From positions 372,001 to 436,000 of the forward strand of contig NZ_JAATOT010000002.1 in assembly GCF_011806455.1 (NCBI RefSeq): a stretch of 64,000 nucleotides of DNA, given 5' to 3'. Numbering within the stretch: position 1 is the stretch's first letter; every line of letters starts with the position of its first letter. The DNA comes from Celeribacter sp. HF31 (GTDB lineage: Bacteria > Pseudomonadota > Alphaproteobacteria > Rhodobacterales > Rhodobacteraceae). Shown piece after piece: positions 1 through 64,000 of this stretch. A program made the position numbers and the translations under genes. Under the pieces are notes generated by a model that saw only the letters and a program-made list of their open reading frames with translations, searched no databases and was not told where the DNA came from.

Positions 1-1
1 C

Positions 2-1276
2 TTCACCTGGACCGCGCTGATCACCAACGTGCTGATCGTCGTGGCCTTCCCGGTGCTGACCGCCACTCTGGCGCTTCTGACGCTCGACCGTTACGCGGAT
101 TTCCACTTCTTCACCAATGACTTCGGTGGGAATGCGATGATGTACATCAACCTGATCTGGATCTGGGGTCACCCGGAAGTCTACATCCTGATCATCCCCT
201 GCTTCGGCGTCTTCTCCGAGATCGTCTCGACCTTTTCCGGCAAGCCGATCTTTGGCTACAAGACGATGGTTTGGGCCACGGCCTGCATCATGGTGCTGTC
301 CTTCGTGGTGTGGTTGCACCACTTCTTCACCATGGGCTCCGGCGCGAGTGTGAACACCTTCTTCGGCATCACCACGATGATCATCGCCGTGCCGACCGGT
401 GTGAAAATCTTCAACTGGCTCTTCACCATGTACAAAGGCCGCGTGCGCCTCGAAGTTCCGATGTACTGGACCATTGGCTTTCTCATCACCTTCACCATCG
501 GTGGGATGACCGGTGTGCTTCTGGCCGTGCCACCCGTGGACTTCCAACTGCACAACACGCTGTTCCTGATCGCGCACTTCCACAATGTGATCATCGGCGG
601 CGTCGTCTTTGCCGTCTATGCGGCGGTCTCCTACTGGTGGCCGAAAGCCTTCGGCTTCAAACTCAACGACAAATGGGGCAAACGCACCTTCTGGTTCTGG
701 TTCGTGGGCTTCTACTTTGCGTTCATGCCGCTCTACGCGCTGGGTCTCATGGGCGTCACCCGCCGGATGAACGCCTACCCGGATGCCGCCTGGCAGCCCT
801 ACTTCATCGTCGCCGCCTTCGGTGCCGTGCTGATCCTTCTGGGCATCATTTCGACCTTCGTGAACTTCTACGTCTCGATCCGCGATCGCAACGAGAACCG
901 CGTCGGCAATGACCCCTGGGATGCGCGCACGCTGGAATGGGCCACGCAATCTCCGCCCGCGCCGTATAACTTCCCCTTCGATCTTCAGATCACCGGGCGG
1001 GAGGCGTTCTGGACCATGAAAAAGCAAGGTTTCACTTGGCCCAAGGAGAACTACAAACCGATCCACATGCCCAAAGGCACCGCCACAGGTGTGATGATTT
1101 CGGCGCTGGCTCTGGCCTTCGGCTTTGCCATGGTCTGGTACATCTGGTGGCTCGCCATCCTGGCTTTCGTCGGCATGCTCGGCCTCGGGATTGCCCATAC
1201 CTTCAACTACAAACGCGACTATTACATCCCCGTCGATGAAGTCGCCGCAACCGAAGCCAAAGGAGCCGCCGCATGA
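2..1276 (+). CDS. cyoB: cytochrome bo3-type ubiquinol oxidase subunit I, 3' part
   Basis: This is the catalytic heme-copper subunit of a quinol oxidase in the inner membrane, reducing O2 with electrons from ubiquinol and pumping protons. The gene is cut by the window start; frame 2 is open from the first base. Visible signatures are GHPEVYI (Cu-B histidine and the cross-linked Tyr), the HH pair in WLHHFFTMG, the K-channel lysine in PTGVKIFNW, and HFHNVIIGG with the two heme-ligand histidines. [13 protein letters not shown] is more typical of CyoB than of cytochrome aa3 subunits. The stop overlaps the cyoC start (ATGA). The D-channel entrance lies upstream of the window. Confidence 0.95.
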
Positions 1277-1878
1277 GCCACTCCCAAACTGCAAGCGTGA
1301 GCATCGCAGACCACGAGGTGCATCACGACAGCCCCACGCCCATCGGGTTCTGGATTTACCTGATGAGCGACTGCATCATCTTCGGTGCGCTTTTCGCGAC
1401 CTATGCCGTCTTGGGCGGCGGGTTCGCGGGCGGGCCGGGGCCGAAGGATCTGTTCGAGCCTGGGTTCGTCGCCATCGAGACGGCTTTGCTGCTGTTCTCC
1501 TCGATCACCTTCGGCCTCGCCATGCTTCAGGCCGACAAGGGCAAACGCGACGGCACGATGATGTGGCTGGTGATCACCGGCCTTCTGGGCGCGGGCTTCA
1601 TCGCGATGGAGCTTTATGAGTTCCGTCACCTGATCCACATCGGTGCGGGTCCGGATCGCTCGGCCTTCCTGTCGTCCTTCTTCGCGCTCGTGGGCACCCA
1701 CGGGTTGCACGTGACGGGCGGCATCATCTGGCTCGTGACGCTTCTGACGCAGATCAAGGCCCACGGGTTGACCACCGCCAACATGCGTCGCCTCGGCACG
1801 CTGTCGATGTTCTGGCACTTCCTCGATCTGATCTGGATCGGCGTGTTTTCCTTTGTCTATCTCGTGAGGTTGATCTGA
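1273..1878 (+). CDS. cyoC: cytochrome bo3 quinol oxidase subunit III
   Basis: Subunit III of the quinol oxidase, 201 residues, about the usual length (E. coli CyoC is just over 200). It has five predicted membrane helices and the family segment [15 protein letters not shown]. It stabilises subunit I and has no redox centre. It is translationally coupled on both sides: its ATG overlaps the cyoB stop, and its own TGA overlaps the cyoD ATG by one base. Confidence 0.95.
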
Positions 1879-2291
1879 TGTCTGCCGATACGCATTCCCA
1901 CCACGACGACCATCACGGCGATCACGCCAGTCATGGCCACGGCACCATGGGCCAGCTGATGATCGGCTTCGCGCTTGCTGCGATCCTGACCATCATCCCC
2001 TTCTACCTCGTCATGGCCGAGGTCGAGATGAGCCGTACCGCGCTGGTCGGCATCATCATGGGCCTGGGCGCCGTTCAGATCATCGTGCATCTGGTGTTCT
2101 TCCTGCACCTCAACACGACATCCGAAGAGGGCAGCACTTTCATGGCCACCCTCTTGGCGGTGATCATACTTGTGATCGTTCTGGCAGGCTCGCTTTGGGT
2201 CATGCACAACATGAACGAGAACATGATGCCGATGCATGACATGGAGCAGATGCTCGAAGAGATGCAAAGCCTTCAGTCCCAACAGGGCTGA
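1878..2291 (+). CDS. cyoD: cytochrome bo3 quinol oxidase subunit IV
   Basis: Small subunit IV with three membrane helices, thought to help assembly of the Cu-B site in subunit I. At 137 residues it is longer than E. coli CyoD (about 110). The extra length is a histidine-rich N-terminus (residues 6-22, HSHHDDHHGDHASHGHG) and a Met/His-rich C-terminal tail after the last helix. Both tails look able to bind metal; that is inference. A strong hairpin follows the stop. Confidence 0.93.
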   Translation: MSADTHSHHDDHHGDHASHGHGTMGQLMIGFALAAILTIIPFYLVMAEVEMSRTALVGIIMGLGAVQIIVHLVFFLHLNTTSEEGSTFMATLLAVIILVIVLAGSLWVMHNMNENMMPMHDMEQMLEEMQSLQSQQG

Positions 2292-2311
2292 TCCCGCCTC
2301 TCTGACCACAC

Positions 2312-2342
2312 CAAACGCCGGGGCCCACGTGGCCCCGGTTTG
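2312..2342 (+). terminator. hairpin after cyoD
   Basis: CCGGGGCC (2318-2325), a five-base loop and GGCCCCGG (2331-2338), extended by CAAA/TTTG across a two-base bulge. Only three T follow, so it may be a partial terminator or an mRNA 3' stabiliser between cyoD and the SURF1 gene. Confidence 0.6.
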
Positions 2343-2376
2343 CCATTAAAGCTCCGGTTGCCCGAAGGAACCCGAT

Positions 2377-3102
2377 ATGCGCCCTGCCCGTTTCTTCTCC
2401 GCCAAACTGATCCTCGCCACCCTGATCGCCGCCATTGGACTGGCCGGTTTCACCAGCCTCGGCATCTGGCAGGTCAAGCGTTTGGCGTGGAAACTCGACT
2501 TGATCGAACGGGTCGACACACGTCTGGCCGCCGATCCCGTCCCGGCCCCCGGCCCGTCTGACTGGCCCTTGATTACGGCAGAAAAAGACGAATACACCCG
2601 CGTCACCCTGACCGGCACCTTCCTCAATGACGACGAGGTTCTGATCTACACGCCGTCGGATTTCGGCCCCGGTTATTGGGTTCTGACCCCTCTGGAGCGC
2701 GCGGACGGCACCATCGTCATGGTCAACCGCGGCGTTGTCCCGCAAGAGCGCGCCCTCGCGGGCGACTTCACCCGCATCACAGGCGAGACCTCCGTCACAG
2801 GCCTCTTGCGCCTCTCTGAGGACAAAGGCTGGCTGTTTTCGCGCGACAACGACCCCGAAGGCGGCAATTGGTATCGCCGCGACATCGGCTCGATCACCGA
2901 GGCCAAGGACTACACGGACGCCGCCCCCTATTTCGTCGACCAGGACCTGACCGACCCGCGCGGTTGGCCGCGTGGCGGTAAAACCGTGGTGAGGTTCCGC
3001 AACTCGCATTTGAGTTATGCTTTGACCTGGTTCGCTTTGGCGGCTGTCATGGTGATCGGCTACGTGCTGGTCTTGCGCCTGCATTTTCGGCGCCACGGCT
3101 GA
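2377..3102 (+). CDS. SURF1 family terminal-oxidase assembly factor
   Basis: A 241-residue inner-membrane protein with the SURF1/Shy1 architecture: an N-terminal helix (about residues 8-30) ending in GIWQVKRLAWK, a large periplasmic domain with VNRGVVPQ and YFVDQD, and a C-terminal helix (about 218-236) preceded by RNSHLSYALTWF. SURF1 proteins deliver or stabilise heme in heme-copper oxidase subunit I. A SURF1 gene directly after cyoABCD is common in alphaproteobacteria. The ATG at 2377 follows a GAAGGA ribosome site. Confidence 0.92.
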   Translation: MRPARFFSAKLILATLIAAIGLAGFTSLGIWQVKRLAWKLDLIERVDTRLAADPVPAPGPSDWPLITAEKDEYTRVTLTGTFLNDDEVLIYTPSDFGPGYWVLTPLERADGTIVMVNRGVVPQERALAGDFTRITGETSVTGLLRLSEDKGWLFSRDNDPEGGNWYRRDIGSITEAKDYTDAAPYFVDQDLTDPRGWPRGGKTVVRFRNSHLSYALTWFALAAVMVIGYVLVLRLHFRRHG

Positions 3103-3108
3103 ACCGCG

Positions 3109-3600
3109 TCAGACCAGCCCGCGCATCACCTCCGCCGCGATCTCGAAGGAGCGGAGGCGCGCGGTCTGGTCATGGATCATCCCCGTCACCATCAGCTCAT
3201 CGGGCTGATACCGGGTGAACACCGCTTCAATCTGCGCCGCAAGCGTCTCAGGTCCGCCGACGGCGGCACAGCTCAGCATGCGATCCACCTGTGCGCGCAC
3301 CGGATAGCGCATGTCGGCCACGGCTTCGAGCGAGGGTTTCGGCAATTTACCCCGGTTGTTGGTGTCGATATTGGCGAAGGCCTGAAGCGGCGATGTGCGC
3401 AGATAGGCCGCTTCCTCATCGCTCTCGGCGGCACAGACACTGGCGGCCATCACCGCATAGGGCTCGGCCAAAGTGTCTGACGGCTAGACGTTGATCCGGT
3501 ACACATGCAGCGCCTCCTCAAGCATATCCGGCGCGAAATGCGAGGCGAAGACGTAAGGCAGGCCGAAATGCGCGGCGAGCTGCCGCAGCTTCGTGACACT
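3109..3600 (-). pseudogene. broken LLM-class flavin-dependent oxidoreductase (luciferase-like)
   Basis: Only the C-terminal half of a luciferase-like monooxygenase is recognisable: LRQLAAHFGLPYVFASHFAP, then EALHVYRINV, an in-frame TAG (complement of 3484-3486), then LAEPYAVMAASVCA and finally DELMVTGMIHDQTARLRSFEIAAEV. In intact relatives a Gln-Pro-Ser stretch follows the VYR.N segment, so the TAG probably replaced CAG. Upstream of about 3600 the homology ends and the N-terminal half, with the flavin-site strands, is missing. The gene therefore has a 5' truncation and a nonsense codon. Confidence 0.85.
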
Positions 3601-3655
3601 CTCTTCTGGCGTGTGCCGCCTCGGAGCCATCTTGGCCCGCCGTTTTCCTAAATAG

Positions 3656-3853
3656 TACGGTGGGCCCCTTCTGTGGGGGAGGACCAGTGGGGCACTTCGT
3701 CGAAGTGGCGCGGCAACTGGCCTCAGACTTGTGGTGTTGCGCAAGGGGCAAGTGCGGTTGGCGAGCACGGCAGAGGCGATTGCCGAGAACCGTGAGCTGA
3801 TCACCGAGGCCTATTTCCAACGCCCCCTCACCGACATAAAAAATGCGCCCTGA
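3656..3853 (+). other. open frame remnant of unknown origin
   Basis: From the stop at 3653 to a TGA at 3851-3853 there is an open frame without a convincing start. Its last part (TGLRLVVLRKGQVRLASTAE then AIAENRELITEAYF) looks like real protein, not random translation. I do not recognise the family. It sits beside the truncated luciferase-like pseudogene, so it may be the tail of another gene joined here by a deletion. Its stop lies inside the following terminator stem. Confidence 0.3.
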
Positions 3854-3870
3854 CTCTCAGGGCGCATTTT
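3840..3870. terminator. strong bidirectional terminator
   Basis: A perfect 14-bp stem (3840-3853 with 3857-3870) and a three-base CTC loop. The left arm starts with an A run and the right arm ends in TTTT, so it can terminate both the minus-strand dehydrogenase gene (stop at 3918) and anything arriving on the plus strand. Confidence 0.85.
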
Positions 3871-3917
3871 CCATGTCAAAAGAGATCACTCTCGTTTCGT
3901 CATCTCAGTTGGCCACC

Positions 3918-5684
3918 TTAGTTCGCCATGGCCAGCTGTTTCGGCAGTTTAAAGGTCCAGACCGTGCCGCCTTGGTTCAGGTAGTTGACCTTTTTGGCCA
4001 CTTCCCCGCCCCAGAGCGGAACCGCGCCGCCCCAGCCGGAGACGATGGTGACATATTGCTCGCCTTCGAACTCATAGGTCACCGGCTGACCGACAATCCC
4101 AGACCCGGTCTGGAAGGACCAAAGCTTTTCACCGGTCTCGTCATCCAACGCAATGAACTCACCTTCCGGGGTGCCAAAGAACACGAGGCCGCCCGCGGTG
4201 GTCATCACCCCGCCCCAAAGCGGTGCGTCGTTTTGGAAGTCCCATTTGATGTCGCCGGTTTCCGGCTCGATGGCTTTCAAAGACCCGATGTGGCTCTCGA
4301 AAATGGGCTTGATGGTAAAGCCAGCGCCCAGGTAAGCCGCGCCTTTTTTGTAGGAAATCGGCTCGTTCCAGATGTCCATGCCCCATTCGTTCGACGGCAC
4401 GTAGAACATCCCGGTCTTCTGGCTGTGCGCCATCGGCATCCAGTTTTTGCCCCCCAGGAAGGACGGCACGGAGAACACCATTTCGCCCTTGTCGGCCTCC
4501 AAAGGATTGCCCGGGCGTGCGTCCTCGACAAAGATCGGACGACCCGTCTCGTCGATGCCCTCGGCCCAGGTGATGTTGGACACGAACGGCGTTGCGTTGA
4601 CGAAAGCACCGTCTTCACGGTTCAGCACGTAGAAGAACCCGTTGCGGTCGGCGGTGGCGTAGCGTTTGTTGCCGTCTTTGTCGGTGAAAGCGACCACTTC
4701 GTTCACCCCGTCAAAGTCCCAGCCTTCGCGCGGCGTGGTTTGGAAATGCCATTTGATCTCGCCAGTGGCCGGGTCGATGCCCAGACGCGAGGCGGCATAG
4801 AGGTTGTCGCCCGAATTGTCGTCCTTCGGCGTTCCGGCATCGCGCAGATGCGAGTTCCACGGCGCGGGGTTGCCCGTGCCAAAGATGAGCGTGTCGGTAT
4901 CGGCATCATAAGAGCCGCCAAGCCAGGTGGCACCGCCGCCGGTCTTCCACATATCGCCCGGCCAAGTGGCGTTAAGCTCACCCGTCATGGTCGATTCTTC
5001 GCCATTGAGCGTGCCCATATGGCCCTCGATCACCGGACGGGTCCAAACGAGATCGCCGGTTTCGGCGTCCCGCGCCTGCACTTCGCCGACGATGCCGAAT
5101 TCACCGCCAGAGTTGCCGGTGATCACCAGACCGTTCACGATCAAGGGCGCGGCCGTGTAGGAATAGCCTTCTTTGTAGTTGGCGATTTTCTTGTTCCATT
5201 TCACATCGCCGGTCTTGAGATCGAGCGCCACGATGCGCGCATCCAGCGTGCCGAAATAGATGTTGTCGCCATAAATCGCGCCTCCACGGTTGATCACATC
5301 ACAGCAGGGCAAGATGCCTTCGGGCAGACGGGCGTCATACTGCCAAAGCTCCTCGCCGGTCTTCAGATCAATCGCATACATCCGCGAATAGGATCCGGTC
5401 ACATACATGACACCGTCGTAAATCAGCGGCTGGGTTTCCTGACCGCGTTGTTTCTCACCGCCAAAGCTGAAGGCCCAGGCCGGGAAAAGGTTTTCGATGT
5501 TGTCCTTATTGAGCGTATCGAGCGGCGAATAGCGCTGAAGATCGCGCCCCATGCCGTTGGTCAACACATCGCCCGGCGTGGTGGCGTCGTTCAAAAGGTC
5601 TTCTTCGGTGACCCCGGCAACACCCCCGCCCGCAAGCCCAAAGCTCATGATGGCCGCCGTCGCAGCCGTTACAAACCTGTTCAT
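3918..5684 (-). CDS. PQQ-dependent alcohol dehydrogenase, predicted lanthanide type
   Basis: A periplasmic eight-bladed quinoprotein of 588 residues that oxidises an alcohol to the aldehyde and passes electrons to cytochrome c. The start MNRFVTAA at 5684 follows GGGAGGAC; a signal peptide precedes about residue 24. Repeated beta-propeller tryptophan motifs (such as ETGDIKWDF) are present. Cys127-Cys128 form the adjacent-cysteine disulfide site next to PQQ. Metal-site residues are Glu195 and Asn272, and in GWDFDGVNE the catalytic Asp323 is followed by Asp325. An Asp two residues after the catalytic Asp is the mark of lanthanide-dependent enzymes (XoxF, ExaF, PedH); Ca enzymes have Ala, Ser or Thr. 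The substrate (methanol, ethanol or other) is not decidable here. Operator-like sites lie upstream. Confidence 0.93.
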
Positions 5685-5778
5685 TTTAGTCCTCCCATAG
5701 CAGACCGCACCCCTGACGTATGAAAGGACCACGGCTCATATCCTTCCATTATTGACAGGGCCGATCCTGCGGATATTG

Positions 5779-5824
5779 GCCATTGGTCGTAGGCCTTCTG
5801 CGACCCTCCTGTCCTTTGGTCGTA
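5779..5824. promoter_or_regulatory. candidate operator pair between the dehydrogenase and importer genes
   Basis: In the divergent gap, GCC-ATTG-GTC (5779-5788, centre 5783.5) and GAC-CCTC-CTG (5802-5811, centre 5806.5) are centred 23 bp apart; each keeps one half of the GAC-N4-GTC motif seen elsewhere in the cluster. A third TTTGGTCGTA lies at 5815-5824. The match is weaker than at the other four regions. Confidence 0.45.
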
Positions 5825-5875
5825 TTTCGCGCGCCCATCGCCCGACCTAGGCTCTTTTGTCAGGGAGGACTGCAC

Positions 5876-6859
5876 ATGACGAAATTCACCAAAGGACTGG
5901 CCGCTCTGGCGGCGGCGATGTCACTGACCGGCGCACTGGCCGCCAAGGCCGACGACCTGCCGACGCTCAAGGCCGCGCTTTACATGTCCGGCACCGTGGC
6001 CTGGGAGGTCGACACCATCCGCCACAACGGCTTTGACACCGCGCAGGGCTTTACCCTCGAGGCCATGGATGTCGCGGGCGCCGCCGCTTCGCGCGTGGCA
6101 TTGGCGGCGGGCGAAGTCGATATGATCGTCGCCGATTGGCTCTGGGTCGCCGCCCAACGCGCCGAGGGCAAGGACTACGTGTTTCTCCCCTATTCCAAAG
6201 CCGTCGGCGGGCTTTACGTGCCGAAAGACAGCCCCGCGCAAAGCCTTGCCGATCTCGAAGGTGGCAAGATTGGCATCGCGGGCGGGCCGAATGACAAAAG
6301 CTGGCTGATCCTGCGCGCCTATGCCGAGCAAATGACCGGTCAGGACCTCGCCTCTGAGACCGAACAGGTGTTCGGCGCGCCGCCGCTGATCTTCAAATCC
6401 GCGCTCTCGGGCGAGCTGGATGGGGCGATCAATTTCTGGCATTTCGGCGCCAAGATGGAGGCCTCCGGCATGCGCCTTCTGGCCTCCACCTCTGAGGCCG
6501 CTCTGGCTTTGGGTCTGAACCCTGACACGCCGCTTTTGGGCTATGTTGTGCGGGGCGACGTGTTGTCCGAACATCCCGAAGTGGTCAAAGGTCTGGCCGC
6601 CGCCTCGCGTCAGGCCAAGGACCTTCTGGCCACGGATGACGCGGCTTGGGATCGGTTGCGCGAGCGGATGAACGTCAAAAACGACGCGCAATTCGAGGCC
6701 TTGAAAGCCGGTTGGATCGCGGGCATCCCCGCCGAGGGCCCGGTCTCCGAAGAAGACGCCGCCAAGATGCTGGCCCTCATGGCGAAACTCGGCGGCGAAG
6801 ATCTGGTCGGCCAAGCGACCACCCTGCCCGCAGGCACCTTCTTTGATCCGGCCTCATGA
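5876..6859 (+). CDS. ABC importer substrate-binding protein (SsuA/TauA/NMT1 type)
   Basis: Periplasmic binding protein of 327 residues with a signal peptide (about 1-25) and the two-lobed fold of the nitrate/sulfonate/taurine class: LKAALYMSGTVAWEV at the first strand, VALAAGEVDMIVADW, GGKIGIAGGPNDKSWLILRAY and GELDGAINFWHF. The ligand is unknown. The ATG at 5876 follows CAGGGAGGAC. It overlaps the ATPase gene by four bases (ATGA). The likely permease partner is at 17695-18501, 10 kb away, behind a similar operator. In this context the ligand may be connected with the quinoprotein, but that is inference. Confidence 0.85.
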   Translation: MTKFTKGLAALAAAMSLTGALAAKADDLPTLKAALYMSGTVAWEVDTIRHNGFDTAQGFTLEAMDVAGAAASRVALAAGEVDMIVADWLWVAAQRAEGKDYVFLPYSKAVGGLYVPKDSPAQSLADLEGGKIGIAGGPNDKSWLILRAYAEQMTGQDLASETEQVFGAPPLIFKSALSGELDGAINFWHFGAKMEASGMRLLASTSEAALALGLNPDTPLLGYVVRGDVLSEHPEVVKGLAAASRQAKDLLATDDAAWDRLRERMNVKNDAQFEALKAGWIAGIPAEGPVSEEDAAKMLALMAKLGGEDLVGQATTLPAGTFFDPAS

Positions 6860-7515
6860 GACATGACCTGTCCATCCTCTCGGACAGGCTCAAAGCGGCT
6901 TTCCCTGTGAAGGCCGCCTTGCTGCACCTCGATCTGCGCTCTGTTTCCGCCGGGGGGGCGCACATCCTCGGGGCTATCAGGCTCGACATCCGTGCGGGCG
7001 AAACCGTTGCGCTGACCGGCCCGTCGGGGGTCGGAAAAACCACGCTGTTGCGGGTCATCTCCGGGCTGCACCGCGACTATGAGGGCGAGATCACCCGCCC
7101 GCCCCGGCTGTCGGCTGTGTTTCAAAGCCCGACGCTTTTGCCCTGGCGCAGGGCCTGGCAGAACCTCACCCTGACCACCGGGATTTCCAAGGCACAGGCG
7201 CTCGACTGGCTCACCGTCGTCGGCCTCGCCGATCATGCCGATCATTTCCCCGAACAGATGTCTTTAGGCCAACAGCGCCGCCTCGCACTGGCCCGCGCCT
7301 TTGCCGCCTCGCCCGATCTGTTGCTGATGGACGAGGCCTTTGTGTCGCTCGACCCAAAGCTGGCCGATGAGATGATGCAGCTGTTCGAGACGCTGCGCAC
7401 CCGGCACGGCACGACGACGCTTTTGGTCACCCATGATCGCACGGAGGCCGCGCGGCTCGCGGATCGGGTGCTGCGCCTCGACGGCCACCCTGCCACGCTC
7501 CGCGCGGAGACCTAA
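6856..7515 (+). CDS. ABC importer ATP-binding protein
   Basis: Cytoplasmic ATPase, 219 residues, of the SsuB/TauB type. Walker A is GPSGVGKTT, the Q-loop is in AVFQSPTLLPWR, the signature is the variant MSLGQQRRLALARA, Walker B is LLLMDEAF and the switch histidine is in LVTHD. The PTLLPWR segment is typical of nitrate/sulfonate importers. It overlaps the binding-protein gene. No permease follows; the next gene is a convergent cytochrome c. Confidence 0.88.
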   Translation: MRHDLSILSDRLKAAFPVKAALLHLDLRSVSAGGAHILGAIRLDIRAGETVALTGPSGVGKTTLLRVISGLHRDYEGEITRPPRLSAVFQSPTLLPWRRAWQNLTLTTGISKAQALDWLTVVGLADHADHFPEQMSLGQQRRLALARAFAASPDLLLMDEAFVSLDPKLADEMMQLFETLRTRHGTTTLLVTHDRTEAARLADRVLRLDGHPATLRAET

Positions 7516-7516
7516 A

Positions 7517-7915
7517 TCAGTCTGAAATCGACGCCAGATAGGTGACGATGAAATCCTGCACGGTTGGGTCGCTCACGCCCACGTGGCGCATTTTCGTGCC
7601 CGGCACCAAAGCGTCGTTGTCCTCCATCCAGGCGCGGATCGCGCCCTTGGTCCAGACAAACCCGGCATTCTTCAACGCCTCGGAATAGGGGTAACCTTCA
7701 AAGGTCCCCGCCTCACGCCCCACGACGCCGGTCAGAAGCGGGCCATAGCTCGCGCGGTCGGCATCGACGGAGTGGCAGCGGTGGCATTCCTTGTCGAAAA
7801 ACTCCGCGCCAGCGGCGGTTTTGATGGCGTCATATTCGCCCGCAAAGGCAACGGTTGCAAAGAGCGCTGGAAATACAACGGGGATCAAGGATGCGGCGAT
7901 ATGTTTGGCTTTCAT
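7517..7915 (-). CDS. class I cytochrome c, periplasmic
   Basis: A 132-residue monoheme cytochrome with a signal peptide (about 1-25), the heme site CHRCH, YGPLLTGVVGREAGT and the sixth ligand Met in GTKMRH. It resembles cytochrome c550/c2-type carriers and probably takes electrons from the quinoprotein alcohol dehydrogenase to a terminal oxidase; that role is inferred from context. The start at 7915 follows AGGAGA. The two best operator-like repeats lie 80-120 bp upstream. Confidence 0.88.
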   Translation of the reverse strand: MKAKHIAASLIPVVFPALFATVAFAGEYDAIKTAAGAEFFDKECHRCHSVDADRASYGPLLTGVVGREAGTFEGYPYSEALKNAGFVWTKGAIRAWMEDNDALVPGTKMRHVGVSDPTVQDFIVTYLASISD

Positions 7916-7995
7916 GGGGATGTCTCCTACGCGACTGTTTGAGGGATCATCGCGCGGAAGCCCCCACCAAAGGGTTGACCTGCCTCAAGAAAAGG

Positions 7996-8036
7996 CCCCG
8001 ACATTGGTCGGGGGGCTTCTACGACTTTGGTCGTAG
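7996..8036. promoter_or_regulatory. candidate operator pair upstream of the cytochrome c gene
   Basis: Two perfect 7-bp inverted repeats, each with a 4-base spacer: CCCCGAC-ATTG-GTCGGGG (7996-8013) and CTACGAC-TTTG-GTCGTAG (8019-8036). Both have the core CGAC-NTTG-GTCG, and their centres are 23 bp apart. The left one, read on the minus strand, is followed by CCTTTTCTT and could instead, or also, terminate the upstream Sel1 gene. Confidence 0.7.
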
Positions 8037-8043
8037 TCTTGCG

Positions 8044-8613
8044 TCAAAACAGGTTGAGATAGCGCCATTCATCGGCGTCCGGCGTCACCTCGTCGAGATC
8101 GTAATCCGCGCGCTGCAACCGCTGCGCCACGGCCAGGCCATCATTGGCCGCCTCATCCACAAGCGCCCGGCCCGCCTCTTCGTCGCGCGCCACGCCCCAG
8201 CCGCGCATCAGGTCCAGCCCGTGGTTGAACTTGCCCACCGGATCGCCCGCCTCGGCCGCTTTGCGATTCCACTCGGCTGCGGCCTCCAAATCTTGCGGCG
8301 CGCCCAGACCGTTGTCATCGAGCTGGCTCATCCAGGTCATCGCCCCGGTCCAGCCCGCATCCGCACAGTTGGAAAACAGCTCGCGCGCCAACTCGTGACG
8401 CCCGGATTTGGTGATCAGATAGCCCTGAGAACAGATCACCATGCCGGTGTCGCCCTCGCGGATGTTCTCCATCACCTGCGCCATCGACATCTCATGCGGG
8501 TTGAGCGTGCCCTGCTCGTCGACATGGGTGTCGGGGCCAAGCTCCATAGGTAAATCTTCGGCGAAGAGCGGCGCGGCCAAAACCAGCGCCAGACCAAGGC
8601 AAATGCGTTTCAT
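8044..8613 (-). CDS. exported Sel1-repeat protein
   Basis: A 189-residue protein with a signal peptide (MKRICLGLALVLAAPLFAED) and helical Sel1/TPR-like repeats (HELARELFSNCADAGWTGA, DLEAAAEWNRKAAEAGDPVG, EAGRALVDEAANDGLAVAQ). Such repeats mediate protein contacts. It has its own candidate double operator in the quinoprotein regulon. Its precise role is unknown. The start at 8613 has the ribosome site GGGAGGACTGTC upstream; longer frames lack one. Confidence 0.75.
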   Translation of the reverse strand: MKRICLGLALVLAAPLFAEDLPMELGPDTHVDEQGTLNPHEMSMAQVMENIREGDTGMVICSQGYLITKSGRHELARELFSNCADAGWTGAMTWMSQLDDNGLGAPQDLEAAAEWNRKAAEAGDPVGKFNHGLDLMRGWGVARDEEAGRALVDEAANDGLAVAQRLQRADYDLDEVTPDADEWRYLNLF

Positions 8614-8664
8614 GTGACAGTCCTCCCAGTGCCCAGCATGCCAGAGGTCACGCCCGCCACGTAT

Positions 8665-8702
8665 GGGACAAAGGTCCAAGCCGCCCTGCGACCAAAGTCG
8701 CA
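8665..8702. promoter_or_regulatory. candidate operator pair upstream of the Sel1 gene
   Basis: TGCGAC-CAAA-GTCGCA (8687-8702, perfect 6-bp arms) and GGGAC-AAAG-GTCC (8665-8677, core GAC-N4-GTC), with centres 23 bp apart. They lie between the stop of the ABC-2 permease gene and the Sel1 start, 58 and 81 bp upstream of its ATG. A CATACGT sequence next to the inner site, also found upstream of the dehydrogenase gene, could be a -10 element. Confidence 0.7.
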
Positions 8703-8705
8703 CAT

Positions 8706-9497
8706 TCAGATCTTACGCCCGATCATCCGCTTCGCCGGGTCATAGCCCCAAAGTGCAAGCGCCATGAAGACGATCAAAGCCGTGAGACAGACGCCCCAAG
8801 CCAGCGGATTGGGCGTCAGATAAAGCGCAAAGCGGATGCTTTCGACCCCGTAGGAAAACGGATTGAGGCGACAGATCGTCTCCAAAAGCGCGGAGGCCTC
8901 CGCCATTTTCCAAAGCGGATAGAGCGCGGTGGAGAGGAAGAACATCGGGAAGATGACGAAATTCATCACGCCTGCGAAATTCTCCAACTGTTTGATTGTG
9001 GACGACAAAGCGATACCCAAGGCGCCAACCATGAGGGCGGTGAGAAACAGCGCCGGCAGGATCGCGACATAGCCCAGAGGCGAAAACGTGATGCCGTAGA
9101 GCGCGCAGATCGCAAGAAACGCATAGGCTTGAAGCACCGAAATCAGCGCCCCCGCGATCAGCTTGCAACTCAAAAGCCACCAGCGCGGCAGCGGCGCTGT
9201 CAGCAAAAGCCGCATCGTCCCCATCTCGCGGTCCATCACCAGAGAGAGCGAGGATTGCATGCCGTTGAACAGCAAAATCATGCCGCAGAGCCCCGGCACG
9301 ATATAGGTCTCATAGGTGATATAGGTCTGATAGGGCGGCGTGATCGAGAGGCCCAGAGCCGCACGAAAGCCCGCCGCAAAGACAAAGAGCCACACCAGCG
9401 GGCGCACCAGCGCCGCCAGCATCCGCGCACGTTGGCCCAGAAAGCGCAGCGCCTCGCGGTGGCAGATCACCCTAAGTGCAGCCAAGGCATGTCTCAT
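8706..9497 (-). CDS. ABC-2 type transporter permease of the quinoprotein system (LutF-like)
   Basis: A 263-residue ABC-2 membrane protein with about six helices. It starts at MRHALAALRVI (9497), overlapping the ATPase stop by four bases. Typical features are SLVMDREMGTMRLLLTAPLPRWW, MNFVIFPMFFLSTALYP and LNPFSYGVE. It pairs with the ATPase at 9494-10222. This permease/ATPase pair is a known companion of PQQ alcohol dehydrogenases, and equivalents in Methylobacterium (lutE/lutF) are needed for lanthanide transport. The direction and substrate here are not shown by the sequence. Confidence 0.85.
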   Translation of the reverse strand: MRHALAALRVICHREALRFLGQRARMLAALVRPLVWLFVFAAGFRAALGLSITPPYQTYITYETYIVPGLCGMILLFNGMQSSLSLVMDREMGTMRLLLTAPLPRWWLLSCKLIAGALISVLQAYAFLAICALYGITFSPLGYVAILPALFLTALMVGALGIALSSTIKQLENFAGVMNFVIFPMFFLSTALYPLWKMAEASALLETICRLNPFSYGVESIRFALYLTPNPLAWGVCLTALIVFMALALWGYDPAKRMIGRKI

Positions 9498-10222
9498 GCG
9501 CCCTCGCTTTCGGTCAGTCTCAGAAAATGCGCCGTCAAAGCCGCCCCCGTGACAGGCACTGGCCCCTGCTCCAACACCTGCCCACGATGCAAAACGACAA
9601 GCCGATCCCCGGACCAAATCTCATCGGTCAAATGCGTCGCCCAGAGCACCGCCAACCCCGTGTCCTGCGCCAGCCCATGGACATGCGCGACCAGATCGCT
9701 GCGGGTCTGCGCATCCAGCCCCACGGTCGGTTCGTCCAAGAGCAACACCTCGGGCCGATGCATCAGCGCGCGGGCAATTTCCAGCCGCCGCCGATGCCCG
9801 CCGTTCAACTCCCGCACCCGCTCGCTCGCGCGTTCCTCCATGCCCAAACGATCCAAGGCCTCGGAGGCCGCAAGCCGCGCCGCGCGGCCTGTGATGCCAT
9901 GCAACCCCGCAAAATAGAGCATATTGCGCCAGACCGAGAGATCGAGATCAAGCGTCGGCTGTTGAAACACCACGCCGGTTTTCGACAGAGCGCCGAGCGG
10001 ATCACTGGACACATCATGCCCCGCAATCTCGATCTGCCCGGAGCGGGGCGTGAACAGCCGCGTCAAAAGTCCGAAAAGCGTCGATTTCCCCGCCCCGTTC
10101 GGCCCCAAAAGCGCGCAGAACTGACCCGGCGCGACCGTAAAACTCACCGCATCCAGCGCGCGTTTCGCACCCCAGTCATGGGTGATGTTTTCGACGCTTA
10201 ACCCGGTCATTCGCCCGCTCAT
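9494..10222 (-). CDS. ABC transporter ATP-binding protein of the quinoprotein system (LutE-like)
   Basis: A 242-residue ABC ATPase. Walker A is GPNGAGKST, the Q-loop is VVFQQPTLDLDLSV, the signature is the unusual ELNGGHRRRLEIARAL, Walker B is VLLLDEPTVGLD and the H-loop is ATHLTDE. The signature LNGGH replaces LSGGQ, a variant I associate with this family. A second in-frame ATG (residue 5, MTGLSVENI, 10210) is an equally plausible start. It is coupled to the permease gene and lies 10 bp after the exported-protein gene. Confidence 0.87.
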   Translation of the reverse strand: MSGRMTGLSVENITHDWGAKRALDAVSFTVAPGQFCALLGPNGAGKSTLFGLLTRLFTPRSGQIEIAGHDVSSDPLGALSKTGVVFQQPTLDLDLSVWRNMLYFAGLHGITGRAARLAASEALDRLGMEERASERVRELNGGHRRRLEIARALMHRPEVLLLDEPTVGLDAQTRSDLVAHVHGLAQDTGLAVLWATHLTDEIWSGDRLVVLHRGQVLEQGPVPVTGAALTAHFLRLTESEGA

Positions 10223-10231
10223 TCGCCCGCC

Positions 10232-10672
10232 TTATTCAATCGTGATCTCCAACCGCTGAAGATCGCCCGAGGATTGTGGCACGCGCAGCTCGTAGCGGCC
10301 CGGTTTGATGGCGACAAAGCCGATCTCCATCGTGCCCGCCTCATCGAATTCGACGCTATCGATGCCCAATGGCCGGATTTCCAGACCTTCGATCACGATT
10401 TCATCGATCCAGATCGCCCGAAAGAACCCGGCCCCTTCGAGCGCCAGTTCTTGCGAGCCGTCGGCCTCAATCTCGATCTCGTAATAGGTGCCGGATTTGA
10501 GCTTAAGCGGCGCTTCGGCCAAGGGCTGCCCAGCGGACAACATGATCGGCGGCAGGTCTTCGGAATTACTCGCCGACAGGATGCCCGCGAGGCCGAATTT
10601 GGGGGCATCGTCATCATCTGCGAAGGCGGATGTGGCGGCGAGAAGAGCTGTGAAGAGTAGAGCGTAACGCAT
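10232..10672 (-). CDS. small exported protein of the quinoprotein/lut-like operon
   Basis: A 146-residue protein with a cleavable signal (MRYALLFTALLAATSAFADD) followed by an all-beta domain with cupredoxin-like strands (YYEIEIEADGSQELAL, GTMEIGFVAIKPGRYELRV). It lacks the His/Cys/Met copper ligands of true cupredoxins, but has many acidic residues, including DDDD just after the signal. It sits between the beta-propeller and ABC genes of the same operon. A periplasmic metal- or cofactor-handling role is only inference. Confidence 0.7.
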   Translation of the reverse strand: MRYALLFTALLAATSAFADDDDAPKFGLAGILSASNSEDLPPIMLSAGQPLAEAPLKLKSGTYYEIEIEADGSQELALEGAGFFRAIWIDEIVIEGLEIRPLGIDSVEFDEAGTMEIGFVAIKPGRYELRVPQSSGDLQRLEITIE

Positions 10673-10724
10673 TGAAAAAGCCTCTTTCTAAGAGTTCAGG
10701 GACGCACGGCTGCGCCCACTCCAT

Positions 10725-11693
10725 TTACGGGCGCATGGCTGCGCCCCAAGGAAACCGCCCCACCTTGATGGTCTTGACCGGCTTGCGGGAGGCGACGTCG
10801 ATCACGGTGACATCGCCGCTCACCCCGTTGGTGGTGAAAAGCTGGCTGTGATCCGGCGAAAACGCCATGTGCCAGACCCGGCGCCCGACGAGGATGTACT
10901 CCTCGACCGCAAGCGTCTCGGTGTTCACGACGGCGACATGGTTCGACGGGCCAAGTGCCACGAAAGCGGTCTTGTGATCCGGCGTCAGTTCGAAGCCGAC
11001 GGGTTGGATCAGATCCGGGTGCACGCCCTGAATTTCAAAGTGAATTTTGCCGATCTCGCTTTGGTCCGTCGTGTCAAACACCGTGATCGTACCGCCAATT
11101 TCCGACGACACCCAAAGCTCGCTTCCATCTTTGACAAATTCCGCATGACGGGGCCGCGCATCGACCAGCGTGTTGGCGTAAATCTCATGCGTGCCCGTGT
11201 CGATCCAATGCGCCATATTCGTCGTCTCCGACGTAGTGATCACCGTCTTGCCATCGGGCGACACGGCCATGCCTTCGGGCTCGATACCGACGTTGATCTG
11301 GGTCACCACTTTGCGCGTCTCGACATCCACAACCGTGGTCACCGCGTCGTCCTCATTGGCGATCCAGAGATGCCGGTCATCGGGGTGCAGCACGAATTGC
11401 TCCGGGTCCTCGCCTGAGGGCAGGTCGTGCAGAATCTCGCCCGTCTCCGGATCCATCACCTGCACCGCATCGCTGTCGGAGGCGCAGATATAGAGCCGCG
11501 TGTAATCGGAATTAAAGGTGATGCCGCGCGGGCGTTCGCCGACCTCGATCATGCGCACCACCTCCAATGTATCGATGTCGATCACCGACAGCGTGTCGTC
11601 TTTTTCATTGCTGACCCAAATCTCTGAGGCTTGCACGGGCAAAGCAAACGCGAGGGCCAAAAGACTGGCAGACATTTTAGTTTTCAAAGGCAT
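10725..11693 (-). CDS. exported YVTN beta-propeller protein of the quinoprotein system
   Basis: A 322-residue periplasmic seven-bladed beta-propeller with a signal peptide (ending PVQASEIW) and repeated blades such as DDTLSVIDIDTLEVVRMIEVG, GDVTVIDVASRKPVKTIKVG and HVAVVNTETLAVEEYILVG. It matches the YVTN-repeat family found beside PQQ alcohol dehydrogenases. Its biochemical role is not established. The start at 11693 (MPLKTKMSAS) has GGAAAG upstream and overlaps the preceding gene by 17 bp; a start at 11675 (MSASLLAL) would remove the overlap. Confidence 0.85.
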   Translation of the reverse strand: MPLKTKMSASLLALAFALPVQASEIWVSNEKDDTLSVIDIDTLEVVRMIEVGERPRGITFNSDYTRLYICASDSDAVQVMDPETGEILHDLPSGEDPEQFVLHPDDRHLWIANEDDAVTTVVDVETRKVVTQINVGIEPEGMAVSPDGKTVITTSETTNMAHWIDTGTHEIYANTLVDARPRHAEFVKDGSELWVSSEIGGTITVFDTTDQSEIGKIHFEIQGVHPDLIQPVGFELTPDHKTAFVALGPSNHVAVVNTETLAVEEYILVGRRVWHMAFSPDHSQLFTTNGVSGDVTVIDVASRKPVKTIKVGRFPWGAAMRP

Positions 11694-12870
11694 GGCAGTC
11701 ACTTTCCATCTGATCCAATCCCAAAGTATCGAGCGGATTTCGAGCATGTTCGAACCCTTCCGGCGGGGCCGAGGCCACCTGTGCATGGGCGTTCACCACC
11801 GGGATCGGTTGCCGCATCTGGCCGTTCCAAGTGCGAAAACTCAGGGGCCGGCCTTGGAAGGCCGCCAGTTCAAACCCGTCCGACAAGATGTAGTCGCGCA
11901 GCACCGCAGGGTCAGCCGATCCGGTCCGCGTCACCGCCTCCCCGATCACCCGCACGGCGGCCCAGGCGGCGTAATCCTCCGCCGTCATGTCGCGCTGCGC
12001 GAGGTCTTCGAACCGGCTTTGCAACTGCGCCGCGCCCCATTGTTCGACGACGGGCGCCCAGGCTTCCGCCACCAGTCCCACGGCACCCGCGACCGGGCGC
12101 GGCTCCCATGTGTTGTGTTCGATGTAGCGGGCGAAATCGTCATGCGCGTCGGCGACCAACACAACGTCATGCGCCTTGAATTTTTGCGTGAACAACGGCA
12201 CCTCGCGCGCCGCTGCACGCCGCAGGTCCGTGTCAAAGGACCAGCGCGATTCTGAGACAATCTTGAGGCCGAATTTCTGCGCGGCATCACGGTAACTTCG
12301 CGCGAGGGCGGCGTCTTCCGCACTCGGCCCTTCGATCAGCGCCAGCCTGGTCCAGCGTTTGGTCATCAGAACCTGCATCAGGGCATCCGCTTCCATGCCC
12401 AGCTCCGGCACGGTGTGAAACAGATTGGCGCGGCAGTCACCGTCGCGCAAGCTGGGCGCCTTGGAGGAGACATTGAACAGCAAAGTCGCCCCCGCCGATG
12501 GCAGATCGACCACTTGGAGCAATGCCTCCGCCGACATGTCGAGCAACACGAGGTCATGGCCAGCGAGCATCGTCTGCGCCGCCGCGACGACATCGCCGTC
12601 GGGCGCGAGTGACACCACATCCATCGTATACTGATGCCCCAGAAACCCACCCGTTGTCTGGTTGTCTTTGAGCGCCAGTTCCGCGCCTTCGATGCCACGC
12701 GCAGGCGGGATCGGGTCGAGGCCCGACAACACAGGACGCGGCGGGGTCTCAAGCCGCAGATAGCCGATTGAAATCTCGATCTCTTCCGCCCGAACCGAGG
12801 CAGGCATCACAGAGAGACAGGCCATAAACCCACAGGCCCTAATTCCTATGGCACACCAAGTCCTTAGCAT
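11677..12870 (-). CDS. ABC transporter substrate-binding protein of the quinoprotein system (LutA-like)
   Basis: A 397-residue periplasmic protein with the type I Leu/Ile/Val-binding fold: signal peptide to about residue 28 (SVRAEE), IEISIGYLRLE at the first strand, GIEGAELALKDNQTTGGFLG, DLVLLDMSAEAL, and a C-terminal lobe with VAGAVGLVAEAWAPVVEQWG. It opens a minus-strand operon (binding protein, propeller, exported protein, ATPase, permease), like the lut genes used for lanthanide uptake. A binding protein combined with an ABC-2 permease is unusual. The start at 12870 is six bases after GGGAGG; another ATG lies one codon upstream. Candidate operators lie just upstream. Confidence 0.83.
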   Translation of the reverse strand: MLRTWCAIGIRACGFMACLSVMPASVRAEEIEISIGYLRLETPPRPVLSGLDPIPPARGIEGAELALKDNQTTGGFLGHQYTMDVVSLAPDGDVVAAAQTMLAGHDLVLLDMSAEALLQVVDLPSAGATLLFNVSSKAPSLRDGDCRANLFHTVPELGMEADALMQVLMTKRWTRLALIEGPSAEDAALARSYRDAAQKFGLKIVSESRWSFDTDLRRAAAREVPLFTQKFKAHDVVLVADAHDDFARYIEHNTWEPRPVAGAVGLVAEAWAPVVEQWGAAQLQSRFEDLAQRDMTAEDYAAWAAVRVIGEAVTRTGSADPAVLRDYILSDGFELAAFQGRPLSFRTWNGQMRQPIPVVNAHAQVASAPPEGFEHARNPLDTLGLDQMESDCHAFEN

Positions 12871-12899
12871 CATCGTCCTCCCTGGAAAAACCCTATGCC

Positions 12900-12963
12900 G
12901 CACACGGTCGGAGGCGAACCACGACCAAAGTCGCATGCCCATTCGGACAGTGGCACCAAGGTC
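12900..12963. promoter_or_regulatory. candidate operator array in the divergent promoter region
   Basis: CGAC-CAAA-GTCG at 12922-12933 (centre 12927.5) is flanked at exactly 23 bp on each side by half-matching sites: GCA-CACG-GTC (12900-12909, centre 12904.5) and GAC-AGTG-GCA (12946-12955, centre 12950.5). A further CAC-CAAG-GTC lies at 12954-12963. The array lies between the minus-strand lut-like operon and the plus-strand cytochrome c/XoxJ-like pair and could serve both. Confidence 0.65.
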
Positions 12964-13019
12964 TAATGGCGCTGTCCTTCGCGGCAGAGATATTCATGGG
13001 AAAACGATGGGAGGACCCA

Positions 13020-13706
13020 ATGAAAAACGCTGTTAAACGCACCGCTTTGCTCGCCGCACTCACGACCGCAATCGCAACCGTCGCCTTCGCCCATGGCGAT
13101 GTGACGCCGCAGCCGGTGAACACCGATGCCCTGCCCGATGTGGGCGAAGAGTGGCTGACCGAAAACCCCTACCGCGCTGAGGAAGCGGGCGAAGAGGTCT
13201 GGCTCAAAGCGATTGAGATCGGCTCGTCCGGCTACAACCAGAACTGCGCGCGCTGTCATGGCCTCGGCGTTGTGTCGGGCGGTCTGGCCCCCGATCTGCG
13301 CTATCTCGAGGCCGAGGAATATGGCGACGAATGGTTCGTCGAGCGCTTCCAGCACGGCATGACCCAGAACGGCATCACCAAGATGCCTGCCTTTGGCGAA
13401 CTTCTGGGTCAAAAAGCCGCTTGGGCGATCCGCACCTATATCGAAACCCGCCCCGACGATGGTGCGCTGGACGATCACATGACGCGTCTGATCGAAATTC
13501 GTGACCACCTTTTGGCCGGGGACGTGGAAAACCCGACCGGGGTGCAGGAAGAGCTTGCCAGCATCGCCGCCGAGGTCGAAACCGGATCCGGCGCGCCGGT
13601 CGCCGACAGCGTGGCCTTCGAGGCCGCGCGCAACATGACCGACGATCCCGCGACGTGGAAACACACTGCCGATCTTCTGACGGTGGGCCTCTCTGCGGCG
13701 GAGTAA
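13020..13706 (+). CDS. PedF-like cytochrome c550
   Basis: An exported monoheme cytochrome c of 228 residues with a signal peptide (to AFAHGD), the heme site CARCHGLG, DLRYLEAEEYGDEWFVERFQ and the likely axial Met in GITKMPAFGE. It resembles the PedF/c550 family that accepts electrons from quinoprotein ethanol dehydrogenases. About 80 residues after the heme domain form an extra Ala/Glu-rich C-terminal part. The ATG at 13020 follows GGGAGGACCCA. The XoxJ-like gene follows after three bases. Confidence 0.87.
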   Translation: MKNAVKRTALLAALTTAIATVAFAHGDVTPQPVNTDALPDVGEEWLTENPYRAEEAGEEVWLKAIEIGSSGYNQNCARCHGLGVVSGGLAPDLRYLEAEEYGDEWFVERFQHGMTQNGITKMPAFGELLGQKAAWAIRTYIETRPDDGALDDHMTRLIEIRDHLLAGDVENPTGVQEELASIAAEVETGSGAPVADSVAFEAARNMTDDPATWKHTADLLTVGLSAAE

Positions 13707-13709
13707 ACC

Positions 13710-14615
13710 ATGCGCACGCCGCTTCGAACAGTTGGGCCTCTTTTGGGTCTTCTGGCCGGTCTCGCCTCCGCGGGGCCGGCCTTCGCGCGCTGTGAGGACT
13801 ACGTCCCCGGCCCGAAACCGCAGAACACCTTTTCGCAGGATGTCGGCCGCGAGTTCGACCGCATCATCGACGAGGGCTGGATCGAATTCGCCCTCTACGA
13901 AGCGTTCCCGCCCTGGTCCTATGAAGAGGGTGGCAAAGCCAAAGGCATCGACGTCGAAATCGGCCGGATCATCGCCGAAGACCTGGGGGTCACGCCCCGC
14001 TTTCGCCTCGTGCAGGCGGATGAGACCCTCGATGCCGATCTGCGCAATTACGTCTGGAAAGGCGCCACGGTGGGCGGGCGCGTCTCTGACGTCATGCTCC
14101 ATGTGCCCTATGACAGCGAATTGACCTGTCGCATCGAACAGGTTGTTTTCACGGGGCAATATGCGGGCGAGGCGCTGGCCATCGGCTATAGCGAGGCGGA
14201 GTACCCGGACGATCTTCCGACGCCCGCCTACTTCCGCTTTGACACGGTGGCCGTCGAAAACGACAGCCTGTCGGATTTCTACCTGACCTCTGTCGGGCGC
14301 GGATCGGTGGGCGATGCAATCCACCGCTACCCCTCGCCCGAGGCCGCCGTCGCGGGTATGACTGCGGGCGAGACCATGGCGGTCATGGCGCCGCTCGCGG
14401 TGATCGAGGCGGGTCTTGAGGAAGGCTTCGGCGTGCATCAGCCGCCCCTGCCCGGTCTGGTGCGCAACAGCTGGTCCGTGGGTGTGGCGGTCAACCAACA
14501 GCACCGCGATCTGGGCTATGCCGTCGATTACGCGATTGAAAAGGCGCTGGCGGATGGGCGGATCGAAGCGATCTTTGCCGAACATGGGCTGAGCTTTTTG
14601 CCGCCCGAGCGGTGA
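13710..14615 (+). CDS. MxaJ/XoxJ-like quinoprotein-associated periplasmic binding protein
   Basis: A 301-residue exported protein with a signal peptide (to AFARCEDY) and the SBP_bac_3 fold: WIEFALYEAFPPWSYEEGGKAKGIDVEIGRIIAEDLG, then DVMLHVPYD. MxaJ/XoxJ proteins bind the dehydrogenase and are thought to aid its activation or maturation, instead of working with a transporter. A cytochrome c gene immediately upstream reproduces the xoxG-xoxJ arrangement. The dehydrogenase itself is 8 kb away in the same cluster. Confidence 0.83.
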   Translation: MRTPLRTVGPLLGLLAGLASAGPAFARCEDYVPGPKPQNTFSQDVGREFDRIIDEGWIEFALYEAFPPWSYEEGGKAKGIDVEIGRIIAEDLGVTPRFRLVQADETLDADLRNYVWKGATVGGRVSDVMLHVPYDSELTCRIEQVVFTGQYAGEALAIGYSEAEYPDDLPTPAYFRFDTVAVENDSLSDFYLTSVGRGSVGDAIHRYPSPEAAVAGMTAGETMAVMAPLAVIEAGLEEGFGVHQPPLPGLVRNSWSVGVAVNQQHRDLGYAVDYAIEKALADGRIEAIFAEHGLSFLPPER

Positions 14616-14618
14616 GGA

Positions 14619-15503
14619 TCACAGCGAGCTCAGATTGCCCGCGACATCGACCAAATAGACCCGAGACAGGCCGAGCTTTTGCTTGGCCGTCTCTATGTCT
14701 GAGCGCGACATCAGGCAAAAGGCCGTCGAGGCCGCATCCGCCAGCGCCGCCTTACCGGCACCTTTTGCGACCACGGTCACGGTCGACCACATGGGCACCC
14801 CGCCTTTGGGGTGCAAGATATGGGTCTCGCCGCCCACCGTCATCGCCGTTGGGCTGGAAGTGGCCATCGCCCCCGCGCTCAGGTGAAGCGCGCCCAGACG
14901 TCCGGCTTGGGGGTCTTCGAGACCAAGCCGGAACGGCCCGCCCAATGCCGCAAATTCCCCCATATTGATCAGCGCCTCACTGTACCCGCGCGCCACCAGA
15001 AGGGCTGCGATCCGATCCGTCGCATAGCCCTGCGCAATGCCGTTGAAGCTAAGCTTTTGCCCTTCGCCCAGCTTGACGCGATCAGCCTCAAGCATGACCC
15101 GATCCAGACCGATCAGATCCTGCGCTGCCAGGACATCTTCACCCTGAGCCAAAGCCTCCCAGAGCGGTTGAATCGTCGGATCGAAGAGACCGCCCGTCGC
15201 GGCGTGAACCCGGTGTGACAGCTGCAAAATCTCGCGCATCTCCGGTGACAGAGTCCCCTTCCCACGCGCATTGAGGCGCGACAAATCGGAGGCCGGATCA
15301 TAAAGCGAAAAGCGCCGCTCCAAGGCACGGATTTGCGCAATCACCGCTTGCAAATCCGCCTCGACCAGCCCGCGCGGTCCACGCAGATCGAGCGAAACCT
15401 CCGCGCCGAAGGCATGGCCCCTCCAACGTTCCGTTGTGGCCCATGCGGGTGTTGCCAAAGCACAGGCTGAAAGCGTGACAAACCGACGTCGAGAAAGTCT
15501 CAT
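14619..15503 (-). CDS. apbE: FAD:protein FMN transferase
   Basis: A 294-residue ApbE family enzyme that transfers FMN from FAD to a Thr/Ser of target proteins, on the outer face of the inner membrane. The N-terminus has a Tat-like RRRFVTLSACALA signal. Family segments are FNGIAQGYATDRIAALL, ALINMGEFAALGG and DAASTAFCLMS. The start at 15503 overlaps the stop of the NosR-like gene by four bases, so that protein is the obvious target (predicted FMN site at Thr161). Confidence 0.9.
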   Translation of the reverse strand: MRLSRRRFVTLSACALATPAWATTERWRGHAFGAEVSLDLRGPRGLVEADLQAVIAQIRALERRFSLYDPASDLSRLNARGKGTLSPEMREILQLSHRVHAATGGLFDPTIQPLWEALAQGEDVLAAQDLIGLDRVMLEADRVKLGEGQKLSFNGIAQGYATDRIAALLVARGYSEALINMGEFAALGGPFRLGLEDPQAGRLGALHLSAGAMATSSPTAMTVGGETHILHPKGGVPMWSTVTVVAKGAGKAALADAASTAFCLMSRSDIETAKQKLGLSRVYLVDVAGNLSSL

Positions 15504-17596
15504 GCGGCACGCTCCTGAGGTTTGCCCTGACGTTTCGCCGCCAAGATCAGAGGCACGCATTGGGTCGGATCGTCATGGATTTTGACGCAATCAAGACATT
15601 GGAAACATTCATCATATTGGATTTCTCCGGTCTTCTTGATCGCCCCGTAGCGGCATTTGACACGGCAGAGCTGGCACGGGCTGCCACACTCTTTGCGGCG
15701 CGCGATCCAGTCGCGGCCCCGGAGCACCCCGCCAATCGCCATGACAGCGCCCAAGGGGCAGACATAGCGGCAGAAGCCTTTGAAAAAGACCACACTCGTG
15801 GCCAAGAGGAACAGCGCATAGGCCACATAATACCATTCACGCTGGAAATAGACTGTGACAGCGGTTTTGAACGGCTCGATCTCGGCGGCTTTTTCGGCGT
15901 GGTCCGGGGCCACGAAAGCCACCGCGATCAACCCCGCCAGCGCGACGTATTTGCCTTTCTTGAGCCGTCGATCCCAGAGCGGCGACGCCTCGCGTTGGCG
16001 CAGCCCCAAAGCCTTGCCGAGATGGTGCAACAGCTCCTGCATCGCGCCAAACGGACAAAGCCAACCACAAAACAGCCCCCGCCCCCAAAGCACAAAGCCG
16101 AGGAGGCTCACCGCCCAGATCATCAGAGAAAACGGGTCATACAACAGCACCGAGAGACTGCCGTCCCCGATGGCGGCGCGCAGCACGGCGAGCACAGTGA
16201 CGATTGAAAGCTGCCCCTGTCCCCACCAGCCGATAAATCCGATGACAACGCAAAGGATACCAAGCCGCAGCGCGGTGAAATGCCGAAGCGCGGCGAAGCG
16301 ATGCATCAAGGGGCCGACAAGCACCAAAAGCGTGGTCAGGAACAGCGCCAGAGCAATCAGATCGGCCTTGCGATTGAACGCCGCCTCAAGCCAGCCGGGC
16401 AGCGGTTTATGCACCTCGGGCACGCTGTAAAACCGCTCCGGTGCGCTATAAGCGAGGTCGAAATGTGCGTCGCCGATCTCTGGTTGGAACATGCCGTGTT
16501 CACGCACCGCCTGCACCCGCAGCACCCACTCCGAGATCGGATCGAACCCTAGACGCCGATCGGCACGCAGGATCATCGCGGTCTCAGGTTCGGGCACATC
16601 GGTGGCCAGTTCGACCCAGATGTCGGCATCGCGCAGCGCCACGGGAAAGCCGCCCTGCTCCGCAGACAGCCGATCCGGCGCGGTGTTGCGCACGAAGTCT
16701 TCCGACACCAAGCCGTGCCGTCCGTAGTCCATGACCAACAGAGGCTCGGCCTCCGGCGAGACCGCGAGAAACCGCTGTACCTCATCGAAAGTGCCCGGGG
16801 ACAGGACCGCCCGCGCCACCGACGGCGCACCGATGTCGACGAGCCAAAGATCGAGGTAGCGGCCCTCCGGGTCCGCCTGCGCCTCCTGGTCATCATGGGC
16901 CCAAATCGTACCGGCAAAACCAGCATCCAGCTCAGCGTTGGTGACGAAGAGGCGCCGCGCGATGCCTTGGTCCACGAGATCGGCCCAGCTCAGCGCCTCA
17001 TTGACGTCCGCATCGGGGCGCGCGGGCGTGGATGTCGCCAGCCCCTGCATCTTGTCGCGGGCCACGATCAGCGTGGCAGCAAGGATACTTTCATGCGCGA
17101 TTCGCACGCTGGCCGTGGCCTTCGTGACGCCGTCGAGATAGACCAGATCGGACCCGCCGCCGCCAGCGCCATAAGGCACGCCGACGACGAGGCTTTGGGT
17201 GATCGAGAGGCCAGGATACTGCGCCAGAAACTCGCGAAACGGCGCTTCGCCAAGACCCGACACAAAGACCGGCTCATATTGCGACAGCAAGCGCACATCG
17301 ATAAAGACGCCAGATTTATCCAAAAGAACCAAGGCGTTGATCGGCTTACCTGAGAAGCCTGGCAAAGGCGCAAGAGGGCCGGTTTCGAAGACATAGCCCA
17401 CTTCGGCGCCGCCGGAATTCAAAAGCTGATAGACGCCCCGCTCGTCGATGCCTTCGCCCAAGGCGTAGGGCGGGACAATCAATTTCGCGATCTCGTCGCG
17501 CGGCAAAGGCTCCGGCCCGGCGGCGGCGACCGACAGGGGAAAGGTGATGAGCACGATCCAAATCAGCGCCCGGAATGAGACAATGAGCCTGCGCAT
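15500..17596 (-). CDS. NosR/NirI-like FMN-binding polyferredoxin membrane protein
   Basis: A 698-residue inner-membrane electron-transfer protein. It has a signal sequence, a periplasmic FMN-binding domain with the flavinylation motif DGVTKAT (residues 155-161), about five helices (roughly 420-600), and cytoplasmic iron-sulfur sites CGWLCPFG, CRYVCPLG, CGSPCQLCRVKC and CFQCLDC. NosR moves electrons from the quinol pool to periplasmic N2O reductase. No nos genes are present here, so a role in the quinoprotein system is likely but its acceptor is unknown. It is coupled to apbE. The start has no strong ribosome site. Confidence 0.88.
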   Translation of the reverse strand: MRRLIVSFRALIWIVLITFPLSVAAAGPEPLPRDEIAKLIVPPYALGEGIDERGVYQLLNSGGAEVGYVFETGPLAPLPGFSGKPINALVLLDKSGVFIDVRLLSQYEPVFVSGLGEAPFREFLAQYPGLSITQSLVVGVPYGAGGGGSDLVYLDGVTKATASVRIAHESILAATLIVARDKMQGLATSTPARPDADVNEALSWADLVDQGIARRLFVTNAELDAGFAGTIWAHDDQEAQADPEGRYLDLWLVDIGAPSVARAVLSPGTFDEVQRFLAVSPEAEPLLVMDYGRHGLVSEDFVRNTAPDRLSAEQGGFPVALRDADIWVELATDVPEPETAMILRADRRLGFDPISEWVLRVQAVREHGMFQPEIGDAHFDLAYSAPERFYSVPEVHKPLPGWLEAAFNRKADLIALALFLTTLLVLVGPLMHRFAALRHFTALRLGILCVVIGFIGWWGQGQLSIVTVLAVLRAAIGDGSLSVLLYDPFSLMIWAVSLLGFVLWGRGLFCGWLCPFGAMQELLHHLGKALGLRQREASPLWDRRLKKGKYVALAGLIAVAFVAPDHAEKAAEIEPFKTAVTVYFQREWYYVAYALFLLATSVVFFKGFCRYVCPLGAVMAIGGVLRGRDWIARRKECGSPCQLCRVKCRYGAIKKTGEIQYDECFQCLDCVKIHDDPTQCVPLILAAKRQGKPQERAA

Positions 17597-17631
17597 CTGG
17601 TCACGCTAACAATGCCCGCGCGCGCGGCGAA

Positions 17632-17667
17632 TACGACCAAAGTCCAGCACGCCCTGCGACCCCGCCC
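17632..17667. promoter_or_regulatory. candidate operator pair, NosR-like/permease divergent region
   Basis: TACGAC-CAAA-GTCC (core 17635-17644, centre 17639.5) and GCGAC-CCCG (half site, GAC at 17658-17660, centre 17662.5) again have a 23-bp centre spacing. They lie 43-66 bp upstream of the NosR-like start and 32-55 bp upstream of the permease start. Confidence 0.6.
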
Positions 17668-17694
17668 GCGCTACAGTCAGGGCCGGAGGAGTTC

Positions 17695-18501
17695 ATGCAA
17701 AAGACGCGGAGATATTCGGCAGGCTATACCGCCCTTTCCTTGGGCGGACTGGTTGCGCTCTGGGCCTTTGCGGCCTGGGTGAAAGCCGACCCGGAGATCC
17801 TGCCGTCGCCCATGGCAGTCATGGTGGTTTTGGTCGATCTGATCGCCAAGGGCACGCTCTGGCCGCAGATGCAGGCGACGCTCACCCGTGTGATCCTGTC
17901 CTTCACGGCGGCCATGGTGCTTGGCACCGCCCTTGGGATTTTGCTTGGCCTGTCGCCGCGTCTCAATCGCCTGTTTGACCCTTGGGTGACGGTGTTTCTG
18001 AACCTGCCCGCGCTGGTGGTCATCGTGCTCTGTTATCTCTGGATCGGTCTCAACGAGGTGGCCGCGATCACCGCCGTCACACTCAACAAACTGGCGCAGG
18101 TGACGGTGACGCTGCGCGATGGAACGGCTGCGCGGGATCGGCGGCTCGACGAGATGGCGGGCCTCTACCGGATGCCCCGCGCGCGCTACCTGCGCCACGT
18201 CGTGTTGCCGCAGCTTGCGCCCTATCTCGCCATTGCAGGGAGGAACGGCTTGGCGATGATCTGGAAGATCGTGCTTGTCGTTGAATTTCTAGGCCGTTCC
18301 AATGGGATAGGCTTCAAAATTCATCTGCATTTTCAAAACTTCCAAACTGCCTATGTGCTGGCCTATGCGCTGAGTTTCGTGGCCGTGATGCTGGTGATCG
18401 AGATCGCGGTGATCCAGCCCTGGGAACGTGCTGCGGCTCGGTGGCGGGGCGACACGGCGAGCGATGCACGCGCCCTCACGCCTCGTCCTGCGGCGCCATG
18501 A
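17695..18501 (+). CDS. ABC importer permease (SsuC/TauC type)
   Basis: A 268-residue inner-membrane permease with about six helices, the leading motif DPEILPSPMAVMVVLVDL and the EAA loop DEMAGLYRMPRARYLRHVVLPQLAPYL. It is of the nitrate/sulfonate/taurine class, so it is the natural partner of the binding protein and ATPase at 5876-7515, which lack a permease. The start at 17695 follows GGAGGAGTTC. Its last 26 bp overlap the end of the convergent sensor kinase gene. Confidence 0.87.
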   Translation: MQKTRRYSAGYTALSLGGLVALWAFAAWVKADPEILPSPMAVMVVLVDLIAKGTLWPQMQATLTRVILSFTAAMVLGTALGILLGLSPRLNRLFDPWVTVFLNLPALVVIVLCYLWIGLNEVAAITAVTLNKLAQVTVTLRDGTAARDRRLDEMAGLYRMPRARYLRHVVLPQLAPYLAIAGRNGLAMIWKIVLVVEFLGRSNGIGFKIHLHFQNFQTAYVLAYALSFVAVMLVIEIAVIQPWERAAARWRGDTASDARALTPRPAAP

Positions 18502-20698
18502 CAAAGCGTTCTAGGTCCTGCGGCGCGATAGGTTTGTAGAGGATTTTGACGCCAGCGCCGGAGCTGTGCTGCACCACCTCAGGGGAGCGGTTCGCCGTCA
18601 CCAGACGTGCCGGAATGGGACCGTAGAGACCTCGCATCTGGCGGATCACCTCGATGCCGTCGATGCCCTCGCCAAGCTGATAATCGACCAGCATGAGATC
18701 GGGCACCACATCCAACTCCGCAACGAGAGACAGAGCCTCTTCGCCGCTTTCCACCGCCACCACCGCAAGCCCCCATTTTTCGAGCAAAAGCGTCATGGCG
18801 CGGCGCACATCGGCGTCGTTTTCCACCAAAAGCGCGATCAGTCCAAAGGCCTGATCCGGCTCTGTGGCTGGCGTTTGGAACGTGCTGATCGTCTGCGCCG
18901 CCACATGGCGCGTCACGGCAAGATCAATGCCGAACACTGTGCCCTTGCCCAGCGCGCTATGCAGATGGATCGGATGGCCCAGCTGCGCACAGGCCCGGTC
19001 CACGATGGCCAGCCCGAGCCCCATGCCGACAGAGGCCGAAGCCGAAGTGCCAAGCCTATGAAATTCCTGAAAAATCGCCTGTTGCGAGGCTTCGGGAATG
19101 CCGGGGCCGGTGTCGCGCACCTCAAGGCGCACACGCCCGTTCGGCTTGTGCCGCGCGCCGACAAGCACCCGGCCCTCCTCGGTGTAGCGGATCGCGTTGG
19201 ACATCAGGTTCTGCAAAATCCGCCTGAGGTACGTCGGGTCGCTTTCGACGATCTTATCGGTGCGCACAACGCGCAGGTCGATGCCCTTGGCGCGCGCGGC
19301 GGGCAGGTATTCTTCGCGCAATTGCATCAGCATCGGCGCCAAGGGCACCGGCATGATGTCGAGCGCCTTGCGCCCGGCCTCCAATTTGGAAATATCGAGC
19401 AGCGCGGAGAGGATGTTTTCCACACTGGCGAGCGCGTTTTGCGCCTTGGCAAGGGTTTCACGCGCCAGCGGGCTTGTCACATCGTCCTCGGCGGAGGCGA
19501 CAAACAGCTTGGCGGCGGACAGGGGCTGCAACAGGTCGTGACTGGCGGCGGCGACAAAGCGCGAGCGCGCGGCATTGGCGCGTTCCGCCCGGCCCAGCGC
19601 ATCCTCAAGATCGAGCGTCCGGCTCATCACCCGCGCCTCGAGCGTCTCGTTGGCGCGCGTGAGGTCCTCCACCGCCTGACGCTCGGCCGTCACATCGGTG
19701 ACGGACATCACGAAGCCGCCATCCGGCAGGTCTTCGGCCGAGACCACCAGCACGCGGTTGTCGACATGTTTGAGCTCGAAGGTCAGCGGCACACGCGGCG
19801 CCTGACCGTAGACCCACGAGAGCAAGGCCTCGGGCGTCATTCCGTCGTTCAGGGTCAAAGCCGTTTCGGCGCGCTGATACATGGTGTCGAACCGCGCGCC
19901 GATCCGCATATGCGACATCGGCAGGCCCATGAGATAGCCGAGACGTTGGTTAAAACCCGCGAGCCGCGCGTCCTTGTCAAAGATGCAGACACCCAGAGAG
20001 ACATGCTCCAAGGTGGCGTGGATCATCTGGGCCTGATCGTCGAGCATCCGCCCGCGGGTTTCGCGTTCGGCATGCACCAGATCGGAGACGTCGGTTTGCA
20101 GGATCACCGTGCCGTCGTCCCGGGTGCGATGTTCGGAAATCTGGACCCAGCGGTCACCCTCGACATGGATGTTGAACACCACATGGCGGTCCTTGTGCCG
20201 CTCGACCCGGCGCTCGGCCCAGGCATAGGCGGTGTCCGTTTCGGTCAGATCGAGATGTTTGGACCGGCCGACCAATTCGGCATAATTCGAAAAGCTGATC
20301 CCCTCATGAAGCGCAGCGCGCACATCCGGCAAAAAGCTCGCGAAGCGCGAATTGTACATCACCAGCACGTCGTCTGAATCGAACAGCGCAAAACCGTCCT
20401 GCACCGTCTCGATGGCATTGGCGAGGTTGCGCCGCGCGGTGTCGAGATCGCGGTTGGCCTCGGCCAGACGCGCGTTCGACACATTGAGCAGATCGAGCGC
20501 ATATTCCAGATCGACGGTGCGCTGCCGGACCTGTTCCTCGAACATGGCGGCGCGCTGAAACTGGGCATAGGCGGCGCTGTGCTCGTTCGAGCGCTGTTCC
20601 GTCTGGCTCATCAGCACATCGACGATCTTCAACAGTTTTTCCCGCGACCGCTCGGGGCTATCGGCGGGGTTCAGGACAAAATCGGACGGGCGGGTCAT
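18476..20698 (-). CDS. hybrid PAS-sensor histidine kinase with C-terminal receiver
   Basis: A 740-residue soluble hybrid kinase. It has a coiled coil (about 20-95), two PAS domains (about 95-215 and 225-340), a second coiled coil, a HisKA domain with His387 in SHDLLQPLSA, an ATPase domain with QNLMSNAIRYT and DTGPGIPE, and a receiver (about 620-735) with phospho-acceptor Asp672 in LMLVDYQLG. There is no membrane segment, so it senses an internal signal. It is coupled to the FIST gene (ATGA) and is the last gene of a response regulator-FIST-kinase operon. Similar PAS kinases control quinoprotein ethanol oxidation in Pseudomonas. Confidence 0.9.
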   Translation of the reverse strand: MTRPSDFVLNPADSPERSREKLLKIVDVLMSQTEQRSNEHSAAYAQFQRAAMFEEQVRQRTVDLEYALDLLNVSNARLAEANRDLDTARRNLANAIETVQDGFALFDSDDVLVMYNSRFASFLPDVRAALHEGISFSNYAELVGRSKHLDLTETDTAYAWAERRVERHKDRHVVFNIHVEGDRWVQISEHRTRDDGTVILQTDVSDLVHAERETRGRMLDDQAQMIHATLEHVSLGVCIFDKDARLAGFNQRLGYLMGLPMSHMRIGARFDTMYQRAETALTLNDGMTPEALLSWVYGQAPRVPLTFELKHVDNRVLVVSAEDLPDGGFVMSVTDVTAERQAVEDLTRANETLEARVMSRTLDLEDALGRAERANAARSRFVAAASHDLLQPLSAAKLFVASAEDDVTSPLARETLAKAQNALASVENILSALLDISKLEAGRKALDIMPVPLAPMLMQLREEYLPAARAKGIDLRVVRTDKIVESDPTYLRRILQNLMSNAIRYTEEGRVLVGARHKPNGRVRLEVRDTGPGIPEASQQAIFQEFHRLGTSASASVGMGLGLAIVDRACAQLGHPIHLHSALGKGTVFGIDLAVTRHVAAQTISTFQTPATEPDQAFGLIALLVENDADVRRAMTLLLEKWGLAVVAVESGEEALSLVAELDVVPDLMLVDYQLGEGIDGIEVIRQMRGLYGPIPARLVTANRSPEVVQHSSGAGVKILYKPIAPQDLERFVMAPQDEA

Positions 20699-21975
20699 TT
20701 TGGCGCCCCCTCTGCGGGCGTGGCCCCGGAACAGGCGGTCAGATCCCCCTCGCTCATCTCCGTGCCCGGCGGATAGATCGCGACGCCGGTGAAAGTCTGG
20801 TTGACATGGATCGCGCCGATCTGTTCGCCGTAGGTGGAAAACCCGCGCACCTTGTGTTTTCGCAACAGCGCGGACACTTCGGCCTTCCTTTGGGTCTGTT
20901 CGGCCTCGACGCGACGAAAGATGCAGTCAAAGGCCAGAACCATCTCAGGTGCTGCGGGCCGCGCCAGCGTGTCGAGCGTCCGGGTCAGATGGCCCACCAT
21001 GTCCTTGGGTTCCGCCAAGGTCAGCACCAACCCCTGATCGATCGCAGCAAAGAACGACATATCGCCATTGGGCTCCACCGCTTTGATCGCGCGCACATGG
21101 TGTTTGCCGCCGACCTGCACCACCACCGGGTTCGCCGCGAAGACCTGGTCGTTCAAAGCCGCCGGGTCCTGACCTATGAGACGCGCATATTCCGTTGCGG
21201 CAGGTTCGGCGTTGATCTCCTTGACGACACGCGTGTCGGGTTCGGCCTCGGTCACGACCATGCGTTTTTCGGTGACCTGAAAATGATCGCAGGAAAACAC
21301 CCGCACCGGGCAATGGGTGCGGAAAAACGTCAGCATGGCGGCGTTTTCGGTGATCTGGCGGCCATTGAGCAGAAAGGTTTCCTTGAACCGCACCCCGTCG
21401 CCCGCCGAGCCGCCGAACAGAGGCACCGGCCCCAGCCCCGAAGACAGCGCCGCAGTCAAAGCGTCTTCCCGCTCCGACAGCCCATCGACCAGAAGCATGG
21501 CGAATTCATGCTCGAAATGCGGGTAACGTTGCGCCAGAATTTGCCGCGCGCGGATCAAGCCGCTCATCAGGTCCTGCGACAGGCAGGTCTTGAGCTCGGG
21601 CACGAGGATCGTCTCCACCCCGAAATGTTCGACCGGAAAGCCGACCGCGAGGATTTTATCCTCGTCATAGCCCTCCGCCGTCAATTCACCCGCCGTCGAA
21701 CAGCCCATCACCCGGCCCCAGGGCACCTCGGCCTTGATCTGGCGCGCCAGAGCCACGCGGTCCACACTTGGTGCGATGAACATCAGGACGATGGAAAACG
21801 GGCCTTTGCCGAGCTTTTGCACCAGCTTGCGGATGGCATCGGGGTCCTGCGCCTCGACCTCGGCCGAGCGCACCACGGGGGCATCGTCCCCGAATCTCGG
21901 TCCAGAGCCTGTGCCAAAGCCTGAGCCAAAGTGCGCGCCAAGGCCCGCAGCGAACGCAGCGTTCTGTTGTCTCAT
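20695..21975 (-). CDS. FIST domain sensory protein
   Basis: A 426-residue cytoplasmic protein with FIST N (about 50-240: GRVMGCSTAGELTAEGYDED, GGSAGDGVRFKETFLL) and FIST C (about 240-400: EYARLIGQD, GFSTYGEQIGAIHVNQTFTG). FIST domains are proposed small-ligand sensors that work with two-component systems. It lies between the response regulator and hybrid kinase genes and probably feeds that pathway. The start at 21975 (MRQQNAAF) follows GGGAGGACATC; the upstream in-frame codons at 22005 are less likely. Confidence 0.85.
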   Translation of the reverse strand: MRQQNAAFAAGLGAHFGSGFGTGSGPRFGDDAPVVRSAEVEAQDPDAIRKLVQKLGKGPFSIVLMFIAPSVDRVALARQIKAEVPWGRVMGCSTAGELTAEGYDEDKILAVGFPVEHFGVETILVPELKTCLSQDLMSGLIRARQILAQRYPHFEHEFAMLLVDGLSEREDALTAALSSGLGPVPLFGGSAGDGVRFKETFLLNGRQITENAAMLTFFRTHCPVRVFSCDHFQVTEKRMVVTEAEPDTRVVKEINAEPAATEYARLIGQDPAALNDQVFAANPVVVQVGGKHHVRAIKAVEPNGDMSFFAAIDQGLVLTLAEPKDMVGHLTRTLDTLARPAAPEMVLAFDCIFRRVEAEQTQRKAEVSALLRKHKVRGFSTYGEQIGAIHVNQTFTGVAIYPPGTEMSEGDLTACSGATPAEGAPK

Positions 21976-22007
21976 GATGTCCTCCCTCAGGTGAGGGTGA
22001 CGCAAAC

Positions 22008-22721
22008 TCAGGTGTCAGGCAAGAGGCTGTTGAAATTGGCTTCCTGCGCGATGAGCACCGCCTGGGTGCGGCTTTGCACGCCCAGCTTGCGCATGATCGC
22101 GGTCACATGCGCCTTGACCGTGGTCTCGGCGATGGACAGCTCATAGGCGATTTGCTTGTTCATCTGCCCTTCGCAGATCAGCTGCAAAATCCGCGCCTGT
22201 TGTTTCGTCAGATGCGACAGGCGAATGAGCGCCTCCTCGCCGGAACTGAGCGGCATATTGGCATCGCTCTCGGAAAACGCGCCCTCGGGGGCGTAAATCT
22301 CGCCATTGGCGATATGCTCAAAGGCCTTGCGGAACACGTCACGCGGCGAATGTTTCGGCACAAAGCCCGCCGCCCCCACACGAATGGCCGAGCGCACCAC
22401 GCGCGGCTCCGCCATCGACGACACGATCACCACCGGCGTGCGCGGGCAAAGCTTGATCAACCGCACAAGACCATCGAGGCCGTTCACATCGGGGAGGTTC
22501 AGATCGAGCAGGATCACATCCGGCTCAAGTCCCCCATCGAGCACAGACAAAGCCTCTTCGAGCGCGCCTGCGGTCTGCACCCGCTCGATGCCCAGCCCCG
22601 CTTTCAAGGTCATCGACAAGGCATCGCAAAACAGCGGGTGGTCGTCGATGATCAATGCGTTTTGCAGGGCGCCTTCGACGCGGATGGAGGGCTTATCGTT
22701 CATCGGAAAACCATTTTTCAC
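22008..22721 (-). CDS. LuxR/NarL-family response regulator
   Basis: A 237-residue regulator with a receiver domain (about 20-140; acidic IIDDH pair, phospho-acceptor Asp73 in LLDLNLPD, Lys in VPKHS) and a LuxR-type helix-turn-helix (about 165-230, LTKQQARILQLICEGQMNKQ). It belongs to the class of AgmR/ErbR and FlhR, which activate quinoprotein alcohol dehydrogenase genes. It is the best candidate to bind the CGAC-N4-GTCG repeats of the cluster. The start is GTG at 22721 or ATG at 22703 (MNDKPSI); neither has a strong ribosome site. Confidence 0.9.
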   Translation of the reverse strand: MKNGFPMNDKPSIRVEGALQNALIIDDHPLFCDALSMTLKAGLGIERVQTAGALEEALSVLDGGLEPDVILLDLNLPDVNGLDGLVRLIKLCPRTPVVIVSSMAEPRVVRSAIRVGAAGFVPKHSPRDVFRKAFEHIANGEIYAPEGAFSESDANMPLSSGEEALIRLSHLTKQQARILQLICEGQMNKQIAYELSIAETTVKAHVTAIMRKLGVQSRTQAVLIAQEANFNSLLPDT

Positions 22722-22844
22722 CTGTTTCTGTCTTACCCTAACAGAGACGAGGATCGCCCGACATTGCCGAAAAGTCTATATTTCCTTGTCGGCGTTTTCT
22801 GGTTCAATGGCCGCGGTTTTAAAACCTGCGCCTCTCATCTGCGC

Positions 22845-23762
22845 TCATGACCGATAGCCCAAAGGCCCCATCTGCGGCGCCTGGAACACCTCGCTGAAAT
22901 AGTCAAAGAACATCCGCGTCGCCTCGCTCCACTCCTGCCCCTTGCGCCAGGCCAGACCAACGTCCATCGACGGGATGTCGCGATCCACCACCACCGTGCC
23001 GATCCGCCGCCCCTCAAGCGACCAGGGCCTGTAGACCATATCGGAGAGGATCGTCACGCCCTGCCCGTTGGCGACCATAGAGCGCACCGCTTCGGTCGAA
23101 GAAGTCCTCAGCTTGACCTTCGGCACCAACCCCGTCGGCCCCCAGTATTTCATCGAGGTATGCGCCGCCTCATCGACCGTCAGCATGATGTAATCCTCCT
23201 CGGCGATCTCCTCGAAATGCGCCTGACCTTTGATTTGCAGCGGGTGGTTTTGCGGCACCCACAGCCTGCGCGGTGAACGCAACAGGGTTTGCGTGTCCAA
23301 TTCGGGGCTTTGCGTGTTCGAGGTCAAAAGCACCGCCATATCGAAGCGATTGGTGATCAACCCCTCTTCGATGCTCTCACGGTTCAACTCGCTGAGACGA
23401 ATGTCGAGTTTGGGGAACCTGTGCTTGAGCCGGTCGAGGTGGAAGGGCAGGAAATATCCGATCACCGTATAGGTCGCGGCAATGTTGATCGTGCCTTCGA
23501 TCTCCGAATGCCCCTGCACCACATTGCGTGCCATTTCGACCTTTTCCATGATCTCGCGCGCCGCCCCCAAAAGCTCGCGCCCCGGCGGCGTCAGTTCCAT
23601 GCCATGTGCGGTGCGGACGAACAGGATGGCATCGAGATCCTGCTCCAACTCGCGCACGGCGGTGGTGATCGAACTTTGCGAAATCCTGAGCTCGCTGGCG
23701 GCGCGGCTGACCTGACCGAGCTCGGCGGTGGCGATGAAATATTTCAACTGACGCAGATTCAT
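22845..23762 (-). CDS. LysR family transcriptional regulator
   Basis: A 305-residue LysR protein: N-terminal winged helix (MNLRQLKYFIATAELGQVSR, AASELRISQSSITTAVRELE) and an inducer-binding domain (about 90-295). It is divergent from the carboxylase/transport operon at 24070 across a 307-bp AT-rich gap, so it probably controls that operon and itself. Palindromic sequences lie just upstream of its start. The inducer is unknown, perhaps the cyclic amide or acid metabolised by the operon. Confidence 0.9.
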   Translation of the reverse strand: MNLRQLKYFIATAELGQVSRAASELRISQSSITTAVRELEQDLDAILFVRTAHGMELTPPGRELLGAAREIMEKVEMARNVVQGHSEIEGTINIAATYTVIGYFLPFHLDRLKHRFPKLDIRLSELNRESIEEGLITNRFDMAVLLTSNTQSPELDTQTLLRSPRRLWVPQNHPLQIKGQAHFEEIAEEDYIMLTVDEAAHTSMKYWGPTGLVPKVKLRTSSTEAVRSMVANGQGVTILSDMVYRPWSLEGRRIGTVVVDRDIPSMDVGLAWRKGQEWSEATRMFFDYFSEVFQAPQMGPLGYRS

Positions 23763-24069
23763 GGTGCTGTCCCTGTTCGGAGTCTCCGATAACCATCGGC
23801 GGTTTATTCCGAAACATCCTGTCGCAGGAGCGCGGAAACGTAAATTTCGAATTTGTAGATATGCATTATCTTTAAATCAGAACAACTTTCAGGCGACTTC
23901 GTTTCAATTTCGCCCATTTTTGCGCCAAATCCCTATTTTGAGCGATTTCCAGATGATCTCTTTGCCGCTCTTTCATTCTGATTTTTCGATAATGCAAAAA
24001 CAATATTTTGAATTTTACAACAGGAAGATTTTTTTCAGAGGATGGGTCCAAAGAAATTAAGGACCGAAC
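23763..24069. promoter_or_regulatory. divergent regulatory region between the LysR gene and the pxpA-like operon
   Basis: This 307-bp gap is clearly richer in A+T than its surroundings from about 23830 onward. Near the LysR start are the perfect palindrome CGGAGTCTCCG (23778-23788) and the near palindrome GATAACC-ATCGGC-GGTTTATTC (23788-23809), plausible LysR boxes. Next to the downstream gene, AAGGA sits seven bases before its ATG. No further gene is visible in it. Confidence 0.55.
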
Positions 24070-24849
24070 ATGCGAAAGATCATCGATTTGAATTGCGACA
24101 TGGGAGAGGGCTTCGGGCATTGGGTTCTGAGCGACGCCCCCGATGAAGAGCTGATGGCTCTGATCTCCTCGGCCAATATCGCGGCCGGGTTTCATGCCGG
24201 CGATCCGAACTCCATGGATCGGGTGATCAAACTGGCGCAGACCTACGGCGTCGGCCTCGGCGCGCATCCCGGCTACCGCGATCTTCAGGGCTTTGGCCGC
24301 CGCTACATCAAGACCACGCCCGAAGAGCTGGTCAATGACATCATCTATCAGGTCGGCGCGGTGCGCGAATTCGGGCGTCGTCACGGCATTCGCCTTCAGC
24401 ACGTCAAACCCCACGGCGCGCTCTACATGGAGGCCGCCGTCAACGAAGACCTGTCGCGCCACATGATCGAAAGTCTGGCGGCGATCAGCGGCGATCTCTT
24501 GATCTTTTGCATGGGAACCTCGAAAACCTACGACGTCGCCAAACGTTTGGGCCAGCCGGTGATCCGGGAATTCTACGCCGACCGCGACTATGGCGACGAC
24601 GGGTCCATCGTCTTCACCCGCCGCGTGTCGCGGCCCGATCCCGAAGAGATCGCCCAGAAATGTTTGCGTGCCTGCGTCGAAGGCAAGGTGACCACCGTCA
24701 CCGGCAAAGATATCGACATCGCGTTCGAGTCCATCTGTTTCCATTCCGACACCCCCGGCGCGGTTGAGATCGGGCGCGCCATTCGCGCCGCTCTCACCGA
24801 GAACGGGATCAACATCGCACCGGCCTCCGCCGTGCTCGAGACCGCGTGA
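24070..24849 (+). CDS. LamB/YcsF family protein (PxpA-like, 5-oxoprolinase subunit A type)
   Basis: A 259-residue cytosolic LamB/YcsF protein with the typical start [26 protein letters not shown] and [14 protein letters not shown]. The family includes PxpA, which with PxpB and PxpC hydrolyses 5-oxoproline using ATP. Here the neighbours add a biotin carrier and biotin carboxylase, so the real substrate may be another lactam or cyclic amide. It overlaps or abuts the next genes in a tight plus-strand operon. Confidence 0.88.
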
Positions 24850-24878
24850 AGCGGTCCAAACAACAGGGAAACCACATC

Positions 24879-25112
24879 ATGAGCGACATCCAGTCCCCCC
24901 TCCCCGGCACTTTTTACCACAAGCCCTCCCCCGAAGAGCCGCCCTTCAAGGCGCCCGGGGATGCGGTGGCCGTCGGCGACCAGATCGGCCTGATCGAAGT
25001 GATGAAAACCTTCATCGCAGTGACCGCAGACATCGCGGGCACCTTCAAAGGCTACAGCGTCGACGACGCCACCCCCGTCACCGCAGGCGCCGTCTTGGCG
25101 GAGCTTGACTGA
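24879..25112 (+). CDS. short biotin carboxyl carrier protein
   Basis: A 77-residue biotinyl domain, about half the length of fatty-acid AccB. The biotin attachment site is IEVMKT, Lys43. PLPGTFYHKPSPEEPPFKAPG is the typical N-terminal strand region of carrier domains. It carries carboxybiotin between the biotin carboxylase encoded next and, probably, the AHS1/AHS2 proteins. The start at 24879 follows CAGGGAAACC. The biotin carboxylase ATG comes one base after its stop. Confidence 0.85.
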   Translation: MSDIQSPLPGTFYHKPSPEEPPFKAPGDAVAVGDQIGLIEVMKTFIAVTADIAGTFKGYSVDDATPVTAGAVLAELD

Positions 25113-25113
25113 C

Positions 25114-26486
<1,373 letters not shown>

Positions 26487-26490
<4 letters not shown>

Positions 26491-27362
26491 AAACGCGTTA
26501 CACATATGGCGGGGACGAACATATCTATGTCGAGATCGACGATGAAATGTCGCTGGACGCCTTCTTTATCGCGCTCTCTCTCTCGAACATGGTGCGCGAG
26601 GCGAATATTCCCGGCGTGACCGAGATCCTGCCCGCCAATGCCTCTTTCGAAGTGCGGTTCGACCCCGACGTGATCGCGCCGGATGCGATGATGGACAAGA
26701 TCAAAGCCTTCGAACATCAGGCCGAAGCGCAGGAAAAACGCCTCGACACCCGGATCATCGAAATCCCTGTCTATTACGAGGACCCCTGGACTCACGAGAC
26801 CCTGATGCGGTTCCGCGAACGCCACCAAGACCCGACGGGAAGCGATCTCGATTATGCCGCGCGGATCAACGGCTATGATACGGTCGCCGATTTCATCGAG
26901 GCGCATCACAGCCAGCCGTGGTTCGTCTCGATGGTGGGCTTCGTCTCCGGCCTGCCGTTTCTCTACCAACTCGTCGAGCGCGACAAACAGCTCGAAGTGC
27001 CGAAATACCTGCGCCCCCGCACCGACACGCCGAAGCTGACGGTGGGCTATGGTGGCTGTTTCTCCTGCATCTATTCCGTGCGCGGCGCGGGCGGCTATCA
27101 GATGTTCGGCATCACGCCGATGCCGATCTTCGATCCGGAGCAAAAGATCAGCTATCTCAAAGACTTCATGGTCTTCTTTAAACCCGGCGACATCGTGAAA
27201 TGGAAACCCATTGATCGCGCCGAATACGACCGCATTACCGAGGCGGTCGAGGATGGCACCTACACGCCGCGCATCGCCGAGGTCGCCTTTGATCTCGATG
27301 CATTCAACGACGACATGACCGGCTTTAACGCCAAGCTGATGGAGGCCCTCAATGACGCTTGA
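26487..27362 (+). CDS. AHS1/KipI-family carboxyltransferase-domain protein (PxpB-like)
   Basis: A 291-residue member of the family of PxpB/KipI and the first half of the urea carboxylase carboxyltransferase domain. Recognisable parts are YGGDEHIYVEIDDEMSLDAF, IPGVTEILPANASFEVRFDP, VGFVSGLPFLYQL and YGGCFSCIYSVRGAGGYQMFG. It is longer than usual PxpB (about 220) by an insertion between the two halves (about residues 85-150). It acts with the AHS2 protein encoded next, overlapping by 11 bp. Confidence 0.85.
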
Positions 27363-28323
27363 GATCATCAAACCCGGGCTTGCAACGACCATTCAGGACC
27401 TTGGCCGCCCCGGCTATTTCCACCTCGGCATTCCCGAAGGCGGCGCGATGGATCGCCTTGCGTTTCGGGCCGCGAATATGCTCGTCGGCAATGACGAAGG
27501 GGCCGCGGGATTGGAAGCCGTGTTCATGGGGCCGGAGATCAAATTCGGCGCCGAGATGAGCGTGGCCGTGACAGGCGCAGAGATGCCCATGTTCCTTGAT
27601 GGTGAGCCGCGCGAGACATGGACCTCCTTCACCGTGAAACCCGGTCAGGTGCTGTCCTTCGGTTTTCTGAAAACCGGCGCGCGCATTTATATCGCGGTCT
27701 CCGGCGGCATCGACACACCCCCGGCACTTGGCTCGCGCTCGACCTATCCGATTGGCGCGCTGGGTGGCTTTGAAGGCCGCGCCATTGCCGCAGGCGATGT
27801 GATCCCTGTCGGCGACGGGTCGGTGGTGGCGGAGGGACGCGTGGTCCCCGACGCGCTCCGCCGCCGCCCCGGCTCTCCGGCCGAATTGCGCGTCCTGACC
27901 GGGCTTTATTGGCACCGCCTGACGGAAAAGAGCCAAAAGGCCTTCTTTGACGACGATTGGGGGGTCGCGCCCGAGGCCGACCGTATGGGCTACCGCTTCC
28001 GTGGCGGTCAGCCGATGGAATTCGTCGACCGTCCGCAGCCCTTCGGCGCAGGTTCCGATCCGTCGAACATCGTCGATGGCTGTTATTCCTATGGCTCCAT
28101 TCAGGTGCCCGGCGGGCTTGAACCCATCGTGTTGCACCGCGATGCCGTCTCAGGCGGCGGGTATTTCACCCTCGGCGCGGTGATCTCCGCCGATATGGAC
28201 CTGATCGGTCAGTTGCAACCCAACACGCCGGTCAAATTCAAACGCGTCGAGATGGATGAGGCGTTGGCCGCACGCGCGGACCGCAAAGCCATGATTTCAG
28301 AAATTCGTCAGTCCCTCTCCTGA
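27352..28323 (+). CDS. AHS2/KipA-family carboxyltransferase-domain protein (PxpC-like)
   Basis: A 323-residue partner of the AHS1 protein, with the family start LEIIKPGLATTIQDLGRPGY, AMDRLAFRAANMLVGND and GGIDTPPALGSRSTYP near the middle, and GSIQVPGGLEPIVLHRDAVSGGGY. In urea amidolyase the fused AHS1-AHS2 domain moves carboxyl from biotin to urea; in PxpBC the pair works with PxpA on 5-oxoproline. It is the last enzyme gene before the transporter genes. A GGGGC-TTCG-GCCCC hairpin (28341-28354) follows the stop. Confidence 0.87.
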   Translation: MTLEIIKPGLATTIQDLGRPGYFHLGIPEGGAMDRLAFRAANMLVGNDEGAAGLEAVFMGPEIKFGAEMSVAVTGAEMPMFLDGEPRETWTSFTVKPGQVLSFGFLKTGARIYIAVSGGIDTPPALGSRSTYPIGALGGFEGRAIAAGDVIPVGDGSVVAEGRVVPDALRRRPGSPAELRVLTGLYWHRLTEKSQKAFFDDDWGVAPEADRMGYRFRGGQPMEFVDRPQPFGAGSDPSNIVDGCYSYGSIQVPGGLEPIVLHRDAVSGGGYFTLGAVISADMDLIGQLQPNTPVKFKRVEMDEALAARADRKAMISEIRQSLS

Positions 28324-28428
28324 GGGGCCGACGTCCTCCCGGGGCTTCGGCCCCACCTCGAAAGCCAGACCACAATAACAAGCGGCATAAAGCCGCCTTC
28401 CCTGATGAACCAACAAGGAGTCAGATCC

Positions 28429-29493
28429 ATGAAACTCGCCCTGATGACAGGCGTGGCGCTTGCCGCGCTGGCCACCGCTCCCGGCTTTGCCGAAGACTGG
28501 TATCCCTATGAGGCCGAAGAGGTGACCCCCGCCTTCTCGACCGACGGCACCACCAGCGCCGTGACTTACACGCCGCTTGAGAAAGCCGATGCGGCCTATG
28601 ACATCTGCGTGTCCTTCCCGCATATGAAAGACGCCTATTGGCTGGGTGTCGATTATGGCGTCGCAGAAGAAGCCAAGCGCCTCGGTGTCAAGATGAACCT
28701 CGTCGAGGCGGGCGGGTACACCGAGCTTGCCAAACAGGTAAGCCAGATCGAGGATTGCGTCGCAGCCGGCGCCGACGCGGTGATCATCGGCGCGATTTCT
28801 TACGATGGCTTGAACAACGTGATCAAAGAGACCGCCGCCAAGGGCATCCCGGTGATCGATGTGATCAACGGCGTCTCCTCGCCCGACATCTCCGCCAAAT
28901 CTCTCGTGTCCTTCTACACGATGGGCTTTGAGACCGGCAAATATCTGGCCGAGAAACACCCGGCGGGCAGCGATCCGGCGAAAGTCGGCTGGTTCCCCGG
29001 TCCGGCCGGCGCCGGTTGGGTCGAGGCCGCGAACTCCGGGTTCCTGGAGGCTGTCAAAGGCTCCGCCGTCGAGGTTCTGGAACCGCGCTACGGCGACACC
29101 GGCAAGGAAGCCCAGCTCAAACTGGTCGAAGACGTGCTGCAATCCGACCCGGATGTGAGCTACCTCGCGGGCACCGCCGTCACCGCCGAAGCCGCACAGG
29201 GTCTGTTGCGCGAACGCGGTCTGACGGATGAGATCGGCCTTTTGGCCTTTTACATGACCCCCGGCGTCTACACTGGCATTCAACGCGGCATGATCGCGGC
29301 AGCACCGGCGGATTCCATGGTCATTCAGGGCCGGATCGCGATGGACCAAGCCGTGCGGATCATCGAAGGCAAGGACTACGTCAAACACGTCGGGCCGAAG
29401 ATCTTTGTCGTCGACAGCGACACCATCGGCGATCTGTCCCGCGATGCGATCTTGCCGCCGGAAGGCTTCCGTCCCGTCTTCTCCGTCGAGTGA
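28429..29493 (+). CDS. periplasmic sugar-type binding protein (TorT-like)
   Basis: A 354-residue exported type I binding protein (signal to GFAEDWY). ICVSFPHMKDAYWLGVDYGV, ADAVIIGAISYDGLN and GWFPGPAGAGWVEAANSGF are like TorT and the ribose-binding-protein group. It is followed by CUT2-type ABC genes, so here it serves as importer receptor and not as a sensor accessory, as TorT does in TMAO regulation. The ligand is probably the substrate of the upstream carboxylase/hydrolase genes. The start at 28429 follows AAGGAGTCAGATCC. Confidence 0.85.
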   Translation: MKLALMTGVALAALATAPGFAEDWYPYEAEEVTPAFSTDGTTSAVTYTPLEKADAAYDICVSFPHMKDAYWLGVDYGVAEEAKRLGVKMNLVEAGGYTELAKQVSQIEDCVAAGADAVIIGAISYDGLNNVIKETAAKGIPVIDVINGVSSPDISAKSLVSFYTMGFETGKYLAEKHPAGSDPAKVGWFPGPAGAGWVEAANSGFLEAVKGSAVEVLEPRYGDTGKEAQLKLVEDVLQSDPDVSYLAGTAVTAEAAQGLLRERGLTDEIGLLAFYMTPGVYTGIQRGMIAAAPADSMVIQGRIAMDQAVRIIEGKDYVKHVGPKIFVVDSDTIGDLSRDAILPPEGFRPVFSVE

Positions 29494-29525
29494 TCGCCTG
29501 ATCCCTCTTTGATATGAAGACCAAT

Positions 29526-29556
29526 TCGGGTGAGGCCGTTCCCTTGCCTCACCCGA
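29526..29556 (+). terminator. intercistronic hairpin between binding-protein and ATPase genes
   Basis: A perfect 11-bp stem TCGGGTGAGGC (29526-29536) with GCCTCACCCGA (29546-29556), nine-base loop and no T tract. It is placed like the mRNA-stabilising or attenuating hairpins that keep binding-protein transcripts more abundant than those of the transporter. The ribosome site AGGAGG follows directly. Confidence 0.6.
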
Positions 29557-29567
29557 TAGGAGGCCCC

Positions 29568-31070
29568 ATGACTCTTCCTCTACTCACGACCCACAATCTG
29601 ACCAAGACCTACCCCGGCGTGCGTGCCCTCGATGGCGTGGATTTCGATCTCATGGCGGGCGAAGTGCATGTTTTATTTGGTGAAAACGGCGCAGGAAAAT
29701 CCACTCTGATCTCCATGCTCGCCGGCGCCAACACGCCCTCCGAGGGCAAGATTTACCTCGATCATCATGAGGTGGTCTTCGACTCCGTGGCCCGCGCCAA
29801 GGCGCATGGCGTCTACACGGTGTTTCAGGAATTCTCCCTCATCCCCACGCTCACCGTGGCCGAGAACATGTTTCTCGGACAGGAACCGCGCATGGGGATT
29901 TTGGTCGATCATGCCGAGATGCGCCGCCGCGCACAGGAGATTTTCGACGAGCTGGGATTCCCGATCTCCCCCACCGCGCGGGTCTCGACGCTGTCGCGCG
30001 CGCAACAGCAGATGCTTGAGATTTCCAAGGCGTTTCACGGCGATCTGAAAGTGCTGATCCTCGACGAGCCCACCGCCTCCTTGACCGAACGCGAGGTGGA
30101 TCACCTGTTCCATTTCATCGAGAGGCAAAAGGCCAAAGGCGTCGGCATCATCTATATTTCGCACCGGATGCAGGAGTTCAAACGCATCGCCGACCGCATC
30201 ACCGTGCTGCGCGACGGGGCCAAGATCGGCACGGTCGAAATGGCGGGCACCGATGAGGCGGCACTGGTCGAAATGATGACCGGACGCCAGATTGCCGACA
30301 TTTATCCGACTATTGCCACGACGCCCGGCGACGTGGTGCTTGAGGTCACAGAGCTTGCCACCCCCGGCGTGGCCCCCTCTTCGCTCAGCCTGCGCCGAGG
30401 CGAGGTTCTGGGTGTCGCGGGTCTGGTCGGCTGTGGCAAATCGCGGTTCTTCCGCGCCATGATGGGCTTGGGTCCGCGGCGGTCCGGCACGGTTCACTTG
30501 AACGGTCACGACATCACCAGGTTGCCCACGCGCGAGATCATCCGCGCAGGCCTCTATTACCTGTCGCCTGATCGCAAACACGAGGGGCTCGATCTGGCAA
30601 AGACCTCGGACGAGAACCTTGCGCTCAATGTCGTGACCTCCGGTGCGCCCGTCAAACGCGGCTGGATCGACTGGCGCAGGGTGCGTGACACAGTGGCCGG
30701 GATTGCAACGCGGGTCGAGCTGCCCGAAGACTACCGCGCCCGGCGCGTGTCGCAGCTTTCGGGCGGCAATCAGCAAAAGGTGCTCTTCGGCAAGGCCTTT
30801 GGCCAGGAGGCCGATGTCTACATCTTCGACGAACCCACCGTGGGCGTCGATATGGGCACCCGCGCCGCCCTTTACCTGAAAATCAAGGCCCTGGCCGAGG
30901 CCGGAAAAGCCGTGGTCGTGATCTCCTCCGACCTGCCCGAAGCGATCAACCTGTCCCACCGCATTCTTGTCTTCGCCAATGGCCAGGTCTCGGCAGAGCT
31001 GCCGCGCACTGAGGCCAGCGAAGACACCGTCCTGAAATATTTCTTCACCGAAAGCGAGCCCGTCCAATGA
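29568..31070 (+). CDS. CUT2-type ABC importer ATPase with two nucleotide-binding domains
   Basis: A 500-residue duplicated ATPase of the RbsA/XylG type. First half: Walker A GENGAGKST, signature LSRAQQQMLEI, Walker B VLILDEPTASL, ISHRM. Second half: degenerate Walker A GLVGCGKSR, signature LSGGNQQKV, Walker B YIFDEPTVGVD. The degenerate second P-loop is normal for this family. The start at 29568 is at AGGAGGCCCC-ATG; it overlaps the permease gene by four bases. Confidence 0.9.
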   Translation: MTLPLLTTHNLTKTYPGVRALDGVDFDLMAGEVHVLFGENGAGKSTLISMLAGANTPSEGKIYLDHHEVVFDSVARAKAHGVYTVFQEFSLIPTLTVAENMFLGQEPRMGILVDHAEMRRRAQEIFDELGFPISPTARVSTLSRAQQQMLEISKAFHGDLKVLILDEPTASLTEREVDHLFHFIERQKAKGVGIIYISHRMQEFKRIADRITVLRDGAKIGTVEMAGTDEAALVEMMTGRQIADIYPTIATTPGDVVLEVTELATPGVAPSSLSLRRGEVLGVAGLVGCGKSRFFRAMMGLGPRRSGTVHLNGHDITRLPTREIIRAGLYYLSPDRKHEGLDLAKTSDENLALNVVTSGAPVKRGWIDWRRVRDTVAGIATRVELPEDYRARRVSQLSGGNQQKVLFGKAFGQEADVYIFDEPTVGVDMGTRAALYLKIKALAEAGKAVVVISSDLPEAINLSHRILVFANGQVSAELPRTEASEDTVLKYFFTESEPVQ

Positions 31071-32083
31071 GCGATGCAACCGCACCGGCGCAGGTCACAC
31101 CGCGCGCCAATCCGATCAAAACCCTGTTCATCCGTGTGGGCGTCTTGCCGTTCTTTCTCGGCATCGCGCTTGTGGTGTTCTCCTTTATGTCCGACAAATT
31201 CCTGACCGGGCAGAACCTGATGAATGTCGCGCGCCAGTCTGTCTATCTGGTGCTCGTCTCCTTGGGACAAATGCTGGTGCTGGTCTCCGGCGGGTTCGAC
31301 CTGTCGGTCGGCACCGCGATTGCGCTGACCTCTGTGGCCTCCGCCCTGTCGATGACCTGGGCCGCGGGCGTCTTTGACAGCGTGTTCCTGATCATCGCGA
31401 CCGGCATCCTCGCAGGCGGCTGTGTCGCGCTGATCGTCGGGCTGATCAACGGTGTGGGCGTCGCCTATTTCGAGGTCTCGCCCTTCATCATGACGCTGGG
31501 CGTCTCCTCCGTGGGTGCAGGGCTTGCGCTGTTCATGACCGGCGGCATCCCGATCTCCGGCCTGCCCTTTGCCTTTGGCGACACCTTCGGCTTCGGCAAA
31601 TGGTTCGGCGTGCCCGTGCCGGTGTTCATCGCGGTGATCTGTATCGTCGTGATGTGGCTGATGATGTCGCGCACAACACTTGGCACCCGCATCTATGCGG
31701 TCGGCGGCAACATCAAGGCCGCGCATCTCTCCGCCATCGACACCAAAAAGACGCTGGTTCTGGCCTACGTCCTCTGTTCGCTGATCGCCGCGCTGACCGG
31801 CGTGCTTTTGACCGCCCGTGTGGAAAGCGGCGAGGCCAACCTCGGGGGCACCATGGCGCTTGAATCCATCGCCGCCTGTGTCATCGCGGGGGTCTCCTTG
31901 CGAGGCGGCATCGGGCGGGTGCAGAACGTGGTCTTGGGCGCGTTTTTCATCGTCATGGTGCAAAACGGCATGAACATCGCCCGCGTCAGTTCCTACATGC
32001 AAATGGTGCTGCTGGGCAGCTTGTTGATCCTTGCGGTGATCTTTGACCAGATGCGCTACCGGATGATCATGCGCGGCGCGTAA
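31067..32083 (+). CDS. CUT2-type ABC importer permease
   Basis: A 338-residue inner-membrane permease of the RbsC/BPD_transp_2 family with 8-10 helices. Signatures include SVYLVLVSLGQMLVLVSGGFDLSVG, TLGTRIYAVGGNIKAAHLSAI and GGTMALESIAACVIAGVSLRGG. It completes the transporter with the TorT-like protein and the double ATPase. It is the last gene of the operon and is followed by a terminator. Confidence 0.9.
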   Translation: MSDATAPAQVTPRANPIKTLFIRVGVLPFFLGIALVVFSFMSDKFLTGQNLMNVARQSVYLVLVSLGQMLVLVSGGFDLSVGTAIALTSVASALSMTWAAGVFDSVFLIIATGILAGGCVALIVGLINGVGVAYFEVSPFIMTLGVSSVGAGLALFMTGGIPISGLPFAFGDTFGFGKWFGVPVPVFIAVICIVVMWLMMSRTTLGTRIYAVGGNIKAAHLSAIDTKKTLVLAYVLCSLIAALTGVLLTARVESGEANLGGTMALESIAACVIAGVSLRGGIGRVQNVVLGAFFIVMVQNGMNIARVSSYMQMVLLGSLLILAVIFDQMRYRMIMRGA

Positions 32084-32104
32084 CGCCCCCTGACAGACTG
32101 TCAA

Positions 32105-32140
32105 AACCCGCGCGGCTTTCGAAGTGGCGCGGGTTGTTTT
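32105..32140 (+). terminator. terminator after the CUT2 permease gene
   Basis: A 9-bp stem AACCCGCGC (32105-32113) and GCGCGGGTT (32127-32135), followed by GTTTT. It ends the 24070-32083 operon. Confidence 0.8.
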
Positions 32141-32225
32141 ATGCTGGCCACAAAAGAAAAAACCGCCCTAACCTCAAAGGGTTATGAGCGGCACTACATC
32201 CAGACATCAACAATCTGATGGGTTA

Positions 32226-32315
32226 TGGCGGAGAGGAAGGGATTCGAACCCTCGAGACGGTTCCCCGCCTACACACTTTCCAGGCGTGCGCCTTCGACCA
32301 CTCGGCCACCTCTCC
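32226..32315 (-). tRNA. tRNA-Ser (anticodon GGA)
   Basis: On the minus strand the gene starts GGAGAGGTGGCCGAGTGG and ends CCTCTCC-G-CCA, with CCA encoded. The acceptor arms (32309-32315 and 32230-32236) pair fully. The anticodon loop reads CT-GGA-AA. A long variable arm and the GGTTCGAATCC T-loop confirm a serine tRNA. It reads UCC/UCU codons. The downstream neighbour on the same strand is unrelated; the nearest upstream gene is convergent. Confidence 0.97.
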
Positions 32316-32446
32316 GCCGGCGTCTATAGTGGAGATCATAGGGGGGGTGCAACCCCCCGATTGTCAGAAAATGAATGTTTTTTGACGACGCATGTACGCA
32401 CCTCTAGGGCGAACGTCTTTTTCACCATAAAAACAATGCAATATGA

Positions 32447-33199
32447 TCAATCCAGATGGATCGACACCCGGCGATTGTCGCGGCCTTTTTTCTCGAGTTT
32501 GCCGATGCGGATACGACCGATTTCCGAGGTGCGCGCCACATGGGTTCCGCCGCAGGGTTGTAGGTCGATCTGATCGCGTCCCTGTCCGATCCGGATCAAC
32601 CTCACACGCCCCTCATTCTGGGCCTGCCCCATCGGCGGCATGACCGACATGGTCTTGACGATGGCCGGGTTGGCGGCGAGGTCCTCATCCGTGATCCAAT
32701 CCTCGGAGACCACCAGATCGCGCTCGATCAAGGCATTGAGATCGTCTTCTAGCGCCTGTTTGTCCGCGATGGGCTCCGGCATCTGGAAATCCAACCGGCC
32801 TTTCTCCGCCCCGATCGCCCCCCCGGTCACCGGATAGGGCAAGACGACGGACAAAAGATGCAGCGCGGTGTGGATGCGCATGTGATGATGCCGACGCATC
32901 CAGTCGAGACGCTGGGTCACCGTGGTGCCGATGGGCGGCAGGGGCGCGGGTTCGGCGGGGATCAGGACGATCTCCTCGCGGGCGGCATTGGGCGCGCCTT
33001 TCACGGTCGTGGCAATCGTCAGGCCAGCTTTGGTGCCGCCCTCAGACCAATCCAGCCGCCCGCTGTCGCCGGGCTGGCCGCCCCCTGTCGGATAGAAGAT
33101 CGTGCGGTCCAGAACCACACCGCCCTCGGAGGTATGGCGCAGGACCTTGGCCTCGGCCTCTTGCAGATAGGCGTCTTCGCGAAACAGCAAGTCGGTCAC
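32447..33199 (-). CDS. alanyl-tRNA editing protein (AlaX type)
   Basis: A 250-residue stand-alone editing domain related to alanyl-tRNA synthetase, which deacylates Ser- or Gly-charged tRNA-Ala. It has FYPTGGGQPGDSG, the zinc motifs RIHTALHLL (HxxxH) and QPCGGTHV (CxxxH), and a basic C-terminus. It is of intermediate AlaX size. It starts with GTG at 33199, which overlaps the stop of the channel gene upstream (GTGA). Confidence 0.9.
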   Translation of the reverse strand: MTDLLFREDAYLQEAEAKVLRHTSEGGVVLDRTIFYPTGGGQPGDSGRLDWSEGGTKAGLTIATTVKGAPNAAREEIVLIPAEPAPLPPIGTTVTQRLDWMRRHHHMRIHTALHLLSVVLPYPVTGGAIGAEKGRLDFQMPEPIADKQALEDDLNALIERDLVVSEDWITDEDLAANPAIVKTMSVMPPMGQAQNEGRVRLIRIGQGRDQIDLQPCGGTHVARTSEIGRIRIGKLEKKGRDNRRVSIHLD

Positions 33200-35676
33200 G
33201 TGACGTCCCCCTCCGCGTCGCCGTCGCTCTCTGCGTCATTGTCGAAATCCTTGTCGTCCAACATCTGCGGATCGACCTTGCTCGGTGTTTCCGACGTCTC
33301 GACAGCGTCGCTCTGGGTGGTCGGCAAATTCTCTGCCCCCGCCGGTTTCGGCGACAGCGCCTCCGGGTTGCGCAGCCAGATGTCGCGCTGCGCAAAGGGA
33401 ATTTCGATACCTTCCTCGGCAAAGCGTTTCGCCACCGCGTGGTTGATGTCGTTCTTCACCGCCAGAATATAGGTCACATCGCGCAGGATCGCGCGGATCT
33501 CGAACTCCAGCGCATCGGCGCCGAAATTCAGGAACAACACCTGCGGCGCCGGGTTCATCGCGACCATTGGCTGATCCTCGGCAATCTCCTGCAAAATCGC
33601 CTCGACCTTGCGCGTGTCCGTGCCATAGGCGACGCCCACCGGCACGATCACCCGTCCGATGAGATTGCCACGGGTGTAGTTCGTCACCTGGTTGGAAATC
33701 AGATCGGCGTTGGGCACGATCAGGTCGGTCTTGTCAAAGGTCTCGACCCGCGTCGAGCGCACGGAAATGTCGCGCACAAAGCCCATCTGGCCATTGCCCA
33801 CGTCGATCCAGTCGCCCTCGGAAATCGGTCGCTCGATCAACAGGATGATGCCGGAGACAAAGTTCTGCACGATGTTCTGAAGGCCGAAACCGATGCCGAG
33901 AGACAGCGCCCCCGCGACAATCGCCAGCGCCGAAAGGTCGATCCCCGCCGAGACGATGGCGATGATCGCCGAAAGGAACACACCGAGGTATCCGGCGCCC
34001 GCCACGATGGCATTCTGGCCGCCCTTGTCGAGCTTGGTCTTCGGCAAAACAGTGCTTTTGAGCGCGGCTTTGAACAGCCGCGTGGCCCCGAGACCGATCA
34101 TGAAAACAATAACGAAGGTCACGAAAACACCGGGCGAAATGGTGACCCCGCCCAAGGACACGCCTTCGTTGATCTGCACCCAAAGCTCCAGGAGCTGATC
34201 CTCGCGCATGCCCCAGATCAGCGCAAAGAACGGCAGGGACGCCACCACGATCAGGAAGGAGGCAAAGACCGGAATGAGCGCGTCCTTCGCGCCCTCCGGT
34301 TGCCGCGTCACCAAGGCGTAGAGATCGTAGCAAAGCTTTGACAGCACCGCGACAAAGCCCATCAGGCCCAGTGAGCGCAAAAGCGGAAAGACGATGCTCT
34401 TGGCCGCTTCCATATAGCCGGTCGCGGCCAGCAACACAGCGATGATCGAGGCGATCAGCACCACGCGCGCGATGGTTTGAAGGATCAGCGCGCCAAAGCC
34501 CTGACCCTCGTTGGCAATCTCGAACTGTTCGTCCTCAGAAGACGCGGTGTGTTTTGCAGGTGCCAAAATCCGCGCCAACCGGAACAGCGCAAACCCCGCC
34601 ACCAACACCAGGGGAAAGGTCAGCACCGCCATGGTCGCGGGGCTGTAATCGTCGATCTCCGCCAGCTGGATCAGCACCTCGTTGAGCACCGACATAATGC
34701 CCGCCAAAGCGCCCATGGTCATCGCCTCGACCCGGCGCACAGCGCCCAGATCGAGGATCGGTTCTTCCGAATCTGTGGCGTAAAACAGGCGCCCGGCAAT
34801 CCAGCGCCAGAAGAAATACACCAGCCCGATTTGCGGGATCGCGCCCATGACCACATTGGCACGCGGCCCCAAAGCGCCCGTCAGCGTCGCTGCGACAAGG
34901 ATCGCGATCAAGCCGATCATCGGCATCAGAATTTGCAGCAAAGAGGCGAGGAACCCCGTCACCCCCTTGCCCGCCTCACCGGAGACCCGGCGACGCACCC
35001 AGGTGGTGATGCTCTCCGACCAATGCCGCCCACGCAGGATGAAAATCAGCGCCACCAAAAGCGACAGGCCGATCATCGCGCCATTGGTTTTCAGCGTGCT
35101 GCGCCCGGTTTGCGAGGCGGCGTTTTCCACGATGGAGGTCCAGCCCGCCATGCCTGTCTGCGCCAGCGCGCCAAAGGCGGCGGGCCAGAGCGTCGGATTG
35201 AGCGGGCTGGGGCCGAGGCTCATCAGCTCATCGGCCTGGCGTTCCGTCAGCGCGGCGTCAATTTCGGAGATCAGCCCGTTGGCACGGGTATAGGCCTCTT
35301 CGGCGGCCTTGATCGGAGCCTGTGCGCTCTCGAGCTGGTTGTTCAGTTCCCGGCGCCGCTGAGTGATCTCGGCGCTTTCCGACTCGCCTTCGGCGGGCGC
35401 CGCTCCCAAGGCCTCGATCTGGGCCTTGAGCGTCTCGATCCGGGTGGCGTTGTTGCCCTCGGCAGAGAGGAAGTTCTCGCGCCAGGTGACAAGCTCCTCA
35501 CGCAGTTGCTCCAGATCGGCGTTCGACGTGTCGCCTTTGGAAATCTGTTTTTCCGCAGCGGTGGCCACGCCGTCCCACTCTTTGTAGTCCGGGGTCACCC
35601 CGTCTTGGGCCACCGCAGAGAGCGGCAGCGCCAGAACGAGAATCAAGAGAAAGCGGCGAAAGAACTGTCTGATCAT
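33196..35676 (-). CDS. MscS-family mechanosensitive channel with DUF3772 domain
   Basis: An 826-residue large MscS-like channel with a signal peptide (to SAVAQD), a periplasmic coiled coil/DUF3772 region (about 30-175), some eleven helices (190-630) and the conserved MscS pore and beta domain (AIVAGALSLGIGFGLQNIVQN, GDWIDVGNGQMGFVRDI, VPNADLISNQVTNYT). The C-terminus is acidic (DDKDFDNDAESDGDAEGD). Such channels release solutes on osmotic downshock. It overlaps the cysteine synthase gene upstream and the AlaX gene downstream. Confidence 0.9.
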   Translation of the reverse strand: MIRQFFRRFLLILVLALPLSAVAQDGVTPDYKEWDGVATAAEKQISKGDTSNADLEQLREELVTWRENFLSAEGNNATRIETLKAQIEALGAAPAEGESESAEITQRRRELNNQLESAQAPIKAAEEAYTRANGLISEIDAALTERQADELMSLGPSPLNPTLWPAAFGALAQTGMAGWTSIVENAASQTGRSTLKTNGAMIGLSLLVALIFILRGRHWSESITTWVRRRVSGEAGKGVTGFLASLLQILMPMIGLIAILVAATLTGALGPRANVVMGAIPQIGLVYFFWRWIAGRLFYATDSEEPILDLGAVRRVEAMTMGALAGIMSVLNEVLIQLAEIDDYSPATMAVLTFPLVLVAGFALFRLARILAPAKHTASSEDEQFEIANEGQGFGALILQTIARVVLIASIIAVLLAATGYMEAAKSIVFPLLRSLGLMGFVAVLSKLCYDLYALVTRQPEGAKDALIPVFASFLIVVASLPFFALIWGMREDQLLELWVQINEGVSLGGVTISPGVFVTFVIVFMIGLGATRLFKAALKSTVLPKTKLDKGGQNAIVAGAGYLGVFLSAIIAIVSAGIDLSALAIVAGALSLGIGFGLQNIVQNFVSGIILLIERPISEGDWIDVGNGQMGFVRDISVRSTRVETFDKTDLIVPNADLISNQVTNYTRGNLIGRVIVPVGVAYGTDTRKVEAILQEIAEDQPMVAMNPAPQVLFLNFGADALEFEIRAILRDVTYILAVKNDINHAVAKRFAEEGIEIPFAQRDIWLRNPEALSPKPAGAENLPTTQSDAVETSETPSKVDPQMLDDKDFDNDAESDGDAEGDVT

Positions 35677-36719
35677 GCTCCTTCATATACGTCAGGCAGA
35701 GCACGCGGTCCACGGTCAAGCCATTCCGGCACCGGCAGTTGTTTTTCCTTGAGAAACTCGGGGTTAAAGAGTTTCGACTGGTAGCGCGTGCCGTAGTCGC
35801 ACAGGATCGTTACAATGGTGTGACCCGGCCCCATCTCGCGTGCCATGCGCATCGCGCCCGCGACATTGATGCCGGACGAGCCGCCGACACAGAGGCCTTC
35901 GTGCTCCAACAGGTCGAAGACGACCGGAAGCGCCTCTTCGTCCGGGATCTGATAGGCGAAATCCGGGGTAAAGCCTTCGAGATTGGCGGTGATCCGCCCC
36001 TGCCCGATGCCTTCGGTGATCGAACCGCCCTCGGATGTCAGCTCGCCGGTTTTGTAGTAGCTATAGAGCGCAGCCCCCATCGGATCGGCAAGACCGATTT
36101 TCACGCCTTTGGGCTGAAGCGCCATGCCGACACCCGCGAAGGTCCCGCCGGAGCCCACCGCGCAGATAAAGCCATCGACCTTACCGCCGGTCTGATCCCA
36201 GATCTCCGGGCCGGTGGTTTCGATATGCGCCTGACGGTTCGCAACGTTGTCGAACTGATTGGCCCAAATCACGCCCTTTGGTTCGCTTTGTGCAAGTTTC
36301 GCGGCCAGACGTTCGGAATAGCGCACGTAATTGTTCGGATTCTTATAGGGCGCGGCGGGCACTTGGACGAGTTCCGCGCCCGCCAGCCGGATCATGTCCT
36401 TTTTCTCCTGAGACTGCGTCTCCGGGATCACGATCACGGTGCGAAAACCCAAAGCGGAACCGACAAGCGCCAGACCGATCCCGGTGTTGCCCGCCGTGCC
36501 CTCGACAATCGTGCCGCCGGGTTTCAGCGTGCCTTTTTTCAGCGCATCCTGAATGATGAAGAGCGCTGCCCGGTCTTTGACCGACTGGCCGGGGTTCATG
36601 AATTCCGCCTTGCCGTAGATCTCACAGCCGGTCTCCTCCGACGGGCCTTTGAGCCGGATCAGAGGCGTGTTGCCGATGCTGTCGATCATATCGCGTTTCA
36701 GGGCAGAAGGAGCAGACAT
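35673..36719 (-). CDS. cysK: cysteine synthase (O-acetylserine sulfhydrylase)
   Basis: A PLP enzyme of 348 residues making cysteine from O-acetylserine and sulfide. It has IDSIGNTPLIRL, the PLP lysine Lys48 in GQSVKDRAA, VEGTAGNTGIGLAL, the phosphate-binding GSGGTFAGVG and CVGGSSGINV. It is longer than E. coli CysK at the C-terminus, as in a separate proteobacterial group of the family. The start at 36719 follows AAAGGATATACCC. It overlaps the channel gene by four bases. Confidence 0.9.
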   Translation of the reverse strand: MSAPSALKRDMIDSIGNTPLIRLKGPSEETGCEIYGKAEFMNPGQSVKDRAALFIIQDALKKGTLKPGGTIVEGTAGNTGIGLALVGSALGFRTVIVIPETQSQEKKDMIRLAGAELVQVPAAPYKNPNNYVRYSERLAAKLAQSEPKGVIWANQFDNVANRQAHIETTGPEIWDQTGGKVDGFICAVGSGGTFAGVGMALQPKGVKIGLADPMGAALYSYYKTGELTSEGGSITEGIGQGRITANLEGFTPDFAYQIPDEEALPVVFDLLEHEGLCVGGSSGINVAGAMRMAREMGPGHTIVTILCDYGTRYQSKLFNPEFLKEKQLPVPEWLDRGPRALPDVYEGA

Positions 36720-36870
36720 GGGTATATCCTTTAAATCTCGCAGTCCCTGAATGTGTAGGACGCGCATTCCGCAAACTCAAGACAGCGCCAGAGAGACAGG
36801 GAGACCGTTCCATAATTTCGCAATTTGCCGGAACAAGCGTTTCCCCAGAACCGTTTCGTCGCGCGTATTT

Positions 36871-38238
36871 TCACCCTCGAAAAGCGCCCTCCCGTGGCGT
36901 TATCTTTAACCAGATGCCGTCTTTAGAGCGCACCGTCAGATGCGCGACGGGCACGGGCGTCTTGTCCGACACCGTCTCGAACCGAAACGCCCGCAACAAA
37001 AGTGCGAGGAACAAAGGCCCCTCCACCATAGCAAAGCCCGCGCCGGTACAGACCCTTGGCCCGGAGGAAAACGGAATGAAGGCATCGCGCAGACAGGTCT
37101 TGCCATTCTCGGTCTTGAACCGATCCGGGTCGAACTCATGGGGGCGGTCCCAGAAAATCTCATGCCGCCCGAGGTGCCAGGGTGAGAGCACGATCTGCGC
37201 GCCTTTCGGGACATTGCGGGCGCGGAACTGCACCGGACATTTCGCCTCCCGCACCATCATCGGCACCGGCGGGTAGAGCCTGAGCGTTTCGCGGAAGACG
37301 TCTTTGGTAAAGCGCAGTTTTGACAGATCGGAGAAGCTCGGCTCCTCGGGCAGGCTCAGCGCCTCCGCCGCGACACGGTCCTGAACCTCCGGGTTCGCCG
37401 CCAAAAGCCAAAGCGCCCAAGCCAGTGCCGTGGCCGAAGTTTCATGCCCCGCGAGGAAAAAGATCGCCACTTGGTCGACCATTTCGTCAGTGTCGAATCG
37501 TTCCCCGGTTACGGGATCGGCGGTGGTCATGATCTTCGTCGCCAGATCATCCGGCGCGGTCCCCGCCGAGATCTCCGCCATGCGCTTGGCGGTCAGATCG
37601 GTGATCAGCTTGCGGATCGCCTTGGCGCCGTCGCGCGTCCTCTTGCGATGAAACCGCGGCAGCCATTTCGGCAGCGGGATGAAGGCGGCGATGTTGAGAA
37701 TAGGCTGGGCGCGTTGATAGCCTTGGAACTCCTCAAAGACCTTCGAGGCGGTGTCATGGGTGATCGGGATTGAGAACAGCGTGCGGAAAATCACATCCGC
37801 CGCGCCCTCGGAGGCATAGGGTTCAATGTCGAGCGGGCCATCTTGGGCTTGCAGCTGCGCCACCATCGCCTGCCCTGCCCCAAGCATCGCGGGAAACGTG
37901 TCCTTGAGCCGCCCGCCCTCAAAGGCCGGGTCGATGATGCGGCGTTGTTTCAGCCACGTCTCGCCATTGGTCAGGAACACCGAATTGCCCAGAAGTGGAC
38001 GCAGCCCCTCCGCAACGCGTCCCGATTTGGGGAAATTCATCGGCTCCTCATTGAGCACGCGTTTGACCAAAGAAGGCTGATTGACCAGAAAACTGCGGAA
38101 AAACGGCGTCTTATAGTCCGCCATCCAAGCACGGTAAAGCTTGGCCGGTTGCGCCGAGAGAATGTCCTTGCGGAACAGTTTGACATAGTTGCGCAGGCTG
38201 GTTTTTTCCGGGCGCGGGGTCGGTTTTGGCGGGATCAT
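36871..38238 (-). CDS. cytochrome P450
   Basis: A 455-residue P450 monooxygenase, soluble (no membrane anchor). The I-helix is FFLAGHETSATAL, the K-helix is FRETLRLYPPVP, and the heme loop is FIPFSSGPRVCTGAGFA with the thiolate Cys. The substrate is unknown, and no ferredoxin or reductase gene is adjacent. Its start overlaps the stop of the membrane hydrolase gene (ATGA), so the two are co-translated. Confidence 0.92.
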   Translation of the reverse strand: MIPPKPTPRPEKTSLRNYVKLFRKDILSAQPAKLYRAWMADYKTPFFRSFLVNQPSLVKRVLNEEPMNFPKSGRVAEGLRPLLGNSVFLTNGETWLKQRRIIDPAFEGGRLKDTFPAMLGAGQAMVAQLQAQDGPLDIEPYASEGAADVIFRTLFSIPITHDTASKVFEEFQGYQRAQPILNIAAFIPLPKWLPRFHRKRTRDGAKAIRKLITDLTAKRMAEISAGTAPDDLATKIMTTADPVTGERFDTDEMVDQVAIFFLAGHETSATALAWALWLLAANPEVQDRVAAEALSLPEEPSFSDLSKLRFTKDVFRETLRLYPPVPMMVREAKCPVQFRARNVPKGAQIVLSPWHLGRHEIFWDRPHEFDPDRFKTENGKTCLRDAFIPFSSGPRVCTGAGFAMVEGPLFLALLLRAFRFETVSDKTPVPVAHLTVRSKDGIWLKITPREGAFRG

Positions 38239-39455
38239 TCTGCGCCCTCCTCGGCCATCGCCGTGAATTTATTCGCCGGCGTGTCGATCCGCGAGGGGCT
38301 TGGCACGGCCTCGCCAAAGCGCGTCGCCAAGGTTTCGCCGCCAGAGGTGATTTTGAAATAATCGTAGTCACCAGGTCGATCGAACGCACAGAGATACTGA
38401 AAATGCCGCCGGAAAAAACGGCGTTTCATGGTGGCCTGTTTTTCGGGGCTGAGAGTCTGGGTGAAAGCGGCCGAGATCACCAGCGGCCATTTTTGCCCGT
38501 CGGGCGCCACGCCAGAAACCTTGATCGGATCGCAGAGCGCGAAAGAGCACGGATCCCCCGGCGCCGTCACATCAAGCCAAAAAATCTCATCGCGCGTCGA
38601 GAGATAGGCCAGATCGCGGCGCAGCACCTTGGCCTCCGGCAGGTAAGAGACCATCGGCACGACATGGCCGAGGGTCAGAAAGGACAGAGCGGGCCCTTCC
38701 TCGGGCACCTCGCCCGCGCGGATCAGATCGGCCAGGATCGACACGCCCAGATGCGCGCCGGAGCTGTGGCCAACGAGCAAAATCTCGTCCCAGTCTTGCG
38801 TCAATGCCTCGGCAATCTCGGCACGAAACTCTGCCATGCGGGCGTCCAACATCGGTGGATTGGCCCCCCGCCAGCGCGCCGAAAACCCGTAATCATGCAT
38901 CAGATAATAGGCGAACAGCTTGCCGTCTTTGGCCTTGAACCAACGCAAAAGCAAATAGCCCGCAATCAGGCCGAGCGCGGCACCGATCCAAGCCGCCCCC
39001 ATCAGACCCGCGATCCAGGTGATCGACCAGACCAGCAAGAGTGCGATCAGAAGCTGCGCCAGCAGGACGCCAATCGGGTAAAGTGCGGCGATCACCGGCC
39101 CGCGCCTGAGCTTCATCAGGCGAGACAGCGCGCCGGTGGAGATGTAGATCCAAGCGGTCCGCGCGAGGATCAGATAGGTGCGGAAAATCCCCGCCTCCAT
39201 GCTGTCTTGCACGATGTCGGACCAGACGAGGACGTCGATCTCGCTCTGGGTCGTCGCGCCGTCGATCTCTCCACGGACGGACCAGCCAAAATTGCGGCCC
39301 TTTTTCGGGGCGAGATTGAGGGAATAGCCGGATATCTCCGCCTGCGCCGCGCCTTCCTTGCGGTACAATTCGCGGTAGCGCCGTGGCGGAATGGGGTCGT
39401 AGCCGGGGATGTAGAACACCCGCCGCCGCCTCACCTCTGCACCCTGCTCGCTCAT
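38235..39455 (-). CDS. membrane alpha/beta-hydrolase-like protein coupled to the P450
   Basis: A 406-residue protein not assigned to a named family. It has two to three hydrophobic helices (about 120-170) and a C-terminal hydrolase-like part with the lipase elbow LLVGHSSGAHLGVSI (catalytic Ser candidate), GHVVPMVSYLP and a later Asp in WLDVTAPGDPCSF. The N-terminus has FYIPGYDP, suggesting an oxyanion or strand element. It probably acts on a lipid or ester; that is inference from the fold and the coupled P450. Confidence 0.7.
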   Translation of the reverse strand: MSEQGAEVRRRRVFYIPGYDPIPPRRYRELYRKEGAAQAEISGYSLNLAPKKGRNFGWSVRGEIDGATTQSEIDVLVWSDIVQDSMEAGIFRTYLILARTAWIYISTGALSRLMKLRRGPVIAALYPIGVLLAQLLIALLLVWSITWIAGLMGAAWIGAALGLIAGYLLLRWFKAKDGKLFAYYLMHDYGFSARWRGANPPMLDARMAEFRAEIAEALTQDWDEILLVGHSSGAHLGVSILADLIRAGEVPEEGPALSFLTLGHVVPMVSYLPEAKVLRRDLAYLSTRDEIFWLDVTAPGDPCSFALCDPIKVSGVAPDGQKWPLVISAAFTQTLSPEKQATMKRRFFRRHFQYLCAFDRPGDYDYFKITSGGETLATRFGEAVPSPSRIDTPANKFTAMAEEGAE

Positions 39456-39514
39456 CCCGAAACCTTTAACGTTTTCGGTAGACTAGCGCGGGTTTGGGGC
39501 GAAATTAAGCCCTT

Positions 39515-40267
39515 TTAACCGAGTTGGCTCAGCGCTGGGAAGGTTTCCAAAAGCCAGTACGACAGGCGCGAGAAGGCGCCGGTGACCATCAAAAGCCCCA
39601 CGCACAACAAAAGCCCGCCCATGATTTTCTCAATCAGCCCCATGTGGCGTTTGAGACGGTTCATCAGACCGACCGCGCGGGTGATGAAAATCGCAGATAA
39701 TAGGAACGGCAGGCCGAGGCCGATGGCATAGGTCGCCAACAGCGTGGTGCCGCGCGACACGGAGCCCTCAGAGGCCGCCATCGACAGGATCGCGCCCAAT
39801 TGCGGCCCGATGCAGGGCGTCCAACCAAAGGCAAAAGCAAGACCAAGAACATAGGCGCCCAAGGCCGTACCGCCCTTGTCACCCGCGTCGATCCGCGCTT
39901 CGCGGTCGAGGATCGGGATGCGGAAGACGGACAGGAAATGCAGGCCCAGGATGATGATCACCACACCTGAGATACGGGCGAAAAGCATCTGATTTTTCAG
40001 GAAAAACATCCCAAAGGCCGAGGCGGTGAAGCCCATAAACAGGAACACGGTCGACAGCCCCAAAACGAACATCAAGGCCGGCAGGATCGCCTTGCGCGAG
40101 GCCTTGCCGCCGCCCGTGAGTTCCCCCATGGAAATCCCGGACATATAGGCCAGATAGGGCGGCACGATGGGCAGGACGCAGGGGCTGAGAAACGACACCA
40201 TCCCCGCCGCAAGGGCGACGAGCATGGAGGGCAGAAGCGTGGCGTCAAAGAGATCAATTCCGAACAT
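39515..40267 (-). CDS. ccdA: cytochrome c biogenesis protein CcdA
   Basis: A 250-residue six-helix membrane protein that passes reducing power from thioredoxin to the periplasm for cytochrome c maturation. The paired redox cysteines lie in FLSPCVLPIVPPYLAY and GWTPCIGPQLGAIL. It is of usual CcdA length. It stands alone on the minus strand, downstream of the rne terminator. It would serve the several c-type cytochromes encoded in this window. Confidence 0.92.
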   Translation of the reverse strand: MFGIDLFDATLLPSMLVALAAGMVSFLSPCVLPIVPPYLAYMSGISMGELTGGGKASRKAILPALMFVLGLSTVFLFMGFTASAFGMFFLKNQMLFARISGVVIIILGLHFLSVFRIPILDREARIDAGDKGGTALGAYVLGLAFAFGWTPCIGPQLGAILSMAASEGSVSRGTTLLATYAIGLGLPFLLSAIFITRAVGLMNRLKRHMGLIEKIMGGLLLCVGLLMVTGAFSRLSYWLLETFPALSQLG

Positions 40268-40355
40268 GGCATGCTCATGCCACAGGACGGGCGATCTGGC
40301 CAGCGTCGTGACTGTCGCAGCGGCTCACATTCTCGTTTGAGGGCGCATCAAATGA

Positions 40356-40386
40356 AAACGGCCGGGACTGTGCCCGGCCGTTTCAT
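40356..40386 (-). terminator. rne terminator
   Basis: An 11-bp perfect stem AAACGGCCGGG (40356-40366) with CCCGGCCGTTT (40373-40383) and a 6-base loop. Read on the minus strand, the stem is followed by TTTTCATTTG, ending rne before ccdA. Confidence 0.85.
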
Positions 40387-40403
40387 GTCTTTCTTAGTCG
40401 GCT

Positions 40404-43400
40404 TCAGCGACTCCACCAGCCACGGCGTTTAGGCTTGTCCGCTTCCGGTTCGGCCTCCGCATTGGCAGGTTCCTGAACAGGTTCTGCGGCGGTTTCCGGC
40501 GCTTCCGCAATGTCCACGGATGTCTCAGCCACTGTTTCGGCCACTGTTTCGGCCACAGGTTCAGCTGCAGTCTCGACCACGGGCTCAACCGCGGGCACCT
40601 CGGCCACCGGGGTGTCTTCAGCCTCCACCACTGCCTCGGGCGCAACTTCAGGGATGGCCTCAGGCGTTACCTCTTGCGAAGCCACCTCAGGTGCCGCCTC
40701 AACAGCCGGCTGCTCTGCCGCCACCTTTTCCGCCTCAGCGGCAGCTTTCGCAGCCTTGTCTGCCTCGATCTCCGCCTTGGTGCGACGCTTGCGCTTCGGC
40801 TTCGGCGCCTCTTCCGCGGCGGCCTCGGCGCCCTCTGCGACAGGCTCCTCGACCTTTTTGCGACGCGTGCGGGTGCGCTTCGGCTTCTCTTCGATCGGCG
40901 CCTCAGCGGCCTCGTCCGTGGTCTCGTTTGCGGCCTCGGAACCGTCCTCAGATGCCACCTCTTCGACCGGCTCGGCCTTTTTGCGGCGGCTGCGGGTGCG
41001 TTTCTTCGGGGCCTCTTCGGTCGGAGTGTCCTCAGACGTAGACGCGTCCTCAGCGGCCTCAGCCTCTTGCGGAGCCTCCGAAGCCTTAGAGCTCTCGCCC
41101 TCAGAGGTTTCCCCCTCTTCGGAGCCAGTCTCACCGTTTTCACCAGTCTCGTCACGCGACTTGCGACGACGACGACGACGACGACGTTTCTTCGGCTTTT
41201 GATCCTCAGAGGTCTCATCCACTGTCTCAGCGGCACCGTCTTCGGCCTCGTTCACCTCGTCCTCGACCTGATCCTCGGCCTCGTCATCCTCGTAATCCGA
41301 CATCAGATCGGCAGAGGCCGAAATCACCGTCGCGCTCACCTCCGGCACCACGCGGGTGGCGGTTTTGAATTTCTCGATGGAGAAGTCCGGCGAGATCAGG
41401 AAAGGATCGGCTTCGATGCGGATCGCCATGCCATAACGCGCTTCGATCTGGGCGATCATTTCGCGTTTCTGGTTCATCAGATAGTTGACGATGGCCACCG
41501 GCGCTTTCAAAAGCACCTCGCGGGAACGCTTGCGCGTGCCCTCTTCTTCGAGCTGGCGCAGGATCGAAAGCGCCATGTTGTCGTCGGAGCGAATGAGACC
41601 AGTGCCGTGGCAATGCGCACAGGGCTGGGTCGTGGCCTCGAGCATGCCGGGGCGCAGACGCTGACGCGACATTTCTAACAGGCCAAAGCCCGAAATGCGG
41701 CCCACCTGGATGCGGGCGCGGTCGGTTTTCAGCTTGTCTTTCAGACGTTTCTCGACCGCCGTGTTGTTGCGGCGCTCTTCCATGTCGATGAAGTCGATGA
41801 CGATCAGGCCGGCCAAGTCACGCAGACGCGCCTGACGCGCCACCTCTTCGGCGGCCTCCAGGTTGGTCTTGAGCGCAGTGTCCTCGATCGAGCCCTCTTT
41901 CGTGGCGCGGCCCGAGTTCACGTCGACTGCAACCAAGGCTTCGGTCACGTCGATCACGATATAGCCGCCGGATTTGAGCTGCACGGTCGGGTTGAACATG
42001 CCGGCGAGGTAGCTTTCCACCTGATAGCGGGCAAAAAGCGGCAGTTGATCGGCGTAGTGTTTCACGTTCTTGGCGTGGGACGGCATGATCATTTTCATGA
42101 AGTCCTTGGCCTCGCGATAGCCCATCTCGCCCTCGACGAAGACCTCGTCGATGTCCTTGTTGTAAAGGTCGCGGATCGAGCGTTTGATCAGATCGCCTTC
42201 CTCGTAAATCTTCGCCGGTGCGACAGATTTGAGGGTCAACTCGCGGATCTGTTCCCACATCCGTTTGAGATAGTCGTAATCGCGTTTGATCTCCGTCTTG
42301 GTGCGCTGCGCGCCCGCCGTGCGGATGATCAGGCCAGCGCCCTGCGGCACTTCCAATTCGCCCGCGATCTCTTTGAGTTTCTTGCGGTCTGCGGCGTTGG
42401 TGATCTTGCGCGAAATGCCACCGCCACGCGCGGTGTTGGGCATCAGAACACAATAGCGACCGGCCAGAGACAGGTAGGTGGTCAGAGCCGCGCCTTTGTT
42501 GCCGCGCTCTTCCTTGACGACCTGCACCAGCATGACCTGACGCACTTTGACGACTTCCTGGATCTTATAGCGACGCGGACGCGGCTTGCGTTTCGGGCGC
42601 ACTTCCTCGTCGGTGTCGTCGTCGGCGACGCTTTCGATGGAGGAGTCTTTCTCCGAAGCGGTTTCCGCCTCATCTTCCTCATCAGAGTCGTCCTCATCAG
42701 AGTCGTCTTCGTCTTCCGAGTCCGTGTCGTTTTCAGCCGTTTCTTCGTCAGACGCGCCCTCTTCGGACGTCTCATCCGCCGTTTCGGCGCTGTCTTTCGC
42801 CTCATCTTCCGGTTCTTCGACCGGCGTCTCGTGCACGGTGAAAGCCGGCGATGTGCCCTCTTCGACAGGGGTCTCTTCCGTTTCGGCCTCTTCTGCACCC
42901 TTTTCGTCTGCAATCAGTGCGTCCGCCTCAGAGGCCTCCGGCTCGATCACATCCATGCCAGAAACAACGGGGCCAGAAACGGGTGCAGAGCCTTCAGACC
43001 CATCCTCTGCGGGCAGATCGACCTCTTTGGTCTCCACCGCATCCTCGCTCTTGACCCCTTCCGCTTTCACGTCGTCGGATTTGGTCTCATCGGATTTCGA
43101 GCGCGACCGCGTGCGGCGGCGGCGGGAGCGTTTGGGTTTGTCTTCTTCCTCTTCGAGCGCCTTGGCGTAGGCCAGTTCTTCTGCCAGCAAGGCCTCACGG
43201 TCGGCGACCGGGATCTGGTAGTAATCCGGGTGAATCTCGGAGAAGGCCAAAAAGCCGTGGCGGTTGCCGCCGTAATCGACGAAGGCCGCCTGCAAGGACG
43301 GCTCGACGCGCGTTACTTTTGCGAGGTAGATGTTGCCAGCGAGCTGGCGTTTGTTTTCCGATTCAAAGTCGAATTCCTCGACCTTGTTTCCGTCGACCAC

Positions 43401-43454
43401 CACAACGCGGGTTTCCTCCGCGTGGGTGGCGTCGATGAGCATTTTCTTTGCCAT
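40404..43454 (-). CDS. rne: ribonuclease E
   Basis: Endoribonuclease and scaffold of RNA decay, 1016 residues. The S1 domain (from residue 1) is split by an acidic, low-complexity insertion (about 110-290, rich in Glu, Asp and Ser) and continues at RRYKIQEVVKVRQVMLVQVV. The catalytic DNase I-like part has VIDFIDMEERRN, and the zinc link is QPCAHCHGTG. The C-terminal half is disordered, with the arginine tract KKRRRRRRRRK and repeated KKRTRSRRKKAE-like segments for RNA and partner binding. A long 5' leader precedes it. Confidence 0.95.
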   Translation of the reverse strand: MAKKMLIDATHAEETRVVVVDGNKVEEFDFESENKRQLAGNIYLAKVTRVEPSLQAAFVDYGGNRHGFLAFSEIHPDYYQIPVADREALLAEELAYAKALEEEEDKPKRSRRRRTRSRSKSDETKSDDVKAEGVKSEDAVETKEVDLPAEDGSEGSAPVSGPVVSGMDVIEPEASEADALIADEKGAEEAETEETPVEEGTSPAFTVHETPVEEPEDEAKDSAETADETSEEGASDEETAENDTDSEDEDDSDEDDSDEEDEAETASEKDSSIESVADDDTDEEVRPKRKPRPRRYKIQEVVKVRQVMLVQVVKEERGNKGAALTTYLSLAGRYCVLMPNTARGGGISRKITNAADRKKLKEIAGELEVPQGAGLIIRTAGAQRTKTEIKRDYDYLKRMWEQIRELTLKSVAPAKIYEEGDLIKRSIRDLYNKDIDEVFVEGEMGYREAKDFMKMIMPSHAKNVKHYADQLPLFARYQVESYLAGMFNPTVQLKSGGYIVIDVTEALVAVDVNSGRATKEGSIEDTALKTNLEAAEEVARQARLRDLAGLIVIDFIDMEERRNNTAVEKRLKDKLKTDRARIQVGRISGFGLLEMSRQRLRPGMLEATTQPCAHCHGTGLIRSDDNMALSILRQLEEEGTRKRSREVLLKAPVAIVNYLMNQKREMIAQIEARYGMAIRIEADPFLISPDFSIEKFKTATRVVPEVSATVISASADLMSDYEDDEAEDQVEDEVNEAEDGAAETVDETSEDQKPKKRRRRRRRRKSRDETGENGETGSEEGETSEGESSKASEAPQEAEAAEDASTSEDTPTEEAPKKRTRSRRKKAEPVEEVASEDGSEAANETTDEAAEAPIEEKPKRTRTRRKKVEEPVAEGAEAAAEEAPKPKRKRRTKAEIEADKAAKAAAEAEKVAAEQPAVEAAPEVASQEVTPEAIPEVAPEAVVEAEDTPVAEVPAVEPVVETAAEPVAETVAETVAETSVDIAEAPETAAEPVQEPANAEAEPEADKPKRRGWWSR

Positions 43455-44188
43455 TGAATTTGTCTTCCGGCACCCGTTACGGGCGCGCCCCTGTTGAAAG
43501 AGGCGGCGCGGGTTTGCGGGTGATGTTTTGGGGCGAGCGGATCGGCTAAGGCAGCGGTCGCAAACGGACGACGGCCAAGGGCCCCCGTGTCTGCGTTTCT
43601 TCGTGCCTGTGCGCGTTGCATCGCGTTTCTTCTCCGGCGCATCGCGTGATCTTTGTCACTCTTGCGCCCATTTGAATCCCGCGGGCCCTCTAAAGGACTG
43701 TCGGGACGGTTCGTGCCGAGGTTTTGTCATTCCATGCGGCGGTATCGGTCTGTTCTGCGGGTGGTGCCTTGCAGTCGATCGTTTTCGCGACCCCGGGCCT
43801 CCAACACACACATACAGCGAATCTTTCTCACGCGGTTTCCGGGGCGGGAATGCCACCAAGCGGACCTGCGTTCTTATATCAGTAGTGATGCATGTGCCTT
43901 TAGACAACACGCAAATTCATGGAAACGACATTTTCGCCCCAAGTTCGCCCTGAGTTCGCGCTTGAAAGCCGGGTCGAAAGACGTTTCGCCGCATGAAATA
44001 GCACAAAACCGCTTAACGAAATCTTTTCACCCGCGAACAGCCAAAGCTTTCCTATGTGCAGTCAGACAGGGAATTGGTTCTGCGCTGCACATAAGTTTCA
44101 CTGTTTATTTGCGCTCACAACACTACATTCATCGTCAAGCACAAGCATAAATGCGCAGAACCCTGCGCATGCCCCGAAAGGATGTACC
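43455..44188. promoter_or_regulatory. 734-bp gap: rne leader and divergent promoters
   Basis: No convincing gene is found in this stretch; the frames in it have low-quality, shadow-like composition. It must contain the rne promoter and 5' leader (minus strand) and the promoter of the flavin reductase gene (plus strand). rne mRNAs in other bacteria have long autoregulated leaders, so much of it may be untranslated RNA. The part from about 43870 to 44150 is richer in A+T. Confidence 0.5.
44151..44170 (+). promoter_or_regulatory. hairpin just before a ribosome-binding site
   Basis: A perfect 8-bp inverted repeat ATGCGCAG-AACC-CTGCGCAT without a T tract ends five bases before the GAAAGGA ribosome site of the flavin reductase gene. 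It may be an operator or a translational control hairpin. Confidence 0.45.
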
Positions 44189-44737
44189 ATGACTCGTATC
44201 GCTGTTCTCGTTGGCTCGCTTCGTAAGGACTCCCAAACCCTGAAGCTCGCCAAAGCCCTGACCGAAATCGCCCCCGAGGGCCTTGAGTTCGATTTCGTCG
44301 AAATCGGCGACCTGCCGTTTTATAACGAAGACCTCGACACCGACACGCCGCCCGCCTCCTGGGTGCGGTTCCGCAAAGAGATCAAAGCCGCCGACGGCGT
44401 GCTTTTCGTGACCCCGGAATACAACCGCTCGATGCCCGCCGCGATCAAGAACGCGCTGGATGTCGGCTCGCGTCCCTATGGCGACAGCGCCTGGGTCGGC
44501 AAGCCCGCCGGCATCGTGACCGCAAGCCCCTCGGGCCTCGGTGGCTTTGGCGCCAATCACCACCTGCGCCAGCCTCTGGTCTTCCTCAACATGCCCGCCA
44601 TGCAACAGCCCGAGGCCTATATCGGCAACCTGTGGAACCTCTTTGACGAAGACGGCAAGATCGTCACCGAAGGCACCGAGGATTTCCTCAAATCCTGGCT
44701 CGAAGCCTATGCGAAATGGGTGGCAGACCACATCTGA
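44189..44737 (+). CDS. NAD(P)H-dependent FMN reductase (ChrR/YieF type)
   Basis: A 182-residue flavodoxin-fold reductase. The FMN phosphate loop is GSLRKDSQTLKLA; VTPEYNRSMPAAIKNALD and KPAGIVTASPSGLGGFGA are the family motifs. Such enzymes reduce quinones, chromate or flavins in the cytosol, often against oxidative stress. The start at 44189 follows GAAAGGATGTACC. It is a single gene between the rne leader and a terminator. Confidence 0.9.
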   Translation: MTRIAVLVGSLRKDSQTLKLAKALTEIAPEGLEFDFVEIGDLPFYNEDLDTDTPPASWVRFRKEIKAADGVLFVTPEYNRSMPAAIKNALDVGSRPYGDSAWVGKPAGIVTASPSGLGGFGANHHLRQPLVFLNMPAMQQPEAYIGNLWNLFDEDGKIVTEGTEDFLKSWLEAYAKWVADHI

Positions 44738-44760
44738 GGCTCCCTCGCTCAGATATGAGA

Positions 44761-44788
44761 AAGGCGCCCCGGTTCGGGGCGCCTTTTT
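44761..44788. terminator. terminator between convergent genes
   Basis: An 11-bp stem AAGGCGCCCCG (44761-44771) and CGGGGCGCCTT (44775-44785), with a GTT loop and then TTT. It separates the flavin reductase gene from the convergent dctD-like gene. Confidence 0.85.
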
Positions 44789-44822
44789 GATGTGTACGGG
44801 GTTAAATGTTTACCCGCGCGGC

Positions 44823-46157
44823 TCAGAGATAATCCGAGCGTTGCAACCCGTATTTGGCCATTTTCTCATTCAGCGTCCGGCGCGGCAGGCAGAGCTCGTC
44901 CATCACCGCCACGATCGAGCCTTTGTGGCGGCGCATCGTGTTGTCGATCAACATGCGCTCGAAGGCCTCGACATATTCCTTCAAAGGCTTGCCCTCGGTG
45001 GTCATCGTCTGCTGTTCCGGGGCGTCGCTTTCCGACAAGAGAAGCGAGGTGATCGACCCCGATCCACGACGGCTTTGCAGCACGGAGCGTTCGGCGACAT
45101 TGATCAACTGACGGATGTTGCCCGGCCACGGCGCCTGCAACAATTGGGCGGCTTCTTGGGCGGAAACCTCCGGCGCGTCACAGCCGTATTCTTCGGCGAA
45201 CTGCTGGCTCAATTGGGTGAACAGGAGCAAAATGTCCTCACCGCGAGAGCGCAGCGGCGGCGTGGTGATTTTCATCGCGGCGAGACGGAAATAGAGGTCG
45301 GGACGCAGCGCAGACTCGCAGGTCCGCCCCTGTTCTTGAAGGTTACAGATCGCGATGATCCGGGTCTCGGGCGGCGTGCCCTGTTCGTCGATCCACTTGA
45401 GCAAACGCGCCTGAAGCGTCATCGGCATGGCCTCAATGTCCTCAAGCACCAAGGTCCCGCCCCGGGCCTCTTCGATCAGCGGCTGAATCTGCCCATCCGG
45501 GTCCGGCCCGAACAGCCGCCGCGTCAGATCGGCCTCATCGCGGCCCGCGCAGGCGAAGGTGATGAATTTCTTCGAGGCCCGCGTGCCGACCGCGTGCAAA
45601 GCGTGGGCGACAAGCGTCTTGCCGGTGCCCGTCTCGCCGTCGATCAACACATGCCCGTCGGCCTGGCCCAGATCGAGAATGTCCTCGCGCAGCCGCTCCA
45701 TGACAGGAGACGCGCCAATCAATTTGTTCATGATGCCGGTGCCATCCGACAGCTCGCGGCGCAGCATCCGGTTGTCGAGCGTCAAACGCCGCGCATTGGT
45801 GGCTTTCTTCGCCAGCTCCGTCATCCGATCCGGGTTGAACGGCTTTTCGAGAAAATCGAACGCCCCGATCCGCATCGCCTCCACCGCCATCGGCACATCG
45901 CCGTGGCCGGTGATCATGATGACCGGCAACCCGCTGTCCGTGCTCATGAGCTTCTTGAGAAACTGCATGCCGTCCATGCCGGGCATTTTGATGTCAGTGA
46001 TGACCACGCCCGGATAATCGGGGCCCAAGGATTTGACCGCATCTTCCGCGCTGGAGAATGTCTCCGTGTCAAAACCAGAGAGCGCCAGCCATTGGCTGAT
46101 GGATTGGCGCATGTCCTGTTCGTCATCGACGATCGCGATTTTCATTGCCGTCGCCAT
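44823..46157 (-). CDS. dctD: DctD-like response regulator lacking the GAFTGA loop
   Basis: A 444-residue NtrC-type protein. It has a receiver (about 5-120, phospho-Asp in VITDIKMPGMDG), an AAA+ domain (about 145-370, Walker A GETGTGKT, Walker B GGTLVLEDIE) and a Fis-type C-terminal helix-turn-helix (GSIVAVMDELCLPRRTLNEK). The segment after LFG is only PDPDGQIQPLIEEAR: the six residues of the sigma-54 contact loop GAFTGA are missing. It is paired with the DctB-like kinase gene upstream. The usual role is control of C4-dicarboxylate uptake; the mechanism here may differ. Confidence 0.85.
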   Translation of the reverse strand: MATAMKIAIVDDEQDMRQSISQWLALSGFDTETFSSAEDAVKSLGPDYPGVVITDIKMPGMDGMQFLKKLMSTDSGLPVIMITGHGDVPMAVEAMRIGAFDFLEKPFNPDRMTELAKKATNARRLTLDNRMLRRELSDGTGIMNKLIGASPVMERLREDILDLGQADGHVLIDGETGTGKTLVAHALHAVGTRASKKFITFACAGRDEADLTRRLFGPDPDGQIQPLIEEARGGTLVLEDIEAMPMTLQARLLKWIDEQGTPPETRIIAICNLQEQGRTCESALRPDLYFRLAAMKITTPPLRSRGEDILLLFTQLSQQFAEEYGCDAPEVSAQEAAQLLQAPWPGNIRQLINVAERSVLQSRRGSGSITSLLLSESDAPEQQTMTTEGKPLKEYVEAFERMLIDNTMRRHKGSIVAVMDELCLPRRTLNEKMAKYGLQRSDYL

Positions 46158-46245
46158 GGGTGTTCTTCCTTTTTCTTGTGGCCCAGCTTTGTGGGCAATG
46201 AACCAAACGTCTCAGAGACCCGTTTGGTTCCCAAAATTCTGTCGT

Positions 46246-48018
46246 TTATTCCGCCGCATGCTGCGCCTCGCGCGACAGCGGCAGCACCATTTCAAAGGCC
46301 GCGCCCCCCGTGGGCCGGTTGCGCGCCATCAGACGCCCGCCCAGTTCGGCCACGATCCCCGACGAGATCGCAAGGCCAAGCCCCACCCCGTCGCCCGGCG
46401 CCTTGGTGGTGTAGAAAGGCTCGAACAGATCGTCGAGGTTTTCGATCCCCGTGCCATTGTCACGCACGGTCACGCTTGCTTGAGTGCCGCCCAAAACACC
46501 GCCGGTAACCATGATCTCGATCTGCGGCTCGTCCGAGGCTTTGCTGGCGTCAAAAGCGTTGCGCAACAGGTTCACCAAGACCTGCTCCAACCGCACCCGG
46601 TCGCCATCGACCATGACGGGTTCGGGCGGCAGGCTTTTGACGATCTCGACGGCACCCTGACGGAATTGCGGCTCCATCATCGAGAGCGCCGAGGACACGC
46701 AATCGCGCAGGTCGATCTCCTGCAATTGATCCGAGCCTTTGCGGGCGTAGGATTTCAACTGTTTGGTGATCGCGCCCATGCGTTCGATCAGATCGTCGAT
46801 GCGGCCGAAAGAGGCCAAAGCCTCCTCGGAACGCTTGCGTTTGATCAACAGCCGCGCGCCTGCGAGATAGGTTTTCATCGCGGCCAGAGGCTGGTTCAAC
46901 TCGTGGCTGACCGCCGCCGACATCTCGCCCAGCACGGCCAGTTTCGACGATTGTGCCAAGGTCTGTTCGGCGACCTCAAGACTTTTCTCCGCCCGTTTGC
47001 GCTCGGCGATCTCCCGTTGCAGGGCCGCGTTCAACTGGCGCAACTCGGCGCTTTCGCGCTGAAAAAGACCCGCCCGCGACACGGCGCGGCGCGAGGTCAT
47101 GTAGAAGGCGCCGGAGAGAAGAATGGCAAAGCCCATGATCTCAAGCGCCAGAAACCCGTTCACCCGCTCGCGCACCGAGGCGTAGGTGGTAAACGAGGTC
47201 ATCCGCCAGCCGCGAAACGGAATGCGGCTCTCCAGACGCATCACCGCCTCGCCGCCCAGATAGGTCTCATTCGGGTCCGGCGACCAATCCGTCGTCAGTT
47301 GAAAGGCGCGCTCGATGGCGGTGGGCGCATCGCGGGTGGCCAAAGCCTCGCCTTCGGATTTCGAGCGCCAGCGCGGTTCGGTCGAGAGGATGATATTGCC
47401 CTCGGAATTGACCACGATCACCGCATCCGAAATCCCCGCCCAGCTTTTCTCGAACTTGGCGAGATCGACTTTGACGACGATCACACCCGCGAGCGAGCTG
47501 TTCACATCAATGCGGCGCGAATAGCTGAACTCATAGGCGCCATTGTCCAGTTGCAGCGCCTTGAAAATTGTATCGTTGGAGCGCAAAGCATCAACGAAAT
47601 TCGGGCTTTGACGGTTGTTGGTGCCCAAAAGCGCGCGATCCGTGGCCGCGACCACCCGACCCGTTTCATCCAAAAGCGTGATCCCCGCGGCGCCGATTTC
47701 ATCGACATAGGTGATCAGGTGTTGCGAGGTCTGCCGAAAATCATTCGAGGTGAGCGCGCCGACCAGCACCGGGTCGCGTGACAAAAGCGTCGGCACGATG
47801 GAGTTTCGCTGCAATTCGCTCATCAGGTTGCCGGCGTAAAGCGCCTGACGCACCTCGGCGCGGTTGCGGGTCACGGTGGTATAGCGTTCTGTCAGCAGAA
47901 GGTTCGACACCCAGACCACGCCAATCGCGGCCATGACAAAACCGACCAGAGCCAGACGCCCGGTCCAGCCAATGGTGCGGGATCTTCCCGCGTCAGATTT
48001 TCCCCCAACATCACTCAT
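46246..48018 (-). CDS. dctB: DctB-like C4-dicarboxylate sensor histidine kinase
   Basis: A 590-residue membrane sensor kinase: one helix at about 18-40, a periplasmic double-PDC sensor (about 45-270, TLLDETGRVVAATDRALLG and VIVVNSEGNIILSTEPRW), a second helix (about 287-308), a coiled coil, the phospho-acceptor His in AVSHELNQPLAAMK, NLLRNAFDA and GVGLGLAISSGI. It senses succinate-type acids in its family. The start at 48018 (MSDVGGKS) is chosen because upstream codons look non-coding. No dctPQM transport genes are in the window. Confidence 0.88.
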   Translation of the reverse strand: MSDVGGKSDAGRSRTIGWTGRLALVGFVMAAIGVVWVSNLLLTERYTTVTRNRAEVRQALYAGNLMSELQRNSIVPTLLSRDPVLVGALTSNDFRQTSQHLITYVDEIGAAGITLLDETGRVVAATDRALLGTNNRQSPNFVDALRSNDTIFKALQLDNGAYEFSYSRRIDVNSSLAGVIVVKVDLAKFEKSWAGISDAVIVVNSEGNIILSTEPRWRSKSEGEALATRDAPTAIERAFQLTTDWSPDPNETYLGGEAVMRLESRIPFRGWRMTSFTTYASVRERVNGFLALEIMGFAILLSGAFYMTSRRAVSRAGLFQRESAELRQLNAALQREIAERKRAEKSLEVAEQTLAQSSKLAVLGEMSAAVSHELNQPLAAMKTYLAGARLLIKRKRSEEALASFGRIDDLIERMGAITKQLKSYARKGSDQLQEIDLRDCVSSALSMMEPQFRQGAVEIVKSLPPEPVMVDGDRVRLEQVLVNLLRNAFDASKASDEPQIEIMVTGGVLGGTQASVTVRDNGTGIENLDDLFEPFYTTKAPGDGVGLGLAISSGIVAELGGRLMARNRPTGGAAFEMVLPLSREAQHAAE

Positions 48019-48180
48019 GCGCACGAGATTACGCGGGCGCGGGCGCCCCCCGCAAGGGGAAGCCATCGACCCAAAACGCAGAAACGCCCCCTCGCGGGAG
48101 CGTTTTGAGCAAATTCTTGCTCTATTTCCTGCAAAGTATGGCGCTTTCACGCCACCTTCATCGAATACAAATGCACAAAT

Positions 48181-49059
48181 CTACTCCGACGCCTCGACAA
48201 GCTTCGACAACTGGCTGATCAGAAAGAATATATAATCCGCCATAATGAGAGCATTTAGACTGTTCAACTCAGAATCGTATCTAACATGCCCATGTATGGC
48301 TGCATGTCGATTGGGGATAGGATCAGACAAAAACCGCCCTATATCGTCAGGCGAATTTACGTGCTCATACATGTGCTCGTTAAGAGTTTTGAACAAATCG
48401 AATAAAGCAACGGGGCCGATCACTCGCCCGATCGGCAACTTCCCTACCGCATCGCGTAGCTCTTTTAGACTCGCGGCCTGCTCTTTAGGATCAATCTTAA
48501 ACGCCCGCCTGAATTCCATCTCAGCAGACGGCAATAGCGTCAAAACAGATGAACGATACAATCCTGTCTCGTGACATTTTAACGCAGATCTGAAATCCGC
48601 CTTGGCATCTTCACTTATCTCGTAGGTTTCAACATTCGCCCTAAAGACGTCTCCTACCCGGTCCCATTCTGTAGAGTAATAATGCATTACGTCTGAGGGA
48701 AAGAGTTCAGGAGACTCCGGATTAAATCGATCCCATGGGGTTGAGAGATGAGGCAATATCCCATGCTCTTGCAACGGCTTTTTAGCTTCAGAATGCTGAA
48801 ATAGCGCGACGAACAAAGGTTTGAGCTTTTCTAGCGTAGATTCCAAGTCCTGCTGTCGAGACAACCAAGCCTTAGCTACGCCTTTCGTAACGTCCTTGAA
48901 GGGCTCCAATTCAACTTCCAAACGCAAGCTAAAAGCCGCGATGGCCTGAGTTAAATCCCGTATGCCATTTACAATCTCTTGAGCCGGAATTTGCATTTCA
49001 ACGTTATAGGAAGGTATTACGACAAGACTATCGTTTTGATTATTTTGATCTTTTAACAT
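48181..49059 (-). CDS. orphan protein with HEPN-like RX4H motif
   Basis: A 292-residue cytosolic protein, visibly lower in G+C than its neighbours and standing alone, which suggests transfer. The C-terminal part (about 155-285) has the pattern of HEPN-type proteins: YRSSVLTLLPSAEMEF, then NRHAAIHGHVRYDSELNSLN with Arg251-X4-His256, then a hydrophobic helix. HEPN domains are often RNases in toxins and phage-exclusion systems. The N-terminal half is helical (about 30-95) without a known family. The function is not known; a defence role is inference. Confidence 0.7.
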   Translation of the reverse strand: MLKDQNNQNDSLVVIPSYNVEMQIPAQEIVNGIRDLTQAIAAFSLRLEVELEPFKDVTKGVAKAWLSRQQDLESTLEKLKPLFVALFQHSEAKKPLQEHGILPHLSTPWDRFNPESPELFPSDVMHYYSTEWDRVGDVFRANVETYEISEDAKADFRSALKCHETGLYRSSVLTLLPSAEMEFRRAFKIDPKEQAASLKELRDAVGKLPIGRVIGPVALFDLFKTLNEHMYEHVNSPDDIGRFLSDPIPNRHAAIHGHVRYDSELNSLNALIMADYIFFLISQLSKLVEASE

Positions 49060-49144
49060 TGGCTCTTTCCTTAAGAGTCACGGAGAATGTGCTGAGAGAC
49101 AGCAAGCTTTCAATCACACTAACACTCTGTAGCCACATAATAGC

Positions 49145-49174
49145 AAAAAACGCGCCCGAATGAGCGCGTTTAAA
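49145..49174 (-). terminator. purQ terminator
   Basis: AAACGCGC (49148-49155) pairs with GCGCGTTT (49164-49171). On the minus strand the stem ends in a T run (complement of 49145-49150), placed about 25 bp after the purQ stop. Confidence 0.8.
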
Positions 49175-49197
49175 ATTCATCAAATTTCAGCCTCAGA

Positions 49198-49866
49198 TCA
49201 GGCGGAAACCACCGCATCGAGCAGCGAGGTGAAGAAAGCCTTGCCGTCTTCATTGCCATGCGCAGCCTCGGCAGCCCGTTCCGGGTGCGGCATCATGCCA
49301 AGCACACGGCGGTTATCCGACAGGATGCCCGCGATGTTGCGCTTGGAGCCGTTCGGGTTGTCGAGATAGCGGAACGCCACAAGGCCCTCGCCCTCAAGCC
49401 GGTCGAGCGTGTCCTCGTCGGCGGTGAAATTGCCATCATGGTGGGCAATCGGGATGCCGATGTGCTGGCCTTGGGCGTAAGCCGAGGTATAGGGGCTGTC
49501 GGTGGTCTCGACCGCCAGACCCACGGTGCGGCAGATGTATTTCAGACCGGCGTTGCGCAAAAGAGCGCCCGGCAACAGCCGCGCTTCGGTCAGGACCTGA
49601 AAGCCGTTGCAGATGCCAAAGGCATAGCCGCCACGTTCAACGTGGGCCTTGAGCGCCTTCGTGATCGGCGAATTGGCCGCAATCGCTCCACAGCGCAGGT
49701 AGTCGCCATAGGAAAAGCCGCCCGGAACCCCGATCACATCGATACCGGCCGGAAGATCGGCCTCTTTGTGCCAGACCATGGTGACATCGGCGCCCGCCTG
49801 TTTCAGCGCCATGGCCATGTCGCGGTCACAGTTGGAACCAGGGAATTGCAGAACGGCGGCTTTCAT
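49198..49866 (-). CDS. purQ: phosphoribosylformylglycinamidine synthase, glutaminase subunit
   Basis: A 222-residue class I glutamine amidotransferase that feeds ammonia to PurL in purine synthesis. The nucleophile Cys is in [29 protein letters not shown] is the N-terminal signature and MMPHPERA holds the catalytic His and Glu. PurS is encoded nearby at 51552, as in the three-part PurL/PurQ/PurS enzyme. The start at 49866 follows CAGGAGTCCC. Confidence 0.95.
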
Positions 49867-49979
49867 CGGGCGGGACTCCTGTGAGGGCGGTTTATGCGCC
49901 TGATACGCGTTGTCCCTCGCCTGTTCAAGACTCTTCGCGTGCCCCAAAGCCCGCAACGCGCTTTGTCATTCGGGACAGG

Positions 49980-50876
49980 TTATTCGGGCCAATCGACCAG
50001 AGGGATGATTTTCTGGTCACAGGCGTCATCGACCACGCGGCGCTCCAGCACGTAGGCAAACCCGTCGAAGCGATAGCTTTCCTGGGTGAAACAATCGCCA
50101 AGGCCCCGCCCCTTGTAGAAACTGTCGAGCATGTGCGTGTCGCCCTGAATCCCCCAAAGCGCCAGTTCCGGCACCGCTTTGCCATGCTCATCCACTGCCG
50201 CACTGCGCACAGCATCCACGCCATCGAGGTCCGGCCCCAAAAGATAGACCTGAGAGCCGACATTATAGGCCGCCGTCCAACAGAGTTGCGACAGCACGCG
50301 CAGCTCCGGGTGGCCTTCGATCACTTGCGGGGCACCTTCCTTGTCGAACACGCCGGGCAAGGGGCCGTCGCAGATCTCCTCGGTGATCTTGCGCGCCTCA
50401 TCCTGCAAGGCCGCCCAATCGGGTTGGTGCAGCGTCAGCTTGCGATCCCCGATGCGGCCCTGTTGATCTTCGGCCCAAAGCAGCGCCGCCTTGATCCCCG
50501 CCAAAGACACGCCTTCGCTAAAGCCTTCGGCGGCGTAAACGATCTCAAGCGTGTTGCCGTCGAGCAGCGCCTCCGGGAAAGTGATCTCAACATCTTCGGG
50601 CAGGTCCAGCGCGGCCCCGTCGATCTGGATCGCCCCCTGCTCCAGCATCTCGCGATTGCGCAGACTCAGGACCCAATTCCCACGGTCATGGCCCCGCGCC
50701 AGCGACAGGATCGGATGCGCGCGCGGGGTCAGCGCGCAATAGTCCGGCCCGCATTCCGCCTGCCATTGCTTGTGGTGAAACCGCGCGACCTCTTGGGCGC
50801 TCGCCCTCTCAGGCGACATGAGCTGAACAACGGAAAGTGTCAGCACAGCGGTGGACAATTGGAGCGAAGAAAACAT
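49980..50876 (-). CDS. exported DUF1176 family protein
   Basis: A 298-residue exported protein with a signal peptide (to RASAQEV) and features of DUF1176: WQAECGPDYCALTP near the N-terminus, paired cysteines later (ITEEICDGPL, RVLSQLCWTAAYN, LGDCFTQESYRFDG, VDDACDQ), and a C-terminal repeated-looking half. The even number of Cys suggests periplasmic disulfides. The function is unknown. The start at 50876 follows AAAGG. Confidence 0.8.
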   Translation of the reverse strand: MFSSLQLSTAVLTLSVVQLMSPERASAQEVARFHHKQWQAECGPDYCALTPRAHPILSLARGHDRGNWVLSLRNREMLEQGAIQIDGAALDLPEDVEITFPEALLDGNTLEIVYAAEGFSEGVSLAGIKAALLWAEDQQGRIGDRKLTLHQPDWAALQDEARKITEEICDGPLPGVFDKEGAPQVIEGHPELRVLSQLCWTAAYNVGSQVYLLGPDLDGVDAVRSAAVDEHGKAVPELALWGIQGDTHMLDSFYKGRGLGDCFTQESYRFDGFAYVLERRVVDDACDQKIIPLVDWPE

Positions 50877-50948
50877 TGGGAAACCTTTTGATCTGAAACA
50901 GAGAAACACCCCTCTCATAGGACAGTGCCGCGCCCCTGCAAACCCCGC

Positions 50949-51407
50949 TTATCGCGTCACCCGCACCTGCCAGCAATTGTTGCGCGCGGATCGGATGTCG
51001 ACGAAGGCGATCTCGTCGCGCGCCAGAAGCGCCGCGCAATAGCTTTCAATCTCAGCCTGTGGCGTCACCCGCCCGGTGCCGTAGACGATGCGCTCGTCCA
51101 TGGAATAGCCCTTGATCAAATAGTCTGGAGACGTGGTCAGAACCTCCGGCAAGCCCTCACCCCGATAGGGCGCGCAATGGGCGGCACAGAGGAAAATCGG
51201 ACCGGTTTCCGCATAGGGATTGCGGGTCTCAAAAGGTCGATGCGCGCAAATCAACATGCCGTGGCCCTTGGGGATATTGCGCAGGCAATGCCGACAGGGC
51301 GCCGCCTCATAAGGGTTCAGCACATGCTCGGGCGCTTGCCCATTGGCATCGGGTTTGCCCAGTCGATAGGCATGGGCCGTGAGGGTGGGAAGTCCTTGAA
51401 AATTCAT
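50949..51407 (-). CDS. DUF1203 family protein
   Basis: A 152-residue protein of the DUF1203 type: YRLGKPDANGQAPE, the Cys pair APCRHCLRNIPKGHGMLIC and PYAETGPIFLCAAHCAPY. Cys and His positions suggest a metal site, but no function is known. It lies between the DUF1176 gene and purS on the minus strand and has its own short gaps on both sides. Confidence 0.8.
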   Translation of the reverse strand: MNFQGLPTLTAHAYRLGKPDANGQAPEHVLNPYEAAPCRHCLRNIPKGHGMLICAHRPFETRNPYAETGPIFLCAAHCAPYRGEGLPEVLTTSPDYLIKGYSMDERIVYGTGRVTPQAEIESYCAALLARDEIAFVDIRSARNNCWQVRVTR

Positions 51408-51493
51408 CGCGAAAGCTCCTGTTTATCTCTCCTGAGATAAGCGGAGCAGGACGCCGCTGGCGAACCGGAACTTGTGCAAAGTGATACGGAACG

Positions 51494-51523
51494 AAAAACG
51501 CCCGCCAAAACTCTGACGGGCGT
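51494..51523 (-). terminator. purS terminator
   Basis: ACGCCCG (51498-51504) and CGGGCGT (51517-51523) with a 12-base loop. On the minus strand the stem runs into TTTTT (complement of 51494-51498), about 30 bp after the purS stop. Confidence 0.8.
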
Positions 51524-51551
51524 CTTTAAAATGTTCAAACCGCCTTGCGGA

Positions 51552-51782
51552 TCAGAGCAATTCGACCCGGTAGCTTTCGATCACCGTGTTGGCGAGAAGC
51601 TTTTCGCACATCTCGTTGATCGAGGCTTCCGTGGTGCCATCGGCGAGATCGAGCTCGATCACCTTGCCTTGGCGAACTTCGTTCACGCCGTCAAAACCAA
51701 GCGCACCCAGCGCGTGTTGCACGGCGGCGCCTTGGGGGTCCAGAACACCGTTTTTCAGCATGACAAAAACGCGGGCTTTCAT
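51552..51782 (-). CDS. purS: phosphoribosylformylglycinamidine synthase subunit PurS
   Basis: A 76-residue subunit linking PurQ and PurL. It shows the full family pattern: MKARVFVMLKNGVLDPQGAA, ALGFDGVNEVRQGKVIEL and CEKLLANTVIESYRVE. It follows purC on the same strand by 33 bp, so the two form a small purine operon. Confidence 0.95.
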   Translation of the reverse strand: MKARVFVMLKNGVLDPQGAAVQHALGALGFDGVNEVRQGKVIELDLADGTTEASINEMCEKLLANTVIESYRVELL

Positions 51783-51815
51783 GGGTTTATCCTCTTTCGG
51801 GCAGTCTTTGAAAGT

Positions 51816-52577
51816 TCAGTTGATCAGCGTCGGCTTGTCGCCGATCGGGCCATTCGTCGGCAACACGCCCAGACGGCGCGCCACTTCCGTGTAGGCATCG
51901 GTCAGCGAGCCGAGATCGCGGCGGAACACATCCTTGTCGAGCTTCTGCCCGCTTTCGATGTCCCAGAGGCGGCAGGAGTCGGGGCTGATTTCATCGGCCA
52001 CGATCAGCCGCATGAAATCGCCATCCCAAACGCGCCCGATCTCGATTTTGAAGTCGATCAGCTTGATGCCCACGCCATACATCACACCGGACATATAGTC
52101 GTTCACACGCAGCGCCAGCGCCACAATGTCATCCATATCCTGCTGGGAGGCCCAGCCGAAGGCGATGATGTATTCTTCCGGCACCAGCGGATCGCCCAGA
52201 GCGTCGTCCTTATAGGAGAACTCGATAATGGGCCGCGGCAGGCGCATGCCTTCTTCGAGACCCAAACGTTTCGCCATGGACCCGGCGGCATAATTGCGCA
52301 CGATGACTTCGAGCGGGATGATCTCGCACTGGCGGATCAGCTGCTCGCGCATGTTCAGACGCTTGATAAAGTGGTTCGGGATGCCCAGAGACGTCAGGCC
52401 GGTCATGAAAAACTCGGACAGGCGGTTGTTGAGAACGCCCTTGCCCTCGATCGTCGCCTTTTTCTCGGCGTTGAACGCGGTGGCGTCATCCTTGAAATAC
52501 TGCACCAAAGTGCCCGGTTCCGGACCTTCGTAGAGCGTTTTCGCTTTGCCTTCGTAGATTTTCTTGCGGCGCGCCAT
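51816..52577 (-). CDS. purC: SAICAR synthetase
   Basis: A 253-residue phosphoribosylaminoimidazole-succinocarboxamide synthase, normal length. Signatures are [78 protein letters not shown]. It joins aspartate to CAIR in purine synthesis. The start has GGAGGCCCC upstream. The 262 bp before it to the next gene hold only leader and promoter sequence. Confidence 0.95.
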
Positions 52578-52839
52578 GGGGCCTCCAAAAGCTGGTGGGG
52601 CCGGGAATCGATGCGACCGGCCACTTCAAATGCGCTCTTTAGGGCAAGGCGGCCTTCGGGGCAAGGTGGCCCGACCCGCGTGAGACGGAATTATGACACA
52701 TGTGCGCGCCCTCCCCTCCTGCCCGCAATCCCGTTTCAATCTCGCCTATAATTTAAACGAAACCTTGATCTATCTCCTTGTCCGACCGCGGCGCAGAGGG
52801 CATAATCTTAACCAAAGGTTGACTGAGGAGGAGCCCGCC

Positions 52840-53151
52840 ATGACCACCTTTGACGAACGCGAAGCGGCGTTTGAAAGCAAATATGCCCACGACTCCGCAA
52901 CTCAATTCCGCATCGAATCGCGCGCCAACAAAAAGCTCGCCATCTGGGCCGCCGAGAAGCTCGGCAAAACGCCTGCGGAGCTTGACGATTATATCAAGGA
53001 CGTGATCCGCGCCGACATGAAAGAGGCCGGTTACGAGGATGTGCTCACCAAAGTGGCCGAAGACTTGGGCGCCGCCGTGAACATGCAACAGCTGCGCGAG
53101 CTTTACAGCGGTTTCCTGAGCGCAGCCAAATCCGAGATGACGGAAAGCTGA
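52840..53151 (+). CDS. F1F0-ATPase zeta subunit (DUF1476), inhibitor protein
   Basis: A 103-residue helical protein. MTTFDEREAAFESKYAHDSA is the conserved N-terminal inhibitory segment of the alphaproteobacterial zeta subunit; LAIWAAEKLGKTPAELDDYI and DVLTKVAEDLG follow. In Paracoccus this protein blocks ATP hydrolysis by F1. The start at 52840 follows GAGGAGGAGCCCGCC. It is a single gene, divergent from purC. Confidence 0.92.
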   Translation: MTTFDEREAAFESKYAHDSATQFRIESRANKKLAIWAAEKLGKTPAELDDYIKDVIRADMKEAGYEDVLTKVAEDLGAAVNMQQLRELYSGFLSAAKSEMTES

Positions 53152-53491
53152 GCGCTTTTCCGTAGCGGCATCACGGTTCCATCCTGATCGCGTCACTCAA
53201 ACGTGACGCCTTGAGAGGCCTGCATTGCGAATGCGGGCCTTGTTCTGATACATCCCCCCCAATATCCGATAAGACGCCCCCGCAAAGCTTCCGGTCGCGC
53301 CAAAGCCCTGTCGACAGGTCCCGAAATGACCCGCGCCGGCAGGCTTTAATCGAATATTGGGAAAATGCGCTTAAGGCTCTCAACACCACCTCAGCGCTGC
53401 AAGACATGTGTGCTTCTCAAGGCACGCCTCCAAAGGTGTTGAGCAACAGGGCTCCGTTCAAGGAGCCAACAGGCCCGAAGGAGCGAATCCG
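53152..53491. promoter_or_regulatory. 340-bp gap with a long-range inverted repeat
   Basis: No gene is seen. CCCAATATCCGAT (53258-53270) and ATCGAATATTGGG (53349-53361) are inverted repeats with one mismatch, 78 bases apart. They could form the base of a long stem or two operator sites for the mprF-like gene that follows. Its ribosome site is GAAGGAG, before 53492. Confidence 0.4.
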
Positions 53492-55540
53492 ATGCGACAA
53501 AGCCAGATCGAGATTGAGGACAGCCTCAAACGCTCCGCCGCCCTGATACCGCCGTCTCCCGGTCGAAAATCCCGCGCAAAACCTGCGCTCTCGGATCGTC
53601 AAGGCGACCGCAAAGGCCTGCATAAACTCCTCGGAAAACAGATGGTGCCATTGGCCGTCATGGTGTTTTTCGCCTGGCTTTTGTGGGAGAAAGTCGCGCA
53701 TCTCGACATGAAAGCGGTGTTCGCCACCGTCGCCACCGTCACCCCCGGTCAGTGGGGGCTGGCAGGATTGGCCACGCTCGCCAGTTTCTGGGCCGTCGGC
53801 CAATATGACCGGGTGCTGCACGCTCAGCTCGGAACCGGCATTTCCGACAGTTCCGCCCGCAGTTCCGGCATCGTCGCCATTGGCCTGTCGCAGGCTTTGG
53901 GCTTTGGCGCGCTCACCGGCACGCTCATCCGCTGGCGCATGCTGCCCGAACTGACGCTCTGGCAGGCCGCGCGCCTCTCCGGCGCTGTCGCCTTGTCCTT
54001 TCTCATGGGCTGGGCGGTGATCGCCGCCATGGCGCTTTTGGTGTTTCAGCCCGAGGTGCCTTGGATGAAAACACTCGCGACCGGTGCCATCGCGCTTTTC
54101 CTCACGCTGGCCGCCCTCTCGATCTACCCGCCGCGCGCGTTGGTTCGCCTGCCTTGGCCCTCGATCAAGACCATGGTCACCGTCGTGGGCCTCGCCGCCA
54201 TCGACACGATCTGTGCCGGCCTCGCGCTTTATGTGCTTTTGCCCGATCACCTGCTGCTGCCACTGGGCCACACGGTGTCGGCCTATCTCTTCTCTCTCGG
54301 CGCCGGTCTCATCAGTTCGACCCCCGGCGGCGTTGGTCCCTTCGAGGCCACTCTGGCGTCCCTCCTGCCTGCGATTCCGCTCGAGCCGCTCTTGGGCGCC
54401 GTGGTCGCCTTTCGCCTGGTCTACTACGGGGTGCCGGCGGCGATTTCCGCGCTGTTCATCCTGCGTGGTCCCCGGCGCTGCAATCTCGCCCGCGAGCCGC
54501 ATCTGGTGAAAACCTCCTCCTCGCCCTACCTGTCGCCGCAACTCGAAGTGCAAATTTTTGCAGCCCCCCGCGCCGAGGCCGGGCTTTTGCGCACCCGCGA
54601 CTTCTCTCTACTGTCTGCCGCCGATGGCACGGCGCTGGGGCTTGCATCTCCGATCGGTCAGTCGCTGGTCATGCTGTCCGACCCACTGGCTGCGCATTGT
54701 CCGGCGCAAACCCGAGATGCGCTGTCGCGTGCCGCCACCCGGCGCTACCGCATGCCTGCGATCTACAAATGCGGCGCCCGCATGGCCGCCTCCGCCCGCC
54801 GCGCGGGCTGGCAAGTGCTGCCCACCGCCGAAGAAGCCTGGCTCATCCCGGCTGAGTTTAGTCTCGAAGGCTCCAAAACACGCCAATTGAGACGTGTTTT
54901 GCGCAAGGCCGAAGAGGGCCGCATTCGCGTCACCGAAGGCGCCCGTGAATTGCCTCTGGACCAAATGGACCGTGTGGCCGCCGAATGGCTCGCGATGCGC
55001 GGTCAGGAACGCGGGTTCTCCATGGGCACCTATGATCGCGATTACATTTCCTGTCAGCGCGTGTTCCTGGCCTGGCAAGGCACCAACCTCGTGGCCTTCG
55101 TGAGCTTCCATGAAAGCCGCAATGAGATGACGCTCGACCTGATGCGCACCGGCGAGGCCGCGCCCGATGGCACGATCCAGCTTTTGATCGTCAAAGCGAT
55201 TGAAGCCGCCCGCAAACAGGGCGTGCCGCGCCTGTCCTTGGCCGCCGTGCCGTGGCAAGGCGAAGATCGCAATGCCCTGACCCGCTGGCTGCGTCAGAAA
55301 TTTCTGTCCCGCTCCGGGGCCGCCGGTCTGCGCCGTTTCAAATCGGCCTTCGCGCCGCAGTGGGAAACGCTTTATCTGGCGGCACCTTCGCGGCTGGCCC
55401 TCACCGTGGCAGGCATGGACATCCTGCGTCGCGTGACAGCCCCGCCGCCGAAAGTGACCGCCAACCCGATGAAAGCCGCCCGCTCGGCCACCCACCCGAC
55501 GCTGCGGGTCACGAGGGCCCTCAAACTGCGCCGCAACTGA
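53492..55540 (+). CDS. MprF-like phosphatidylglycerol lysyltransferase/flippase, short form
   Basis: A 682-residue membrane protein. The N-terminal flippase-like part (about 50-340, eight or so helices) has GLSQALGFGALTGTLIRWRM and SSTPGGVGPFEATLASLLP. The soluble C-terminal DUF2156/GNAT-like synthase (about 370-650) has KTRQLRRVLRKAEEGRIRV, AEWLAMRGQERGFSMG and VAFVSFHESRNEMTLDLMR. MprF attaches an amino acid to phosphatidylglycerol. It is shorter than usual MprF/LpiA (about 850), apparently missing a set of helices between the two parts. The transferred amino acid is not predictable. Confidence 0.85.
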   Translation: MRQSQIEIEDSLKRSAALIPPSPGRKSRAKPALSDRQGDRKGLHKLLGKQMVPLAVMVFFAWLLWEKVAHLDMKAVFATVATVTPGQWGLAGLATLASFWAVGQYDRVLHAQLGTGISDSSARSSGIVAIGLSQALGFGALTGTLIRWRMLPELTLWQAARLSGAVALSFLMGWAVIAAMALLVFQPEVPWMKTLATGAIALFLTLAALSIYPPRALVRLPWPSIKTMVTVVGLAAIDTICAGLALYVLLPDHLLLPLGHTVSAYLFSLGAGLISSTPGGVGPFEATLASLLPAIPLEPLLGAVVAFRLVYYGVPAAISALFILRGPRRCNLAREPHLVKTSSSPYLSPQLEVQIFAAPRAEAGLLRTRDFSLLSAADGTALGLASPIGQSLVMLSDPLAAHCPAQTRDALSRAATRRYRMPAIYKCGARMAASARRAGWQVLPTAEEAWLIPAEFSLEGSKTRQLRRVLRKAEEGRIRVTEGARELPLDQMDRVAAEWLAMRGQERGFSMGTYDRDYISCQRVFLAWQGTNLVAFVSFHESRNEMTLDLMRTGEAAPDGTIQLLIVKAIEAARKQGVPRLSLAAVPWQGEDRNALTRWLRQKFLSRSGAAGLRRFKSAFAPQWETLYLAAPSRLALTVAGMDILRRVTAPPPKVTANPMKAARSATHPTLRVTRALKLRRN

Positions 55541-55618
55541 GCCTGCTGTCGCCCATCCGCTTTGCCACTTGGCCGAAAAAGTTTTAGGACGTCAGACATT
55601 ACCTTTGCCGGAGGCCGC

Positions 55619-56623
55619 ATGCCCGAACTCGTGCCCGATACGCAGACTGACACCACGCTGAGCCAACTTCTGAGCGCCCGTGATTGGCTTTTGGCCGATG
55701 GCGCAATGGCGACGGGGCTCTATGACATGGGCCTCCCGCGTGGCACGGCGCCGGAGATGTGGACTTTCGACAGACCCGAGTGCGTCCTGACGTTACACAA
55801 AGAAGCCATCGCCGCAGGCGCCGACATTCTTCTGACCAACTCCTTTGGCGGCACCTCGGCACGGCTGAAACATATGGGCGCAGAAGCTCAGGTCTTTGAG
55901 TTCAACAAAACCGCTGCCGAGCTGACCCGCCAAGCCGCCGACACCGCCACACGCCCGGTGGTCGTCGCCGGGACGATGGGGCCGACGGGAGAGATTTTGG
56001 CCCCGATGGGCACGCTCTCCCAGGCGGCCGCCACCGAAATGTTTTTCAATCAGGCGCAAGCGCTGAAAGCCGGTGGCGCCGACGTGGCCTGGATCGAAAC
56101 CATGTCTTCGCTCGATGAGTTGAGCGCCGCCGCAGAAGGCGCCCGCAAAGCGGGGCTGCCTTGGATCGGGACGATGAGTTTCGACACGGGCAGCGCGACC
56201 ATGATGGGCGTCACCCCGGCACAGCTTTCCACTCTGGTGGACACGATGGCGCATCCGCCTTTGGCCTATGGCGCGAATTGCGGCGCGGGGCCATCCGCTG
56301 TGGTGCGCAGCATTCTGGACCTGACGGCCCGCGCGCCCGAATGCCCCATCGTGGCCAAGGCCAACGCAGGCCTGCCGCAGGTGATCGACGGGCAGCTGCA
56401 TTACGACATCACGCCCGAGATGATGGCCGATTACGCCTGTCTCGCGCGCGATGCAGGCGCGCGGATCATCGGAGGGTGCTGCGGCACACGTCCCGCGCAT
56501 CTCAACGCCATGAAACAGGCACTCGAAAGCCGCCCCAAAGGACCGAGGCCGACACTCGAACAGGTCGTAGCAGCCCTTGGCCCCTTCGCTGTCGACGCAG
56601 ATACGGCCGAGGACGCGTTTTAA
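55619..56623 (+). CDS. bmt: betaine-homocysteine S-methyltransferase
   Basis: A 334-residue zinc methyltransferase that makes methionine from homocysteine with a methyl group of glycine betaine (or a related onium compound). It has LLADGAMATGLYDMGLPRG, the zinc ligands in YGANCGAGPS and GGCCGTRPAH, and LLTNSFGGTSARL. Roseobacters use such enzymes in osmolyte catabolism. The start at 55619 follows GGAGGCCGC. Its last 4 bp overlap the convergent radical SAM gene. Confidence 0.88.
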   Translation: MPELVPDTQTDTTLSQLLSARDWLLADGAMATGLYDMGLPRGTAPEMWTFDRPECVLTLHKEAIAAGADILLTNSFGGTSARLKHMGAEAQVFEFNKTAAELTRQAADTATRPVVVAGTMGPTGEILAPMGTLSQAAATEMFFNQAQALKAGGADVAWIETMSSLDELSAAAEGARKAGLPWIGTMSFDTGSATMMGVTPAQLSTLVDTMAHPPLAYGANCGAGPSAVVRSILDLTARAPECPIVAKANAGLPQVIDGQLHYDITPEMMADYACLARDAGARIIGGCCGTRPAHLNAMKQALESRPKGPRPTLEQVVAALGPFAVDADTAEDAF

Positions 56624-57744
56624 AACAGGCTCAGCTGATCCCCCGGTTTGGGCGGCACGGCAAAGAGATCCGTGCGCAGTTTTGTCCCCTGCCGCGTGAG
56701 CCCGGCGCGGCTCAGCGCGATTTCGAAGCGTTTCGACATCAGCTCCGCCCATTCGCCTTCGCCGCGCATCCGCTTGCCGAAGGTGCTGTCATTGGCCTTG
56801 CCGCCGCGCAGCTCACGCACCCGGTTCATCACCCGCGCGGCGCGGTCGGGCACATGGGTGTCGAGCCACTCTTCGAACAAGGGCGCGACCTCCAGAGGCA
56901 AGCGCAGCATGATATAGGCCGCCGCTTTGGCCCCATGGGTGGCAGCAGCGGCAAGGATCGCCTCCAACTCGTGATCGGTGAGCGCAGGAATAACCGGCGC
57001 GACCATGACGCGGACGGGAATGCCCGCCTCCGACAGCGCGCGGATGGTTTTCAGCCGCCGCGCCGGCACCGGCGCGCGGGGTTCCAACTGACGCGACAGG
57101 CGCGAGCCGAGCGTGGTCACGGACACCCCGACATGCACAAGACCTTTCGCGGCCATCGGCGCCAGAATGTCGATGTCGCGCTCGATCAAGGTGCCCTTGG
57201 TGACGATGGTCACCGGGTGATTGTGCTCTGAGAGCACCTCGAGAATGCTGCGCATGATGCGGTCGCGCGCCTCGATCGGCTGATAGGGGTCGGTGTTTGT
57301 GCCCATGGCAATCGGCGCGACCTCATAGCTTTTGGCCGCGAGTTCGCGCCGCAGGACCTCCGCCGCGCCGAGTTTGCGCGTCAGCCGAGTTTCGAAATCC
57401 AGCCCCGGCGACAGGCCGAGATAGGCGTGGCTCGGACGGGCGAAACAATAGGAACAGCCGTGTTCGCAACCGCGATAGGGGTTGATCGAACGGTCGAACG
57501 GAATGTCTGGACTGTCGTTGCGGGTGATGATCTTGCGCGGGCGCTCGTCCACCGTGGTGGTGCGCATCACGCTTTGCTCAAGCTCCGCGTCCCAACCGTC
57601 GATGAAGGTTTCGCGGGCCAGTTTTTCAAACCGCCCTGTGGCGTTTGACGTGCTGCCACGCGCCTTGGGCACCAGCCCCAAAGGCAGCGTGTCGCTGAAG
57701 AAATCACTCGAAAGATCGGAGGAGACTCTGGATTCGTGGCTCAT
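56620..57744 (-). CDS. PA0069-family radical SAM protein
   Basis: A 374-residue radical SAM enzyme related to spore photoproduct lyase-like proteins. The Fe-S motif is RGCEHGCSYCFARPSH (CxxxCxxC), followed by MGTNTDPYQPIE and TKGTLIERDIDIL. The substrate is unknown. The protein ends in GDQLSLF, which equals the bacterial sliding-clamp-binding consensus QL[SD]LF and could tie it to DNA replication or repair; that is inference. Confidence 0.87.
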   Translation of the reverse strand: MSHESRVSSDLSSDFFSDTLPLGLVPKARGSTSNATGRFEKLARETFIDGWDAELEQSVMRTTTVDERPRKIITRNDSPDIPFDRSINPYRGCEHGCSYCFARPSHAYLGLSPGLDFETRLTRKLGAAEVLRRELAAKSYEVAPIAMGTNTDPYQPIEARDRIMRSILEVLSEHNHPVTIVTKGTLIERDIDILAPMAAKGLVHVGVSVTTLGSRLSRQLEPRAPVPARRLKTIRALSEAGIPVRVMVAPVIPALTDHELEAILAAAATHGAKAAAYIMLRLPLEVAPLFEEWLDTHVPDRAARVMNRVRELRGGKANDSTFGKRMRGEGEWAELMSKRFEIALSRAGLTRQGTKLRTDLFAVPPKPGDQLSLF

Positions 57745-57815
57745 GCCTCAAACATGAACAAAAAGAGAACACTTGCCAAGAGGGGATCACGTGGGGAGCT
57801 TGAACTCTGCCATCC

Positions 57816-58226
57816 TCAGGCCGCTTTCTGCGCGGTCTCCATGATGCGTTCGACCATGGCGCGCAACCCGTTGGAGCGCTGCGACGACAGATGTTCGTCG
57901 AGGCCCAGACGGGCAAGCTCGGCATGGGCATCCGTGGCAAGCACCTCAGAAACCGCAAGCCCGGCGAACAATTCGTGCAAAATGGCGATCAAACCCTGCA
58001 CGATCATCGCATCCGAGGCGCCCTGGAAGTCGAATGCGCCATCCTCGACGGTGGGCACCAGCCAGACCTGCGAGGCGCAGCCTTCGACCTTTGTCGCGGG
58101 AACTTTGAAGGCATCGTCCAAGGGCGGAAAGGCCTTGCCCATCTCGATCACATGGCGATAGCGATCCTCCCAATCGTCCAGAAACTCAAAGGTCTCGACA
58201 ATCTCTTCGAAGGACTCTTGCGCCAT
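57816..58226 (-). CDS. sufE: SufE family sulfur acceptor
   Basis: A 136-residue protein that takes persulfide sulfur from SufS during Fe-S cluster assembly. The acceptor Cys50 is in KVEGCASQVWL; FEFLDDWEDRYRHVIEMGK is the family start, and IMETAQ the end. The start at 58226 (MAQESFEE) has GAGCTGATC upstream and is preferred over the longer frame, which is non-conserved. It is a single gene apart from the suf operon. Confidence 0.92.
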   Translation of the reverse strand: MAQESFEEIVETFEFLDDWEDRYRHVIEMGKAFPPLDDAFKVPATKVEGCASQVWLVPTVEDGAFDFQGASDAMIVQGLIAILHELFAGLAVSEVLATDAHAELARLGLDEHLSSQRSNGLRAMVERIMETAQKAA

Positions 58227-58403
58227 GATCAGCTCCTCGGTTTTGCTCTCGCAAATCACATAAGCCCTTGCCCGGCAAAGGTCCAGTCCACCGCTCTGAC
58301 CCTCGCGTTTTCGGCGCGGAGACACAACGCGGGCTTTTCAACAGGGGGCTTTTCGGGTAGCCCTTGGGCAACGAAGGACCACGAGCGTGTAAGGGAGAAG
58401 CCG

Positions 58404-58904
58404 ATGCGGCGTCAGGTGATCATTTCGGGGCTGGTTCTGTCCCTGTTGGCGGGCTGCGCCACGGTGAGAGAGTCGCGGTTCAACCCGCTCAACTGGTTCG
58501 GCAAATCCGAAGCCGTTGCCGTGGATGAAAATGGCCAGAACGTCACGGTGCTGAGAACCCTTGCGCCGCGCAAAGGCTATCCGGTCTTTGTCGACACCCG
58601 CCCGCTGGCACCTCAGATCATTGAGTTGCAGATGGTCAAATCCGCCTCCGGCGCCATCGTAACCGCCACCGCCGCCCTGCCCTCTGCAGGCTATTATGAC
58701 GCCGAACTGGTCGCCGCACCCTCTGATCGCGCCGACACTTTGGTCTTCGATTTCCGCCTGCGTGCGCCCTCTGAGACGGTGCCCGCCCTCAGCCCGGCGC
58801 AGCGTCAGATCACGGCGGCGAAATCTTTGTCGAACACGGACATCGCGGGCATTCGCACGGTGATTGTGCGTGGGGCAGACGGCGCGCGCCAAGTGCGCCG
58901 CTAA
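58404..58904 (+). CDS. predicted outer-membrane or periplasmic lipoprotein
   Basis: A 166-residue lipoprotein with the lipobox SLLAGC (Cys18). After a linker (RFNPLNWFGKSEA) comes a mostly beta domain with RKGYPVFVDTRPLAPQI and GYYDAELV. The family is not recognised; it looks conserved in relatives. The start at 58404 follows AGGGAGAAG. A nucleoside hydrolase gene follows after 88 bp. Confidence 0.75.
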   Translation: MRRQVIISGLVLSLLAGCATVRESRFNPLNWFGKSEAVAVDENGQNVTVLRTLAPRKGYPVFVDTRPLAPQIIELQMVKSASGAIVTATAALPSAGYYDAELVAAPSDRADTLVFDFRLRAPSETVPALSPAQRQITAAKSLSNTDIAGIRTVIVRGADGARQVRR

Positions 58905-58992
58905 GTCTGGCGCCAAGGTGGTCTGATCGGCTTTACATCCCGTTTTGCCCGGAGCATGCTACGCCTTTGACCACCCAGTAAAAGGCACGCCT

Positions 58993-59943
58993 ATGTCGGA
59001 CTTTCCGCGCAAAATCATCATCGACACGGACCCCGGACAGGATGACGCCATGGCGATCCTTCTGGCGCTTGGCTCGCCCGAGGAGATCGACCTTTTGGGC
59101 ATCGTCGCGGTCGCCGGGAATGTGCCGATCGAGCGCACCTCCGAGAATGCGCGCAAAATCTGCGAAGTCGCCGGGCGTCCGGATGTCTTGGTCTTCGCGG
59201 GCTGTGATCGGCCGCTGGCACACACGCTGGTGACCGCCGAACATGTGCACGGCAAAACCGGCCTCGACGGGATCGAATTGCCGACGCCGACGATGCCTTT
59301 GCAAAAGCAGCACGGCGTGGATTTCATCATCGAAACGCTGCGCCGCGAGGCCCCCGGCACGGTGACGCTTTGCCCGATGGGGCCTTTGACCAACATCGCG
59401 ACCGCCTTTGAAAAAGCGCCGGATATTGTCGAGCGGGTGCAGGAAATCGTCCTGATGGGCGGCGCCTATTTCGAAGTCGGAAACATCACCCCCGCCGCCG
59501 AATTCAACATCTACGTCGACCCGGAAGCGGCGGATATTGTGTTTAAATCTGGCGTCAAACTGACGGTGATGCCGCTGGATTGTACGCATAAAGTGCTGGT
59601 CACCGCGCCGCGTTTGCAGGCGTTCAAGGAGTTTGGCACTCACCTGGGCGAAGTGGTCGCAGGCTGGCTCGACTTTTTTGAGCGTTTCGACATCGAGAAA
59701 TACGGCTCGCAGGGTGGCCCTTTGCACGATCCGACGGTGATCGCCTATCTGATCAAGCCGGAACTGTTTTCCGGGCGTTTCATCAATGTCGAGATCGAAA
59801 CCCAGTCGAAACTGACCCGTGGCATGACCGTCGCCGATTGGTGGGGCGTCACGGATCGGCCCAAGAATGCGATGTTCATGGGAGATGCGGATGCGGATGG
59901 GTTCTTTGATCTATTGACGGAGCGTGTCCGCCGCCTTCAATGA
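58993..59943 (+). CDS. inosine/uridine-preferring nucleoside hydrolase
   Basis: A 316-residue N-ribohydrolase that releases base and ribose from nucleosides. The calcium site IIIDTDPGQDDAMA, VTLCPMGPLTNIATAF, LMGGAYFEVGNITPAAEFNI and LHDPTVIAYL are all present. The protein is cytosolic (no signal). Its stop overlaps the ATG of the next gene (ATGA) if the longer start of that gene is used. Confidence 0.93.
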   Translation: MSDFPRKIIIDTDPGQDDAMAILLALGSPEEIDLLGIVAVAGNVPIERTSENARKICEVAGRPDVLVFAGCDRPLAHTLVTAEHVHGKTGLDGIELPTPTMPLQKQHGVDFIIETLRREAPGTVTLCPMGPLTNIATAFEKAPDIVERVQEIVLMGGAYFEVGNITPAAEFNIYVDPEAADIVFKSGVKLTVMPLDCTHKVLVTAPRLQAFKEFGTHLGEVVAGWLDFFERFDIEKYGSQGGPLHDPTVIAYLIKPELFSGRFINVEIETQSKLTRGMTVADWWGVTDRPKNAMFMGDADADGFFDLLTERVRRLQ

Positions 59944-61382
59944 GTATTTGGCCAGCAAAGGAAACGGATTACATTGAGGCTATGACCCAGTTTGACAATT
60001 CCTATGCCCGCCTGCCGAAAGAGTTTCACACCAGGATCGCGCCGGAGCTATCGCCCGCACCCGAAGTCATGCTTTGGAATGCGCCTTTGGCGGAGACCTT
60101 GGGTGTATCCGACTGGGATGCGCCGATGCTTGCGGGCAATGTTATCCCCGAGGGCGCCGATCCGATTGCACAGGTCTATGCCGGGCATCAGTTCGGCGGC
60201 TGGTCGCCGCAGCTGGGCGACGGGCGCGCGGTGCTTTTGGGCGAGGTGGTCACAGAGGATGGCCGGTTCGACATTCACCTCAAAGGCGCGGGTCGGACGC
60301 CGTATTCGCGCAATGGCGACGGGCGGGCGTGGATCGGGCCGGTGCTGCGCGAATATATCGTCAGCGAGTTCATGCATGCGGCGGGAGTGCCGACGACGCG
60401 CGCCTTGGCGGCGCTTCGGACCGGCGGGCGGGTGCAGCGTGAGCGCGCCTATCCCGGCGGGCTTTTGGTGCGCATTGCGTCCAGTCACATCCGGGTTGGC
60501 ACGTTTCAATATTTCACGGCACGCGGCGATGAGGCCTCTGTCAAGATTTTGACCGACCACGTCCGCGCGCGGCATTACCCGAAGGCCAAAGATACGCTCG
60601 AGCTTTACGCAGAAATCGTCAAAGCGCAGGCGCGGTTGATCGCGACATGGATGGGGCTGGGCTTTGTCCACGGGGTGATGAACACGGACAATATGGCGGT
60701 GTCGGGCGAGACGATTGATTACGGTCCCTGCGCCTTCATCGACGGCTATTCCCCCAAGGCGGTTTACAGTTCCATCGACCAATTCGGGCGCTATGCCTAT
60801 GAGCAACAGCCCTCCATGGCGCATTGGAATCTGGCGCAGCTTGGGTCTTGTTTCGTGCCGCAAATGGAAGAGGAGCTCGGCGGGCAGCATAAGGCGATTG
60901 ATGCGTTGACCGAGGTTTTGAATGCCTTCCCCGAGGCCTATCAGGCCCAGTGGCGTAGGGTGTTTGGCGCAAAGCTTGGGATTTCCGATCCGAGTGAGGC
61001 GGATTTGACGCTCATTCAGGACCTCTTGGGACTGATGGCCAAGGACGGTGCGGATTTCACCAACACCTTCAGAGGTTTGCTGGATGGCTCCGCACGCGAC
61101 TGGATGCTGGATCGGGCGGCGTTTGACGCCTGGGTGCCGCGTTGGGAGGCACGGCGTTCTGAGAATTGGCAAGAGATCATCGCCAAGACCAGCCCCGCCG
61201 TCATCCCGCGCAATCATCGGATCGAAGAGGCGATTCAAGCCGCACTTGAGGGCGATGAAAGCAAGGCGGCGCGGCTGGCGCGGGTGCTGAGCACTCCTTT
61301 CGAACTGGCGAAAGACGATGAGGATTTGACGCATCCGCCGAGAGAGGATCAGGTGGTGCACAAGACGTTCTGCGGAACGTGA
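59940..61382 (+). CDS. selO: protein adenylyltransferase SelO (YdiU family)
   Basis: A 480-residue pseudokinase-fold enzyme that AMPylates redox proteins. It has YAGHQFGGWSPQLGDGRA, LKGAGRTPYSRNGDGRAW, the metal-binding HGVMNTDNMAVSGE and DYGPCAFIDGY. The C-terminus ends KTFCGT with a conserved Cys. Two starts are possible: 59940 (overlapping the nucleoside hydrolase stop) or 59982 (MTQFDNSYAR, with GAGG close upstream); the second fits the family better. Confidence 0.9.
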   Translation: MSIWPAKETDYIEAMTQFDNSYARLPKEFHTRIAPELSPAPEVMLWNAPLAETLGVSDWDAPMLAGNVIPEGADPIAQVYAGHQFGGWSPQLGDGRAVLLGEVVTEDGRFDIHLKGAGRTPYSRNGDGRAWIGPVLREYIVSEFMHAAGVPTTRALAALRTGGRVQRERAYPGGLLVRIASSHIRVGTFQYFTARGDEASVKILTDHVRARHYPKAKDTLELYAEIVKAQARLIATWMGLGFVHGVMNTDNMAVSGETIDYGPCAFIDGYSPKAVYSSIDQFGRYAYEQQPSMAHWNLAQLGSCFVPQMEEELGGQHKAIDALTEVLNAFPEAYQAQWRRVFGAKLGISDPSEADLTLIQDLLGLMAKDGADFTNTFRGLLDGSARDWMLDRAAFDAWVPRWEARRSENWQEIIAKTSPAVIPRNHRIEEAIQAALEGDESKAARLARVLSTPFELAKDDEDLTHPPREDQVVHKTFCGT

Positions 61383-61386
61383 TCTC

Positions 61387-62061
61387 TCACTTCGAGCGAT
61401 ATTTCCCGAACAACCGCTTGTTGCGGGTGATGAAATCGCGGATCAGGCTGGCAAAGAGGGTATTGCGATCAAAGGCCACGTAGATCGCGCCGGACACTGC
61501 CCCCACAAGGCCGCCGCCCGCATCGACGATCAGGTCCCACATCGTGTCCTGAAGGCCGGATTTCTGCATATTCGTGCCGAACGCCTGATCCATGGTATAT
61601 TCGAAAATCTCCCAAATCGCACCGATGGACATCGCAAAACAAAAGGCGAAAAGCCCCATCGCCCAAGGGGGCGCGGCATAACGGTCGCCTTGGAACAGCA
61701 TGAAAATCGCGATGAAGCCCACAAGGCCAAAGCCCAGTGCCGAACCGCCGTGCAGCACCACGTCCCACCACCAATAGCGATTGTAGAAATCGCCCACCTC
61801 GCCCAGAAACAGCGTCGCGAAGATGAAGAGCACAATCCCCGCCATGAAGGAGCGCGGGATGTAAATGTGAAAGCGACGCGCAAAAAACATCGGCACGAGC
61901 GTCAGCCCGAATGTGCCCAGCGCGATGAAGGACGAGGTGTAGCGGGACGCCACGAGGCCCGCGACGAATTCCGCCAAAAGCGCCACCCAGACGAGGCGCA
62001 TCACCAAGGGCTGGGCGCGGGCCTTGGTCATCAGCTCTTGCAAGGTCTCTTTGGCAGACAT
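61387..62061 (-). CDS. DUF2238-like integral membrane protein
   Basis: A 224-residue membrane protein with five or six helices, related to the YjdF/DUF2238 group: YWWWDVVLHGGSALGFGLVG, AIWEIFEYTMDQAFGTNMQ and DTMWDLIVDAGGGLVGA. Conserved His, Glu and Asp in membrane-facing segments are typical of the group. The function is unknown. It is convergent with selO and divergent from the next gene. Confidence 0.75.
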   Translation of the reverse strand: MSAKETLQELMTKARAQPLVMRLVWVALLAEFVAGLVASRYTSSFIALGTFGLTLVPMFFARRFHIYIPRSFMAGIVLFIFATLFLGEVGDFYNRYWWWDVVLHGGSALGFGLVGFIAIFMLFQGDRYAAPPWAMGLFAFCFAMSIGAIWEIFEYTMDQAFGTNMQKSGLQDTMWDLIVDAGGGLVGAVSGAIYVAFDRNTLFASLIRDFITRNKRLFGKYRSK

Positions 62062-62097
62062 GGTGAAATCCTGTTGTTGAATGCCTATGTTAACCGG

Positions 62098-62805
62098 ATG
62101 ATACCGAAAGTGGAAACCGGCGCGCTGCGCCTCGCCTCATATAATCTGCGCAAATGCAAAGGCACGGATGGCAAGCGTGCGCCGGGGCGGGTGTTGGATG
62201 TGATCAACAGCCTTGAGGCAGACGTCATTGCGCTGCAAGAGGCCGATCTGCGGTTGGGGCCGCGCCCCGCCGCGCTGCCGTCTCGGATGATCGACACGCA
62301 TACAGAGTTCACCGCCCTGCCCGTCAACACCTCGCCGGTCTCCGTCGGCTGGCATGGCAATGCGATTTTGGTGCGCAAAGGGGCCTTGGTCGAGGCGGTG
62401 CATCGTTTCGATCTGCCGGGGTTGGAGCCGCGTGGATCGGTGGCGGTGGATCTGCCAAACCTGCGCGTCGTGGGGGTGCATCTGGGCCTGTTGCGCAGCT
62501 CGCGGCAGAAACAGCTTCACGCCATTCGTGCGCATCTGGCCAAACTCGACGACCGCCCCACCGTCATCTTGGGCGATTTCAACGAATGGTCGCGCACGCA
62601 GGGCCTCGATCCGTTACGTGACGCCTTTGACATCCACGCGCCGGGACGCTCGTTTCACGCCTCGCGCCCGATGGCCGCGCTGGACCGCGTCGCCTTTACC
62701 CCCGCGTTAGAAATGCGCGACGCGGGCGTGGCGGAGACGGTGTTGTCGCGCCAAGCGTCCGACCATTTGCCGATCTGGGCCGATTTGCGCCAGACAAGGC
62801 CCTGA
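62098..62805 (+). CDS. endonuclease/exonuclease/phosphatase family hydrolase
   Basis: A 235-residue metal-dependent hydrolase of the EEP fold without a signal peptide. Active-site segments are ASYNLRKCKG, VIALQEADLRLG, VVGVHLGLL, ILGDFNEWS and the closing SDHLPIWADL. It could cleave phosphodiesters or phospholipid head groups; the exact substrate is not visible. The ATG at 62098 lies 37 bp from the divergent membrane-protein start, so the promoters overlap. Confidence 0.85.
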   Translation: MIPKVETGALRLASYNLRKCKGTDGKRAPGRVLDVINSLEADVIALQEADLRLGPRPAALPSRMIDTHTEFTALPVNTSPVSVGWHGNAILVRKGALVEAVHRFDLPGLEPRGSVAVDLPNLRVVGVHLGLLRSSRQKQLHAIRAHLAKLDDRPTVILGDFNEWSRTQGLDPLRDAFDIHAPGRSFHASRPMAALDRVAFTPALEMRDAGVAETVLSRQASDHLPIWADLRQTRP

Positions 62806-62950
62806 CAAGTCCCTGATCTGACGGGAAGTTTCCACGGTATCATGTCGTCTCTGCGAATGCGGTATGCGATAATCTGTGGTGCGCTTGTCGAGAAATCGTT
62901 TTAAACCCGACCCAAGACGATTTTTACGGTTCCCTCTCGAGGCATTCCCA

Positions 62951-64000
62951 TGACCCTTCTGCAAATCACCTCGCTTCTGATCGTGCTCGCCGGCGCCTTC
63001 GGGGCGATCAATTATCTGTTTTTGAAACTCCCCTCCTCCATCGGCATTCTCGTCGTGGCGCTCATTGCCTCTCTCGCGGTGATCGGCCTCGACGTCATCT
63101 ACCCCGCCTCGCAGGTCGAAGAGACCATCCGCGCCGAGGTTCTGGCCTTTGATTTCTCCGACACGCTGTTGGAGGGCATGTTGGGGCTGTTGCTCTTTGC
63201 AGGCGCGTTGCATGTGAAGGTCTCCGATCTTCGCGCGCAATGGAGGCCGGTGTTTCTCATGGCAACCTTGGGCGTGGCTCTGTCCACCGCCGTGGTGGGC
63301 GCAGGCTTTAGCTGGCTGACCGGCATGCCCTTGTTGATCGCGCTGACCTTCGGGGCGCTGATTTCGCCGACCGATCCGGTGGCGGTTCTGGGCGTGTTGC
63401 GGCAGGCGTCTCTGCCGAAAAGCCTTGAGACCAAGATCGCGGGCGAGAGCCTGTTCAACGATGGCGTGGGCTATGTGGTCTATCTGGTGCTGGTTGGCCT
63501 GGCCTTTGCGGGCACGGGGCACGGCGATACGCATGGGAGTGAGAATGCCGTCGAAGGCGCGCTTTGGCTCTTTGCCCAAGAGGCCATCGGCGGTGCTTTG
63601 TTGGGTCTTATTCTCGGTTGGCTGACCTTCCGCGTGATGCGCCTCATTGACGACTATGCGCTTGAGGTGCTGATCACCTTGGGGCTCGCGTTCGGTGGCT
63701 ATGAGCTGGCGGTCGCGCTGCATGTCTCCGCCCCGATCATGGCGGTCTGCGCCGGGCTTTTGATCGGCGATGTGGGCGCGAGATACGGCATGTCCGAAGA
63801 AACCCGCCGCTATGTCGATGCCTTCTGGAAGATGATCGACGAGATCCTGAACGCCCTCCTCTTCCTGATGATCGGCTTCGAGGTCTTCGCCATCGCTTTC
63901 GAAACCTCTTCCGTCATCGCCGGCCTTATGGCCATCGTTTTGGCACTCGTCGCGCGGCTCACGGCGGTGGCGATCCCGGTTCTGATGCTCAAACCCTTCT
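62951..64000 (+). CDS. cation/proton antiporter (CPA1/NhaP type), 5' part
   Basis: 350 codons are open from ATG 62951 to the window end. The membrane protein has MTLLQITSLLIVLAGAFGAI, then the conserved ion-site segments GALISPTDPVAVLGVLR and AGESLFNDGVGYVVY, and PIMAVCAGLLIGDVG. It probably exchanges Na+ or K+ for H+. A GAGG ribosome site lies before the ATG. The C-terminal part is outside the window. Confidence 0.9.

Follow-up and report, generated by a model that had tools for sequence, protein, structure and literature searches.

Whether the transcription units of a bacterial quinoprotein cluster share one operator, and which regulator would read it, is the question raised by the DNA analysed here, a 64,000-nucleotide stretch from Celeribacter sp. 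HF31 (the window). An earlier note had claimed CGAC-N4-GTCG inverted repeats across the cluster, and all six of the cores that it named are found, as GAC-N4-GTC, at 8000-8009, 8023-8032, 8667-8676, 8690-8699, 12923-12932 and 17635-17644. The longer pattern CGACN4GTCG occurs six times in the window where 2.6 would be expected (at least six in 1 of 100 shuffles), and four of the six lie in the quinoprotein cluster. The further claim, that sites are paired with centres exactly 23 bp apart, holds for five pairs: two full cores each at 8004.5/8027.5 and 8671.5/8694.5, a full core with a facing half-site at 12904.5/12927.5 and 17639.5/17662.5, and a 5-of-6 core with a facing half-site at 5783.5/5806.5. 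It falls short at 12950.5, where the half-site is weak and a better second box lies at 12951-12967 on the plus strand, its centre 31 bp from the first.

The GAC-N4-GTC motif is genuine and conserved: among 832 gapped palindromes upstream of seven cluster genes, compared over 81 loci, it ranks first, with 215 sites seen against 12.6 expected, and its enrichment over shuffles before these seven target genes is 6- to 23-fold, where exaA/sbp and NosR-like/permease represent the same intergenic DNA counted from both strands. Before six operon-internal genes (abc1, abc2m, abc2a, duf146, prop and apbE) it occurs at or below expectation. The operator unit is a 17-bp box, about TACGACCWTGGTCGNAT, present in 268 of 389 regions; both the box and its conservation are directly supported. 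An operator-like repeat is shared upstream of seven cluster genes, or eight with pedF, and its conservation before orthologous genes extends through loci titled Rhodobacterales and Rhizobiales. The boxes of cytC (10 of 12) and sel1 (8 of 14) are mostly clade-limited, and the full core is missing from 3 of 13 class-1 pedA1 regions.

Within the window, the box TACGACCAATGGCCAAT (5775..5791, minus strand) precedes exaA, the gene for the PQQ alcohol dehydrogenase (exaF/pedH-like, 3918-5684); AATAAT lies at 28 bp from the GTC position, and 66 of 69 orthologous regions have a box. Its 23-bp partner, the facing half-site CGAC at 5801..5804 (centre 5806.5), accompanies 7 of 8 exaA boxes in the Celeribacter clade. 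Pointing the other way, a half-conserved box, TTTGGTCGTAT (5809..5825, plus strand), stands upstream of the substrate-binding protein gene at 5876-6859, with TAGGCT starting 29 bp from its GTC (offset counted by hand). The cytochrome c gene at 7517-7915 is preceded by a promoter-proximal palindrome at 7996..8012 and a second, 23 bp off, at 8019..8035 (both minus strand), a pair retained in 10 of 10 clade members. The Sel1-type gene (8044-8613) has its box upstream at 8663..8679, with a -10-like CATGCT at 29 bp, and an upstream partner palindrome 23 bp away at 8686..8702, again both on the minus strand.

The pedA1-like gene (TIGR03863, 11677-12870) has its box at 12919..12935 (minus strand), with TAGGGT at 30 bp, and 66 of 80 orthologous regions carry one. 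The plus-strand box TGGCACCAAGGTCTAAT at 12951..12967 faces the divergent pedF (cytochrome c-550, TIGR04494; ATG 13020, end 13706, plus strand), so that pedA1/pedF is a case of two boxes facing two divergent promoters. Regions upstream of pedF have a box in 75 of 79 cases, a count that may include the pedA1 box read on the other strand, and for the best pedF box the -10-like offsets peak at 32 and 24, not at 29-30. An overlapping minus-strand open reading frame, "u540" (12963-14585), is rejected as an antisense artefact, the real genes being on the plus strand (pedF and a substrate-binding protein); it had a row in the per-gene enrichment table and a place in one control set, and is absent from the controls of the 832-palindrome ranking. 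Finally, one box at 17631..17648 is common to the divergent NosR-like gene (15500-17596, minus strand), toward which TAGCGT lies at 29, and permease gene (17695-18501, plus strand), toward which TACAGT lies at 30; the facing half-site 23 bp off, at 17657..17660, is kept in 10 of 10 clade members.

These offsets reflect a general pattern. A TANNNT hexamer lies 29 bp (58 boxes) or 30 bp (43 boxes) from the box GTC in 101 of 268 boxes, against 0-9 boxes at each other offset, so that 167 of 268 have none at either distance, provided that the 101 are all different boxes. This fixed -10-like distance is a direct observation, and by this spacing the box would sit near -44 of the promoter. The 23-bp partner is equally real, but is an elaboration of the Celeribacter clade: there, 34 of 63 boxes have one at +23 and 24 of 63 at -23, compared with 1 of 205 and 5 of 204 outside the clade. 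The pair is accordingly rejected as the general operator unit, which is instead the single 17-bp box, probably near -44.

As reader of the box, the earlier note had favoured a LuxR-type regulator, and gene order, co-occurrence and similarity to ErdR/CrbR all support that choice. This LuxR/NarL-type response regulator, RR1 (22008..22721, minus strand), has ErdR as its nearest named NCBIfam model, scoring 175.4 bits on NF041830, below the cut-off of 390 for ErdR/CrbR orthology. Its operon continues on the minus strand with a NosP-like FIST-domain protein (20695..22005) and a NahK/ErcS-like hybrid histidine kinase (18476..20698) whose domains are PAS, HisKA, HATPase and receiver only, with no SLC5 domain; both fall below NCBIfam cut-offs (NosP 377 bits of 450, near_NosP_CTERM 354.7 of 400, NahK 386 of 1500). 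The promoter of RR1 itself is not enriched for the motif (2 sites against 1.6 expected in 46 regions). The kinase gene does (19 against 3.4), but because all 19 sites lie inside matched FIST coding sequence this is no regulatory evidence. For pqqB and pqqE, considered as targets, the genome has no match above cut-offs.

The linkage of RR1 to the box is likewise observed directly. RR1 is found in 27 of 28 cluster genomes searched; its gene lies inside 45 of 80 fetched loci, and among 27 more loci whose stretch lacks it, 26 genomes have an RR1-class gene. This genome search did not extend to eight Celeribacter-clade loci that are cut off before RR1. Outside the PQQ cluster, 7 of 10 fetched RR1 genes have coxG (molybdenum-hydroxylase type) nearby, and at three loci (L180-L182) neither a PQQ cluster nor coxG was found in the stretch around the RR1-class gene. 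We infer RR1's binding, its activating role and its signal alike, and put at roughly 0.8 the probability that the boxes are operators of RR1 whose phosphorylated dimer activates the operons. The FIST and hybrid-kinase partners would phosphorylate RR1, whose dimer would then bind the 17-bp imperfect palindrome centred near -44 and activate lanthanide-type PQQ alcohol oxidation, the PedABC-like ABC system, and the cytochrome and NosR-like/ABC operons. In the Celeribacter clade, a second dimer may touch the half-site or full site 23 bp away; for exaA and the NosR-like gene this second contact would be the facing half-site at about -67.

It is unlikely, though the best of the competing explanations, that the boxes are read mainly by some other regulator, for example one of the genome's other LuxR-type response regulators, and that the linkage of RR1 is incidental. 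The genome offered 38 candidate homologous places at first look, 35 of them scored; the recognition-helix region KAHVxAIxRKL is common to related regulators; and one genome (L072) has a box before pedA1 with no RR1-class gene found, only a 41% homologue. Against this, the E 1e-45 threshold is passed by a single gene in the genome, in many loci RR1 stays next to exaA and to its FIST and kinase genes, and away from the cluster a full core precedes coxG beside RR1 at two loci, L166 and L172.

Activated promoters often lack a good -35 hexamer. That RR1 binds the boxes but represses, as proposed for the FlhR-like RfdR of Rhodobacter sphaeroides, seems to us slightly less probable still: the RR1 operon does have the gene order of the AfdR and RfdR operons, and RfdR is thought to repress adhI, which AfdR activates (PMC4776306), but a box centre near -44 would be at the position of the ACTU box of CrbR, published at -52 to -36 and activating (Sepulveda and Lupas 2017, PMC5715377). 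As far as the available part of PMC5715377 describes it, the ACTU box is also a 17-bp imperfect palindrome with core AC-N4-GTC and flanking TA/AT, several examples having the right flank AAT as in our box; activation by a LuxR-family response regulator depends on it, and our predicted position near -44, placed by TANNNT spacing, would match its own. With form and predicted position shared, and ErdR as best match of RR1, a published site of this form therefore exists for a related regulator, where the earlier note knew of none for AgmR/ErbR/FlhR regulators. One acs locus (L224), with a hybrid kinase in which Pfam named no SLC5 domain and an ErdR-like regulator beside acs scoring 268.7 on NF041830, below the cut-off of 390, carries TAATACCAATGTCTAAA with TANNNT at 29. 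Three differences stand out in the same part of that source: ACTU is described for acetate genes in Gammaproteobacteria, the CrbS kinase has the SLC5 domain that the RR1-operon kinase lacks, and a 23-bp partner, seen here in the Celeribacter clade, receives no mention.

The palindromes might instead form RNA hairpins, acting as intrinsic terminators at operon ends, and those of cytC can fold into stems as long as 16 bp when G-U pairs are allowed, with T-rich stretches after some of them. We consider this very improbable and reject it as the main explanation. In 5 of 10 clade members the promoter-proximal cytC stem shrinks to 4-5 bp although the palindrome is kept, the stem at the NosR-like gene is 3 bp in 10 of 10, and the distance from box to downstream -10-like hexamer is fixed in many cases. 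In some species the cytC palindromes may also act as terminators.

On genome-wide frequency, where the earlier note had looked for the paired motif to stand out, the answer is divided. The paired pattern GTCS-N11-SGAC-N4-GTCS exceeds its reversed control, with 9 matches against 4 in the whole 3.6-Mb genome, 7 of the 9 in the quinoprotein cluster at four places. The bare motif does not: the 10-mer GACTTTGGTC shows no clear excess over the genome (16 against 13 for the control, 4 of the 16 within the cluster's 12 kb), nor is GACYTTGGTCGNA enriched across 80 genomes (114 against 105), and the bare motif is rejected as a means of finding the regulon across a genome. Of the 114 GACYTTGGTCGNA matches, 9 fall no more than 20 kb from one of 25 RR1-class genes in those genomes, against 0.37 expected, and three of these are the window's own; the other 105 lie away from RR1. 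Such near-parity with reversed controls is what chance or base composition would give, an explanation made barely credible by the enrichment before target genes and not internal ones and by the fixed -10 spacing.

Other regulators had been grouped with RR1 more closely than the data allow; AgmR, FlhR and RR1 should stay apart. The available part of PMC4776306 describes, from Rhodobacter and Paracoccus, the FlhR/orf2/FlhS, AfdR/AfdT/AfdS and RfdR/RfdT/RfdS systems, which share with the RR1 operon an ORF between regulator and kinase genes (for RR1, the FIST gene) and differ in controlling adhI/flhA, for GSH-dependent formaldehyde dehydrogenase. RR2, an FlhR-like paralogue sharing 39-45% identity with RR1, has gfa within 15 kb in four genomes and adhI in five; on the motif test alone, adhI itself is not supported as a further RR1 target, GACN4GTC preceding just 2 of 28 adhI genes of RR1 genomes. 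Of 11 class-2 TIGR03863 genes, 1 is preceded by the core and 5 are linked to the FlhR-like RR2; the core count took in 24 of the 26 TIGR03863 genes that exceed the cut-off in 80 genomes. The Pseudomonas ped cluster of AgmR/PedR1/ErbR, as far as PMC12997753 was available, has the same kinds of target (PQQ-ADH, PedA1A2BC, PedF) and partners like RR1's, the FIST protein NosP and hybrid kinase NahK. A search of ped-like regulator loci from a different class of this phylum (probably Gammaproteobacteria) did not find the box with its -10; in 6 of 8 ped-like loci of that class the sequence TACYTTGGTRC occurs rather than the GACN4GTC box. Looser candidate boxes listed for AgmR and RR2 are tentative, drawn from a handful of loci.

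The literature searched contained neither such an RR-FIST-kinase regulon nor operator sequences for quinoprotein alcohol-oxidation regulators. With a box this precise and conserved, the RR1 regulon can be predicted across many Alphaproteobacteria and put to a direct test; a single two-component system would tie alcohol oxidation to electron transfer and perhaps to a molybdenum hydroxylase, and related regulators with closely related sites form a natural set for studying how specificity persists. More tentatively, and with the odds somewhat against it, we propose that across Rhodobacterales and Rhizobiales one RR-FIST-kinase module reads an ACTU-like box near -44 and so brings three systems under joint control: PQQ alcohol oxidation of the lanthanide type, a PedABC-type ABC system and an operon, headed by coxG, for a CODH-like molybdenum hydroxylase. 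Its paralogues ErdR/CrbR, FlhR-like RR2 and AgmR would use sibling boxes with outer half-site base GAC, AAC or TAC. If true, the outer base of the half-site would be a recognition code separating parallel alcohol, aldehyde and acetate circuits.

The GAC-N4-GTC core found upstream of quinoprotein cluster genes lies within an oriented 17-bp imperfect palindrome, which we regard as a real, conserved candidate operator of a known general kind. The six cores that an earlier note had named in the window all lie where it placed them, and its 23-bp spacings between paired sites are exact. To gauge conservation, we fetched loci around the TIGR03866 propeller gene from the best 80 of 421 relatives (81 with the window), taking upstream regions from 220 bp before to 30 bp after the estimated start and expectations from shuffles. 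Within this set the motif is kept before orthologous genes, the core being enriched upstream of seven: TIGR03863 (pedA1; 80 sites in 80 regions, 68 of them with a site, 3.6 expected), the NosR-like gene (45 in 51, 2.5), cytC (29 in 26, 1.2), the permease (23 in 31, 1.6), exaA (21 in 69, 3.3), sel1 (18 in 61, 2.9) and sbp (9 in 38, 1.6). The same loci gave 0 sites in 38 regions for abc1 (1.2 expected), 1 in 68 for abc2m (6.6), 6 in 69 for abc2a (4.9), 4 in 63 for duf146 (5.0), 0 in 81 for the propeller (3.9), 0 in 60 for apbE (2.6), 2 in 46 for the response regulator (1.6), 6 in 43 for FIST (2.4) and 19 in 50 for the kinase (3.4), all 19 of these last within FIST coding sequence. Among 832 gapped palindromes, GAC-N4-GTC ranks first in 358 target regions (215 versus 12.6 expected; 6 among 425 control regions), the runner-up, ACC-N2-GGT, being the same motif read inward, and the core persists in 142 of 289 target regions beyond the Celeribacter clade.

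The cluster lies in a 3.6-Mb genome (window, contig C6, 372001-436000) that is closest, among the named members of the collection, to Celeribacter sp. PS-C1 and to C. ethanolicus (propeller protein, 94% identity). The PQQ alcohol dehydrogenase (exaA, 3918-5684, TIGR03075) has the sequence WDFD (residues 322-325) and a Cys-Cys pair; the second Asp is a mark of lanthanide-type enzymes, and the Cys pair of ethanol-type ones. There follow an SsuA-like binding protein and ATPase (5876-7515, +), cytochrome c (cytC, 7517-7915), a Sel1-type protein (sel1, 8044-8613), a block of ABC-2 permease, ATPase, 146-residue protein, TIGR03866 propeller and TIGR03863 (8706-12870), pedF cytochrome c-550 (TIGR04494, above cut-off) with a binding protein (13020-14615, +), and then ApbE, the NosR-like protein and an SsuC-like permease. 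Several of the genes up to TIGR03863 match those given for the PedABC lanthanide transporter in PMC12997753. A minus-strand ORF at 12963-14585, antisense to pedF and the substrate-binding protein gene, is very likely not a gene. Neither pqqB nor pqqE has a match above curated cut-offs in the whole 96%-complete genome, and this PQQ-enzyme-encoding organism may depend on external PQQ.

Scored as an oriented box, the palindrome stands in 268 of 389 upstream regions (exaA 66/69, pedA1 66/80, NosR-like 33/54, sbp 32/38, permease 25/31, coxG 20/30, sel1 14/61, cytC 12/26), some boxes being counted from both strands because divergent-pair regions overlap. TANNNT begins 29 bp (58) or 30 bp (43) past the first base of GTC, against 9 at 28, 5 at 31 and 0-5 at any other offset in 15-59; if this is the -10 hexamer, the box is centred at -43.5 or -44.5. 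In the window, -10-like hexamers lie 28-30 bp from the box at the NosR-like gene, permease, pedA1, sel1 and exaA, those of sel1 and exaA differing from TANNNT, and likewise, by hand count, at sbp; none was found at the two cytC palindromes. One common box serves the divergent promoters at 17596 and 17695. Upstream of pedF a box occurs in 75 of 79 regions, with -10-like offsets peaking at 32 (13) and 24 (8), so that any geometry assigned to this box is tentative. For some species, RNA from the cytC palindromes (7996-8035) could fold into stems with a T-rich tail; the palindromes may additionally serve as a terminator. Between these boxes and the cytochrome c start lies an FNR/DNR-like site, TTGW-N6-WCAA (7975-7988, -), present in 9 of 10 Celeribacter-clade members, which suggests that oxygen or NO feeds into this promoter.

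The earlier note had further read the 23-bp pairs as cooperative binding by one regulator. In a genome-wide scan the pair pattern GTCS-N11-SGAC-N4-GTCS gave 9 matches, 7 within the cluster, and the reversed pattern gave 4. Across the 10 clade members, 34 of the 63 boxes have a facing partner, half or near-full, at +23 and 24 have one at -23, over a background of 1.4% per displacement: 10/10 at the NosR-like gene, 10/10 at the permease (the same DNA), 10/10 at cytC, 7/8 at exaA, 7/8 at sbp, 4/8 and 3/8 at sel1, and 4/9 and 3/9 at pedA1. Other lineages have 1/205 and 5/204 (background 1.9%), their commonest spacings being -29 (17/204) and -14 (16/204), the latter drawn from exaA in 15 of its 58 boxes, some with the sequence GGTCGTACGACC. 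At clade pedA1 genes a second site lies most often at a spacing of 31 (6/9); its counterpart in the window is the box that faces pedF. The 23-bp partner is thus a clade-specific addition to the box, and cooperative binding at this spacing is plausible as a local elaboration and not as a defining feature of the motif.

We propose a new regulon around the box for RR1, the LuxR/NarL-type response regulator (22008-22721, -) in an operon with FIST (20695-22005) and a hybrid kinase (18476-20698); that RR1 would bind the boxes, activate from them and carry a signal are proposals from sequence. Of the 80 loci fetched, 45 contain the RR1 gene. A search of 28 genomes (27 without RR1 in the locus, plus L024, whose locus has it; 8 clade loci whose stretch stops short of RR1 were left out) found an RR1-class gene in 27, at 56-67% identity; the metagenome-assembled genome L072 gave none, its best homologue reaching 41%. 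In 80 genomes of the family, one per genus, RR1-class genes number 25, spread over 24 genomes (the window's own and others at 53-72% identity); the lowest of them, in G003, adjoins gfa and may fall outside the class. The 80 genomes also hold 10 genes for the paralogue RR2 (39-45% identity), which looks FlhR-like by its neighbourhood: 4 genomes have gfa, and 5 have adhI, no more than 15 kb away from it. Over the 80 genomes GACYTTGGTCGNA is not enriched as such (114 matches versus 105 for the reversed control), but RR1-class genes have 9 of these matches at distances up to 20 kb, versus 0.37 expected (binomial P 2e-10), three of the nine being the window's own. Of 26 TIGR03863 genes above cut-off, 24 were looked at: among those sharing 50% identity or more with the window protein the core precedes 10 of 13, and among the less similar ones 1 of 11. 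Five of these 11 have RR2 on their own contig at a distance of up to 20 kb. RR2 clusters (L174, L175, L177, L178 and the adhI loci L233, L238, L240 and L256) show a sibling sequence, ~NACCAWNGTC, which precedes adhI where that gene was located.

Genes for coxG and molybdenum hydroxylases (CODH-like) are often near RR1 genes and PQQ clusters, coxG in L166-L172 and in 22 of loci L017-L096. Among ten RR1 stretches fetched away from the PQQ cluster (L166-L172, L180-L182), coxG occurs in seven (L166-L172) and coxL in five (L166-L169, L172); neither was found in the L180-L182 stretches, and in L167 and L171 the regulator alone was found of regulator, FIST and kinase. Upstream of coxG, in 30 usable regions overall, the full core occurs in 3 (L166, L172, L173; 1.1 expected) and the half-site TTGGTC/GACCAA 20 times versus 1.8 expected, frequently inside TACACCC-N2-GGTCGNAT; the left arm of the box is therefore imperfect at most coxG genes, just as it is in the published acs example TACTACCATCGTCGAAT.

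That example belongs to the ACTU motif of CrbR/ErdR acetate genes (Sepulveda and Lupas, PMC5715377), for which the paper also gives TACGACTAAAGTCTAAA, places the acs copy at -52 to -36 and reports that four point mutations abolish activity. In gel shifts ErdR, the top NCBIfam model for RR1 although under cut-off, bound its target promoters, and acetyl phosphate raised the affinity (PMC8402216). By eye, the recognition-helix region is common to RR1 and the compared homologues. The acs locus L224 has an ErdR-like regulator under cut-off, a hybrid kinase for which Pfam gave no SLC5 match, and an ACTU-like site that has TANNNT at offset 29. In the AfdR, RfdR and FlhR systems an ORF sits between regulator and kinase (PMC4776306). 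The text of PMC13390443 contains none of motif, palindrome, inverted repeat, binding site, EMSA or footprint, and among the titles and abstract openings listed, a scope that leaves most subscription journals outside, none describes this box for a PQQ cluster. In ped-like regulator loci of another class (L213-L215, L217, L218, L220), TACYTTGGTRC occurs in 6 of 8 by raw count and is perhaps the AgmR box.
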